Part shown: piece after piece, positions 1 to 64,000 of the stretch
How positions within the stretch are numbered: the stretch's first letter is position 1
Layout of the letters: every line of letters starts with the position of its first letter
Origin: Bugulina stolonifera
Lineage: Eukaryota > Bryozoa > Gymnolaemata > Cheilostomatida > Bugulidae
Direction: 5' to 3'
DNA length: 64,000 nt
Assembly: GCA_935421135.1 (NCBI GenBank)
Contig: OW285189.1
Span: 620,001 to 684,000 of the forward strand
Program-made: the position numbers and the translations under genes
The notes under the pieces: model-generated
What the model was told of the DNA's origin: nothing
Database searches by the model: none
The model's input: the letters and a program-made list of their open reading frames with translations, nothing else

Positions 1-1327
1 CCATTGACTAAATACTTACTTTGGATTACTGGAACACTGTCACGTAGTACTGTAGGTAACTTCTACACATTACATAAAGAGTGAACAGTTAGTTAAGCTC
101 TGTGATTATTGCTGAAGACGTAGGCCAAGGCTGAGACTCATTAAAGAGTCCAGGGGCTACGTAGGTCTGGTAGTTTATACTCCAAGGAAGTGTAGAAAGT
201 AGTAATGCTGATCTAAGGGCTTAGACCCGACGCGGGATCGGCTAAAGTCCAATGATGTAGAACCCACAAGGAGTGAGTAGGAGGCGTACTTAAACGAGTG
301 TGAGGACGAGCTCGGCCGCTGAGATCTCTTAAGGAGACCAGGGGTGGAGCTGCCTGCCTGCAAGAGTAAAACTCTGTAGGTTGAGTTAAGAAATGTTGCT
401 TTATTAGAGCGCAATCAACAACTGATTTGTACAGCAAAATGTGTGAGCTTTTATCATAAGATACTCCTGGAAAAAGGTACGATATGGTATCGAGCTGGTA
501 CGATAAGGTATCGGGCCGGAACTTGCGTAACAACATGGCATAGCTCCGCCCAACGTCGGCCACCAAAAGGGTCGGCCTTGCACAAAAAGTGCTTACAATA
601 TACCAGTATGGATTATATATAAGTATGGCCGTGTTCTGACACATTGGCCCCAAAAGTATACAGGTAAAAGACTTAGAGAAAGCAATCAGGATAATAGGTA
701 ATTGCACACATAGTGTAATTGAACCATGTAGAAATGTGACAGTCTGATTGGCTAATAATAACAATATAAAGCACATTATGTATACAGCAGTTGATTATAA
801 TAGTAGGTAATAATGTAATGTCCATGCATGTATAAGATTATATATGAGAGCAATGTCAATGCATGTATGTCATGTATGTCATGTACAATGTATGTCATGT
901 ATGTCATGTATGTCATGTATGTCATGTATGTCATGTATGTCATGTATGTCATGTATGTCATGTATGTCATGTATGTCATGTATGTCATGTATGTCATGTA
1001 TGTCATGTATGTCATGTATGTCATGTATGTCATGTATGTCATGTATGTCATGTATGTCATGTATGTCATGTATGTCATGTATGTCATGTATGTCATGTAT
1101 GTCATGTATGTCATGTATGTCATGTATGTCATGTATGTCATGTATGTCATGTATGTCATATATGTCATGTATGTCATGTATGTCATGTATGTCATGTATG
1201 TCATGTATGTCATGTATGTCATGTATGAGATATTGGAACAATTACAGGCAGGTGTAGGTTCCATAATATGTAAGGTAAAGGCACAAGTTATAGTCCATGC
1301 TATGGCAGGCTATGCTGATTCACTACA
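1..1327 (-). mobile_element. LTR of Ty3/Gypsy family A (copy A1, 3' LTR, truncated by window edge)
   Basis: Same sequence family as the LTRs at 3845-4828, 44939-45756, 46609-47637, about 51790-52749 and 60344 onward. The sense strand is minus: a polyadenylation signal (AATAAA, read on minus) lies at about 399-415, and the sense end TGTAGTG is at 1321-1327. The landmark matching TTACATAAAGAGTG in other copies is at about 69; the first 50 bases diverge. It is in the same orientation as the integrase remnant just to its right, so it is probably that element's 3' LTR. A 9-bp minisatellite has expanded inside its U3. Confidence 0.8.
861..1227. repeat. 9-bp minisatellite (CATGTATGT)n
   Basis: About 40 nearly perfect tandem copies of CATGTATGT with two interruptions, near 885 and at about 1158. 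The unit is a multiple of three, so it is open in several frames on both strands; this explains the long Met-Tyr-Val, Cys-Met-Ser and His-Asp-Ile reading frames, which are not genes. It lies in the U3 part of LTR copy A1. Other copies have only short CATGTATG-like stretches there, so the expansion is local. Confidence 0.95.
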
Positions 1328-1520
1328 ATAATATAACACACATCATGCATGCAGTAGTTGATAATAATGGTAAGATAATAGTGTAACTAGTTCCCACATA
1401 GTTTGGACATGAATGCATGTTTGGAGTCACTTAATAGGGACAATATCCGTTTAGGTGTCAGGGTCTTCTTGAGGACTTGTGCATAGGTCGGCTTGGGTGC
1501 CAGATCAGTTGGCCGGTCCA

Positions 1521-1979
1521 TTACAGTACCCTACCTTGAAGGAGCCACGCTGGAGAGGGTAAACCCTGTTCAACAGGAGTGTTTCTCAATAATAACAAAC
1601 CTTTCCACCAATCCTTACCTTCTGCATTATACTTTTTAAGCATACTCCCAACTGTACATACCCAGCGCTCTGCTGGTCTATCGCCTGAGGGATATAGAGG
1701 AGAACTGGTGCGGTGCTCCACTGTCCAATCCTTAAAAAACTTGGTCAATTCTATGCCTCTAAACTGGGGGTCATTATTTGTAACTATCACTTCTGGGCAC
1801 CCAAAATCTGTGAAAACTTCCCTCATGCAATTAATGACTCGGGGTGCCACTGTCGCTTGTTGAAGGCATTTGACCACTGGAAAATTACTCAGGTAGTCCA
1901 CTACTAAAAGATAATTATAGCCCTCTACTGTAAACAAAACTGCACCCACTACTTGGAATGGATAATTAGGCACTGACAT
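1521..1979 (-). pseudogene. Ty3/Gypsy integrase core fragment
   Basis: A 152-residue minus-strand frame matching the retroviral integrase catalytic core (rve fold). VVDYLSNF carries the first catalytic Asp. TNNDPQFRG, where SDNGPQF is usual, carries the second. SPLYPSGDRPAER corresponds to the block with the catalytic Glu (usually NGQAE). The fragment starts and ends inside the domain and is followed by LTR A1. It integrates element cDNA in intact relatives; here it lacks a full pol and is inactive. The family match rests on motif order; I cannot name the clade. Confidence 0.85.
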
Positions 1980-2536
1980 TGATCCCAGTGGCTATCTGCT
2001 CTGGGTTTTCTCAAATCCCCTACACTGCTCCCAAGACAATTCCTCATCTCTATCCATTGCTCTTGGGTATTTAGCCATTATCTCATCAGTATGTGTAATT
2101 TCTGCCAGCTCGTAACTAGGTAACAACCTTAACCCCTTACTAGTTTGTAGGCTCAATAGAGTAGCAGCCGGTGCTTGATTATGTAAAACCAAGCCAACAC
2201 GCACCCCGGCTCACCACCTACTGTCCCTGGCAAGGCCACTAGCAATTGTACTTTCCCCAAAACTGGTATATTATACCTGAATACCTGACAACATAGCTTT
2301 TGAGCTGTGAACAGCCAATTTCTTTAAATTTTGCACTGCCATTGTTATATAGTCATTACCGCTATTCTACACGTCTCGGAAGAGACTATACGATATTACC
2401 GATTGGCTAGATACAGAAGAGGAGTTGGTTGCAAGCTAAGAAAGCTTGGATAAAGAACTACAACCTTATCTTCATGAACTTCGGTGAGTGAAGTCGCATC
2501 CAAGAATATACGAACCTGACTATTTGACAGCCATTA

Positions 2537-2600
2537 CATTACTTTGACTCCCGTGTCTACCTTGGCTTGATGTGGCACACCCTTAGCAAATAAATCTACT
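2537..2600 (-). pseudogene. Retropepsin active-site remnant
   Basis: On the minus strand one frame reads AKVDTGVKVM and then a stop. The Asp-Thr-Gly triad is the hallmark of retroviral-type aspartic proteases, and the flanking residues fit the Gypsy pattern. The immediate stop shows it is dead. It lies between the gag zinc knuckles and the integrase, where a Gypsy protease belongs. Confidence 0.65.
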
Positions 2601-2659
2601 ATCCACTCACTATCTACTTTACAGGGACTATTGTTAAGAAAAATACCATTAACTCTAAA

Positions 2660-3616
2660 TTATTCTGGGCCATCTGATTCAGTACTGTTTTCACAATCCT
2701 GCACTTCAACTGCATGTGCCCGATTACTAATATTGGCTTTACACACCCAAGCAAAATTATTGAACTTATTACATAAATTACAACATTTGTTATAAGCAGG
2801 GCATTGTCCTTTTAAATGCTTAAGCTCACAGTAATGACACTCATTTAAATAGCTAAACTCTCCATATCTGCTCCTGGGTCCTGCATGTCTGCCATCTTTA
2901 CCATCTGCTTCTGCCCAATGACTGCCCTGCTCCAGAGACTTTTGGGACATCCAACTCTCATCTTTGTAGTTGTTTCTCTTGGATACCTGGTGAATTACTA
3001 GCTCAGCTACTGCTCCAACAGCCCTATCTATCTTACATTTTCTGATTATGTAAGATGATTCCCTATGATCTCATAGCCAACTTAATGTTGTCTAATGTTG
3101 CATCAGCCTTCAACTGTAACTCCATAGACAATGCCTTATCATTCATTCCTGCTAACAGTATTGTCTTAATCATGTCCTGTTTAACGTCTTCAGCCCAACC
3201 ACAGTTGGCTGTCAGCTCATATACATGTACTTCTCTAATGAAGTGTTTATTAGACTCTTTACTGGATTGTATAAGTGAGCTAAACATGACTTTGTAGTGC
3301 ACGTATTTTGTGGGGGATTAAAATAACTATCAAATACTTCTGATGTTCGTATGTACTGTAGATGCTATCATACGTAGGTGTTATCAGTAGCAACAGGTGC
3401 ACCATCTTCCACCTTCTGTGCCCTTATGGCGGGTTGATTATGTACTGACTCTGCCTCTTCCCCCCATCACGTATATTAATACATTCACTTGCTGTTTTGC
3501 ACCCTTATCCATAAGCCCACTGGCAATTATATATCTCTCAAATCTATTTTTCCAAGCACCCCAAATGTTTCTAGCATAGATAAAGTTCAAACCTTTAGGT
3601 GGGTTTATACCAGCCA
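2660..3616 (-). pseudogene. Ty3/Gypsy gag remnant
   Basis: The start at 3616-3614 begins MAGINPPKGLNF, followed by a W..WK.RFERY block typical of Gypsy gag N termini. At 3302-3063 a frame reads through a gag-core block (REVHVYELTANCGWAEDV, then GMNDKALSMELQ). At 2950-2660 there is a zinc knuckle CHYCELKHLKGQC (CX2CX3HX4C) and a second knuckle that lost its His. The parts lie in different frames, so it is a frameshifted pseudogene. The hAT-like MITE inserted 14 bases upstream of the start. Confidence 0.75.
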
Positions 3617-3844
3617 TTGTCAGCCTTTGCCAGGGGCGAATATAGGAAAAATTTCAACACCAGCTTATTTTCAAGAAGTCACGGATTTTACGCGTCTGAG
3701 TGAGTTAATATAAGATAAGTGTGGAACATGAACATGTTTGGGTACAGTCTACACATATAACATGACTATTACAGCACTATACAATGACTGTACTGTCTGA
3801 GCAAGTAAATAGAAAATGAATTGAAGCCTGGACATGCATAGTAT

Positions 3845-4828
3845 TGTGGTGAAACAGCCTCTGTGGCAATGGCCTCCCTGGGCTAACCACACAAACATTA
3901 ACATTGTACGCTGACATTATTATGCATGTACACACTTATCCATGTTATCCATATCCATTCATGCATGTTGTCTTATCTTATACAATTATATTTATGCATG
4001 CTTATACCACATATACACTGTATATATAATCAACTGCTATTGTGTGTTTTACTATTATTACCTGTCAATCAGACTATTGGAATTACAACTTGGTTTTTCC
4101 CACATATTGTTAGCAATTATCTTCTCTTGTCTGATTATATTAAATAGAGTCTTTTACCATGTACTTTTCAAGGCCGATATCTTGGAATGGGCTCATACTT
4201 ATATACTTTATGTTTCGGATTATTGTAAGCACTTTTTGTGCCAAGGCCGACCCTTTTTGTGGCCAACGTCGGCGGAACCATCCATGTTGTTGCCTCAGTT
4301 CCGGACCGATGCCTTATCGGCCTCTTTTTGCAGGAAGTAGAACTAGTATATAAGACAGCACATTTTCTGTATAAAATCAGCTGTTGATTGCGCTCTAATA
4401 AAGCAACATCTCCTAACTCAAACCTATAGAGGCTTTCTCTTGTAGGCGGGTAACTGCACTGGCGGATCCATAGATCCATACGGCTGAGTTCATCTCCATC
4501 CTCGCTTAAGCATATCTCTACACCACTTCTACGACCTGACCCCGGATTCTGTATGAATCTAGCGTCGGGCTTAAGATCCTAGAATACCAGATCTTTCATT
4601 GCACTCATCTGGAGTATAAAGTCTACAAGACCTACGTCGGTCCTGAGCTCTTCAATGAGTCTCGGCATCGGCCTACGTCAGATACACAATAATAAGAGCA
4701 CCTAATAACTGTTCACTCTTTTATGTAATGAGCAGAAGGTTACTTGGTCGGCCTCTACCACCTTCCAAGCCCTTCCCATACTAGTGTCCTATCGGCACTC
4801 GTATGCAACTATACTCAAAAACATTACA
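3845..4828 (+). mobile_element. Solo LTR of Gypsy family A (copy A2)
   Basis: Starts TGTGGTG and ends CATTACA, 984 bp, flanked by 4-bp direct repeats GTAT (3841-3844 and 4829-4832). A TATA box (TATATAAG) lies at 4347-4354 and AATAAA about 50 bases further on at 4397-4402, giving U3, R and U5 in the usual order and fixing the sense strand as plus. No internal element sequence flanks it, so it is a solo LTR left by recombination, inserted inside the hAT-like MITE. Confidence 0.88.
4347..4354 (+). promoter_or_regulatory. TATA box of LTR copy A2
   Basis: TATATAAG, placed before a polyadenylation signal as in a retroelement LTR. The equivalent box in copy A3 is at 45433-45440. Confidence 0.6.
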
Positions 4829-4880
4829 GTATTGATAGTTTACAGAGCACAGCTACTATTGCATGCTTGATTGAACACAC

Positions 4881-4920
4881 GCCTAGGATGGTGGCCTAGG
4901 ATGGTGGCCTAGGATGGGTG
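4881..4920. repeat. 13-bp tandem repeat (GCCTAGGATGGTG)x3
   Basis: Three units, the last with one extra base, inside the right end of the hAT-like MITE. They may be subterminal repeats. Confidence 0.8.
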
Positions 4921-4944
4921 CCTATAGCCGCCCCTGGCCTTTGC

Positions 4945-7420
4945 CTTAGTACTTGTAGATATCTTTCCAGCCAAAACTGCTTGATCCTGTCTTGTGTTTG
5001 TTGACAATCGTCTATTAAGCATACACCTCAAATCAATGAATGCTGTTGCACTTTACCAATACCATTCAAGTTAGCAAGCTACATGCAGCTATGCAAGTTT
5101 GCAAGCTACCTACAGCTATATACTAATCTATAACATACTAGATACATGCACATACTACTAGATACATGTACATACTACTAGATACATGTACATACTAGTA
5201 TTTTAAGGCCCAGACTGATTACTTCCTTAAATATTTATTTGTGTTTTACACAATAATTCGGGAATAAAGTAAATAATCATTGTAATTGTTCAAATATTGC
5301 AGTTGAGATCCTTTCTTAGTGTCACTCTTGCAATGAGCCCTTCAATGATCTACATGTATTTTTCCTCATCTGATTGATCAGCCTAATTTAATTGTTTCTA
5401 AAACAAGAAAACTTAACAATTACACAGGCATTAACCATCAATCATCAATCAATGTTATTGGACGTATAATTTTAACACAAAGCCATTGTTTTGTTTGTTG
5501 TTTTTTCGTTTTTGATTCCAAATCTTTAATAGGTTAACCCCAGTCAGAAATCTACCAGGTAGATGCCACCAAGTTTTAGTGTACATTTTGTAGGTTGAGG
5601 GTGCCTCGGGACTCAAAAGTTGACAATTTTTTGGGTTGGACTCCCCTCTCTCCTTGCCACACACCAAGCTCAAACTTTGGCCTAACTGTTATATCTCTGA
5701 ACCTATTTTAAAGTACATGTAGAACTTTGAAATCATGCATTAATCATGTATCTATTCTTTGGGTCTTACAAATCAAATTATCTTTTGATGTCAAGGTCGT
5801 ATCATTGACATTCTGGTGTATCAATGTATTACATGTATGTTCTGCAACTTCAGTTGTACATTAATTCTGTTGGTAATTTGATGGCTTAGCGTTTTAACAT
5901 GCATTGTACTTGTTCCTTTCAGCAGAGCAATAATTAAAGGCAGTGAGTGGTATGGATGTAAGATTGCTATATTGTATCAGTTTTGTAAGTTTAATTAGTC
6001 TGTTTACTTTGTAAAAATATTTAGGTTTTTTGATAACATTCATCATCAACATTATCCTCATTTGTATCAAAGCTTCTACAGAGGCTAGTAGTTGCACTTT
6101 ACACTGTATAATCTATAATGCCAGGTTAATCGTCAGTAGCACCACTGTGTTTTCTGCTTTATAAAACATGGTGCACTTTTTTGTAGGCCTGCAACGATTC
6201 ACAAAACACTGTTTCGATTTTTTCAATTCTGTCAACAAACCTTTTCGATTTTTTCAATCCGATACTTCATTGCGCAAAATTAACAGAAAATACACTAGTG
6301 AGGCCAATCTGACCAACAACAGTATCTCACAATTTTACTGAAATGATGTATGAAGTACAACAATAGATGTAGATTCACAAGAATAGCAGCAAGATACAGT
6401 TATTCATCCTATTGCTCAAGTCACTGAAAACACCTAATTAATTAATTGACAAACAACTAAATCACACCATTGTTGGGGAATGTCTTCTGCAACACTGTGA
6501 CACCACAGGTTGTTTACACTTCCTGCCCCATCAGATCCTGGTACCAAAATTATTCATCCTTATTGGAAAACATATTTGTCTACCAAATGAAGAAGTATAT
6601 AAGATCCTCTCTAATATTGTATTTTTAATTTGTATAGCAACCATGCTGCTAAAAAGTATTCAACAATTCTAGTCTATGACTAGAATTCATAGTCATTTGT
6701 TGTAAGCTACTAAGTGTAGCAATTACAGTTTCCAAAAGTTATACTACCTTATTAAGTGTAGTACATAGTATCAAGCTACCTAAATAAGTGTAGCAATAGT
6801 CAACGAGATCATAGTTCAGCAGACTAGAGAGAGAAAGAGGTAAATATACTATTTTTAATAATAATGTTAAATAGATTCCATACTGTTAATTGTCAAGCAA
6901 TAGATTAATATGTCTTTTACTATTGTTCTTGTAATTGCCAACTCAACCTGTCAATTTATAATATTTTATACACACGCTGCTTTTATAATGTTGTTATATT
7001 CATGTAGCCTACCATTATCATTGTATTATTATTGTTATTGTATGCATTTTATACCATTGTAGTTTATACGGTCAGAACTTGGTAAAAGAACTTCACTGAT
7101 CTGAGCCCTGATCACGTCACAAAACAATCTCCGAATTAGTCGCTGTAACTCTACAATAGATAAGTGTGTTACTGCAGCCCCAAGCAGTCAGTGAATGAAG
7201 ACAATGAGGACAACTACCATCTACATTGCAATAGTTCTTCACAATAGTATTTTACAACACTGTCAGTTGTAGCAATTAAGTTGATAATTCCATTCTTAGA
7301 ATCACCAAAAAGAGTAGAATGAGTAGATTCCAGAAGTATACCCTTCTACTTATGTGGAGTATCAAATACAAATTATATGGTTGGGTATTTATATAGTTAC
7401 ATATATAGTTACATTACAGG
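4945..7420. other. No gene recognised; short tandem repeat at 5135-5198
   Basis: AT-rich sequence with no convincing coding frame. The first part may be leader of the Gypsy element on the minus strand. About three units of 20 bp (core GATACATGTACATACTACTA) lie at 5135-5198. I see no tRNA, LTR pair or splice-linked exons. Confidence 0.5.
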
Positions 7421-7643
7421 GGCGTAAGTTAGAAAAATTGAGTGGGGAGGCAGAAAGTTGGGTGGGAGGGGGTGCGGGCACCCCCGCAAATGCACGCGCA
7501 GCGGAAAATTTTCAAATCTTACTCTCTGAAATGCAAAAATTAGACATAGCAGCAAGTTAGTTCTAGCATCACTACAACAAGTACTCATTACTACTTCTGC
7601 TTAATAAAGTTACTACTTCCGCTTAATAAAGTTACTACTGTGA
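7421..7643. other. Possible hAT-like terminus and duplicated 25-bp unit
   Basis: CAGGGGCGTAAG at about 7419-7430 resembles the end of the MITE at 3631, but no matching partner end or 8-bp duplication was found nearby. At about 7587-7637 a unit of about 25 bp (core GCTTAATAAAGTTACTAC) is present twice. Confidence 0.3.
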
Positions 7644-7796
7644 TGTAGCGTCACGGACTCGGACTAGATCCGGTCTGCGCAGGAGGTACGAAGGGAAGGC
7701 ACTTGGACTGATACGATAAGACTGGAAGGAGGTGAAGGGAGAACTAATAAAGTAAGTGCAATACAGTCTTACCAATACGCTACATGGTGTCAGGAG
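7644..7796 (+). mobile_element. Short LTR (5') of a Ty3/Gypsy element
   Basis: The 153-bp segment begins TGTAGCG and ends CGCTACA, a perfect 7-bp inverted pair with the required TG..CA. It contains AATAAA on the plus strand and is followed directly by a primer-binding-like TGGTGTCAGGAG and then a gag ORF. The order LTR, PBS, gag identifies it as a 5' LTR. The second LTR is not in the window. Confidence 0.7.
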
Positions 7797-7814
7797 TAAA
7801 CCAGAGGATAACAG
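7797..7814 (+). other. Primer-binding site of the short-LTR Gypsy element
   Basis: TGGTGTCAGGAGTAAACC starts immediately after the LTR. TGG pairs with the tRNA 3' CCA end. The priming tRNA is not identified. Confidence 0.6.
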
Positions 7815-7980
7815 TACGTCGGTTGATAGGTAATAGAGTGCTTTGAAAAGTAAAGTGATTCGTAAGTTGCGTTTGGAGAGTTTAAATAACAGGCCTAGTA
7901 GTAGTCCTAGTCTAGTGGCTAGTCAGAGTGATAGAGAAGTGAAAGTGATTAAAAGGAAATAGAGCTAAGTAGTCACAAGG

Positions 7981-8979
7981 ATGGATAACAAATTAAAATT
8001 CGGCAAAGGTGTTAGTACACCCCAGTCAGTTATAGAACATGGAGCAGAATTGGAGGGGTGGAATAAGTTCATCAGAAAATTTGAGATAGCGGTGATTGGA
8101 GCGGGTCTGAGGCATAAAGAGAGTACGGGCCCAAAGACAAAAAACAAAGGGGCTAAAGAGGCAGAGGCAAAGTTTGAAATAGAGCACAGGAAGGCTGCAC
8201 TGCTGCTAGATAGCATAGGGGAAACAGGGATGGACATCTTTGAATCATGGAACAGGGATATAGAAACGATGCAGTATGAGGACCTAAAAGATGGTTTCAC
8301 AGCTCACTTCGAAGAGAAAGAAAACATTGTGGCAACAAGACACAGATATTTGAGCATAGTGCAGAGTGCAGAGGAAAGGGTGAATAAGTTTATAGAAAGA
8401 GTGGAGAGGTCAGCGAAAACATGTCGTTGGGGTTCTCTCACAGATGCTATGATAGTCCAGATAATAATAAAAGGGATGACCAATGACAAAATTAGGTGTG
8501 AGTTACTAGGGAAGAAAGACTTAGATTCAAACAAAGTAAAATCAGTATGCCTGAGGCATGAGTCAGCAAAGACAGCCTCCGGCATTATTTCAAAATATAG
8601 GGATGAGGGGGCTACAAGGAAATCGGAAATAGATAGAGTCGAAGACCAGCTAGCAGTACAGGAAGAAAGGGAAGAACCAGGTTCAATCGACAGAGTGGGA
8701 AACTTTAGACAGAACTACACTTACAATAGTAGAGGCGGTGGTAATTACAGAGGCCAAGAAGGTTTTAGAGGTAGAAGTGGACCAGGCAAGGGTAAAGGCA
8801 GAGGTTGCTTTGCGTGCAGTGGTGATCACGTAATGAAGGATTGCCCAAAATCAAGGATGGCCCCGAGAACAGGCGGCTGTTTTGGATGCGGTGGCCCGCA
8901 CTTCATTAGGGAATGTCCTAAAACAGTGACTGGTCGAGGAAGGGATAGATCTGCAGTCACACGGTGGCTTTTGCTATAG
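7981..8979 (+). CDS. gag: Gag of a Ty3/Gypsy element, C-terminal end lost
   Basis: A 332-residue ORF about 185 bases after the LTR. Residues 1-210 form an alpha-helical gag-like region. Residues 250-275 are Gly/Arg-rich. Two zinc knuckles of CX2CX3HX4C type follow (C276-C279-H283-C288 and C300-C303-H307-C312), which bind element RNA in particle assembly. The last 10 or so residues read into an inverted RT fragment, so the original continuation into protease has been removed. The ORF itself is open and could be recent, but the element is not autonomous. Confidence 0.8.
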   Translation: MDNKLKFGKGVSTPQSVIEHGAELEGWNKFIRKFEIAVIGAGLRHKESTGPKTKNKGAKEAEAKFEIEHRKAALLLDSIGETGMDIFESWNRDIETMQYEDLKDGFTAHFEEKENIVATRHRYLSIVQSAEERVNKFIERVERSAKTCRWGSLTDAMIVQIIIKGMTNDKIRCELLGKKDLDSNKVKSVCLRHESAKTASGIISKYRDEGATRKSEIDRVEDQLAVQEEREEPGSIDRVGNFRQNYTYNSRGGGNYRGQEGFRGRSGPGKGKGRGCFACSGDHVMKDCPKSRMAPRTGGCFGCGGPHFIRECPKTVTGRGRDRSAVTRWLLL

Positions 8980-9170
8980 TCAAACAATGCTAGTATGGGG
9001 GATTTTGCAATCGCCTCCTTGACTTTATCAAAACTTTCTTGCTGTCTATACGTCCAACACCAATCATTCTTCTTCTTCTCTAGCTCCCGCAATGGCAGCT
9101 CTATCTCTGACAGCATCGCAGATTCCTAAGTTTCTTGAGAAAGGTATAGATTGAGCTGCAGGCAGCTGAT
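8945..9170 (-). pseudogene. Inverted Ty3/Gypsy RT/RNase H connection fragment
   Basis: The minus strand encodes LSEIELPLRELEKKK, a W.W motif, then ESFDKVKEAIAKSPIL and a final HRVTADLS. This is the standard Gypsy block linking RT thumb and RNase H, ending at the first RNase H Asp. It abuts the plus-strand gag head to head, so the junction near 8945 is an inversion or a nested insertion in the opposite direction. A stop lies upstream of the block. Confidence 0.75.
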
Positions 9171-9349
9171 GTGGTGGAAGAGATGCTGCGATAATATTGC
9201 TAGTAGATGGCTGCTCGTCCGGCATTTTTGAATGTTGAATGTTCTCAATGTCCTTGTGTTGTGCCTCAGGTTCTGACAGTACATCACTGAGCGTTGCGAA
9301 TGTAGAGCCGTCATCATGTGAGTCAGCTGGGCTCCCATTATCATCATTC
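9064..9349 (-). CDS. Putative second exon of an unidentified gene interrupted by the MULE
   Basis: The minus-strand exon follows an acceptor ending TTGCTTAG and continues the frame of the exon at 32272-32205 (phase 2: AG joined to G). Together they would give a 117-residue acidic, Ser/Asp/Glu-rich protein that I do not recognise. The last 30 or so residues overlap the Gypsy RT fragment in another frame, so the original 3' end was probably replaced by the retroelement. It is supported only by splice consensus and phase; it may itself be part of a mobile element. Confidence 0.4.
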
Positions 9350-9588
9350 CTAAGCAAGATAATGGTAAATGTTAAGTTGGTCTATTACTTCCAATAGTTC
9401 TTGATCATTTGATCAGTTAGCCATCCACTGGCAACAATAATAATATGCAAATAGAGATTGTGAATGGATACAATCAGTGGAGCATCAAACTTTACATAAA
9501 TTTTGCATACAAACTTTGACTTTTAGCTCATAAAAGCTTACAAAACTGACACAGTAACACAAACACACATGCTTCATTAGCCACAAGC

Positions 9589-9597
9589 TTGAGAATA
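9589..9597. other. Left 9-bp target-site duplication of the MULE
   Basis: TTGAGAATA, identical to 32153-32161. Nine bases is the typical duplication length of Mutator-like elements. Confidence 0.93.
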
Positions 9598-12500
9598 GCA
9601 CAAGTCAATATCCTACCCTCGTCAGCAACTCAATTTATTATTGGTTACATGGTTACAAGAGATTATAATTATATACTTATTCATACGTTAGTTACATGGG
9701 TTACATATTTATATTTATTTACAAGGCCAGTGGTTACAGAAGTTACAAGGTTACATGTTTATAATTATTTACAACGCCAGTGGTTACAGAAGTTACAAGG
9801 TTACATATTTATATTTATTTACAACGCCAGTGGTTACAGAAGTTACAAGGTTACATATTTATATTTATTTACAAGGCCAGTGGTTACAGAAGTTACAAGG
9901 TTACATGTTTATAATTATTTACAACGCCAGTGGTTACAGAAGTTACAAGGTTACATATTTATATTTATTTACAACGCCAGTGGTTACAGAAGTTACAAGG
10001 TTACATGTTTATAATTATTTACAACGCCAGTGGTTACAGAAGTTACAAGGTTACATATTTATATTTATTTACAAGGCCAGTGGTTACAGAAGTTACAAGG
10101 TTACATATTTATATTTATTTACAACGCCAGTGGTTACAGAAGTTACAAGGTTACATGTTTATAATTATTTACAACGCCAGTGGTTACAGAAGTTACAAGG
10201 TTACATATTTATATTTATTTACAAGGCCAGTGGTTACAGAAGTTACAAGGTTACATGTTTATAATTATTTACAACGCCAGTGGTTACAGAAGTTACAAGG
10301 TTACATATTTATATTTATTTACAAGGCCAGTGGTTACAGAAGTTACAAGGTTACATATCTATATTTATTTACAACGCCAGTGGTTACAGAAGTTACAAGG
10401 TTACATGTTTATAATTATTTACAAGGCCAGTGGTTACAGAAGTTACAAGGTTACATATTTATATTTATTTACAACGCCAGTGTTTACAGAAGTTACAAGG
10501 TTACATATTTATATTTATTTACAACGCCAGTGGTTACAGAAGTTACAAGGTTACATGTTTATAATTATTTACAACGCCAGTGGTTACAGAAGTTACAAGG
10601 TTACATATTTATATTTATTTACAAGGCCAGTGGTTACAGAAGTTACAAGGTTACATGTTTATAATTATTTACAAGGCCAGTGGTTACAGAAGTTACAAGG
10701 TTACATGTTTATAATTATTTACAAGGCCAGTGGTTACAGAAGTTACAAGGTTACATGTTCATAATTATTTACAAGGCCAGTGGTTACAGAAGTTACAAGG
10801 TTACATATTTATATTTATTTACAACGCCAGTGGTTACAGAAGTTACAAGGTTACATGTTTATAATTATTTACAACGCCAGTGGTTACAGAAGTTACAAGG
10901 TTACATATTTATATTTATTTACAAGGCCAGTGGTTACAGAAGTTACAAGGTTACATATTTATATTTATTTACAACGCCAGTGGTTACAGAAGTTACAAGG
11001 TTACATGTTTATAATTATTTACAACGCCAGTGGTTACAGATGTTACAAGGTTACATGTTTATAATTATTTACAAGGCCAGTGGTTACAGAAGTTACAAGG
11101 TTACATATTTATATTTATTTACAACGCCAGTGGTTACAGAAGTTACAAGGTTACATATTTATATTTATTTACAAGGCCAGTGGTTACAGAAGTTACAAGG
11201 TTACATGTTCATAATTATTTACAAGGCCAGTGGTTACAGAAGTTACAAGGTTACATATTTATATTTATTTACAACGCCAGTGGTTACAGAAGTTACAAGG
11301 TTACATGTTTATAATTATTTACAACGCCAGTGGTTACAGAAGTTACAAGGTTACATATTTATATTTATTTACAAGGCCAGTGGTTACAGAAGTTACAAGG
11401 TTACATGTTTATAATTATATACAAGGCCAGTGGTTACAGATGTTACAAGGTTACATGTTTATAATTATTTACAAGGCCAGTGGTTACAGAAGTTACAAGG
11501 TTACATATTTATATTTATTTACAACGTCAGTGGTTACAGAAGTTACAAGGTTACATGTTCATAATTATTTACAAGGCCAGTGGTTACAGAAGTTACAAGG
11601 TTACATATTTATATTTATTTACAAGGCCAGTGGTTACAGAAGTTACAAGGTTACATGTTCATAATTATTTACAAGGCCAGTGGTTACAGAAGTTACAAGG
11701 TTACATATTTATATTTATTTACAACGCCAGTGGTTACAGAAGTTACAAGGTTACATATTTATAATTATTTACAAGGCCAGTGGTTACAGAAGTTACAAGG
11801 TTACATGTTCATAATTATTTACAAGGCCAGTGGTTACAGAAGTTACAAGGTTACATATTTATATTTATTTACAACGCCAGTGGTTACAGAAGTTACAAGG
11901 TTACATATTTATATTTATTTACAAGGCCAGTGGTTACAGAAGTTACAAGGTTACATGTTCATAATTATTTACAAGGCCAGTGGTTACAGAAGTTACAAGG
12001 TTACATATTTATATTTATTTACAACGTCAGTGGTTACAGAAGTTACAAGGTTACATGTTCATAATTATTTACAAGGCCAGTGGTTACAGAAGTTACAAGG
12101 TTACATATTTATATTTATTTACAAGGCCAGTGGTTACAGAAGTTACAAGGTTACATGTTCATAATTATTTACAAGGCCAGTGGTTACAGAAGTTACAAGG
12201 TTACATATTTATATTTATTTACAACGCCAGTGGTTACAGAAGTTACAAGGTTACATATTTATAATTATTTACAAGGCCAGTGGTTACAGAAGTTACAAGG
12301 TTACATGTTCATAATTATTTACAAGGCCAGTGGTTACAGAAGTTACAAGGTTACATATTTATATTTATTTACAACGCCAGTGGTTACAGAAGTTACAAGG
12401 TTACATGTTTATAATTATTTACAACGCCAGTGGTTACAGAAGTTACAAGGTTACATATTTATATTTATTTACAACGCCAGTGGTTACAGAAGTTACAAGG

Positions 12501-13515
12501 TTACATGTTTATAATTATTTACAAGGCCAGTGGTTACAGAAGTTACAAGGTTACATGTTTATAATTAGTTACAACGCCAGTGGTTACAGATGTTACAAGG
12601 TTACATGTTTATAATTATTTACAAGGCCAGTGGTTACAGAAGTTACAAGGTTACATGTTCATAATTATTTACAAGGCCAGTGGTTACAGAAGTTACAAGG
12701 TTACATATTTATATTTATTTACAACGCCAGTGGTTACAGAAGTTACAAGGTTACATGTTCATAATTATTTACAAGGCCAGTGGTTACAGAAGTTACAAGG
12801 TTACATATTTATATTTATTTACAAGGCCAGTGGTTACAGAAGTTACAAGGTTACATGTTCATAATTATTTACAAGGCCAGTGGTTACAGAAGTTACAAGG
12901 TTACATATTTATATTTATTTACAACGCCAGTGGTTACAGAAGTTACAAGGTTACATATTTATATTTATTTACAAGGCCAGTGGTTACAGAAGTTACAAGG
13001 TTACATGTTCATAATTATTTACAAGGCCAGTGGTTACAGAAGTTACAAGGTTACATGTTTATATTTATTTACAACGCCAGTGGTTACAGAAGTTACAAGG
13101 TTACATGTTTATAATTATTTACAACGCCAGTGGTTACAGAAGTTACAAGGTTACATATTTATATTTATTTACAACGCCAGTGGTTACAGAAGTTACAAGG
13201 TTACATGTTTATAATTATTTACAACGCCAGTGGTTACAGAAGTTACAAGGTTACATATTTATATTTATTTACAAGGCCAGTGGTTACAGAAGTTACAAGG
13301 TTGCATGTTTATAATTATTTACAAGGCCAGTGGTTACAGAAGTTACAAGGTTACATATTTATATTTATTTACAACGCCAGTGGTTACAGAAGTTACAAGG
13401 TTACATGTTTATATTTATTTACAAGGCCAGTGGTTACAGAAGTTACAAGGTTACATATTTATATTTATTTATTTAGATTCATATGTAAACAGTAGCTACA
13501 CAGGTTACAGGGATA
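9598..13515 (+). repeat. Left terminal inverted repeat: about 75 copies of a 50-bp unit
   Basis: After an outer unique segment (9598 to about 9690) a strict 50-bp period runs to about 13470, then degenerates to 13515. Each unit carries GTTACA three times, at unit positions 2, 11 and 19. Two sites vary together or separately: ACATATTTATATTT versus ACATGTTTATAATT, and ACAACGCC versus ACAAGGCC. Some units carry private variants such as TGTTTACAGA (10481) and AACGTCAG (11521 and 12021). The unit is not a multiple of three, so the long Thr/Tyr/Val-rich frames are shadows. Confidence 0.95.
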
Positions 13516-13658
13516 ATTATTTACATGTTAATGTTGCTTTTTAAATGTTTTTGTATCCGTAATATTCATATCTAGTTCTCATCGGTAACACTTTAGTCAT
13601 CAATGGTAGCATTACACTCACTCCAACGCCACTTGCACACTTGGGCATCTTTGTGGAT
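13516..13658. other. Spacer between left TIR and transposase stop
   Basis: Short AT-rich 3' flank of the transposase gene; no other feature seen. Confidence 0.5.
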
Positions 13659-16600
13659 TTATACTATTTTAGCTCGCTTTTTTGATTTGATGAGCGGGGA
13701 TTGCCTAGACCTTTTCCTCCGCCTACTTACGGATGTCTGTTGTACAGGACATAGGTTTCTACAAAAGAAATATTTTAGTATGTTGATTTGTACACTCATC
13801 AGTAAGTGAGCTACACTATTTCTATGTAACATTGCTGCTACTCAATCTATTCAATGCTCATTGGACCCTATATCGTTTTTGTGGTAGTACATGTATTTTT
13901 AACTACTTTTGAGATAAATTTGGAAATTATACTTTGAAATATAATTGAAGTTGCTCACTTGCTAGCAAGAGGAGTTTCTGTTCCATATAAGAACACCTCA
14001 GACCGTCTCTGAAGTGATCCAGCCTTTGGATATTTTTTTGCAAAGTTGGTAGCTGCCGCTCGCAGTAACTGGGATTTCTTGATATCCCGCTCGACCTCTA
14101 ATGCAAACGCTCTCCATATCTCAAGAGCATCTTCTTCTTCATACACATCAGTCCCAGCTGTCACCTGAGAAGGTTCAGGGTCACCTTTCTCATTAATTGG
14201 GACGTTTTGGTCGTAAGATGATGTAGGTTGTAACCCATCAAACCAGGAATCTGGTAGTTCCATCTCTTCTCCGGTGGCAATCAGTCCCAGTTTTCTTTTG
14301 AATTCCACTGTCATCTGTGGCACGGTGTTTTAAATATACAGAATGTGTTAATATAACATAGGTCATGCTTTCAAAAATACGCTTCATCCTGAAATATTTC
14401 CACTTTCCCCCTACTTTTTGTAGATTTTTTTTTACAGGAGCAATATAATCTCTTACTAATTGCACTGGGCTATCTACATATACTTGTTGCACCGGTTATA
14501 TTAGTAGGCCCTTGAGTGAACTATGGACCAGAAGATTAGCAGCAAATTGTTTTCGGAACTGGAAGCTATGCGCCCTTATTTTGTCGTTGGAATAGTACCA
14601 ATGCCTTTTATCTTTACTTAGGATGATGTAGCTACTATTTTATAATACTATTATGAAATAGCCACATGATGCAACTAGTAATAATTTGTATACTTCACTG
14701 AATCACTAATGTTATCTACCTCTAACTTTCATTGAATATGACTATATTATTCATGCTTATAAAATCAAATAATGCCTCAAGGAAAGATGCTAAATACATT
14801 CTAAATGATGGTTTACTTACATTGTTGTTGTTTGTGCTTACAATGTCGCAGCTAACTGAAAAAATCTGCTTACCGTGTTGCCAGCAGTCTTGGTGATGCT
14901 GTCCAAAACTTTTTGACAGTAGAAACTTTGCAGCTCTGTCATCACTAAATGTACCAGCTGTGCGATGTTTGCTGCTTTACATCTAGTTAGCATGTTATCT
15001 TTCATAACCAGGAAAGCTCTTTCGACTAGGTTGTTGGTGTTGTGCCCACTAGTTGGCAAGCCACGTCTTAAACCAATCACCCAACTCTCTCGTTTTTGAA
15101 AAAGTTTGGTGACGTGTGCCTTTTGCTCTTCATTAACAGCTTTATCCAAGGCTCTCTTGTAGCTAAAAGAGTAATAATGATACAAATATATGCAGATCTA
15201 CATGTCAATATGTAAGTTCTCAATAACATATTGCATACACATTTCACCTTAGTTTGTGCACAATTTGGTAATTTTTACCCAAGCAGAATGGATTACAATA
15301 AAAAAGTTATATTCATCATAATAAAAGGCAATTTGACAGGCAGGTCATTTTACCATGGCCCAGAAAGACGTAGAAATAATATTTGAAATTTGAAAATGAA
15401 AAATATTGTTCGAAAATGAAAAGTTATTTTTGAAGTGAAAATTACTTTTCCGGGGCTGAGATTGTGGTTTGGGACCACTATTCCATTTTAATGCAGGTGT
15501 TTCTATTTCAAGCAAAAAGTCCATGGTCTAAAAATATTTTCAGTTGTTACGCCCTGCCATAGATTTAGTATATCCATGATTGTTAGGGCTTAAAATCAAG
15601 CCAGTTTTTTGTAGTCTAGTTTCTGACAGTTAAATATGGACATGCAGCTATACATGTAAAATCATTATTGTTATTATTATCAATAGTAATTTGAAGACTA
15701 GAGAATAGATCCTTGTTGATGTCGCATATTTCAATAATATTTTTCAACGTTATCTTTGTCCTTCTGGGCAGTAAAAAATTTGAACTGTGAGTGAGCTTGG
15801 TACCAAGTAGATAAATGACATAGTACATGTATGTTCCATGTTACACGTAACATCAAGGGCCTCCTAGCAACTCTGTTCAATAGACTTTGCTAAGACAAAA
15901 AACTGCACACAAGTGAAAGATATACTATAGCTTGATTACAGGCATTCAAGAGTAGTGGACTAGGATTATTTAGAACCAAAGAAGTGCAAGAGCTGTGCAA
16001 TAAGGAAATAAATCTACAATACATTTTGAGAGATGACAATATTCAATCAGGCTAGACAGCAACTAAAAGGTTTGTTTCATAAACATATTAAAACAAGGAC
16101 TGCACTAATATTTCAGGGCTATATACACAATAACTGCTAAACATACACAAGTAGACCTATAATAATTATATATCATAAACAAAAGCTGGAACAAGAACAA
16201 TTGGCCTGTTGTGTGGTTGAGCCCCTATCCTATTTCTCACACCTTTGGTCTAGACAGACTGTAAGACATGTAACACAAAGGCTAACATAATTATATGGTG
16301 GCTGATAAAAATGTACTCACTTTGCATCAGCTTCCTGGAAATCATTGGCATATAAAATATTCTGAAATACTTTTGTCTGTTCTTCTCGCTGTGAGACTGT
16401 GCATTCTCTGCAGAATAGAAGTTGGGAAAATTTGTAAAACCAACTAGACCGAGTTTAACCTGCTCTATGAATAATTCAAACAGTCAGCAATATTATTAGC
16501 CAGTGGAAGATATACTGGTTGCCAATGTCAGAGATACCAATTTCCAATTTGCAACAATAATGATTCAATGGTAGAGCTCTGCTTAATTATTCTCTGTACA

Positions 16601-19600
16601 TGCAAGTTTCATCCATAATATAGTATGTAGGCCTAGATTATTATAATCCCCATCCACAACCAATAGTCGGAAAAATACAGAATTAATTAATTCATTCTTC
16701 AATGCAGTTTAAATATTGTAATGGTTTCTGGTATTTAGTGCGGTCGTCCTTGGACGACTACCGACCCAGAACTGGAGTGCCTATGAGTGGTGCTAGGCCT
16801 TCTCATTACATGAAAGATCGAGCGGTTTCAGTAGTCCAATAACTACCAGAGACGACCCATCTGGTCCCAAGTCTGACCTTCAGACTATACCTTGAAAGAG
16901 AGTAGTTCGACCTAGTAGGCGGTTCGCAAAGCGAATGACCTAGTAAAAGGAAGTGAAAGTATCTGTATCAAGTATAGATGTGTCTTTATTGAAAGCCAAA
17001 TCAAGACTGAGACAACAAACAATGAAACAGTGGCCTTTATATAGTATAAGGACTTCTGCCCGACGTAGTGTCGGGAAAAGACGAGATAGGGTCGTCTGGA
17101 AGTTGGGCAACAACATGGCGGCCGGAAGCACGACGGCCGACCCAAAATAGGTCGGGTTGTACAAAAGTTGCTTATAATCGTCCAATTCATGTACAAAATG
17201 AATATCAAGTGATTCTGAGAGGTCGGGCCTCTTTACATGGGTATAAAAGGCACTAAAAGACTTAGAAATTATCATACAAGTATATACAATGATATAGAGG
17301 TTAAGCAATGTAGAATGCAAGCAGGTATATACATGTAAGCACACATAATAATGAGTATCAGGTGTAAGAGGTGACTGTGCGTACCATTACAATATCACAA
17401 GTTAGAAACTGATCACATACCTCAGATGAGAATTCAACCACCTTCTGTATGCCTGGATTACGTGAAATGCACATAGAATATTGATTGATTTTGGCCAGAG
17501 CTCTTTGATGGCTCGTTTTTCAGCTGCCGAGTCATCTGTCATAACAACACAAGGAAACCCATTGCTGTAATAGGCTGTGTCCCCTACCAAATCTCCTATC
17601 ATGGATAAGCCTTTTACGATGGTAGAACTGGTTTCCGAAGAGCAAATAAAGAGTCCCAAGGGGAAGCCTCCTACGTGTTGGACATGAACCAAGACTAAGA
17701 ATACCCGATGATTAGCCCTGTCCATGTTGCCTAAAACAGATACACCTACACTTATATTCTCTGTACTACACATGTACGAGACCCGCACACTCTATACTAA
17801 AATAGTTATTTAAATTGGAATATTGGGTTTTAAAATGCCCTGAAAACATTGTTATTATAAAGATCCTTTGCATGTAGTCCATCAGCCAAGCAGCAAAATT
17901 ATGACTTTTCGCTCCTGACCTCTCCAATCTACACAATTTTTTGTGTACAGATAGATTAAAACATGGGCAATTCAAATCCACTTACTAACCCCTCGAAATC
18001 ACTTGACAAAGAAGTGAAAATTTCATTTCTTTTGAAATTTTTAACATTAGAGTTGTCTGCTGCTTACTTGCTGTTAGAAAATATTAGAATCCTCCTAAGC
18101 CAACTTTCATTGGTCAGTTGCATGTACTTCCTGTCATTTTGATAAATTGTCTAAGAAAGTGAGTAGTAAGAAACCTACTTGATACTAGATTTGGCAACTT
18201 TTGTAGTAAATGTGTAATGATAAATTCATTCAGTTCTCCATAATGGTTATCTTAAGAGTTAAATGGAGTATCCAAAGACCAACAAACTGTTCTCTAAATA
18301 AATATTGACACAGATATTCATTGAATTATGGAAACAGCTAGACATTAGACAAGAAGTTAGTTGGAGCTGAGAGTTAACTCACTCTGACTCTGAGAACCAT
18401 ATATGGGGTTAAAAAATATGCAATTGATGCTATATACAAAAAAAGTTTCCTCTATTTCATCATTATAGTTTTTAGTATTATTAGACAATTCACTTGACCG
18501 CCAGACGATTATAAAAAACAAAATATTCATGCAAAAAATTGTCAAAAATGGGAATTCAAACTTGCCCAGCTAGGGACAGCAAAACAAGAAGAGAGACGCT
18601 GGGTTAAAATTTCGAAGCAATAACTTTCATACAGTAGCCTGAGCAAACTGTGGCAAGTTGTTTTTAAACGCAAATTTTTTTCAGGGAATGAAACTGGAAG
18701 AAAAGAATTAAAATATGTGCAGACAAAGTGTCGGATGCTAAAAATAAGTTTAATGAGTTGGTATCATCAAAACTGGCATCATAACAGCCAAAAAACTGGA
18801 AGAATTTTCGTTGTAGAGATAATTCCTAATTTTTTCACCTTATGTACACAGAGTAGATGAAAGAAGCCATTATTCTGAATCTAAGCCACTGAAGTTCGTC
18901 AACTTTCTTATGGCTCAATCACACAGTATAAGTATTTTACCTGAGGAATCTAGAAATACCATCTCCCCTGCGGTTTTCAATAATTTATGGGCTCTCTTGA
19001 ACATCGCTGGGCAGATAGCTATGATTTCTTCTCCATTGTTACTTTCAATTCTGATTTCATCTTCACTGTATTTTGCTGCATACCCAATTTCTTCAGCCCG
19101 GTCATAACCTTGTTTGAGTCTAAGTAAATTACTATGCATGGTTAAAACATGGAAAACTCAGCATGCTATTTACTTCCATAACTTCCTGTCTCAGAATTTA
19201 GGGATAGAAACTCTGATAATTTATGATGTTCAAATTTCACAGCACAATACTGTTTCATGCTGATGGAAATAGAACTTTCACTGCAACGATACACTTATAT
19301 GTACACTTGTACATGTCTAAAAACTGATATAAGGTGTTGATGCAATTTTAACATATTTCAAAAGACATGATATGATATAGTGTTTTGCCTGAGGTTACTT
19401 GAGACCTATAAACAAAGAAAATTAATAGGGAATTGGGAATATTGAATAAAGGCTTTTTAGAGAAAAAAATCTGATCCACTCTAACAACTCTAACAATGTC
19501 TAGTTTTGTAATTTTTGTTAGAACAAAATATAGAAATTGAAAGTGATGGAGCATGCTTGTCACTTTTCTATCAAATAATGAATAGCAATACAACAGTATA

Positions 19601-21561
19601 TCAAGCATAGGTGTATTACTGCTTACATAATGTCTCCCCAGTAGACAACAATAGGGAATTTATAATCCCATTATCATTATACTGGCTTGTAGGAATAGTT
19701 TACCCTAAAGCTTACACTGTGTAGTCAATAGCAGGTGAGATAATAATTATCATTTGTTTGTTGTGATGGAACTCTATCACTGATGGGATATCCAATGGTA
19801 TGTTAGAAACCTATTCCCTCTAATCTCTCAATTATATTATATTATCACATAGTATGATGTATAATCAGTAGGCCTAAGAGGAAAGGCCATCTAAGTATGA
19901 GAGGCCATCTAAGTATGAGAGAATTGTAAACCATTGAAGAATTAGCCATATCAGTCAAACTGGGTAATTGAAACTAGTGCTAGAGCTAGATGTACTGAGT
20001 GCATATCTTGCTTCTTTTTAGGTTATTTGGTATACATTATAAATATAATGAATATTACCAAAGCATACCATGGTATTTTCATGGATATGAAGCAAATCTT
20101 TGACTGCCCAAAAATTAAATTCTCTGCCTGTAAATTGTCTCACCATGTGAAGCTAGAGGGGAGTAGAATAATTTTGTAATCGCCTGTAATCATAAGTATA
20201 GCTGTTCCATCAGTATTAAATGATCAACTGCTTTGATGCAAGTGTAATGGGTCTAACCAAATTATATAGGTATCAGAAATAGAATAATTACTGGTCTATT
20301 GCTGAACTTAGGCACAAACAGCATACCCTACCAATTACTTGCCAATCTACATTGTGATAGCCTTACCTACACACATATTTCAAGTCTGGAACTACAGATC
20401 TATCAGCTAACATCTTGCAGTACTCTGTAGCAGATGTGCAGTTTGCTTGCAGATCACATTTTAGCTTTTGAAGTGACTGACTTGGAGACAGTCTATCTTC
20501 ATTAAACAGTGCTATGAGCTTGTTTCTTGTGCTAAGGCAAACATCTCTGCACTGCATTGCAGAAGCACTCTCTATTTGATGGTTATGCTGACCAGCTATG
20601 GTGACATCCATTCTAAAAGTTGTATGTAGGCGAGACATAGAATATGCACATGAAACAGCAGATCATATTATTTATAAAATCAGTTCAAGTATAAACAGTT
20701 ATACATAATTTCACACACACCTTGTTGGGTATAGAATCATTAGCAATGTGGCTGGACATGATGTATTTTTCTTATTAGGTTTGTTGCTGTGGTATCGGCT
20801 AGTGTTGTGTTGGCAACAAAACAATCGCTAAAATTGAATAAAATGGCAGATTTATACAATAAATACGCTCTTGGCTAATTTATTATAATAAAATAGGATA
20901 ATTTGAAAGTTCACTCAGTCTACGTAGTTACTCCACGCAAATGTAGCTTCAAGTCACATATATGTACATGTATGTCAATGGCTTCTCAAGTTATACTGGT
21001 CTCGTTTCTTGCAATATTCAACAATTTGAAAGTCAAAACTCAGTTTAGTTAGGTACTTTCAACTAATTGAAACTCATTGGAGCAGCAGCTCATCAGATGA
21101 AGCAATGAACAAATACTTCTACATAATACAAAGATAGTGCAAATTGTGGTAAAGTACTAGTTTGAAATTTACGGTGTGAACTGAGAAGACCTACATGTAC
21201 CTACACTACATGTAAACATTTAAAGTATAGGGCCTGTTGCTTCAGTGAATCAGACATATATGTATGTATGATGTACAATTGTAAAACATATATGTATCTA
21301 AATGTATGAAAAAGGGGAACTAGCACGTACAACTGAGGTTTTTAGGTGTTGAAATTTCAAGATAAACGTGTAATGTTCAAGGTAGTAGCTTACCTTAAAC
21401 TTGATAGGCAATGCTGGTTTTGGAAAAGTTTTCCGAACTCTCCATGTTGTTTTTGATTTTTCTGAGTGAGCTTCTAACCATTGGGTTGCTTCTTCAATGC
21501 TCTCAATGCTTTTGACTGTAATTACTGATGTGCTTCTGCCAGAAACCCGTCTATTAGGCAT
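13659..21561 (-). CDS. MULE-type DDE transposase, 617 residues, 9 exons
   Basis: Exons (minus): 21561-21394, 20827-20721, 20612-20367, 19131-18941, 17730-17421, 16407-16321, 15162-14874, 14314-13959, 13758-13659; all have GT/AG borders and phases that join to an open 1,854-nt frame. Residues 57-103 form a WRKY/FLYWCH-like zinc site (C60/C61, C80, H101, H103) for DNA binding. The catalytic core has D235 (VFLDSSG), D303 (VMTDDSAAE) and E417 (NNLVERAF), with the MULE C-x2-H pair C324/H327 (LCAFH). The tail (last exon) has two basic clusters, RRRKR and KSKKR, suited to nuclear import. It cuts and joins the element ends. Exon 1 could have an upstream 5' UTR exon; the start at 21561 is the first Met after a plausible acceptor. 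A solo LTR sits in intron 5. Confidence 0.85.
16717..17391 (-). mobile_element. Solo LTR of Gypsy family B (copy B1), in transposase intron 5
   Basis: TGTAATGG..CCATTACA, 675 bp, flanked by ATAT (16713-16716 and 17392-17395). On the minus strand it has a TATATAA-like box and AATAAA, so its sense strand is minus, the same as the transposase. It begins 30 bases after the end of exon 5 (17421) and ends about 310 bases before exon 6 (16407), leaving both splice sites intact. Its own polyadenylation signal in sense orientation could cause premature transcript ends. Confidence 0.88.
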
Positions 21562-22315
21562 TCTAAACCATAGTAAATAAACATACCAAACAAAGTTTAA
21601 CACATAAAATTGTTATAACATACACTGTACATCATGTTACATAATGTTGCATGGAATCTAAAAATGAGATTTGACAACAGAGTTAGATTACTGGCTGTAC
21701 AAAAATATGTCATGTCAGAATTTAAGGTCTTATTGTTCTTACTGCAAAGCAAAATTAGGAATTTTTTAATTTACAGAAATATGGCCTGTTTTTTCAATTC
21801 ATGATAAGAGTACATGTAGAGTAGATACTTTACCTCTTAACTCAGGTATAACTGTAAGCTGTAGGCAGTGCAAGCGGGTTAAATCGATTAGAAGTTTGAA
21901 ATTAGAAATTAGCAATTCAGTTGTTCATGGACTGTCTGAGCTTCGTATGGTTGCCAATATAGTCTCACCATGCAAACTCCTTGCAATCTATTATTAGTGA
22001 AAATCTCAGTGTGTCCCAATGGATTGTATAATTCACAGTTCTACTGAGTATTTCAATTTGTCCAATGGTTTGTAGTAAAACTGTATTATCAAGTTTCATT
22101 GGTTCTACCATGAATGGTGAAAATGAATTTGGGTGGGCCTAACAATTACAGACTCTGGCACCACTATAAATAAGATACTTTCCAATCACCCACCCCAGTG
22201 TCTGATTAACAGAAGGACCGTTAGCTGAGATTTCTATGTCAAATTTGTCTGTATTTGGAGACACATTTAATTTGTAAACTTTCTAAAACCTACTGATCAT
22301 ATTAACATTTTCATC
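21562..22315. promoter_or_regulatory. Divergent promoter region between transposase and ATPase genes
   Basis: The 754-bp spacer separates two head-to-head genes. On the plus strand TATAAATA lies at 22165-22172 with CCAAT close by at about 22181, 145-150 bases before the ATPase start. No clear TATA box was found for the transposase; an acceptor-like TTTAG just before its Met hints at a spliced 5' UTR. Co-regulation of the two genes is inferred from the layout. Confidence 0.5.
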
Positions 22316-25300
22316 ATGTTCTCTGGAGAAAACCAAATGATCGCCCCAACCTTTGCTGGATTGGATTCGTTATCTACGAGTAAGTAAAATTATTCTTTAC
22401 TACTAAAGAATGAATAAAAAAATAATATTGACAACTTGACAATACTTAAGCACCATGCAGCACTAGTAAAAAGTATTACCTACATTTTTTTTAGAGTTGC
22501 ACTGAGTCTCAAAACAGACTTTATGGTGTGCTTGCATGAACTAAACAGCGTTCGTTAAAAATTTAGCAATTCCGATGTTTAATATTTCCTATGTTTAGTA
22601 TATAATCTCAAACTAAGTGTATACATGTACACGTATGTGAGCTATGTTTGAATTGCTGAATTCATTCTTTTTAAGCTGAACAACAATGCGAAGATGTGAA
22701 CATATATGGCGTGTTTGAGGAGAAAGGGGGATGTGTCTATCGAAGGGCTGTTAAAAAAATGAATGCAACAATCAACATCTTGGGAGAAACAAAAGTTGAC
22801 TCTTCATGTTCTGAGGCCTCAAGAAAGATTGCGATAGAAATCATTTATCGAGGACAAAAAACGTAAGTTACATAATTAGAAGTTAGTTGCCTTAATGACC
22901 AAGTCACATTAGCTGCTTAAGAAAGTAGTTAGTGACATAGCCAGTGTTTTTCATGAGAGCAAAATCACCAGTTGTGCCTTATATTGACGTGCTTTTTAGC
23001 TCTATTGTGGATTTACAGTATATCCAGGTAAATAATTTACACCTAGATTGTATATTTCCAAAATTGGCCATGGTCACGAATCACTGTAGATTAATCCAAA
23101 CTATTTATTCATGGCTAGCATAAGGATGTCTATCATTCTGGGCTTAACCTACATAGTTGTCCCAGAAAAATTTGTTATATGGTTTTGTTGATGCTTATAG
23201 GCCTACTTGTAATTGCCAAATAGTTTATATCAGTACAAGGTCAATAATTATTCCATATAAACAATTTGGCCCAACATATAGTAGCCTAACTGGTTTAATC
23301 CTCTTCAATGGCTAATCTAGTTTACATTTTTATGACTGTACATGCTGTTAAATACTTCAACAATATTGTAATGGTTTTTGGTTTCTGGTATGGTCGTCCC
23401 AAGACGACTCCCGGCCAAAAATGAAGTGCCTATGAGTGGTGCTAGGCCTTCTCATTACATGAATGATTGATCGGAGTCAGTTCTCAAAGAACTACTAAAG
23501 ACGACCCATGTGATCCCGAGTTATGCTTGTTTACTATACTGAGAAAGAGAGTGATCCGACCTAGTAGGCAGTTCGTGTTGCAAGGTCGAGGACCTTAACA
23601 ACTAGAATGACCTATCTACGAAGTGAAAGTCTCAGTATATAAGTATAGATTTGTCTTTATTGAGATCCAAGCAAGAACATGAACATAAAAACAGTGTACT
23701 TTATATAGGTTCTAGAATAGTATTTTACAATCAAAACAAGTCTGACCCAATGTCTATTAACAAGCATTAACTTTCTTGAAGGACACTAGGATACAAGTAA
23801 AAGCCAGACATATATGTCATGGAAAAGTACAGTAAACTGTACAATAACAATACCTAGCTAATTATAAACTCTTAGACTAACAGTCTAACAGGCTAACAGG
23901 CTTATGGCCTAATAATGGGAACCATATAAGAGTTAGAGTCCTGGTTTCTGCTGTTCCACCATAAGATTAGTGTTCCTGGGTGGTCGGGCCTCGGCCATCG
24001 GGTTCGGCCCTTAGGAGTTGTCCAGACCATTACAATATTTCAAATTTTGTTTCTACAAAGTTGTAACCTCTATTAATAGCAGCTTTTCGCTACTTTTCCC
24101 TAATTAACTCAGTAAATTTTGTACTACCTGTAACTGAATAACGTTTTATATTAAAATTAGGAGAACTATACTACCACTAGAAAGACTTTTGTCTCCAGCT
24201 ACTATAGGAAACTTTGTCCGAGAGGTGACAGGATCGCAAGTCTTAGTAGCATTTTCCAACATGTCAGAATTTACTCAGTATATACTGGCCAAACAGGACG
24301 ATGCAGGGGACAGCTGCAACTCAGCAATCACAGCAACCACATTCCTTGGAATTCAACCAGACGGAGCACTGATTCTTGGAGTCGATGTGAGTACAACTGA
24401 ACTTGTTTCCCAATTATACTCCAGATTTAAATGCATTACTACACTTGTTTTAATTTTGACGAGACAAAGAGATATGATCATATGATATGCTACTGTATAC
24501 TAAAATGCCATACAATCATTCTAGTTACACTGTTTCTTATTTGCTATTTGAAATTGGTGTCCTTGTTCTAACAGATTATAGTTCCATGAACTATTTAGAA
24601 GGTAAAACAGAGCATCTGGTGAAAAATGTGTATTTTATAATTTTTTAAGGCACAGATCTCAAAGGATGGAACAATGCTAATGGGGGAGAACAAGTACATC
24701 CTTCATCCCAATTGCTTCAAGTTTTCTATACCATCTCGACTTAATGAGCCAAGCAAGGAAAGGTTTAGGGAGTTTTTGGAAAGTCTGAAAGTTAGTTGGC
24801 AAAAATATTAAGCAACTGTTATCATGCTTTGCATGAGCAAATCAATGTACAGTCTAATATGCTGTTTTACTGTTTATGTAAAAACTTGGCAATTCTTTTT
24901 ATAGCTTGAGATTACTGATAGAGCTTTAATCAACATTTTATTTTCAGATCGCGTTCAAACACAACTATAGTGCAACTCTAGCTGCAATAGGTGGCTATTG
25001 TTATCTGACGAATTACAATAACGAAATACAAGCAGGAAAGAACTGCCCGACCCTTTTACTTTACAGCACAGAGGTGGACACCGGAAAGACGACGACTCTG
25101 GACCTGATAACTAGTTTATTTGGTCAGGTTAATAAACAGGTAAACGTAAATATTAACTATTTTCAAACCATCAGCATTTAGTAGTGTGGTAGGTCTTGAG
25201 GGCTACTTATGCTCTTAATCACCTCTGTTTTAAAATATTATCAGAATATATAAGTGTAATTGATATGGAGCGGCCGTGGCCTAGGGGTTAGAATGCTGAG

Positions 25301-28300
25301 CTTTCATGCTGAAGGTTCCAGGTTCGAATCTCAGTCACGGTGGTGTTAGGAAGAGCATCCAGCCACAATTTCTCCTATGCTTCATATAAAAGTCCTGCAA
25401 GCCAGCATTGCTTCAAGGCAACTCCTATACTCCTGCCAAAAAAGGCCATGTCATCTGAGCCTTTCTCACAGGGAGTTGGCCAGCACTGGCACTTGGAAGT
25501 GCAAGCTGCAAGGGGCTGGTCACACCGAGGGGTATATGCCAGTGAGTTTTATATAGTTGTAATCAATAGAAAATGGTTTATTACATAACTTGATTGGTGA
25601 TGAATTTTTGATTCATTTAATGTAATTTATTGACAGAAATGCAGTAAGGTGACCGAGGCCAAGTTCAAAATGGATGCACAAGACAGCACTTTCCCTCAAA
25701 TCTTGGACGACATTGAGATGACCAAAGAGTTAGAAACGAGAGTTGTAAACCTGTATACAGGTGCAGCTGAAAGGAATGCCGCAAAAGCTGAGGCATATGC
25801 TATCAGATCAGGCTTGGTGATTTCCTCAAACTTCACTTTCCGCGAAATTGAAAGGTATGAAATGTTTAAGTAATAAGGCTACTTCATAGCTGCTTCAATT
25901 GATCTTGAGTTAAAGTGTTCTTAGGTGGTTGCTATTGAACCGCTACAGGAAACCACCAAATAGTTAAGAAACTTGAACCGAGAAAGTCACATATGAAACA
26001 AACTTGAAACGGTCCGTTGCTTGTTAGCTACTTTTGCATCAATAGAACGATACTATGGAGGCGCATATTTAATGCCGAAGAGAGAAGACAGCTTTCTGAT
26101 TATGAAGTGGGGGGACGTTATTGCAGAGCGTCCTCCTGGCTAATTTTTATTAGGGACGCCGTCCCCCCACAATTTAAGGACTGTATATATCTGATCTTTT
26201 TAGTAAGATGCAAAATGCTACAGTACTACTTGAGATGTGAATCTTGTATTTATAGGGTAATTTCACTCTAATACCCAGGAAGAAGCAAATCGAGTGAACC
26301 TCACCAATTCTTATTTCATGCTGTTTACTGTTTACAGGGTAGCCACAAAGGTCCTTTCAGTAGGTTTCATGGGACCAAGCTTAAGTCTAAATGCAAGTAA
26401 CAGTCAACTGTTGGCCTTTAGAAGGCTTAAATCATTAGCTGAAGAAAGTCGAGGATTTGCTGCCTACCTCCTAGTGACGGCTTCTTCAAAATTCACTAGT
26501 GAGAATTCGGATAGCGTGATAAAGAGACAGCAGGACATGGTGGAGCAACTAAAGATCCACCCAAGAACTGCAAGAGGATACGCTTGCATGAGTTTCTTCA
26601 TCAATGAGGTAAAGTTTTTGCTTTCTCCATTAAACTTATTGTAAATAGGTGAAACACTAATTCACTGTTAAAAATACATTATATGTATAGAAAATGGCCA
26701 ATCTTCCTAACACTGCAGGAAAAGTTTGTCTAAATATTAAGATGAATGATATTATGTTGGTATTACACAACTACAACATTACACAGCAAACTATCTGTTT
26801 TTCTACTAATACTTGGCATGCTACTAATACTTCGCATGTAGAACAACTTGTACAATTTAAACATAAAATTCTACTAATGCTAGGTAGTTATTATGATAAC
26901 TCTTCTCCCAATCAGGATTTATCAGTTCATATCAGTGTGAGGCAAATGCATGTACATGTACATAAATAGCAGAAAAGTTATATTCATGGACTGCATCTAA
27001 TTAAATTCTATTTTAAACTACAAGTAGGCCTATGTAATATTTTTAAACATTTAGATTCTTCAAGCTAGCGGTGTTGGATCACTCACGTCTTCGGTTATAG
27101 ACGATATTTTTATGCCAATAAAGTCTATGCAGCCATCGCTGGTAGGCCAAACAGTGGCCAGAAAAGACCAGCAAGAAAAGTTGCTGACTGCTATTGCTGG
27201 TGAGGAAAAGGTAAAATACTACATCTAATTTTCCATTTTCATGCGCAAATTGTAGAAATTTAATTTAATAATAGACCCTTATATAGAAAGCATGACAATA
27301 AGAGCACAACGATTGGCAAGCTTTTGAGTTAACATGAAGTACAATGCGTGTGTACTTGTAGAAAGGATTGTATTTCCAAAAAGGAAGTCATAAAGGCGAA
27401 CCGAGCCTTTTTTTCTACGAAAAAGAAATGCCACCACACATTGAATGGCTCTACAGGGAATATAGAGGAGTTTGTGGTATGGAGAGTGTGAGGAGGCGAT
27501 TCTGTGATGGTAATATATAATATTGAATTTTTGTTGTGATAGCATTGCAATTCGAGATGTTTCGGCTTATAAAAAGGAAATTGGCTAGCTTCAACTGTAA
27601 ACAATCTTTGCAAGTTTGTTACACTTGTAAAAGGACAGAAGTATACTTTTCATTTAAGCATATCATGCCTTTCAGATAAAATCGCTTGTAATTCAAACCC
27701 TACGGGACCACCACAATTGGTTTCAATTAGGCCTGAATCTAGATTGTAAGATCAGTTCACTTAATTGAAACCATTTGTATAGTGCTCATCATGGACTAAA
27801 GCTAACGGTTTGAACTAACCAAGTTTTTGAATTATCCGAGGTTGAATTAAGCAGAATCTACTGTACTGTAGTTTAGTGGCTTGAGCTCCTTTACCCAATT
27901 GATCAAAGTTTATGCTGCAAAAAACCTACTCCAAAAAACAGGAAGGAAGTAGTCTAATTGTGGAAAAGTTTAAATCCTAAAAGTATACGTCTACATGTAA
28001 TCTATGATACAATGGCTGCTTTCTTAGCATGCTTTAAGTCAGATAATTTTTACAGTGGATGGCAAGCAGATCATGCGAAATTGCAGGCGGTGCGTTGATT
28101 ACACAGGTAAATATATTTCAACTACACTGATACAATTTTAGTGTGCAGTGAAACTATGCAGGGCCCACTACAATCATGATACATACATGTACACATGCGT
28201 ACGCACATACATACATACATGTTGTGAAGACGTAAATATATAGGTTTATTTTCAGAAAACATGTCCAGCCCACAAACCAGCACGGAGGAGACGCAGCAGC

Positions 28301-29093
28301 CGACTAGCGCCGAGGGGCAACCTACCAGCGTAGAAGAACAACCATCCAGAGTGGAGGAGCAACCAACCAGAGTAGAGGAGAAACTTACCAGAATGGAGGA
28401 GCACCCTCTTCAAACACATATTTTGACACAAACACCAACTCCGGAGAGCAATGACCAAGGTGTGTACATAACTATAGTGTTCCTATGCACGATGTATCAT
28501 GACATGCAGAAGTAATAAGGTAATAGAAAGAGATCCATTGAACAGGCCAATCAACACCATGACAGCACACAGTGTAGGGCCCGAATTCAAAGACCATCAA
28601 CCAAAATGCGAAACTAGCCACTTAAAAAGAGAAGTCAACTATAAGCCTTTGGCTACTTTTCTAAGGGCAATGTCGACGGGGGAAGATTTATTGATGTCGA
28701 AAATGTGTGTATACACATTATTGCATTTTGCACAAATACAATGAGCATCATCAACAAGATGACAAGCAGTGTCAAATTAATATAAGCCTATAAAATGTTG
28801 TGACCCCCACCATCCTGCATGACTATATCTCAAATTGCATTTCAGAAAATCGGTGGAGCAATACTGATGATGGCAACGATACTTTGACACCCCAGCCCAA
28901 ACAGAGGAAGTTGTATGAAGGTAAGCTTATGAATTTGATTGAAGGCAGCTATCAATTCTATCAACATCCAATCTGTGCAACACTCAACTAAGCTACATAT
29001 TGCAGTGATAAACATACAGTGTACATTCTACTTGTAGGGCCAACAACGAGGAGCTCCCGCAAAAAGCGTGACAAAGACTTGACAATAAGATGA
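22316..29093 (+). CDS. P-loop ATPase carried by the MULE, 662 residues, 13 exons, unknown function
   Basis: Exons: 22316-22379, 22676-22862, 24161-24386, 24650-24790, 24948-25139, 25637-25854, 26338-26608, 27055-27210, 27362-27509, 28056-28106, 28256-28459, 28846-28920, 29038-29093; phases join to 1,989 nt ending TGA. Walker A is STEVDTGKTTT (K253) with the first Gly replaced. Walker B is FPQILDDIE (D294/D295). A sensor-1-like Asn is N335 (GLVISSN). The spacing resembles SF3/DUF927-type or AAA+ ATPases. Residues 570-605 hold repeats of the type QPTRVEE. The C terminus has RSSRKKRDK, a likely nuclear signal. I infer a transposition partner, comparable in role to MuB, TnsC or IstB ATPases, but no homology to them is claimed. 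A helicase role is equally possible. Confidence 0.8.
23367..24034 (-). mobile_element. Solo LTR of Gypsy family B (copy B2), in ATPase intron 2
   Basis: TGTAATGG..CCATTACA, 668 bp, flanked by ATAT (23363-23366 and 24035-24038). Homologous along its length to B1 and B3, with the shared phrase CCTATGAGTGGTGCTAGG. Antisense to the ATPase gene. Exons 2 and 3 and their splice sites are untouched. Confidence 0.88.
25273..25546 (+). mobile_element. tRNA-derived SINE (copy 1), in ATPase intron 5
   Basis: Starts GCCGTGGCCTAGGGGTTAGA (box A) with GGTTCGAATC (box B) about 45 bases on, followed by a tRNA-unrelated body with GGAAGAGCATCCAGCCAC. It is clearly homologous to the copy at 53070-53355. The target duplication is not clear. 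Its body is transcribed by RNA polymerase III in live families. Confidence 0.85.
26107..26170. repeat. Short palindrome in ATPase intron 6
   Basis: GTGGGGGGACG (26107-26117) pairs with CGTCCCCCCAC (26160-26170), and GCGTCC pairs with GGACGC inside. Probably the collapsed ends of a small foldback element; no coding content. Confidence 0.6.
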
Positions 29094-29182
29094 TTTAACA
29101 ACTTATAATAATGAAACCAGAAGACTAAATGCAATATACTGGTTTTTATCAAAAAATTATGCTGTATTAAATGAACGCAAAC

Positions 29183-32152
29183 CATGTAAGCTGTGTAACT
29201 ACTGGCACTATAATAAAATCTGAACATATAGCCGTGTAAATAAATATAAATATGCAACCTTGTAACCACTGGCGTTGCAAATAAATATTAAATATGTAAC
29301 CTTGTAACTTCTGTAACCACTGGCGTTGTAAATAATTATAAACATGTAACCTTGTAACTTCTGTAACCACTGGCCTTGTAAATAAATATAGATATGTAAC
29401 CTTGTAACTTCTGTAACCACTGGCGTTGTAAATAATTATAAACATGTAACCTTGTAACTTCTGTAACCACTGGCGTTGTAAATAATTTTAAACATGTAAC
29501 CTTGTAACTTCTGTAACCACTGGCGTTGTAAATAAATATAAATATGTAACCTTGTAACTTCTGTAACCACTGGCCTTGTAAATAAATATAAATATGTAAC
29601 CTTGTAACTTCTGTAACCACTGGCCTTGTAAATAATTATAAACATGTAACCTTGTAACTTCTGTAACCACTGGCGTTGTAAATAAATATAGATATGTAAC
29701 CTTGTAACTTCTGCAACCACTGGCGTTGTAAATAATTATAAATATGTAACCTTGTAACTTCTGTAACCACTGGCGTTGTAAATAATTATAAACATGTAAC
29801 CTTGTAACTTCTGTAACCACTGGCCTTGTAAATAAATATGAATATGTAACCTTGTAACTTCTGTAACCACTGGCGTTGTAAATAAATATAAATATGTAAC
29901 CTTGTAACTTCTGTAACCACTGGCGTTGTAAATAAATATAAATATGTAACCTTGTAACTTCTGTAACCACTGGCCTTGTAAATAATTATAAACATGTAAC
30001 CTTGTAACTTGTGTAACCACTGGCCTTGTAAATAAATATAAATATGTAACCTTGTAACTTCTGTAACCACTGGCGTTGTAAATAATTATAAACATGTAAC
30101 CTTGTAACTTCTGTAACCACTGGCGTTGTAAATAAATATAAATATGTAACCTTGTAACTTCTGTAACCACTGGCCTTGTAAATAAATATAAATATGTAAC
30201 CTTGTAACTTCTGTAACCACTGGCGTTGTAAATAAATATAAATATGTAACCTTGTAACTTCTGTAACCACTGGCCTTGTAAATAAATATAAATATGTAAC
30301 CTTGTAACTTCTGTAACCACTGGCGTTGTAAATAATTATAAACATGTAACCTTGTAACTTCTGTAACCACTGGCGTTGTAAATAATTATAAACATGTAAC
30401 CTTGTAACTTCTGTAACCACTGGCGTTGTAAATAAATATAAATATGTAACCTTGTAACTTCTGTAACCACTGGCCTTGTAAATAAATATAAATATGTAAC
30501 CTTGTAACTTCTGTAACCACTGGCCTTGTAAATAATTATAAACATGTAACCTTGTAACTTCTGTAACCACTGGCGTTGTAAATAAATATAGATATGTAAC
30601 CTTGTAACTTCTGTAACCACTGGCGTTGTAAATAATTATAAACATGTAACCTTGTAACTTCTGTAACCACTGGCCTTGTAAATAAATATAAATATGTAAC
30701 CTTGTAACTTCTGTAACCACTGGCGTTGTAAATAATTATAAACATGTAACCTTGTAACTTCTGTAACCACTGGCGTTGTAAATAAATATAAATATGTAAC
30801 CTTGTAACTTCTGTAACCACTGGCCTTGTTAATAAATATAAATATGTAACCTTGTAACTTCTGTAACCACTGGCGTTGTAAATAATTATAAACATGTAAC
30901 CTTGTAACTTCTGTAACCACTGGCCTTGTAAATAAATATAAATATGTAACCTTGTAACTTCTGTAACCACTGGCGTTGTAAATAATTATAAACATGTAAC
31001 CTTGTAACTTCTGTAACCACTGGCCTTGTAAATAAATATAAATATGTAACCTTGTAACTTCTGTAACCACTGGCGTTGTAAATAATTATAAACATGTAAG
31101 CTTGTAACTTCTGTAACCACTGGCGTTGTAAATAAATATAAATATGTAACCTTGTAACTTCTGTAACCACTGGCCTTGTAAATAAATATAAATATGTAAC
31201 CTTGTAACTTCTGTAACCACTGGCGTTGTAAATAATTATAAACATGTAACCTTGTAACTTCTGTAACCACTGGCGTTGTAAATAAATATAAATATGTAAC
31301 CTTGTAACTTCTGTAACCACTGGCGTTGTAAATAATTATAAACATGTAACCTTGTAACTTCTGTAACCACTGGCGTTGTAAATAATTATAAACATGTAAC
31401 CTTGTAACTTCTGTAACCACTGGCCTTGTAAATAAATATAAATATGTAACCTTGTAACATCTGTAACCACTGGCCTTGTAAATAATTATAAACATGTAAC
31501 CTTGTAACTTCTGTAACCACTGGCCTTGTAAATAATTATAAACATGTAACCTTGTAACTTCTGTAACCACTGGCCTTGTAAATAAATATAAATATGTAAC
31601 CTTGTAACTTCTGTAACCACTGGCGTTGTAAATAATTATAAACATGTAATCTTGTAACTTCTGTAACCACTGGCGTTGTAAATAAATATAAATATGTAAC
31701 CTTGTAACTTCTGTAAACACTGGCGTTGTAAATAAATATAAATATGTAACCTTGTAACTTCTGTAACCACTGGCCTTGTAAATAATTATAAACATGTAAC
31801 CTTGTAACTTCTGTAACCACTGGCGTTGTAAATAAATATAGATATGTAACCTTGTAACTTCTGTAACCACTGGCCTTGTAAATAAATATAAATATGTAAC
31901 CTTGTAACTTCTGTAACCACTGGCGTTGTAAATAATTATAAACATGTAACCTTGTAACTTCTGTAACCACTGGCCTTGTAAATAAATATAAATATGTAAC
32001 CTTGTAACTTCTGTAACCACTGGCCTTGTAAATAAATATAAATATGTAACCCATGTAACTAACGTATGAATAAGTATATAATTATACTCTCTTGTAACCA
32101 TGTAACCAATAATAAATTGAGTTGCTGACGAGGGTAGGATATTGACTTGTGC
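29183..32152 (-). repeat. Right terminal inverted repeat: about 56 copies of the 50-bp unit
   Basis: The reverse complement of the left TIR. The same 50-bp unit runs from about 29250 to 32050, followed by the unique outer segment ending at 32152. The inner end (29183-29250) is degenerate and matches the inner end of the left TIR (ATTTAGATT- and TAGCTACACAGG-like stretches). The private variant TGTTTACAGA (complement at 31711-31720) is shared with the left array, in the same unit context. Confidence 0.95.
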
Positions 32153-32161
32153 TTGAGAATA
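32153..32161. other. Right 9-bp target-site duplication of the MULE
   Basis: TTGAGAATA, exact match to 9589-9597. Confidence 0.93.
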
Positions 32162-32204
32162 TCATGATTTCAGTAATGGATAAGAATACATGGGATAAAC
32201 TCAC

Positions 32205-32272
32205 CTATAGTACTCTAATTCATTGGAAAAGTCAGAAATATCAAAAAGTTGCCTCCTCAAATTTCCCTCCAT
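32205..32272 (-). CDS. Putative first exon of the gene interrupted by the MULE
   Basis: Minus strand: an ATG at 32272, MEGNLRRQLFDISDFSNELE and a few more residues, then a donor G|GTGAGT. A CCAAT element (GGCCAATC) lies some 35 bases upstream. The phase fits the exon at 9349-9064, placing the whole MULE in intron 1. The product is unidentified. Confidence 0.45.
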
Positions 32273-32280
32273 AGCTGCAG

Positions 32281-32938
32281 TATAGTCACATGGCATGTTG
32301 TTGATTGGCCAACCCATTGTTGTGTAGTAAGATATGATTGGCTCAGCAGTTAGGACATTAAGCACAATGAATCATCTCTGCTGGGTGAACAGTTAGGACA
32401 ATTGCACATGGATATTTTCAGTTCTAGCAGTCAGATCAATGTCTAACAAAGTTTGTTGGTTAGAGGAAATACAGAAACTCACCAAAATGCACTTATCTCA
32501 ATTTTGAAAAATTTGACAGTTAGGACAATTGCATACTGAGGCAGCGATATATGTATGCATGTATGTAATATGTATACAGAATATGTATGTACTATGTAAT
32601 ACAATGTATTATACTGTACATGTATACATAATATTTATAAACACAATTCTGTAACATGATAAGAATGGTGTTCACTTGTTCTTGCTCATTTCTATTGTTG
32701 GCGGTATTCTTATACATGTTATAAATACATGTACATGTTGCAACAGCTAGACGGTATTTTCATTGGTCATGACTCTATATTGAGAACATCCGCTACTAGT
32801 AGCAATTTTATGCAGTTATTCATTTACATTTTTAAAAAGACTACCTATAATAATTGTTTAACTTGCTAGTTGGCCAACCAACTATATCTTGTTTTATTCA
32901 GTGGCGTAAAAGCTACCAACCTTCTTGAGCATTTCTCA
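32281..32938. other. Gene-free AT-rich stretch with a thrice-repeated motif
   Basis: CAGTTAGGACA recurs at about 32348, 32391 and 32517, twice followed by ATTGCA. No coding frame supported. Confidence 0.5.
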
Positions 32939-33210
32939 CTAAACTTGGTGAACTGGAAGCCTGTTGTTGTGATCTTTTAGAACTCTCATTGAACTGAGTG
33001 TCCTGGAAGCAGGCCACTGCTGTACATGGCTAGGGGTCCTGGGTGGGGTGGATTTTCTCAGAGGTTCATGCTGACTGAATGCCCCAGTATTGGTTTCTAC
33101 AGTATTGTGTCTGGGTACTGATGATGGTGAGAATGACCTAGCAACTGGTGTACTACTCACTTTTCCTACTAATTTGTTAAATTTTGCCCATATTTCTTCT
33201 ACCTTGTCTT
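32939..33210 (-). CDS. Possible terminal exon of an unidentified gene
   Basis: After a good acceptor (TTTAACTTTACAG) an open frame reads EDKVEEIWAKFNKLVGK and then a Ser/Pro/Arg-rich tail to a stop at 32939. A further acceptor-led frame (MPSFSESAETSMDEEN) lies upstream at about 33529-33450, but I could not find a clean donor joining the two. I do not recognise either. Some or all may be noncoding. Confidence 0.3.
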
Positions 33211-33529
33211 CTGTAAAGTTAAAAATCATTATTTACATTGTAGATATGTTAATATACATGTAATTGACAGATTAATGCAACTACAGTACATCATTTGGCA
33301 CAATGTAGAGATATGCCTTGACCAGAAGCAGTACCAGAGTTACCAGTCATTCCAGCGGTGCCATCTAGCAATGTGTCACATAATATGGGAAAATTCTAGA
33401 AAAACATTTGTGGTAGATCCGCCACTATGGCCCTGTGATTCTACAAACATTGACTAGCTTCGGCGTCTGGTTTATTCTCTTCATCCATAGATGTTTCAGC
33501 TGACTCGCTGAAAGATGGCATTCTTGAGT

Positions 33530-35674
33530 CTACAAGTAAATTTTCATTTTTTAACATGTTCTACTTAAATCATCTCGAATGTAGTTTGGTTTCAAGTACC
33601 TAAATTATTCATACCCTTCAGCTTTAGATCGTTCAATTTGTTTTTAGAATAATTCAAGTTTCACCAATTTGCAAAATTTTATGGTTTGAAACTGAAACTA
33701 GTAAAGTTGCAAAAGGTCGCAATGATTTTAAACAAAGTATAGTTACAAGTTAATGGTATTCAATACAGTGTTATACCATACAGAACATGAGGTGATAAGT
33801 ACTGCTAAAGTGGAATAGAGATTATGTCTGTGGGGCAAAACTGTATTCTGCTAAATTGTCCTATCTTCCAATATTTTTGTGTAGAAAATTCAAAAATTTA
33901 AAGGTGCACAGTTTAGTTGTGATTATTTACAGCTAGAATACATATGCTGCCAGAATATTTCTCTCCCACCTTGAGATTCACCACTGTATCCATCATATTA
34001 AGAAGAAGATTGCCCTGCAGCTGAAGCAAATGGTCCTACAAAGCAGTTTCACATGTAGTCATATCCTGTTAGTATTCCAGTAACACTTAATATACATGTA
34101 CATGTACAGTATGTCATAAAGTTTTGCATGTACATGTACAGTATTAGACAGGACACAATGAAAAAGTTAGAGAAAATCACATCCCAGTAGGAAACATGAA
34201 GAATGGGAAGAAAAATATACAAGAATAAATTCATCAGAGGTAGTAGAGAGAGTAGGATAAACTAGATTAGTCATGTACTGCACATAGAGCACAGTCAAAG
34301 TTCTCCTAAATGCTTTCCGATAAAGAGTATTGGTGCAGAGATGGCAACCATCAGTATGGTTTACAAAAATTAAAATCTGTTCCATAGTTTCAAATGCAGA
34401 TATTACAGAATATGTGAGGAAGTGGCCGATACTTGGTCTATGTGACCTTGACAACGTATACATGTAGCAAAGCCTCCATGGGTCCACATTATTTTACTTT
34501 ATAAGACGAAGGATGGTTCAGTCATATACATGTAAAACGTTTTTTCGCCCATAGCTGATGTACAATTGCATGGACTTGAACACTGTATTACGGTTGCATA
34601 TGTCATGTATACGTATTGTACAAATAATCGCAGGAGCCATGGCCAGTATCACTACAGCATGATGAAAACAGTAACATCAGGAACATGATAGTACTTATTG
34701 AAGAGAAAGACAAAAATATTGCAATTTGGCATTGAGAGGAAGAGAATGAGGTTAAACATTCTTTTCATTCTGTGATAACTTTCAGTGTCCTGCAAAACCT
34801 ACAGTACCTCCTCTTACTGTGAACCTGCATAGGTTTGGAGAGTGTGATGAGAAAATGTGGAATTTTGTAGACTCTATTTCAATGAATTTAATTAAAAATG
34901 AATCGCAGTTTTCGTTCACTTCATACCACTATAATTATTATATTGCAAAATTTATATAGTATTTACAATGTATATGATTATATACATGTATGTACATGTA
35001 TATACACACATATACATGTACATTGTACTTCAGTTGGAAATGGAAAGTTCTAATGCAATTGCTGACATGAAAAATATTGAATAATTATTAGTAGATTCAA
35101 CTACATGCACGTGCACATTGATTTACACTGGACAATAGCCTCAGGTGTTAACTATAAACTTCTACCATGCTAGCTTTCCAACCAACCCTACAATACCTAC
35201 TTCAGTAAAATGTACATGTAGAGGTCATCCTATAAAGAATATCATTCTACCTACATGTACATGTATATCTTGATTAAAGCCACGGTACAGCCGTGAGGAG
35301 ATGGAACCAAACACCAGTGAAACACTCTTTACATCCAATGTCGTATTTTATTATTGTATTAATACAGGAATATAAATTTTCATCTCTTTGCTAATGAAGT
35401 GCATTATATATTTATGTGCTTTTTATTCTTTTAGAACAATAAATTGATTTAACCAAGAATTACATGTACATGTATATGCGCAATTCAAATTCTTAGGGGA
35501 AACACAAACAATAGCATTTACAATGTACCTTACATTACTTTATTAAGCTGCGGAACTCACCTGATTGTACAGCTGCCACGGTGGCATCAAATTTCCCATC
35601 ATTTCACAGCACTAGGTCTATAGAGTTGGTGGTGACCTTACTGCATGCATACAGCTCTCCATACTTGGGGTAAA
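33530..35674. other. No gene recognised
   Basis: AT-rich sequence with many TACATGTA palindromes (for example about 34095-34140, 34980-35030 and 35260-35275). No supported frames. Confidence 0.5.
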
Positions 35675-38600
35675 CTATATGGGAGGTATGTTCTCTCGCA
35701 ACACCAGAGCGTAACGCTGCTTAAACAGGAGGTGCAGTAGGTAGACACACATAGAGAGTATCAAGCCACCATCTTGCCAAAAGTCAGAAAAGGGCCAACA
35801 CTCCTCATTAGTGACATACTCAAGTGGATCATCTGTACTAATCATCACCTCCTGGTAGATTTCATCACCCCACAGACATAGATGGTTGCAAACCTCCAGT
35901 CGTATCGATTTAGCGTCTCCTCCAACTTGCAATGCAACTGTTTCAAAGAAACTGTCAACACGTGCTGCTGATGTGGGGATTATCTCTCTTGACATTTGAC
36001 ATAGTTGGTCCATCACTGTTATTGCTGATTCTGCATGATATCAATAGGATGAATTGTCATAACATTACTATAATCAATCTACAGCATGGCAAGTATAAAT
36101 TCATTATACATGTAGTTCTCCACTTATAAAGTTCTATTGGCTGCTAGAGGGTTGGACCATTTTTCATATGCGATGTTAGTTTAGTTGATGCATAAACTAC
36201 TGTAACATAACATATGAAAACAAAAGAGCCCAACCTCTTAACTCCCCATATATGGCAAGGTGGCTACATGAGGAGTGCCCCATGTGCAGTTGGTTCAGTA
36301 CACATCTACTGTTCACCAGTGAAGCTCCCTTTTCTAAGGTGGCTGAGCTGGTGTAGTGGTAATGTGCTATGTCCACTGTGTTAGGTGATTAGTCGTAGAT
36401 GCCTCAAGTTTAAACTAGCCAGGGATGAGTACTTTCATGTATGTGAAACCGAGTCCAGGGGGGTCTGACCAAACACACGTCAAGGAATGGGTGACAACCA
36501 CCGAGAAATCACCCTACATTTGTGGGCATGACCCCTAATAACAAGACTAAAGTTGTAAGGAGGTGTTGGTAGCAGTGATGGACTGTATCTGGAAGTCGAG
36601 GGAGAGTGCCTGGTACCCTACTGTTAGCAGTAAGCAGTAGGAGACTGTATAGTTCAATTAGTAATACATGTGGTTCTTCATTGAACAGCAGTAAGTAAAC
36701 TAGCACCATACAATGTAATGTTTCTGCTAAGTATGAGAGTGCTGACCTGAGAGTACAGTCAGGTTCAAACTCCAGCCAGAGACTGGTATTTTCATGGATG
36801 TGGATTTGAGTCTCTGGCTGCTCAATGACCAATTCAAGAAGTCCTTGCATAAACTAACAACAGATATTTGCTGTCAATTTTAAAACATTCTAAAGTTAGT
36901 AGTAAAGTCGTCCATTTTCAAACCTGGACTGGCGCAGTTTAAGGTTATGTAACTGGGGTCTGAATTTTCTTTCGAAAATTTTCCCACATGTTTAACCATG
37001 TCTGAAAGGGCCTGAACAGCTTTCAGTGTTAGCATTAAGTCACATGACGCAACGTTACAGGGGGTCAAAGACCGAAAACAGCGCTATGAAGTTTGCCTGC
37101 TGTTACTGGAATAATTTATTTTTCAGTTGAATCATTGCATAATATTGTTAAATATGCATGAATGTTTACTTAAGCTGGTGTTATGAAGAGATAAAATAAA
37201 ATAATGGCCTCCTAGAACTTTTTCTTATGCTGGCTTTTTGCCTGTAAAACCTTATCTAAGTTTTGTCTTATTTGTAGAATAAATTCTTTTCCATAAGGTA
37301 AACTAGCATGTGCAGGTGTTTCTATAAGTGTTTAGGAACAGGTAGGATAGTATTAGACTGCAGGGCACGTATATCATGTGAAGTTATCTCCTCTTGATTT
37401 TGGCCAATTTACGTTGCGTTATTCACATTACTTTGGCGTCAACTATCTCACTTCACTTTGCAGTAGTAGCCAATTTATTGTAATGAATTTTAGTGAGGAA
37501 AGTATCCCACCGTGTTCCCCGACAACTCCCTAGAGTTGTATGAACACTCGGCAACGGCCGTCGCTGTATATTATTATAACATACCTTGTGCAGAACTTAG
37601 ATCAGATTCTTGGTAGCGTGGTAGACAGTATATTTAAAGTTCCAATGTAGAAAAAGGTATAAGAGTAAAAGATTACAGCAGTAGACTAGACTGAATTGTA
37701 ATGCAAAGTATAATAGAAATCGCACACCTTATATACTTGTGTTTGATTTTAGACGCACCAATAAGAAGTAGAAGTATTTCCGACGGAGGGCCGGAGACCA
37801 ATCATATAAAAGATTACGCCATAACGGCGAAGAATGACTTAACAATGATGTAATACCAGTCGTCGGAAATATAATTAGTGAATGATTGCGAAATGTGTAT
37901 ACTATGTAAATAAACCGTATCCACGAGGGAAGTTGTCTGCACAATGCTATAGACGACATAATAAAATGTATATATAAAAATTAGTATAACAACAGTCTTA
38001 TTACTGGTTCGGAACTTAGGTTTACATAAATGGTTATACACACGCTGTTTTATAGCTATAGGTAATAATATAAGAGGCTAAATAATAAAGTACCATAAAG
38101 TCTATGAGGATGACCATCACACATCCCCCTCCATTGAAGGCACCAGGCTTCAATTAAATTGTCAATGGGGTGTAGTAGTACACCTAGCGGGTGCAGTGCA
38201 CGGCTTGGAGGTGCTGGTCCTTCTCAGCCCGGAGGCGTTTAACTTCCTGCTTGAGGTTTCTCCTGAGCCGTTGAGGAATAGACCGCTTATATTCTTTCAG
38301 CTGATTAATCTGGTCGTCAAGCTTCCTGATGTACCTTCTGTGAGTCTTCCTTACCTTCCGGGTGCGTGATCCTCTGCTCCTCGACATAAACTTTAGGTTT
38401 AAGAATTCCTCTAGGGGGTCACGGGCATGGACCTCCTGCACTTTCAGACTGGGAGCCGTTCGAGTGGTCCAGGTCCTCTCGCCAGGTTTCTCTGTCAGAT
38501 CAGGCGGGGGGCTGTCACCGGCAACCTCCATGGGGGAGTTGGAGATTGACTCTGGGGTTGGACTAGCTGCCATACTGGGGGTGTCCACATCTCTATCTAG

Positions 38601-41600
38601 ATCTCCCTCTGCCTCTATGGGGGGTGGCAAGTTGACACTGGTGTGGGAAGAGCCTTCAGATGGGGGTACTTCTGCTGGCGTTATAATTCGTTTCTTACGT
38701 CCCGTCTTTACCACCGTCACCGTCTGTGTGTTCCCTCTGGTCTGTTGTCTACTTAACTCCACTAGCGTAGGAATGGCTGGAGCCACCGTCTCCGGCTGGG
38801 ACACTAGCTTGTCTGCTCCCATCATACAGGGCACGGGCACTACCCATCGCCCTGCCGGCCACTTCATCTGGTTACGGAACGCTGCAAAGTTCTCAGCATC
38901 TACTTCATACGTCTTCCGGAATCCGCACTTGTTGGTCCGTCTATGTAAGTGATTGTAAATACTGTCTCTAGAGACGCTCGAGAACCCGTATTTGCAAAAA
39001 CACATCAAGAAGTGCTGTGCCACATGCACCTTGACTTGCCTCTCCGTCCCCGGGAACCTACAGATGAGACAGGTGCTGTCTTGCCTTGTCCCGGCCACAC
39101 AAGCTGCAATATGTGTCAGTGTCGACTCATTCACCCACTGAGTCCTTTCGCCATCAGTCATCAACTCCAACCGTTCCAGGTTGACTCTCACTTCCGACAC
39201 TCCAACGGCCTGATCCCCTGCAACAGATGGATTAATTACCGTCGGCTCATGACACACCATACCGTCTCCCACAGACGCGCCAACCTCCCGTGTCTGCTCT
39301 GCCAAGATTTCCTTGGTCTGGACAGCACGGTATCTGGCTGGCTGGTCTGACCGGACCACTGGGGGCTCTGATACCTGAGCATTTGTATCCTCTTGCCCTA
39401 TCTCACCTTCATCAGCTACGCCGTCTGGTAGACTAGCAACTGAGAAGGTCTCCTCCTCTCCAGCGGGCAGAGTGTCTCTGCTGACAGAGCTAGCTGTCTG
39501 TGTTGGATCAACCTTAGCGTGCCCGCCAGGTACGCTCACTTCCTTCACAGACTTCCTGTCAGCCGTCACACCCAGCCGCGCTGGAGAGTCCAACAATGCA
39601 CACTCATGTTCAGTAGTAATATCAAACTCGGAACTGTCTCCACCGTCTATTTCCCCTAACAGCTCGTCCCATGGCCACTCACCTGAGTCCATGACGACTG
39701 GTAGAAGGTTCAGTAGGAAAGATATGGAAAATAAGCAAGTAAGATTAGTGAACAAAAACTTAGAGCAATTCAACACGTGTAGTCTGGCATAAAGTTGCAA
39801 CGAAACTGAGTGGCAGCATGTGCGCTCGCGGTGCACAGCACTCTGGGTACTTGGCCCCTCCAGGTAGTGTTTTGCTGACTCTGTCTTATGCAACATTATA
39901 TAAGTACCACACGGCGGGAAACTTTCGTTCCCCCACATTGCCCCTTTTAATTGCCACTTTGTCCTTGACTTATCGCGCGGCAAGAATTGTTGCGCGCGGC
40001 CACACACTTGTGTTTGCATTCCACCTCCGCGAAACAACCAAGTGCTTTTCCGCCGGAGACCTATTATTTCTCGCAAATAACTAAGTCTCGCCCCGGCCAT
40101 GGACTTAGACGTTCTCACAGCTCGTCTGTCGTCACCACCGAACAAGTCAGCCGAACTCCCATCGGCTACGCTAAAACCCCATTCCACAGTCAGAGACTGT
40201 CTTTGGTGTGGCCTATCATTTGACCGGACTACATCCAGTTGTCCAGTGCTCCTCATACAGCCTGGGTCAGATGGAACCGTGGCCTGCAAGTTGTTCCAGC
40301 TGTTCTCTTGAACAACACAACTCTCTCCACAGGGCCGGCTCTTGGGACTAACGTCACAATTTTGGGTTGGTTGTACGTTGCAGCGTTTTCCTTCTAGATC
40401 ACAAGGCTCTAGAGGGCTGACTTCGGGGTCTGGAGTAGGCCAGGTGATATCCACCGTCGGGCCCACAACCCGTACTCGCTCTCCCTCTAGTGCAGGATCC
40501 GAAAACAGTCTAGCAAGGTGAACCGTTTCGCCCATCTGACTTCCCACATCTGGCAGGATGCCCGTATCCGGCATCCCCCTAACGCCCAGTCGCCGAAAAA
40601 GGGGGGAGTCTTGGTGTCTCTCCAAGGTCCACACAACCTGATCCGGCATTGGTGCTGTCTCAGTCGCATAAGCCAAACTCTGGTCCCTATCCAGAGTCGC
40701 TGCAAACTTCACAGGCACCGTTACTGCATGGGTTGCGTTCAGGGAACTCTGGTATGAAACCAGAGTCAACGCACATACACTGGCCAATGGTGTCGCCTCC
40801 TGGTCACTTCCGGGTACAGGAGTCCTTGGGCCACAGTACCCAGCTGACTGGCCCCCGACCTGAGGGTCACCAACCAGCTGTCCTCTTACTGTTCCAGGCC
40901 CATGACTTCTGCCTACCCGCCTACACCGTATACGCTCTCCCTGGAGTCTCAGCGTACCACGACGAAAGTCCAACCGACACTCATGCCTCGTTAGGAATGG
41001 CATTCCCAACGCACCATCCACTCTGATGGGTCCCACCACAAACTCCTCTGTCTCCTGGCAACCACCTACCACCAGTGTTGCCTTGACGGCCCCTGTCAGT
41101 GGGATTAACGACCCATCCGCCAATTCACCTGTGTATCTCCCGACCCGCTCATCCTGCTCTACTGCCGGCATTCGGGACACTATCCTCGGGGATAACACAT
41201 TGGTGGTACATCCCGTGTCAATCAAGAAATTGACACGGACACCACCCACCTCTCCGTCTACATAGAGACTCCCTCTATGTAGGCCTACCCGGCGCCTGGA
41301 CCTGCGTCCGCGCCGCCTTGGCTGTACCCTCTCTACCTGGCGCACCACTAGTGCCTGTCCAGGGTTTTCGAGGCCGGTGGGTCGTGCCTGGTGTGTTAAC
41401 ACCTCTGGCACGGCCACACTAGCCTCGGAGGGCCAAGACACGGAGCCACCGTGTTTCTGCTTGGCCCGGACTCCAGAGGGATAGCTTACTGGCCCGGGCC
41501 CTGCCCGTTTCCCGACAGGCCACCAGGGCCTGTCGCAGCAGAACATTCCCTCCTCACATGTCCTGCCTGTCCGCATCCCCAGCAGACAATACGCCCTTCC

Positions 41601-44600
41601 CGCGCCGGGAAGCCTGATCCCTGAGGTAGAGCTCCCCTGGTTCTCAGGGCCCTGAACTGTGCCAGCTCCTTCACGAGCTGTTCTACCGCGTCTCGTAGAA
41701 CCTCCAGTTCACTGGGTTTCTTCTCTACCTCAGATAGCCGGGCCACGGAAGTAGAGTCCATTTCTTCCTCTACTGCCCTTATAGCATGTCTGACGGAGCC
41801 TTGTGGCCGTCCCATTCCGGAACGGATCTGGAGGTACTCGTTACCAGCCTTGACGGCGGTTTCCAAGTCTCCGGCTCCGACGGCCAGGAGATGTTGTTGC
41901 AAGTACCCGTTTCCGATGGTCTGTATAAATGACTCCAACGCCAGGGTTATCCGGTAGTGCTCAGGCATCTCTCCGTACGCTAGATCTATAAGCCGTTGGA
42001 CCTCGGCAGCATGTTCCTGTAGGGCGGTTTTATCCGCCCTACGGAGCTGCCCCAACTGCATCCTGGCCTCTTTTGGGGAGGTACCATATCTAGCACGGAG
42101 GGCCTCCACTACCCCCTCGGTCGTCTCTGGGCGGCCACAGTCCCTTGCCCCGTCTCTCAGGGATTCCCTGAGATGGAGGAAGGTAGCTGCCCGTCCCCAG
42201 TCGTTCGCCTCAGCCACCATCATAAACTGACGGATAAAGAATTTAACATCTCCCGTCCCATCAAAATGGGGAGCTTTGAATGCTGGTTGAGCAGCTGGAC
42301 GGGGTTCCTGCAAGAGCCTCTCCATAACAGCTGCCAACCTATCCACTCCGTTACCCTCCATTTTCAGGACTGCCTGCTTCCGTGCCCTCCGTTGCCGACG
42401 GGTCTCTATCCTCCTAAAATCCCAGGGATCGCGCAAATCCCACCGCTGCCACCAATGTAATGGATTTTAGTGAGGAAAGTATCCCACCGTGTTCCCCGAC
42501 AACTCCCTAGAGTTGTATGAACACTCGGCAACGGCCGTCGCTGTATATTATTATAACATACCTTGTGCAGAACTTAGATCAGATTCTTGGTAGCGTGGTA
42601 GACAGTATATTTAAAGTTCCAATGTAGAAAAAGGTATAAGAGTAAAAGATTACAGCAGTAGACTAGACTGAATTATAATGCAAAGTATAATAGAAATCGC
42701 ACACCTTATATACTTGTGTTTGATTTTAGACGCACCAATAAGAAGTAGAAGTATTTCCGACGGAGGGCCGGAGACCAATCATATAAAAGATTACGCCATA
42801 ACGGCGAAGAATGACTTAACAATGATGTAATACCAGTCGTCGGAAATACAATTAGTGAATGATTGCGAAATGTGTATACTATGTAAATAAACCGTATCCA
42901 CGAGGGAAGTTGTCTGCACAATGCTATAGACGACATAATAAAATATATATATAAAAATTAGTATAACAACAGTCTTATTACTGGTTCGGAACTTAGGTTT
43001 ACATAAATGGTTATACACACGCTGTTTTATAGCTATAGGTAATAATATAAGAGGCTAAATAATAAAGTAGCATAAAGTCTATGAGGATGACCATCACATT
43101 ATTGATAGTTTTAGCTCAATTGAAGCATGAAGAAGGGGGCTTGTCTTTGATTAGTTATTTGGCTTTGTGGATGCTTCAAAAACTCTGGGAAATCCCTTTT
43201 TTGAACCACTATCAAAATTAAAATTAGCAACTTTTGGCATCAACCACAGCGAAATAGAGCAGCATTTGCTCAGATATCTAACCAAATTCATTTTCAGCAA
43301 GCTTTCATCATAGGGGCTACATATAAACAAATCCTTAATAATTCAAATAAAGCTCTTGATAAAGCAGATTTAAAATACTTGTTCAAATTTGAAAAAATAA
43401 AATATTAATTTGCTAATTTAATTTGACATGCAGCTATTTAGAAGAAGCTCTACAGTTTAAAAGGTTTTATAGTACTGGTGGAATGATATTCCATTGCAAT
43501 GTTACTAAATATTGAACATCCACTCATCCTAATGCTGCTAACTGGCTTAAAAACGATCAACTTTTCTATTTCTTATAGCCATTTTGTTTTTATGAATGAA
43601 GGTAGGCGGAGCTTCCGGAACCTGTCAGTTGCTTAGCAGCAAGGTTTTCCCTTAATTAAAAGGTGGGATAACTCCTAGTAAACTGCGCATATACAAGCCA
43701 TTTAGACCACCACAGAGCCGCACACTGTACATGTAATTATTCAAATATGAGATCTAGGATCAAATCATTGTATTTTTTGCATATTTTGTTTTGTGTTGGC
43801 TTTTAGACTGCCACTAGCTGCTGCTAAACAACCCAACAAACATATCTAGTAGAATAACTGCCCTTATTATTTCCTAGAATAGTAGATATATGTATTTTAT
43901 AAGAATATACATCACACATATTTTTTGCATGGGATATTACATTACAAAAACAGAAAAAAGCTTGTTAAAACACGCATTATATGTTAGCCATACACCATGT
44001 AGTACTATGTCAATAAGATTGATTATTCTTCTGCATCTGTAACATTGTGTCATGCCTTCACGACGGAGTTCCCTGTCTAGCCATTTCATTCATAAAATTG
44101 GAGCTGTAGTAAACGGACCCCAAAATTACTATGGGCCATAACTTGAAAAATATATCTTAGACCTTCCCAATTTTTTTCTTATGCCTTTCCAGGTAGTAAT
44201 GCCTATATAGTGTTAAAAAGAATTGTATTTTTGAGAACCCCAGTTACATAACCTTAAAGACTCAAAGCCACTCAAGAAAAAGTCATCGCAGGTATTATTC
44301 TCATATTTGCTACTATACCTACATGTACATGTTTAATACTATTTCTACACATTCAATACCATGTCTACTACTGTATCTACATATTTACTGCTAACTACAC
44401 ATTTGCTACCATGTCTACATATTTACCAGTATGTCAACATAAATTTACTACACTCTACACATTCCCTACTATGTCTACATATTCACTGCTATTTCTAACT
44501 ATTAATTTTACTACTATGTTTACATATTATTTACTTCTATGTCTACATATTCACTACTATCCCTGCTTCATACTTGCCAAGTCCCCTGATTCAAGCTGGA

Positions 44601-46063
44601 TACTCCAGATTTTGAAACCCTGCTCTCACTTTGCTAAAAACCTCTTACATGTATATCCTACAGAATTTTACTATATTTATGGCTTCTAACATAAAAATTA
44701 AATAATTCACCCGACAAATCTTATTCCCAATGGGCTAAGCAGTTGTGTTTCATAACCCAAGTCACTAAAAATGTTCATTCAGAACACTCTTATTCACCCA
44801 ATTTAGAGCAGCAGTAATTTGGCAAGCACAGTCTACATACATATATACATGTGTATTTACATGTATTTACTGCAGGCTATGTCTACTATTTGTCTGAAAC
44901 CCCACCTATTGTTTGATATGAAGAATAACTTGCAATACTGTGGTGAAACAGCCTGCCTGAAAACAAATTGTACTCCTATTGTACATAACATTATCATAGC
45001 TGACATTATTCTTGCATGACATCTTATTGTATTCATACCTATTCATGCATTCATTATTATACTGTCTCATTACACTGCGTGTCTTATATATATACATATA
45101 CTAGCGATCAAGCTTTGGGATTACACTTATGTTGCATCTTGGTTTTTCCCACATTTATACGTATTCTCAGTAATTGTCTACTCTTGCTTGGTCATAATTT
45201 AATAGAGTCTTTTTGCCATTTATATAGTAACTTCATGGCCGACCTTATAGATTAAGCTCATAATTATATGTGACATGTTTCTCCTTATTGTAAGCACATT
45301 TTGTGCCAAGGCCGACCCTTTATGTGACCGACATCGGGCGGAACCATCCATGTGGTTGCATCAGTTCCGGAGCCGATACCATGTCGGCCGGCCGATACCA
45401 TGTCGGGCTCTTTTGGCCGGAAGTTGTTATAGTATATAAGGCAGTGCATTTGTTATGTTTAGTCAGTTGTTGATTGCGCTTGAATAAAGCAACATCTCCT
45501 AACTCAAACCTACAGAGGCTTACTCTTTAGGCGGGTAACTCCACCGGAGGAGCCCTTGATCCAGTACGGCTCGAGTTCACCTCATCCTAAGCTAAGCATA
45601 TCTCTATCCACCCCTTAGACTTAGGTCGATCCCGGGTTCTAAATGAACCTAGACAATCTTTCTCTGCACTCCCTAGGAGTATAAACTCTACATGACCTAC
45701 GTCGGTCCTGAGCTCCAATGAGTCTCGGCATCGGCCTACGTCTGATATAACCTACAATACAGTCAAGTTAGAGTAGTCGACTAAAATATGAATACTATGT
45801 GGTACATTAACCAAATTTGGCTACCCATGGGACTTTAGCACATGCATGAAAATGCCGGACTTTTATCAATGTTTACCACACGTACATTTCCATTTGCACC
45901 ATGTGTTATTTGCTTTAACATGCACTTTATATTAATATGGAGTATTACTCTATGTGTTGACTTTAAAATGCTATGCTAAATATAAATGGCATGACTTACC
46001 ATCTCTGCAGTACGCTGGCCCAGTTGAAGGTGATCCAGAATATGGAGAACTTGCTCCAGCCAT
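35675..46063 (-). CDS. Two-exon gene with degenerate OTU-like domain, 139 residues
   Basis: Exon 1 is 46063-46000 (MAGASSPYSGSPSTGPAYCR, donor G|GTAAGT). Exon 2 is 36030-35675 (acceptor TCATGCAG, stop at 35675). Phase 1 joins correctly. Exon 2 has the layout of an OTU cysteine-protease fold: DSFFETVALQVGGD, then SIRLEVCNHL, then a W.DGG block. The catalytic Cys position (DGNC-F in the family) appears to be Ser, so it would be inactive. The family call is tentative. The roughly 10-kb intron contains the ORF-X LTR retrotransposon and LTR A3. A 57-codon upstream ORF starts at 46392. Confidence 0.4.
36340..36860 (+). repeat. Two degenerate tRNA-related SINE-like copies
   Basis: GTGTAGTGGTAATGTGC (box A-like, about 36352) is followed by a weak box B (AAGTTTAAACTAG, about 36408) and a body with ACTTTCATGTATGTG. 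A second, partial copy has box B GGTTCAAACTCC at about 36762 and a similar body, ATTTTCATGGATGTGG. Divergence suggests they are old. Confidence 0.45.
36885..37095. repeat. Dispersed repeat, inverted copy at 57280-57435
   Basis: The two stretches share blocks in reverse orientation, including GGGGGTCAAAGAC, the context of the complement of ACTGAAAGCT, AAAATTTTCCCACAT and a CTGGGATCTGAATTT-like block. Probably remnants of the same unnamed transposon. Confidence 0.6.
37479..38121 (-). repeat. 3' LTR of the ORF-X retrotransposon
   Basis: Sense (minus) TGTGATGG..CATTACA, 643 bp. Differs from the 5' LTR at about 37486, 37698, 37869, 37966 and 38090, by eye. Confidence 0.93.
38122..38135 (-). other. 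Polypurine tract of the ORF-X element
   Basis: AATGGAGGGGGATG on the minus strand, immediately before the 3' LTR; the expected start point of plus-strand DNA synthesis. Confidence 0.75.
38184..39692 (-). CDS. ORF X: 502-residue zinc-finger and basic coiled-coil protein, function unknown
   Basis: This is the C-terminal 502 codons of a 1,130-codon open frame and begins at an internal Met (MDSGEWPWDELL). Residues 1-200 are acidic. Residues 208-256 hold paired Cys/His sets (C208-C211-H223-H227 and C231-C233-H248-H250-C256), resembling C2H2-type fingers. Residues 290-420 are Pro/Ser/Thr-rich. Residues 437-493 are strongly basic with a helical, coiled-coil look (RSRGSRTRKVRK, later QLKEYKRS). It may act as separate protein: a TATATAA lies at 39902-39896, about 204 bases upstream. 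It could be a captured cellular gene or a nucleic-acid chaperone. I recognise no named family. Confidence 0.7.
   Translation of the reverse strand: MDSGEWPWDELLGEIDGGDSSEFDITTEHECALLDSPARLGVTADRKSVKEVSVPGGHAKVDPTQTASSVSRDTLPAGEEETFSVASLPDGVADEGEIGQEDTNAQVSEPPVVRSDQPARYRAVQTKEILAEQTREVGASVGDGMVCHEPTVINPSVAGDQAVGVSEVRVNLERLELMTDGERTQWVNESTLTHIAACVAGTRQDSTCLICRFPGTERQVKVHVAQHFLMCFCKYGFSSVSRDSIYNHLHRRTNKCGFRKTYEVDAENFAAFRNQMKWPAGRWVVPVPCMMGADKLVSQPETVAPAIPTLVELSRQQTRGNTQTVTVVKTGRKKRIITPAEVPPSEGSSHTSVNLPPPIEAEGDLDRDVDTPSMAASPTPESISNSPMEVAGDSPPPDLTEKPGERTWTTRTAPSLKVQEVHARDPLEEFLNLKFMSRSRGSRTRKVRKTHRRYIRKLDDQINQLKEYKRSIPQRLRRNLKQEVKRLRAEKDQHLQAVHCTR
39896..39902 (-). promoter_or_regulatory. Candidate internal TATA box upstream of ORF X
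   Basis: TATATAA on the minus strand, about 204 bases before the ORF X start. The sequence between protease and ORF X looks noncoding in composition (hydrophobic run, no motifs), which suits a promoter and 5' leader. This is inference. Confidence 0.35.
40917..41513 (-). CDS. pro: Retropepsin domain in -1 frame after gag
   Basis: In the long minus-strand frame opening at 41576, residues 110-220 match a retroviral-type aspartic protease: NFLIDTGCTTNVL (D120-T121-G122) and, later, the DGALGMPFL block that corresponds to the conserved (I/L)LG motif. The domain cuts Gag into mature parts in related elements. It overlaps gag by 91 bases in the -1 frame and would be reached at 41507-41513. Downstream, up to the ORF X Met (residues 221-628), the frame stays open without RT or integrase motifs. 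Confidence 0.85.
41486..42436 (-). CDS. gag: Gag of the ORF-X retrotransposon
   Basis: A 316-codon frame; the likely start is Met26 (MEGNGVDRLAAVMERL), well after the PBS. PHFDGTGDVKFFIRQF at residues 56-71 and the long helical middle are shared with the broken gag at 54303-55010. The zinc knuckle CWGCGQAGHVRREC (C285-C288-H293-C298) binds RNA. The ORF is intact and ends at TAA (41488-41486), just after the frameshift site. Builds the particle that packages element RNA. Confidence 0.85.
   Translation of the reverse strand: MRDPWDFRRIETRRQRRARKQAVLKMEGNGVDRLAAVMERLLQEPRPAAQPAFKAPHFDGTGDVKFFIRQFMMVAEANDWGRAATFLHLRESLRDGARDCGRPETTEGVVEALRARYGTSPKEARMQLGQLRRADKTALQEHAAEVQRLIDLAYGEMPEHYRITLALESFIQTIGNGYLQQHLLAVGAGDLETAVKAGNEYLQIRSGMGRPQGSVRHAIRAVEEEMDSTSVARLSEVEKKPSELEVLRDAVEQLVKELAQFRALRTRGALPQGSGFPAREGRIVCWGCGQAGHVRRECSAATGPGGLSGNGQGPGQ
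41507..41513 (-). promoter_or_regulatory. -1 programmed frameshift slippery site between gag and protease
   Basis: The minus strand reads GGGAAAC, in the gag frame as G GGA AAC, the X XXY YYZ pattern used at retroviral gag-pro junctions. It lies 18 bases before the gag stop. After a 6-base spacer, GGCCCGG can pair with CCGGGCC about 30 bases further on, giving a GC-only stem. A slip of -1 enters the protease frame exactly. Confidence 0.75.
42437..42454 (-). other. Primer-binding site of the ORF-X element
   Basis: TGGTGGCAGCGGTGGGAT on the minus strand, one base after the 5' LTR end. Nearly the same PBS (TGGTGGCAG) follows family B copy B3 and the LTR-like end at 61908. Confidence 0.75.
42456..43098 (-). 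repeat. 5' LTR of the ORF-X retrotransposon
   Basis: 643 bp, same length as the 3' LTR. A TATAAAA on the minus strand at 43031-43025 is a candidate promoter. Confidence 0.93.
43103..44938. other. No gene; degenerate minisatellite at about 44320-44575
   Basis: Mostly AT-rich intron sequence of the OTU-like gene. At 44320-44575 a loose repeat of about 20-27 bp, with core ACTATGTCTACATATT, recurs some ten times. Confidence 0.55.
44939..45756 (+). mobile_element. Truncated LTR of Gypsy family A (copy A3)
   Basis: Begins TGTGGTGAAACAGCCTG like A2; TATATAAG at 45433-45440 and an AATAAA follow in order. It stops about 100 bases short of the usual LTR end. The flanking ATAC repeat (44935-44938 and 45757-45760) may be chance, since CTACAATAC occurs inside other copies. 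Confidence 0.8.
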
Positions 46064-46218
46064 ATTTGTTTACCTTGCTCTACTATTTCTATCTCTGACG
46101 TATTCAATAATTTATTTCCACTAGTCCAGCTGTACCTTTAATACATAAATAAACAGCAAATAATAAAAACTAAAGCACCGCAACCCAGGTAGAGGTTCAA
46201 AATTGACTTCAAGATATC

Positions 46219-46392
46219 CTAAAATATTTTCCGACATGCACTGGTCACATAGTCATGAACACATCGGTCTGGGTCAAAAGAAAAATCTTCATTTTCGTGC
46301 GAAAAACCCAGGTGTGCCAATGAGCTAAATATGGTTTCTCCAACCAAGCAAAATTCCAGGCCAAGCTGTTTGAGTCTAGGCTGGGCGGCCAT
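46219..46392 (-). CDS. Small 57-codon ORF upstream of the OTU-like gene
   Basis: The ATG at 46392 has a strong context (AAGATGGCCGCC). It reads MAAQPRLKQLGLEFCLVGET and continues to a stop at 46219. It lies 156 bases upstream of the OTU-like start on the same strand, so it may be an upstream ORF or part of another transcript. Product not recognised. Confidence 0.3.
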   Translation of the reverse strand: MAAQPRLKQLGLEFCLVGETIFSSLAHLGFSHENEDFSFDPDRCVHDYVTSACRKIF

Positions 46393-46608
46393 CTTTGGAT
46401 TTTTATCTGCGACCCAAGTTAGTTCAACAGGCTGCGAAAACACTAATACATGTACATGTGCATCTGTATGTTTAATTTGAAAACAATGCTAAACCAAGAT
46501 ATAGGGCATCTGAAACAATGCAGATAAATACTTTCCAAGTGTATAATAATCAATTGTAGAACATTGTCCAAAAAATTCATTTAACTTGATTATGGTAGTA
46601 TATAATAT

Positions 46609-47637
46609 TGTAATGTTTTAGTGTATGGTTTACGCACAAGTGCCAATGTAGCACGGGTGCAGAAAGCGCTTGGTAGTTGGTAGTGGGCTGCCAAGGTAAC
46701 TTCCACACATTACATAAAGAGTGAACAGTTAAGTTAAGCTCTTGTGATTATTGATGAGGACGTAGGCTGAGACTCATTGAAGGGTCCAGGGTCGACGTAG
46801 GTCCTGTAGTTTATACTCCAAAGGAGTGTAGAAAGTAGTAGTGCTGATCTAAGGGCTTAGACCCGAAGCTAGATTCATTGAAGAATCTGGGATCGGCTAA
46901 AGTCCGATAGTGTAGAACTCACAAGGAGTGTAGAAAGAGTACTTAAACAAGTATGAGGATGAGCTCGGGCGCTGAGGTCTTAAAAGATCAGGGCTGGAGC
47001 TGCCTGCCTGCACGAGTAAGACTCTGTAGGTTGAGTTAGGAGATGTTGCTTTATTAGAGCGCAATCAACAACTGGTTTGTACAGCAAAATGCGTGAGCTT
47101 TTATACATAAGATACTTCCGGTAAAAAGGTACGATGAGGTATCGGGCGGTTCGATAAGGTATCGGGCAGTACGATAAGGTATCGGGTGGTGCGATAAGGT
47201 ATCGTACTGGAAATTACATAACAACATGGCGGAAATACGCCCGAGGTCGAACCTCAAAAAGGTCGGCCTTGCACAAAAAGTGCTTATAATAAGGTAAAAC
47301 AGATAATATGGAAATATGGCCGTGTTCTGAGACATCGGCCCCAAAAGTATACAGGTAAAAGACTTAGAATAATAATCAGGCAAAGAAGTACATGTAATTG
47401 CACACAGTAGTATAACTGAACTATACAATGAATGCGAAGGCCTGATTGGCTAAATATAATATATAATACACATCATGCATGCAGTAGTTGATAACAATGG
47501 TAAGATAACAAGTACAATGTCAAGCATGTATAAGATAATACATGTAAGTGTAATGTCAAGCATGTATAGGATTCATGCATAATAATATTGGCACAAGATA
47601 TAGTTCATGCTGCTGCAGGCTATGCTGATTCACTACA
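46609..47637 (-). mobile_element. Solo LTR of Gypsy family A (copy A4)
   Basis: TGTAATG..CACTACA, 1,029 bp, flanked by ATAT (46605-46608 and 47638-47641). The best full-length reference for the family. No internal element sequence adjoins it. Confidence 0.88.
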
Positions 47638-47641
47638 ATAT

Positions 47642-49186
47642 TAGTATAAATGCTATCATAATCAAGTGAAATTTTTATGAAATGTACACCATGTGCTTAT
47701 TAAAAGGAGTTTTTAAATTTCTTATTACCAAATATTACAATTAAGCCTTGCAAATTTTAAAAATTTTGGAGACTTACCTTGGTTTCAAATGGAGAGAATG
47801 CACAAATCTCATCCCATCATCAGTTTCTGCATACATACTACAGAAATCCTTGCAATGAAAATAAATATTGTAATACTGAAGTCTCAGTAAGATTCTCATG
47901 CATCACCGCTGCCTCATCAATTTGTCTCAAATTAAAAAATTTCACATGCCCTCCTGTCAGCCCGCTCTACTTAACACATCATGTCATGGTCTTCTCTGGT
48001 CTCACTGCACCTAACACATCGCGATCGGTTGTGGTAAAAGACGTGAACGTGACCTGAGAAATAAATGGTGTGAGAGCGTGAAGACAACTCCAGCTAACGT
48101 TGGAATACTTCTATTAAGGAGGAGCTAAAGGCAGAAATGGAACTTTTGGTTACGGTCAAGGTTAACATGAGAAAAATCCAAATCAAGAATTTATATTGCC
48201 ATGAAAATATCGCACTTGAATCATGATTTAATTATGGTTATCTCTAAAGAGTTTTAACTTGCACATGATGATTTTAAAATGTTCAATGAATTAAATGTGA
48301 TAAGAATATCCATAATAGAAATTGGTGAAATTGTGACAAAGTTTATGCAAAAAGTGAAAAACACTCACCAGTTGCATTTTCATTTTGACTTTACTTTTCA
48401 TCGTGATTATTTAGTTACAATATTTCACTAAAACTTAAATAATAGCCCAAAAAATCTAAAGAAAGCGGGAGCTAAACACACAATTAAATAATAAATTGAC
48501 TTGTAGTCACTTTTAGTGACTTGAAAAAACACGTGTTTCGGGACATTAACTATTTGCCTCAGGCTGTTAAAAATACTTAGTTGAATTTATTATTCTACTA
48601 TTAACTGTCTCTTGTGTAGCCTCTTGTGTAGCTGAGCCTTTGCAATCATGTAAATTTAATTCTATCACAGTTCTTTTAATGTTATTTTGATTCTTATGAC
48701 TTTGGTTTACTATTACATGTATTTGCAATCACTCAGCCTATAACTGTTTGATAACCATTTGTTGTAGGCCTAGTGGAAGTTTCAAATCCTGCTTGAAATA
48801 TGTCCCCCCCCCCCCCCATGGAGTGTCACAGGACCCTAATGACTGGTAAGTGCAGGTACTGAGCAAGACATTATCATAATTTGTAGCCCATCTGCTCTAA
48901 GCCTCATCTTTGGGGTCCCTTTACCAGTACTTAAAAGCGCTGTCGTCTCAGGTATGTTTAGAATGGTTTGCAGCTATTGACGTTCATATTAGTAGTCACA
49001 GCAATTTTCATCAGGTAAATGTAGACACCGTAGCTGTAGACCACCATCTGTCGAAGTTCCATGTGTATGTTTGTGTACAGATAGAATAAACATTTTAACT
49101 CAACTCTGTAGTTATTATTGTTATTATAATTATTATCAATGGTATAGTAGTTTTATGAAAGTGTGATTAGCCCCTTATTATAATGA
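47642..49186. other. No gene recognised; poly-C run
   Basis: AT-rich sequence; a C tract of about 14 at about 48804-48818. No supported frame. Confidence 0.5.
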
Positions 49187-50390
49187 TTAAATTTTGGATA
49201 GGAAATATTTCATCACTGTCAGAGAGTAGGAGTTTTCCAGTGGAATCTCTGCAGTACCCGCTCCATTAGCTGTTGGAATGTAGCCGGGGCAGAGGTGAGA
49301 CTGAAGGGGAACACTTTTCATTTCCAGAACCCGAAACGGGTGCTGAAGACTGTGGAGTATTTGTGGAGGAGTCAGGCAAGCTTCTGCTGTTTTTTCCAGT
49401 GTGCTACACTGAGGGATGGCCGTCTGATATAGTTTTTCTAGGTGGGACGGCACGATACTCGGGTCCTTTTCAGGTGGTTCCGGCGAAGTGGGTACTGTTT
49501 GTAGCATACATGCAGATGGTTCCTCGTGTGAAGTCTGGGTTGTCGCTATATCAGCCTCTTCTATCTTGCAGAAGGTCCCGACAGGAGTGCCGACTCTGAG
49601 GTGGAGTGTGTGTCCGGAGGGAGTCATGCACCTGATTGGGAGTCGTCCCGTCTGGTCGGGTCATCCCAAACTAGTAGCCAACAAGGGCCATCGGGTGTTG
49701 GTTCCGCCATTGCCACCTTTGAAGTTGTAGGGGCTGTAATGCGCTCCTGAAGTATGGCCTCTGAGTGTGGAGGTATGGCCTCATCCCGTACTACTTGTAT
49801 GCGGGCCTGGAGAGGGCATCCGTACCGGTCTTGACAATGGAATTGCTTGCCATGCACATGGATCCTGGGCTCCTGAAAGGTTAAGGTACACTTGTTCTTG
49901 TGTAGATAGGGGAAGCCCATTATGGTGTCTTCATTGATCTTTCCCACTAGGAAGTCTTCTTCTGTAGGAGGACGGCCAGGGAATTTGACCGGTAGGGTCA
50001 TCTCGCGTAGGAAAGGAAGTGGGAAGCCGTTGGCCATCAGTCCGTGTGATTCAGTCTGGCGGAGCTGCTTCTTCTTCCTGGGTGGAAGCCGGTCATAGAC
50101 CTTCTCATTCAGTAGATTTGTACTGCTGCCCGTGTCTACGAGAAAGCAGGTGGGCGCCCGGCGACCATCTCATCTAGGTAATGTCTGGTGGGTATGTGCT
50201 CGTCGGTTTCCGGAGTCTGGAACCGGTTGGTGAGAAGTATCGGCAACGGCATCTTCTGGCGCTGCCCCGTAGTCCATGTTTTGCTGGGACTCAGCCGACC
50301 CTGTGGGGTGTACCCATAGAGGTAGGATATAGGCAGTACTCGGCTGCCATTACTATTGCGAGCGTGAAGCCTGTAAGGACCCACTGTTTT
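49187..50390 (-). pseudogene. Broken Ty3/Gypsy protease-RT region
   Basis: On the minus strand a protease start (FLVDTGSSTNLLNEKVYDRL, about 50150-50080) runs into a frame with DTIMGFPYLHKNKCTLTF (the family's (I/L)LG region). A pre-RT linker (VPSHLEKLYQTA) is then joined abruptly, in a shifted frame, to the RT motif VPFSLTSAPATFQQLMERVL. So most of the RT palm and fingers was deleted. The upstream part reads GPYRLHARNS, for which an inverted relative lies at 54215-54300. Confidence 0.8.
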
Positions 50391-50885
50391 GCTTTCTACA
50401 CAGTTCCGGTTTGCTATTCAATCCATGGTAACAAGACGCAATCAATAAAGTTTGCTCAACAAAATTTCATGTATTGTAGTTATTAGTACTCTGCAGGTTA
50501 AGAACTTTCCATGAGACATTGAAAACACAACTTTTGATATAATTGAGGTTAATAAGAAGTCAACTACACATGTATTATATCTATTACATTGCACTGCATT
50601 GTATATTTGTATTATCATCTGCAGTGCAGAATTGTGGATGGTAAATCATATGACTATCATAACTAAACAATAATATATAATATCTGCAAACAAGATTGAA
50701 AACTAGCAAAAAATGTTATAGGCATAGCAATAAAGAGATTGAATAATAAAAAGAAAATAAATAAAAAATTTATGATACACTTATTGAAAGAATAATTATG
50801 ATACAGGTATTGAAATAAGCAAAAGTTCAATGTTTAAAAATGTCTATTCATCCTTCGAGTTACATTATGTAAACACCTGCTCATA

Positions 50886-51705
50886 TCAAACCACAATCTG
50901 CTTTACTAAATCAGTAGCATAAGTGAGGCCACCTCTGTTCTTGGCCTTCATCAGCTGGCTATTAGGGTTGTTTCATCCTACAACATACAAATGATCGTCA
51001 AAGCCACCTGCAGCACACTTTCCCAGATACTGCCCCGTAGACTTCTTGCAATATTTCTTGAAATATAACCAAGAATATTCAGTTTGTGAGTGTTACAAGT
51101 TTGTAGTGACCTTAAACAGAAAATATTGGAGCCTTTCATTTGCACCTAGTGTTCAAAGTGGAAAAATTGAGGTGAGTACACAGCGCATGCAACCTTGCAG
51201 ATTAGTACTGTATAGCTATCCACTTAATTTTATGGTAGCTAAGAAATTGGTGAATTACTAAAGTGAGAAAAAGTTATGGTCAGGTGGGAATTGAAATCAA
51301 GACCTTATGGATGTGTGTCAAGCACTCTATCACTACGCTATCTGGTCTACAATAACTTTGTGGGGGAAAACTAGCTATTAAAATGAGGGTACACGCTTGC
51401 TGACCGTATAACCACTAAAATTGAGGTGGGTGCACACCGTATACTCCCGTATAACCACACTTTGAACACTGCTTGCACCACTGTAAAGAAAATAAACTAG
51501 AGCTGGAGTCACAGTCAGCTGAATTGGCTACATTTAAATTAGACACTGACCGGTTCATCAACAGCTTTCTTAGATCTGCCCTAAAGGCTGTAGCAGTTGG
51601 GTTGTTGTTATGCTCTCCCATTCCACGAATCTTGCTAAACAAAGTCTCAACAAAGTCTTGAGAAACTCTGAAAGTAGCAAAATAAGTAGCATCTGTGGCA
51701 ATCAA
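50886..51705 (-). pseudogene. P-element-like (THAP9-type) transposase C-terminal fragment
   Basis: The minus frame 51705-51415 contains VSQDFVETLFSKIRGMGEHN followed by NNPTATAF, the typical S-Q-D-x-x-E-x-x-F-x-x-I-R...NNNPT block near the C terminus of P-element transposases. Further on (50957-50886) a frame reads AKNRGGLTYATDLVKQIV, matching the next conserved block (RGGL). A tRNA-like SINE sits between them. No N-terminal half or catalytic core is present. Confidence 0.75.
51278..51350 (-). mobile_element. tRNA-like SINE head within the P-element fragment
   Basis: Minus strand: TAGCGTAGTGATAGAGTGC (box A) and GGTCTTGATTTCAATTCCC (box B), spaced as in a tRNA of about 70 bases. Mutated and not an intact tRNA; probably a SINE head. 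Confidence 0.55.
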
Positions 51706-51789
51706 ATATCACAAATTATTCGAAACTTAGGCAACTCTCACACGGTGCACCTTTACACTGAATGTTACACGTACAATTGTATATACAGA

Positions 51790-52749
51790 ATATATTTATA
51801 TATATATGATAACACATATAGGTATGTATATACATCGTACATCTATTTATATTACATAGACACGTGCATGTGTGCGTGCGCGGACTATATACACTTATGC
51901 TTGTACAGTTCATTGTTACATTTCTATTGTTATTATACTTATTATTGTTAATAACTACCTGGCCCATGTGCTTTATTATTCAACCAATCATGTCTTTGTA
52001 CTTGTTTACTATTATTGTATCGTTATTACAAGTGCATTACTGTATACTTTTACTCTAAGTGTTTTTTGCCTATTACAATTAATGGCCGACATCTTGGATC
52101 TTAACCATATTAATACATTTCACGTGATTGTAAGCACTTTTTGTGCATGGCCGACCCTTTTATGGTCGGACATCGGGCACTTTTCAGCCATATTGTTACG
52201 CAATTTCTGCGGATGATACCTTATCTTACCGCCCGACTCCCTGTCGGCTTTTTTACCGGAAATCGAAATAGTATAAGAGCCAGCACATTTTCTATGCTAA
52301 GTCAGTTGTTGATTGTGCTCTAATAAAGTAACATCTCCTAACTCAACCTACAGAGTCTTAATCTTCCAGGCAGGTAGTTGCAGCCTTGGTCCCCTGGACC
52401 TTTAGCGCTCAAGCTCATCCTCATACTTTTGATGAGTATAAACATCGGACCTTAGTCAATCCTTCACTCTTCAATGAGCCCAGGCATCAGGCCTACGTCC
52501 CCTCTTCAACATAGACGCTTTCTACACTCCTAGGAGTCCAAACCATCGGGTCTACGTCGACCCTTGACTCTTTAGTGAGTCTAAGCATCGGCCTACGTCC
52601 TCTACAATACCTATAAGAGCTTACATAACTGTTCACTCTTTATGTAATGTGTGGAAGTTTACCTTGGCAGCCCTCTACCACTACCAAGCGCTTCCCACAC
52701 CCGTGCTAATATCGGCACCCATGTGAAACCCAAAGCACAAAACATTACA
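51790..52749 (+). mobile_element. LTR of Gypsy family A (copy A5)
   Basis: Clear homology from about 51960, with a TATA-like stretch (AGTATAAGAG, about 52269), AATAAA at about 52324 and the end CATTACA at 52749 followed by ATAT. The left boundary is uncertain. Confidence 0.75.
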
Positions 52750-53054
52750 ATATCATACATCAGCTATATCATCATGGTCATCACATCAGCACACATTATA
52801 ATAATTATAATAATAATTACTATGGCAATGTATATACATGTAGGTCCTATAAATTTATTTACAACAGTGCATAACATGAGAATAACGCTAAACATATTCT
52901 TGATAATGAATAATAAGAATGAACATTAATATTATCATTATGGTTATGAGTTATGATGTTAACATGTTATGTCTTGCTTTTTGGAACAAAATAATAATAA
53001 TAATAGCAAGCAAGTGCATGCATGAAAGTCTCACAAGTCTTTTTGTCAACTACT

Positions 53055-53069
53055 ATTAAGAATTTTTCA
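53055..53069. other. 15-bp target-site duplication of SINE copy 2 (left)
   Basis: ATTAAGAATTTTTCA, exact match at 53356-53370, typical of LINE-driven insertion. Confidence 0.85.
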
Positions 53070-53355
53070 GCCGTGGCTTAGGGGTTAGAATGCTGAGCTT
53101 TCATGCTGAAGGTTCCAGGTTTGAATCCCGGTCACGGTGGTGTTAGGAAGAGCATCCAGCCACAACTGCTCCTGTGCCTTATATAAAAGTCTTTGGGGTC
53201 ATGCAAGCCAGCATGGCTTCAAGGCAACTCCTCTACCCCTGCCAAAAAAAGCCCAAGTCATCTGGGCCTTTCTCACAGGGAGTGGGCCAGCACTGGCACC
53301 TGGCAATGCAAGCTGCAAGGGGCTGGTCACGCCGAAGAGTATAAGTCGGTGAAGA
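53070..53355 (+). mobile_element. tRNA-derived SINE (copy 2)
   Basis: 286 bp with box A (GGCTTAGGGGTTAGAATGC) and box B (GGTTTGAATCC), homologous to 25273-25546. Flanked by a perfect 15-bp duplication, so the borders are exact. The body has GGAAGAGCATCCAGCCAC, a phrase resembling parts of SINE/LINE tails in other animals. Confidence 0.9.
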
Positions 53356-53370
53356 ATTAAGAATTTTTCA

Positions 53371-54214
53371 CCGCATTTATTTTGAAGTTTCCTACCATCA
53401 CTGGTCGTTTTGGTAGTTGGTGGTAGTAGTAGTAATTCCAACCTCTCTACTTACAGCAGCACTACCTAGCAATTACATCTACCACTACTACAAATACTAT
53501 AAAAATAACAATAATAATAATAATAATATAAACAACACTATTCTTATTTCATTTTCCATTTTTTTATAAAATTGGTTAATAATAATTATAACAAGTAATA
53601 GTTATAATATTATACACATACATAACAGTCATGTAGGCTACGCCTACATACATCAACAAATTATTATTATTCTTTGTTGTTGTTAGCAGTAGTAGTGGTG
53701 TGGTGGTAGTGGGAGTAGTCATAGCAATTAATAATAATAATAACAACAGGAAATCTAATAATAATAATAATAATAGTACCAAAGGTGCAATTTGTTGCAC
53801 TTGTGGGATCAGCCAGAATACTAAGAAAAGTTTTGGATCTCCCAGGTTAGTTGTTCTAACCCGAAACCCAAAGAAACTTAAACCAGCTTAACAACATGCT
53901 GTGCATACTATCAATAGCACCACAGAATAATTATCATAATTATCAGTTGCAATAACAGGAATAGTGGTAGTAGTGGTAGTACTTTGTAATAGTGTAATTA
54001 TTACTATTATTTCAAAAAAATTAAAAATAGGCGTTTGGAAAGTCAGGGGATGACAAACCACAGCATCAGCTACCAAAGTTTAAATAGTGAAGTAATAGCC
54101 TACGTGTGAAATGAGTTGTCACGAGTCCTGGATGAGTTATTACTGCACAAAACTTTGGCATAACTAGTTATATTCACATGAAAAATTCAAACCGGAACTG
54201 CATCTAAAGCAAAA
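53371..54214. repeat. Simple-repeat-rich stretch, (TAA)n and (GTAGTG)n types
   Basis: AT-rich with TAATAA runs at about 53505-53530 and 53730-53775 and GTAGTAGT-like runs at about 53405-53430, 53685-53715 and 53955-53975. No gene. Confidence 0.6.
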
Positions 54215-54300
54215 AAGTGGGTCCTTACAAGCTTCACTCGCTTTCTATATTGTATTGCCTCTATTCTACCTCTATGGGTGTACCCTTCCATGAGTGCAGG
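54215..54300 (+). repeat. Inverted piece of the Gypsy fragment at 50300-50390
   Basis: The plus strand here (GTGGGTCCTTACAAGCTTCA and CTACCTCTATGGGTGTACCC) matches the minus strand of 50300-50390, directly beside a minus-strand gag. This marks an inversion breakpoint near 54300. Confidence 0.65.
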
Positions 54301-54302
54301 AG

Positions 54303-55010
54303 TCATGCAAGAGGGTCCTTCTTGGCCGGGGTCGACCTAAGGGCATGATGTTGCTTCACCGGGTGGCCAGGCTGTTTAGTGAGGTCGGGTGCTGCTGACT
54401 TGGAGATCGCTGGTAGACGGTCCTGGAAGCAGAGGAAGGCATAACTGCTCTGTACAGCTTTGTCCAGAGTAGCGGAGTCGATGACTAATAGGTGCACCAG
54501 TAGTAAGTCGTCCCATAGGGTAGTGCAGTATTTCTCTACCGACCATTCTTCTTGAAGCCGAAGTGGCCCGTCGGGAAAAGCAGCTGTCACGATCCGGCGG
54601 ACCGTGTCGGCATAATCCTGAAAGGATGCGTGTTTCCCTTGACTGAGGTTGTTCATTCTCCACCAGGCTTCCCGCCCCGAAATGCCGTACTGGTTTCTTA
54701 GAGTCAGTAAGATGTCTTCTATGGTGTCGGGTCACCCAAGATCTCTAGCCAGTCCATGGAGGGCCTCTTTCAGGTGCAAGAGACAGTGTTGGTGGCTCCA
54801 GTGGTAGACCTGGGACACGTAAATGAACTTCCTGATAAAGAGCTCAAAATCTCCATTTCCATGGAAGGTGGGCCTCTCTTCTTTGGTCGGGGGCTTCCGA
54901 CCTTGGGACATAGTGGGTTGTCCCGTTATAGTGAGGTTTGTCTTGGTAGTAGTAAGTTGAGTTTTAGTTCGTAGGCTGAGTTGTCCTAGCACATCGCACT
55001 GAGTGCTGTC
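54303..55010 (-). pseudogene. Frameshifted Gypsy gag next to LTR B3
   Basis: RPTFHGNGDFELFIRKFIYV matches the gag at 41486-42436 (PHFDGTGDVKFFIRQF). After a frameshift near 54740, a second frame has MNNLSQGKHASFQDYADTVR, the helical gag core. It ends at the inversion breakpoint before any zinc knuckle. The family B LTR is its 5' LTR. Confidence 0.75.
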
Positions 55011-55309
55011 AAACTGTTCTAGATCCGTGGTCGGTCATGTAGTTGAAGAGCCGGCGTAGGCAAGGGCTACATCCGCAGAACCACGAGAATAAAGGGTGCG
55101 TTTAGCTTTTCACCTTCTCGTAAAGGGTTCCCGGGTTCTAGTCCGACATCAGTGAAGTCTTCAAGTGTATATCGGCAAGGGCTACATTCACAGAGCCATG
55201 AGGGAATACGCTTTCAACTCTGTACAGAGTCTCTTGTGGTTAGAACTCCCGGGTCCGAGTCCGACGTCAGATTCCTTCTGCTTTGTAAACTGTAAGAGTA
55301 CGACCTCTA

Positions 55310-55327
55310 TCTCACTGCTGCCACCAA
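55310..55327 (-). other. Primer-binding site of the family B element
   Basis: Minus strand TTGGTGGCAGCAGTGAGA, directly after the LTR end. Shares TGGTGGCAG with the ORF-X element. Confidence 0.7.
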
Positions 55328-56058
55328 TGTAATGTTTTGAGGGGTTGTGCGTATGTCGTCTTAAGACGACTCCGTGTGCAAAATGAAGAACCTATGAGTG
55401 GTGCTAGGTCTTCTCATTACATGAAAGATCAATAGGTACCATTAGTCCAATGACTACTCAAGAGAACCCATGTGGTCCCGAGTCAATGCTTGTTTGCAAT
55501 ACTGAGAAAGAGTATGTTCCAACCTAGCAGGAGGCTTGGGAGGCAAGGTCGGGGACCTTGATAATTGGAACGACCAATACTACAAAGTGAAGACTCTGTA
55601 TAAGTAGTATAGAAGTGTCTTTATTGAGATTCAACCATCAACTGAGGCAATGAACATACATGTATAAACAAAGTGCTTTATATACTATTAGAACTTCCGG
55701 TAAAAAGGCCGAGGTAGTGTTGTAAAAAGCCTATGTAGTGTCATCCGGAAATTGCACAGCAAAATGGTTGCCGGAATGCCGATGCTCGACCCATAACATG
55801 TCGGGTTCAACAAAATATGCTTAAAATCATCCAATTCATGTGCAAAATAAATATCAAGTAATTCTGAGGGGTCAGCCCTCTTTACATGGGTACATTTGTA
55901 TAAAAAGGACATGATTGCTTAGTAATGCACACTATAATAAGTATATAAGTGTATAGTAATTATAAAGGTATGTCAGAATACACAATTCTAGTTTAAGTTG
56001 TTCATAATGTCTGATGGAACTCTTTTCAGGAAGGGGCCGAGTCTGCCTGACCATTACA
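55328..56058 (-). mobile_element. LTR of Gypsy family B (copy B3, 5' LTR)
   Basis: TGTAATG..CCATTACA, 731 bp, homologous to B1 and B2 (CCTATGAGTGGTGCTAGG shared). Followed on the minus strand by a PBS and gag, which shows that family B belongs to a Gypsy element related in gag to the ORF-X element. Confidence 0.85.
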
Positions 56059-56979
56059 ATATTATTCAGCATAATAGCATCATTTTCATCAGAGTATAAT
56101 TTATGTTTATTTTATGCTGGGCAGGGTAGCGATGCCTTCTGACTATAACTGAGAAATAGCTTGATTTTTGATTTTTTTATTACTAAAAGTTCAGGCGGCT
56201 AGGCTGCCTCAGCCGCCTGGATAGTTACGGCCATGGCATGTACTTGTACATGTAAATTATTTTATGTAGCCTTGCTTTGCATCCCATTGCATGTACAGAG
56301 CGGTTTCAAACAATGCAATACCAATGGCACCCTGATCAGTTTATTTCCTGTGAATTGTTTTTCATGCAACATAAAACAACTGTAAACGGTCAGGAATTTG
56401 AAGTTCCCTGTCCTTTCATTAATTTAGGATTAAACCTCTTTTTGTAATAACAATGATTAATATGAATAATAATAATGATAGTAGCGCCAGTCTATGGTTT
56501 CTCTGAAACACAGAATATCTGCCTGGTACCCGGCGATACACTGAACCCACATTTTCCTGCATGTTAGACCCTTGCAAAGGACAAGGTCTAAGGGAGATCA
56601 CCCTGAAAGAGACTCACCTCCCCCCCCCCCCTTCGCCCTGTGGAATAGGCCCTCAAAAGGACCAGAGGCTAAGGGAGCAAACCCTAAAAGAAAATCAACC
56701 ACTCATAAACAATGATGAGCTCTGACATAGAAAGTCAAGTTAGCGGTGTGATTGGGATGGATAGCCAAGCTAGACATCTCTCGTACGGCAGTAGGAATGT
56801 GGAGGACTAGTCAACCCACAGAGGAGGAACTTGAGGAGATCATGGAAAGACTAATACAGGAACAGGAGCAAACGGGTGAGGATGAAGGTGAAAATGAAGG
56901 GTGACATAGCCAAACTATGAGGTAACACCTAGTGCTGAAGACTGGAATGAACTGGAAGGAAGGCCAACAAGAAGAATTG
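56059..56979. other. No gene recognised; poly-C run at about 56621
   Basis: Includes a C tract of about 12. From about 56700 a plus frame (QPTEEELEEIMERLIQEQEQ) may be the start of the LINE-like fragment that follows. Confidence 0.45.
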
Positions 56980-57262
56980 AGAGAGAGCCAACTTTAAAGA
57001 GGTAGAGAGGACCACAAGTTTGCACAGTTACAGTAGACTAGCTAGAGGTCGACCAAGACTGAGATATCTTAGACATATCGAGAGGGACAAGATCATACAG
57101 GGATTGAAACAGATTGATGAGATACTTGATAGTGTTGAGATTGATAATATTACAGAGCTGAATGACACCATCACGACTTGTGCAAAAATTGTAACTGAGA
57201 GGGTATACAGGATTGAGAAATGGAGACAGACTGCCGGTGTTCCAGTGTGGTAGGCGAGGTTG
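56980..57262 (+). pseudogene. Non-LTR retrotransposon-like fragment (region before RT)
   Basis: Plus frame RGRPRLRYLRHIERDKIIQG, later NITELNDTITTCAKIVTERV and RIEKWRQTAGVPVW followed by a stop in place of the usual Lys. This pattern (N.LI..A..V.E, then PPWK.R) is common between endonuclease and RT in LINE ORF2-like proteins. No RT follows. The family is uncertain. Confidence 0.4.
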
Positions 57263-57279
57263 CAGCAGTAACAGTGGGC

Positions 57280-57435
57280 AAACTTCATAGTATTGTTTTC
57301 AGTCTTTGACCCCCTGTGATGTTGCACCATATGACTTAATGCGAGCACTGAAAGCTATCCAGGCCCTTTTAGGCATGGTTAAATATGTGGGAAAATTTTG
57401 AAAAAAAATTCAGATCCCAGTTACATACATGTAAC
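57280..57435. repeat. Dispersed repeat, inverted copy of 36885-37095
   Basis: Shares GTCTTTGACCCCCTG, the ACTGAAAGCT context and the GTGGGAAAATTTTGAAA block with the other copy in opposite orientation. Confidence 0.6.
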
Positions 57436-58177
57436 CTTAAAGGATGTTAGATTTGATTTAAGTGAAGTGGTGGAATGTAAAGGAAGCGACTATGATAACG
57501 CAATAAGAATGAGGCTTAAAAACACATATAGCATCAGAGACAAAGGATATGATGTCGTAATCGAAGAACTGAAACAAGGTCGTTCATGCATAGGCTTTGG
57601 CCGTTATAGAAATAATAGGCATCCTATTGTAATGGTCAGGACATTTGCTTACACGGCCTCAGCTTGCCTGGTGGACATTATAGCACCTTAAGTGCAAAGT
57701 AGTTGTCACGGCTCTACTTATCTATGTCCTAAATCAGTGTTTGAAGTGGAACAAGTGAGGTGGGTACACGGTGCATGCAGTAAATGCTTGAGAAATTTAG
57801 ATTTGTCTCCCTTGTCTTTCTGTCAATATCCAAAATGTTATATAATATATTTGTGGGTAAACAGTAGTACTTGGGACTTTCTAATATTAAAATGTTTGCA
57901 ACACATACCATCATCTCTTTCTCATGTATTATTTTGGAAAGCCTACTAGTATCAAAATGGAAAATACTTTAGACACCCATTTGATTCAAGTATTAATTTG
58001 ACTAGGTTAGTGACCTCTCAAACCCGTGGAAGGCCTCACTGGCTGCAGTCAGTTGTAAGAGTGTTATACCTTTACTAAAACAACTAGCGGCTAGCTAATG
58101 TACTAATGGGCTGCTAATGAAAGCAGATTAGGTCGACTGCTATTGAAAGAAGCCTTAACATTTTTACCGCTAGTCCA
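57436..58177. other. No gene recognised
   Basis: AT-rich; the stretch at 57740-57790 (GAGGTGGGTACACGGTGCATGC) resembles 51160-51190, perhaps shared transposon debris. Confidence 0.45.
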
Positions 58178-60330
58178 CTAGTCAAGTCACAAGTCGACTT
58201 GACTTGAACTTGACCACTAGCTGATTTGACTTGACCTTGACATCAATGTGACTTGAATTGGATGCATGAATGACTTGTGACTTCGGTTTCTCCAAGTCAA
58301 TGTGGCAGATCAATTTTTTTTTATAGTGCATTAATAGCCAACATGAAAAAAAGTCTCAATTGTCTATCAATTTATCACTTTTACTTCATCAGTGCAACTA
58401 GCAACAATCAGAGTATATCAGGGTTAGCTATGAGGATACACACCGCAGAGATCATCTAGCCAGGGTTGGCCAAACTGTGGCCCACTTGCTCATTTTTGGT
58501 GGTCCACTTAACCTTACTGTAAAAATTAGAAATTTGAGTATTTTTATTAAGTGAAACAAACAAGATGAATTTGCAACAAAAACCCTTTAATTGTCCTCAA
58601 GCATTATAGAACTCTGCATCATGCAACATAAATAGAAACTGAAAACGTGCAAAAAGAATTTGAAATCCGCTTTGGCCAGTTCAGAAATTTACACAAGCTA
58701 ATTGAGCAGGCTGAACCACTTGGGTAGCAGAAGGTTTACGTTGAAACTGTTTGCAAAGGATTTTCAGTGTCTGCAATGCAGTGAAATTGTGTAATCTTAA
58801 ATCAGCAGAATTCGAAATAGTCAACATGAAAGAGTTTTGGGCAAAGGCCACTACTGTAGAAGAGTACCCTCAGTTGACAAGTGTGGAAAGATATCTACCA
58901 TTACAAATCTGCTTTCTCTAACCAAAGCTTCATAAAGAATGAATTTGGATCAAGTATCAACCCACAGCACTTGCATAAGTTACTAATAAAGGATGCCATG
59001 AGCATTGTACACACTCACATGTACATGTAGAGCCAAACTATGAGGCCATAATGACTAGTAAATGGGAATCTCATCTGTCACATACACCTGCCGCTACATG
59101 TACAACTACTCCTACCCGTACACCTACAGCTATGTTACACCTACAGCTATAGCTACACAATACACTTACATGTACACCTACAGCTACACATACACCTACA
59201 GCTACACTTACACCTACACCTACTCCAACAGTTACACGCATACCGACATCTACAGCATGCTACACGTACAACCTACAAATACATGTACAGCTCCATGTGC
59301 ACTTACACCTACACCTATACCTTCAGTATACCTACAGCTAAACCTATGCCTACAGCTGCAGCTACACGTCTATCTACACCTACACTTATATATACACCTA
59401 CAGCTACACCTACACGTACACCTACACGTACATTTGCACCTAATATATGCATACACATACACTTCTCGCAGCATGCATGTACATGTACTCAAAATACATG
59501 TACTTTTTAAGTTACATGTGCATGTACTTAAAAAGCAGGTACTTGTACTATGTAATTACATGTAGACAGAAGTTTTGTCTGTCACTATATTTAAGGACTG
59601 GCAGGCAGAGCTGGGTTAAAGTCATAGATTTGACTTCCGTTGCCGTTGTTTACGACTTACTGACTTGATTTGACTTTGACTTGCACATCAATGTGACTTG
59701 ACTTCATTTGGCTTGACTTGACTATTACTACTGTACATGTACTTATATAGACTAGTGTTGTTTACCACAATTGCATAACATACATACATGTACATGCCCA
59801 GCTACACCTTGGCAGGGTTTTCATGGATTGGAATGCTTACTACAAGAAAAAAGTGATGTCTTGGAAAAATTGTAAAACTCTTTGAAGTTGTCTCCCACTT
59901 GACTTGTATTTCTATTTGCCATGACTTCGACTTGACTTGACTTGTGACTTGCATGATGGCTGACTTAACTTGAGGCAGCACTGACTTGTCTTGCCTTCAA
60001 AATTTTAGAAATGAATTAACTTGAGCAGTACTGACTTGACTTCAACTTGATTTCAAAACTTTAAAAATCACTTGACTTGTTGACTTGATGTCTGACTTGG
60101 ACCCAACTCTGCAGGCAGGTAAAACTATATTTTAATGCTGACTTATTTGCCCTTTTCACTTGTCCTCTGTTGAATGAACATGCCAATAAATCTATCAACA
60201 ATGTCAACCACTTAATTTTACATTCAGCAAAAATAAAGTAGCCCAACTCAAGTATGAAAATTCTATATGCTGACTAGACTTGACGCTGCACTGATTTGAC
60301 TTTTTGACTTGAATTTCGACTTGGGTCGAA
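58178..60330. repeat. Degenerate CTTGA/TTGAC repeat blocks flanking a TACA-C/G-C minisatellite
   Basis: Blocks rich in TTGACTTGA occur at about 58178-58300 and again at about 59630-60330. Between them, 59095-59460 is a loose 6-bp repeat (TACACC, TACAGC) carrying Tyr/Thr-rich shadow frames. The two TTGAC blocks look like parts of one array split by later sequence. Confidence 0.6.
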
Positions 60331-60343
60331 CTTTAATACATAT

Positions 60344-61014
60344 TGTAATGTTTCTGCTGATGAGTACACGCGGGTGTCGATGGCACGAGTGTGAGAAGCG
60401 CTTGGGAGTGGTCGACCAAGCTATGCTTCCAGCATTACATAAAGAGTGAACAGTATGTAGTAGCTTATGCACTTACAAAGGCCATAGGCCCAATGCTAGT
60501 GCTCATGGAAGAGTACGTGACAGAGTATGTTCTGTTGAGCTCGAGGATGAATTCGGGCAAATGGTCCAAAGGGACCAAGGCTAGAACTACCTCTCTCAGA
60601 GAGAAGACTATGATTGTAAGGTTTGAGTTGGGAGATGTGACTTTATTGCAGTCTAGTCATCAACTGATTTGTACAATAAAATGCTCACGCTTTTATACTA
60701 TAGCTAGTCCCGGTAGAAGTTTCGGTGAAAAGCCCAATCCAGTATCAGGCGGAACGATATAGTATCGGCCCCGGAAATTGCGTAATTGTATTCTGACACG
60801 TCGGCCTTATTTATGATAGGCTTACAACATAGAAAACACTTGGTATAATAAGGGTTCACATGACTGCATGATACAAACAATAGTGGGCAAGTTCAAACAG
60901 GCATAATTGGCTCAGACATAATATGTAATAGAATGATAGACTAGGCAGTAAACAAAGTAAGTGATACAGGTCAATGTCAAGCAGTTATATAAAGTGTCTG
61001 CATATGTGAGTCAG
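60344..61014 (-). mobile_element. LTR of Gypsy family A, divergent (copy A6)
   Basis: Begins TGTAATGTTTCTGCTG after ATAT, with ACATAAAGAGTGAACAGT and a TTTATTGCAG polyadenylation region on the minus strand. The right end is not clear; a MITE begins at 61015. Confidence 0.65.
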
Positions 61015-61444
61015 CAGGGCTCTCAAGTTGGTTAGTCAGAAAATCCGAGTAAATGTACAATGTAATGCAGTGTGAGCAGTGTAGTTGTATTACTCTAGTC
61101 GAAATTGGTCAGATATGTATATAAATAAAGCTGTTGGTCACCTACATGTACATGTACATATCCATAGCTCTAAGGGGCTAGCATTAGTAATCTAGTCCTT
61201 GTCCTTGAAAGGTAATAGAATTAGTAGCTTTTTCCTAGGAATCCCTATGCAACTCACAAGCAATGAGAAATATGCTGAAGATTAATTTGGAGATTGTAGA
61301 GTATTTCAGTTGAAAATATAGCTAATGTGAGAAAATTTCCAAAATTCCGAGCAAATCATTAATAATGGAAAACCTCTCAAGCTCCCCGAGCAAGCACTGA
61401 AAATCCTAACTGCTCGGGGAAAATCCGAGAACTTGAGAGCCCTG
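61015..61444. mobile_element. hAT-like MITE, 430 bp
   Basis: Inverted ends CAGGGCTCTCAAGTT (61015-61029) and AACTTGAGAGCCCTG (61430-61444), perfect over 15 bases. The flanks TGAGTCAG and TGAGTGGA share only the first five of eight bases, so the target duplication has decayed or is absent. No coding capacity. Confidence 0.75.
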
Positions 61445-61960
61445 TGAGTGGATCTAAAACACCGCAATATTATGACTTACTGTACCTTGATTATGGTAAA
61501 TATTGCAAGTACATGTACATGTATGTTACTTCTATGTTATCTGTCCACTATAATTGTTATCTTTACTTACCTTGTGGCTTATATCATGTTTTATATTACA
61601 AATAGTCTTTCAGTTGGTCATTGCGCATCTAACAGACTTCTTACAGCTGGCCAATCAGCTGATGTCTTTATACCTATATAAGCAGCAGTGATTTTATAAT
61701 TGTTCAGTGCAGTTTATTATAATACTTGGATCAGGATCCTACATTGTTAATGCACTTATTTACTGTAAAGTGGAAATAGGGGTACCAGGTTCCCGGGGCT
61801 AGAATGCAGCACATACAATAGCACTAGTATATAAGCACATTATACTAGCAAGTGAAAGAGGACAAGTTGCCTGCTCCTACTAGCTGGTCCAGTTACACAT
61901 CTATTATATTGGTGGCAGTGGTGAGATACAGTTGTGAACAAGGCTCCTGGGATAAGCTAC
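61445..61960 (+). mobile_element. Possible LTR end with PBS and leader
   Basis: A TATATAAG lies at about 61675; a TGGTGGCAGTGGTGAGAT PBS-like site starts at 61910, as after the other Gypsy LTRs here. The supposed LTR end (CTATTATA) has lost the CA, and no second LTR or gag follows. Decayed. Confidence 0.4.
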
Positions 61961-62230
61961 CACTCTAGGAGCCTTGCTAAACAGTTGGGAACCTGGACCC
62001 TGCACCAATTGGTTGGGTGTTTCTAGTGGTACACCAGCCACAGCTACCATGCAGCTACCAACATCAACAGCCAGGACTATCAGACTGCCAGGCCGTAGCC
62101 AGCTGGCTTCAGCAGTATTACTCATTACTACGCATATTATAGCATTGATTTAATCATCATGCAGTATTAGCAATTAAACTATCCATACATAACTTATACA
62201 TTACTATTATATTGTACTCACCTAGTATAT

Positions 62231-62580
62231 AGCAATGTTTCTGCCAATGAAATCAAGCGGGTACCGATGGTACGAGTGTGAGAAGCACCTGAGAGTGGTC
62301 GATCAGACTATATTTCCAGCAATACATAAAGAGTGAACAGTATGTAGTAGCTATTCACGCATAAGGGTCATAGACCCGATGCTTATGCTCAGAAAGAGTG
62401 TTGAAAGAGTATGTTTGGTCGAGCTTGAAGTGAGTTTGGGCTAGTGGTCCAATGGGAAATTTCGTAAGAATATGGCAGGAAAAGGCCGAGGCTCGACCTG
62501 AACTCGTTGAGGCCCAATCCCGGTATAAGCAGGAGCACTCGTTTTGCCTAAAGGACCAATTCCGCATATAACGGATGCGC
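62231..62580 (-). mobile_element. Truncated LTR of Gypsy family A (copy A7)
   Basis: Homologous to A6 (ACATAAAGAGTGAACAGT, then GTATGTAGTAGCT), missing the U3 half. Confidence 0.6.
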
Positions 62581-62591
62581 TAGCATGTAAC

Positions 62592-62900
62592 TGAAACTTA
62601 CATGTATCTCATGGCTTTACTTAAAGCACTATTGTTTCGAAACTTAGCCCAATAGCAGCTAGGATATGTAGCCACACCTTCCACACATCTTCCACTTCAT
62701 TGAAGTAGGACTTTGCCAACAAACCTAATGGGTATCCTAGTACTAGAGTCAATACTTAGTTGTGTAACCAAAACTTATCACATGGCACCATTGTTTTGGA
62801 AATTTAGCCAATAGCAGCTAAGAAAGTTTGTAGCCACGCCTTCCAAACACCATAAACTTTATTGCATCATGATTTAGCAATCCATCTTAGGAGAATTTCC
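62592..62900. repeat. Diverged tandem duplication, period about 172 bp
   Basis: Two copies share AATAGCAGCTA, TGTAGCCAC and CCTTCCA in order, with ATTGTTT before them. No coding content. Confidence 0.6.
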
Positions 62901-63815
62901 ATCACTAGCGCAAAAGCTTAGCTGCATTTAGTATTGTTGTGAATGTGTCCCAGACGGCCAAGGTCTGTACACAAGCCACCAACTACTTATAGGTGCAGAT
63001 ACAAAAAACGGCTACCTACCCAAGCAACTGCTATACCAAGGTAAGTTTCAAGTGTATAGCAACGTTCAGATTGTCAATGAACTAGCACAACAAGTACGTA
63101 TGTAGGCATATGAGTTTATTGTAGAAACTTGACAGCTTGAAAACGTATGAGACTGCACTATTAATAACAAGAATCTGGTTCCTTTTATAGATAAAGAGAA
63201 CCAAGAAAGGCATCTAACTACTTCCGGCGAGTCCCTTTCGTCTATGCCCAGCCCGTTAGAAAAAAAGACCTTGTCTCAAGTGAAGCGTACACGACATTGA
63301 CAATGATGCTATACAGTGTATTATATTGTTGAAGCCTGATTGGCCAGAAAGATGAGGTGATCTTTATAGCATGTACTTTTTAAATATTGGATAGAGTTGT
63401 AGCAGTTGGCTAGTAGAGTTTGTGCTGTTGAGTTTTGCTTATTTATGTGAAGCTGAGAAAGGTATTTTGACAATCAAATAAACTGATATTAACCACAAAC
63501 AATTTACTGCAAGTTATCTACACCGTCCTTCAAGATATAATAATATATAAATGACATTACTTGTAGTGCTTATAGGTATACAATAGAGACGATACTATGA
63601 AAAGTCAGTCTTATAATATAATAAAGGGCGCGACGGCCTTAAGGGGCGTCGGTAGGCAAATGGACTGGGGGTCACCCATTAAAGTATTCTAGTTTTCTAC
63701 TATCCAGCTACACAGTCATAGCTTCTTCTTCGGTATTGTGAAGCCCCAACGGTCCCCAACGATGTTGGGGTAAGAAAAATTAATCATATTTTGACCATAA
63801 CGGAAGTTGGGGTTG
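62901..63815. other. No gene recognised
   Basis: AT-rich, no motif match found. Confidence 0.45.
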
Positions 63816-63930
63816 TCAAGTCAAGATATAATATAGTTAGGATAGGCTTTGACAGCACGTCTAGACTCACCAGTAGTATGAATAGAAGTGCTGTCAAAGC
63901 CTATTTTAACTATATTATACCTTGACCTGA
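63816..63930. repeat. Long hairpin (43-base arms, 29-base loop)
   Basis: Arms 63816-63858 and 63888-63930 are inverted and match at 39 of 43 positions; all four differences are transitions. The stem core includes GGCTTTGACAGCAC. It could be a miRNA-like precursor or a foldback element. Confidence 0.6.
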
Positions 63931-64000
63931 CATGGTACCACGGGTGGGGTAGCTGTGTTGCAAGTTCTTGGTATGCTTTGTGCAGACTAGTCTTTTTCGG

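Follow-up and report, generated by a model that had tools for sequence, protein, structure and literature searches.

A probably autonomous 22.6-kb foldback Mutator-like element of Bugulina stolonifera with arms of a 50-bp satellite repeat

The analysed window, a 64,000-nucleotide stretch of the Bugulina stolonifera genome, contains a 22.6-kb element that we regard with high confidence as a member, probably the autonomous one, of a foldback family of Mutator-like (MULE) cut-and-paste DNA transposons that looks to have been active recently. The insertion is bounded: a 9-bp duplication flanks it, and paralogous sites are empty. It contains a multi-exon gene for a MULE transposase that has a DDE triad, and many copies at other sites have its outer end and 50-bp repeat in common. 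Among the copies found, it alone has the DDE exon, and both of its arms of this repeat are kilobases long.

The element spans positions 9598–32152 (22,555 bp) and is flanked on both sides by exact copies of TTGAGAATA. Its left end starts with GCACAAGTCAATATCC at 9598, and the reverse complement of GCACAAGTCAATATCC finishes at 32152. A C precedes the duplication and the right end also finishes in C, so that a reading of the duplication as 10 bp is possible as well. When joined without the element, the flanks matched three other loci across the junction over the full length; these empty paralogous sites (C11:2802625, C8:12166869, and C6:4344101) each have one TTGAGAATA-like sequence. TRF reported a 50-bp period in both arms, with 75.6 copies at 94% match on the left (9690–13471) and 56.0 copies at 95% match on the right (29261–32060), and the segments 9597–12461 and 29289–32153 were complementary at 96% without a gap. 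Each 50-bp unit contains three directly oriented GTTACA motifs; counted by orientation, the motif numbers were 228:0 (left arm), 0:166 (right arm), and 6:6 (interior, 15.8 kb between the arms). The original prediction had described inverted outer ends, an exact 9-bp flanking duplication (9589–9597 and 32153–32161), and opposite-facing 50-bp arrays inside both ends, all of which were confirmed, and the empty sites that it proposed to look for were found. The 16-bp end that it named is present, but is only part of a 92-bp outer domain. Its broader claim of a complete foldback MULE with satellite-built terminal inverted repeats was supported by the MULE domain, the DDE triad, the empty paralogous sites, and the duplications of other copies described below.

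Table 1. Positions of the features of the element and its target site within the window (exon limits are predictions).
Feature	Position	Strand	Basis
Target-site duplication TTGAGAATA, left	9589..9597	.	single in empty paralogs
Left outer end GCACAAGTCAATATCC..., 92 bp, two GTTACA motifs 8 bp apart	9598..9689	+	
Left arm, 50-bp tandem array, ~75 units	9690..13471	+	TRF
Transposase, predicted last exon, weakly like tail of P0002	13955..14314	-	gene model + alignment
96-bp stretch common to non-autonomous cores	14758..14853	.	88–96 bp in 13/15; 34 bp in other two
Transposase exon, glutamate of DDE triad (NLVERAF)	14874..15162	-	alignment
Segment missing from C6 relative, holds first two catalytic aspartates	15846..19351	.	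comparison with C6
Transposase exon, predicted	16321..16407	-	gene model + alignment
Transposase exon, MULE domain, second aspartate (VMTDDS)	17421..17730	-	Pfam + alignment
Dispersed repeat nested in transposase intron	17875..18391	.	many other places among matches listed, 91–95% identical
Transposase exon, first aspartate at its end (MVFLDSS)	18941..19119	-	alignment
Transposase exon, HNH half of putative zinc-binding motif	20367..20612	-	alignment
Transposase exon, CQHNT...KNTSC half of putative zinc-binding motif	20721..20827	-	alignment
Transposase, first predicted exon	21394..21561	-	gene model
Predicted gene 2, Walker-A-like TEVDTGKTT	22316..28744	+	gene model; first exon uncertain
Gene 2 exons (first part)	22676-22862, 24161-24386, 24650-24790, 24948-25139, 25637-25816	+	predicted
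Segment missing from C6 relative, core of second predicted gene	23552..27292	.	comparison with C6
Dispersed repeat nested in gene 2	25267..25550	.	genome search
Dispersed repeat nested in gene 2	25946..26190	.	genome search
Gene 2 exons (later part)	26279-26608, 27055-27199, 28256-28459, 28527-28744	+	predicted
Right arm, 50-bp tandem array, ~55 units, opposite orientation	29261..32060	-	TRF
Right outer end, 92 bp	32061..32152	-	sequence comparison
Target-site duplication TTGAGAATA, right	32153..32161	.	read directly; single in empty paralogs

The minus-strand multi-exon gene encodes a MULE transposase with a DDE triad. Pfam PF10551 matched the DDE exon with 28.3 bits against a cut-off of 27.6, and the joined transposase model scored 25.7 bits, below that cut-off. 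The triad (FLDSS, MTDDS, and NLVERAF) aligned with the relatives P0001, P0002, and P0005. The match to P0001 (E=1.1e-61, 30% identity over 81%) came from a query that included small doubtful exons (e.g., 19174–19259), which were omitted from the aligned model. The transposase was approximately 30% identical to sea-urchin proteins, and its closest named relatives were from sea urchins and fishes. Two of the six relatives (P0005 and P0006) had a precomputed Pfam domain, PF10551 in each case. Transposase_mut and IS256 are profiles of the Mutator group, and P0001 scored below the cut-off of both (20.9 bits versus 21, and 26.2 bits versus 150, respectively). A C-C-H-H pattern (CQHN..NTSC..HNH) was common to the transposase and P0001–P0005, with no Pfam zinc-finger match above cut-off. 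The SWIM-like CxC..CxH stretch of P0002–P0004 was looked for in the transposase and not found, and FLYWCH, which marks the Phantom clade, had no Pfam match in six transposase exons scanned at E≤1 or in the joined model scanned at E≤10. A DNA search of the genome returned no second DDE exon among the best 40 of 3,404 candidates scored, and a protein search with the exon gave one match from one candidate and no other copy; since these searches score only the best candidates, a diverged source copy could be missed.

The original prediction of two intact intron-rich genes was supported by homology for the transposase only, and was not established for gene 2, because no relative of this predicted gene was detected in Pfam, PHROGs, NCBIfam, PDB sequences, or two protein-database searches. 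One relative search used a model containing 25322–25531, a candidate exon that was rejected as it falls in a dispersed repeat, and later searches used the model without that piece. The GKT motif of gene 2 departs from the strict Walker A pattern at the first position, and nucleotide binding is therefore only a guess.

A 10.5-kb relative of the window element at C6:3484931–3495475 differed from it by 1.6% substitutions and, by comparison of the two, is a deletion derivative without the DDE core; it also has approximately 0.7 kb that is absent from the window element. Reading the two differing segments as insertions in the window copy instead of deletions in C6 was rejected: the overlaps of 9 and 12 bp at the junctions are duplication-like, but their sequences mismatch, and the first part lost in C6 holds catalytic exons. 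Between the two copies, the residue is altered by 8 of the 12 codon changes in the transposase, with no sign of constraint on it, and by 6 of the 11 in gene 2. Both exonic indels are multiples of three, and C6 has no stops where comparable.

Genome-wide, the 20-bp end had 84 matches with up to two mismatches versus none for the reversed pattern, and 44 of them pair up facing each other as 22 elements. Exact duplications, differing between elements, flank 19 of these 22 (9 bp in 11 and 10 bp in 8); L073 has no duplication, and L075 and L076 are one duplicated locus with the duplication damaged in both. Exact 25-mers of the unit numbered 2,922 (499 plus and 2,423 minus). Searches for the end and unit on other contigs and for copies with different duplications, both suggested at the outset, were thereby answered in the affirmative. 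Across 36 ends of 18 elements (L072, L074, L076, and the C3:5983837 copy being left out), the outer domain had a mean similarity of 99% to its commonest form, with a minimum of 93.5%; the 225-bp copy L074 retains just ~44 bp of the 92-bp domain on the right. Among the 20 copies read whole, 18 have units at both ends, beginning 91–101 bp from the end, and L072 and L074 have units in a single orientation. A non-repetitive core is present in 17 of the 18 two-armed copies, L067 being the one without it, and the order of outer domain, 50-bp units, and non-repetitive middle is that of a foldback (FB-like) element. All 15 middle-sized copies with a core share part of the core of the window element, the best aligned piece being 81–100% identical. 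Copies bounded by related outer ends and fresh duplications differ widely in arm length, from zero or a handful of units up to ~139 kb.

The upper extreme is the interval C4:3102950–3243438, which looks like one 140.5-kb copy with the duplication TAGCCTGAAT and a right arm of approximately 139 kb of the 50-bp repeat. The 10-bp TAGCCTGAAT matches at both far ends, an agreement that by our own estimate would arise by chance in about 1 in a million for a given pair. The arm was sampled with 19 pieces of 151 bp; all 18 samples between 3106000 and 3240000 were array in one orientation, and 28 of the 42 minus matches of a three-unit pattern fall in this copy, to which we attribute most of the minus 25-mers remaining outside the window element and the fetched family loci. 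Arrays longer than 100 kb are difficult to assemble, this copy is known from the assembly alone, and the shifts in unit phase between 3135214 and 3187395 show indels or joins, all of which would suit an assembly error from mis-joined arrays; with the duplication matching at the far ends and the samples in a single orientation, we consider such an error rather improbable. Right ends at C11:7.73–7.81 Mb were also considered as a giant array and rejected, as the sampled loci were similar to each other, had solo ends, and showed no unit where they were read.

Three other explanations of the window element were weighed. One has a transposon landing in or between arrays of an unrelated 50-bp satellite, with the inversion coincidental or rearranged. 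It draws on the fact that satellite arrays are common and can disperse, and is extremely unlikely: it conflicts with the placement of the units at both ends of the copies read whole, with most two-armed copies being bounded by their own duplication, and with the location of the repeat itself, as the window element and fetched loci hold 435 of the plus and 450 of the minus 25-mers and the C4 copy most of the minus three-unit matches. It is also very unlikely that the element belongs to another superfamily (Rehavkus, for example, or the P superfamily that includes Galileo) and has ends that resemble those of a MULE. Long repeat-built ends do occur in unrelated superfamilies, as in Galileo (PMC3688188), and the MULE Pfam score is marginal; nevertheless, two relatives carry PF10551, P0001 resembles Mutator-group profiles, albeit below cut-off, duplications of 9–10 bp suit MULEs, and the exons scanned and the joined model had no Pfam match to a P-element, THAP, or PHD domain. 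The MULE features found were PF10551 on the DDE exon, the D-D-E triad, and duplications within 8–10 bp in 19 of 22 paired copies.

More weight, though still on the unlikely side, is given to a non-autonomous window copy, in which gene 2 would be no gene, the transposase would be dead, and the family would be moved by an unseen copy. The lack of a SWIM finger, the lack of gene 2 relatives, the residue-changing codons, and the restriction of scoring to the best candidates point in that direction, whereas all three catalytic residues are present, donor sites scoring 4.9–7.5 on our own scale follow the main transposase exons, the two exonic indels relative to C6 are multiples of three, C6 has no stops where comparable, and the genome searches returned no second DDE exon.

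Foldback MULEs whose ends consist of tandem repeats have already been described in animals (PMC3169594, PMC5225508), and the kind is therefore not new; the earlier statement that such an animal example was unfamiliar stands for its size and not for its kind, already published as Tm1 and Muta1. Tm1 of root-knot nematodes, a Mutator/Foldback element with a Phantom-like transposase, is likewise an animal MULE with a variable number of tandem units, unequal between the two ends of a copy, mainly 9-bp duplications, and a transposase-coding copy alongside non-coding copies; its units are 13–15 bp instead of 50 bp, and its coding element is 2,593 bp, in contrast to 22.6 kb here with many introns and kilobase arms, one in the family reaching ~139 kb (PMC3169594). 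Muta1 of Aedes aegypti, a MULE with subterminal tandem repeats that its report classes as type 2 foldback, has numerous non-autonomous derivatives and 8–9-bp duplications and is described as active; it has nine copies of a 12-bp repeat and a 504-residue transposase in two exons, and the available part of its report describes no satellite-scale arms such as those found here (PMC5225508). Tetris of Drosophila virilis is a foldback element with 8–10-bp duplications and ~220-bp tandem end units, amplified to satellite-like arrays, some of which lie between two flanking domains by fiber-FISH. Its ends reach 1,735 bp, no autonomous copy of it was found, and its long arrays were seen by FISH, not as a sequenced copy with a duplication (PMC4079207). 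Galileo of Drosophila also has long tandem-repeat ends, which were shown to carry extra transposase-binding sites, but it belongs to the P-element superfamily and has a THAP domain, which had no match here (PMC3688188). Rehavkus likewise makes a 9-bp duplication and has a minisatellite close to one end, but it has a PHD finger and its minisatellite lies before the 3′ end (PMC6446971), whereas arrays occupy both ends of the present element and PHD gave no match. In a 2026 survey of arthropods, which treats the same superfamily in animals, complete MULEs measured 1.4–10.0 kb, and the longest end was 1,193 bp according to the text and 1,527 bp according to Table 1 (PMC13359780); the window element, at 22.6 kb, is well beyond that size range, and its arms measure 2.9–3.9 kb. 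New here are the size of the element, a transposase copy rich in introns, and, within one bounded copy, an arm as large as a satellite, and nothing of comparable size and structure was found in the literature searched, a scope excluding most subscription papers and Repbase.

The origin of satellite DNA is an old question, and here transposon and satellite appear as a single object, in which the runaway C4 arm suggests a route from the one to the other; the steps from transposon end to megasatellite become testable through arm-length polymorphism, arm-to-arm exchange, and cut-and-paste size limits. The transposase would act at the outer ends, excising and inserting the element, and the 50-bp units with their GTTACA motifs may serve as extra transposase-binding sites, by analogy with Galileo. 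The arms may gain and lose length via unequal exchange or slippage, each may trade sequence with its own inverted partner, and one C4 arm would have run away to ~139 kb and become satellite DNA. A more far-reaching proposal, which we offer tentatively as it is probably wrong in its full form, is a MULE lineage in which the end repeats form an array of oriented binding sites that can expand, the two arms of a copy stay alike via foldback exchange and can run away to a >100-kb satellite in one bounded copy, and the element-specific gene 2 of the autonomous member, coding for a nucleotide-binding protein, helps to mobilise, copy, or protect long arms. The arm lengths at the two ends of an element were not correlated (Spearman 0.18, p 0.51, 15 elements). 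The two arms of an element were more alike than shuffled pairings in unit composition (p=0.0009) and in the longest stretch in common (15 elements; p=0.0004, or p=0.009 when the window and C6 copies were left out). In this shared-stretch test, 3 of the 15 elements (L061, L066, and L078) had values lower than the median obtained with arms of other elements, and the best of those values was exceeded by just three copies (L075, L080, and the window copy).

The element spans positions 9598–32152 of the window (G000:C3:620001-684000, in an assembly of 235 Mb and 27 contigs). The inverted ends, 9-bp flanking duplication and facing 50-bp arrays of the original prediction were all located: GCACAAGTCAATATCC is read inward from each end, the flanks carry TTGAGAATA, and a 92-bp outer domain at each end is followed by a 50-bp tandem array, with a 15.8-kb interior between the two arrays. 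A query made of the window flanks with the element removed and a single TTGAGAATA kept gave six matches, comprising the two window halves, three full-length loci (96, 94, and 86%), and one partial match (C3:2176368) to the right flank only. The target was single at all three full-length loci, exact at C8 and with a 1-base difference at C11 and at C6. Because the joined flanks match loci with a single target copy, the element is an insertion; all three empty sites are paralogs rather than alleles.

Coordinates of the window element's features and of related loci and proteins
Feature	Location	Remark
Target-site duplication TTGAGAATA	9589-9597 and 32153-32161	flanks both element ends
50-bp arrays	9690-13471 and 29261-32060	facing orientation
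Stretches aligned with transposase relatives	21507-21364, 20821-20366, 19046-18933, 17749-17435, 15122-14862	minus strand
Ends of giant C4 copy	left 3102950, right 3243438	10-bp duplication TAGCCTGAAT outside both (L090, L091, L102-L120)
Tandem duplication, 7.87 kb	G000:C10:404175-417590 (L075, L076)	insertion present twice, same damaged right junction in each
11 unpaired variant ends GCACAACTCAATATCCTACC	C2, C3, C5, C6, C7, C9; e.g. C2:5528919-5528938	
Other transposase relatives		P0002, L. pictus; P0003 and P0004, two blennies; P0005 and P0006, two unnamed proteins

The 20-bp end had 84 genome matches at ≤2 mismatches (53 exact), and the reversed pattern had 0. Forty-four of these ends were paired into 22 elements, and in 21 of them the minus end lies within 23 kb after the plus end; the 22nd pair (C4, 140 kb apart) was recognised by its array and duplication. 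Exact duplications, all different, were found in 19 of the 22 paired elements (9 bp in 11 and 10 bp in 8). L073 had no target duplication, and L075 and L076 are a single insertion duplicated in tandem, at whose junction 4 bp appear to have been lost. The 40 unpaired matches consisted of 14 exact ends, 11 with the variant GCACAACTCAATATCC, which form an apparent sister subfamily, and 15 with other mismatches. All 14 exact ends were sampled, and 50-bp units were present in 5, diverged units in 1, and no units in the stretch read in 8. Across 36 ends of 18 elements, similarity of the outer 92 bp to the modal form averaged 99% and was never below 93.5%, and judging from this similarity, activity of the family looks recent. 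Diverged 50-bp units were observed at C11:3782706 (L101), and three similar loci 30–51 kb apart (C11:7728615, 7779596, and 7809408; L081, L085, and L088) have one decayed solo end each.

Twenty copies were read whole; the C3:5983837 pair was covered by pieces of its ends, and the giant C4 copy was sampled. The copies measured 225 bp (L074), 315 bp (L072), 2.7–6.8 kb, 10.5 kb, 22.6 kb, and 140.5 kb. Of the 20 copies read whole, 18 had units at both ends, beginning 91–101 bp inside the terminus. L072 and L074 had two or three units in a single orientation, and in L067 the arms met directly, the core being absent. That an inserted copy can do without long arms is shown by the 225-bp copy, which bears its own duplication, although later shrinkage of it is possible. 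All 15 middle-sized copies with a core held part of a shared core (best piece 81–100% identical), and window 14758–14853 (96 bp, in the transposase region) was represented by 88–96 bp in 13 of these cores and by 34 bp in 2. Approximately 590 bp of the non-autonomous core (L070:1240–1829) was found at other places without the remainder, and is thus probably a captured repeat. The 10.5-kb C6 copy (C6:3484931–3495475) derives from the window element, with 1.6% substitutions over the aligned part; it lacks window 15846–19351 and 23552–27292 and has approximately 0.7 kb of its own.

Genome-wide, the central 25-mer of the unit had 499 plus and 2,423 minus matches, of which 435 and 450, respectively, lay within the fetched family loci and the window. 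Since C4 (3117214–3237645) accounts for 28 of the 42 minus-strand matches to a 3-unit pattern, we would place most of the minus-strand excess in the giant copy. The common core lay at C4:3103939–3104598, and array was found in 18 of 18 samples from 3106000 onward, the 19th (3104500) being core. Provided that the assembly is correct, its ends, its duplication, the core position, and these samples point to one copy of 140,489 bp, whose left arm measures <1 kb and whose right arm reaches approximately 139 kb. Units shift in phase within the array, indicating some indels; arm growth after insertion seems likelier than transposition at 140 kb.

The unit scan over the 20 copies, whose counts are lower bounds as it ended early in some arms, yielded at least 900 units, at least 152 of them distinct, with three common variable positions. 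Unit variants 24A + 35G accounted for 41–53% in both window arms, 14–25% in both C6 arms, and 0–7% elsewhere. The arm-pair tests covered the 15 elements whose two arms each have 5 or more units, L076 being dropped as a duplicate. A copy's own arms were closer in unit composition than shuffled pairings (p=0.0009), and their longest common stretch averaged 231 bp (p=0.0004, or 0.009 once the window and C6 copies are left out). This likeness supports, without proving, a history in which a copy's arms exchanged sequence or were copied jointly. For the longest shared stretch, three of the 15 (L061, L066, and L078) went the opposite way, and the own pairing beat every other pairing of the left arm in three only (L075, L080, and the window element). 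The left arm has 228 GTTACA motifs, all in one orientation, and the right arm 166, all in the opposite one; the interior has 6 in each orientation, and the outer domain contains a pair. These are putative transposase-binding sites; Galileo repeats were shown to bind the Galileo transposase domain (PMC3688188).

Prediction by a simple splice model of our own gave transposase exons on the minus strand between 21561 and 13955; the exon at 16321–16407 agreed with the relatives in alignment, and the last was weakly supported. Six relatives (P0001–P0006) were obtained at E ≤0.001, including P0001 of Lytechinus variegatus (E 1.1e-61, 30% identity over 81%); those with a named source point to an animal host. 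The catalytic D, D, and E aligned with P0001, P0002, and P0005; the blenny proteins lacked the first catalytic aspartate and are perhaps domesticated or degenerate. The MULE domain scored 28.3 bits on its exon (cut-off 27.6), compared with 25.7 on the joined model, and the SWIM-like motif of P0002–P0004 was not found in the window transposase. No second DDE exon was present among the best 40 of 3,404 candidates from a DNA search of the genome, most candidates being a repeat nested in the intron, or in a protein search of the genome (1 candidate). Since none of the genome's six other matches to PF10551, the MULE transposase domain, was recovered with the DDE exon as query, we take them for other MULEs.

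Of the two intact intron-rich genes in the claim, the transposase has the support of its homologues and aligned DDE, and gene 2 consists of predicted exons only (plus strand, 22316–28744). In gene 2, TEVDTGKTT lies in one exon and ILDDIE and LVISSNF in a later one, an order that by eye recalls a P-loop helicase, a candidate that no relative in sequence or profile searches supported; its GKT exon had no second copy in this genome. Between the window and C6 copies, over the parts present in both, 12 of 389 transposase codons were changed (8 residue changes; no stop, one 6-bp insertion) and 11 of 223 gene 2 codons (6 residue changes; no stop, one 42-bp insertion), too few in either gene to show constraint.

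Foldback MULEs with repeat-built ends are a known kind in animals, since Tm1, Muta1, and Tetris are in print. Tm1 and Muta1 are such elements, Muta1 being described as active, and Tetris, assigned to Mutator by its authors, has repeats expanded into satellite-like arrays. A 2026 arthropod survey gives MULEs of 1.4–10.0 kb with ends of ≤1,193 bp (text) or 1,527 bp (table). The original impression of an unfamiliar animal element thus stands for the size and the intron-rich transposase copy and not for the kind; new here are these two features, the unexplained gene 2, and a satellite-sized arm within one bounded copy.

Elsewhere in the window, retroelement ORFs lie at 7969–8979, 1521–1991, and 38184–41708, with gag and aspartyl protease above the cut-off and the integrase core under its own, and a 9-bp repeat, CATGTATGT, occupies 862–1227 in approximately 41 copies.
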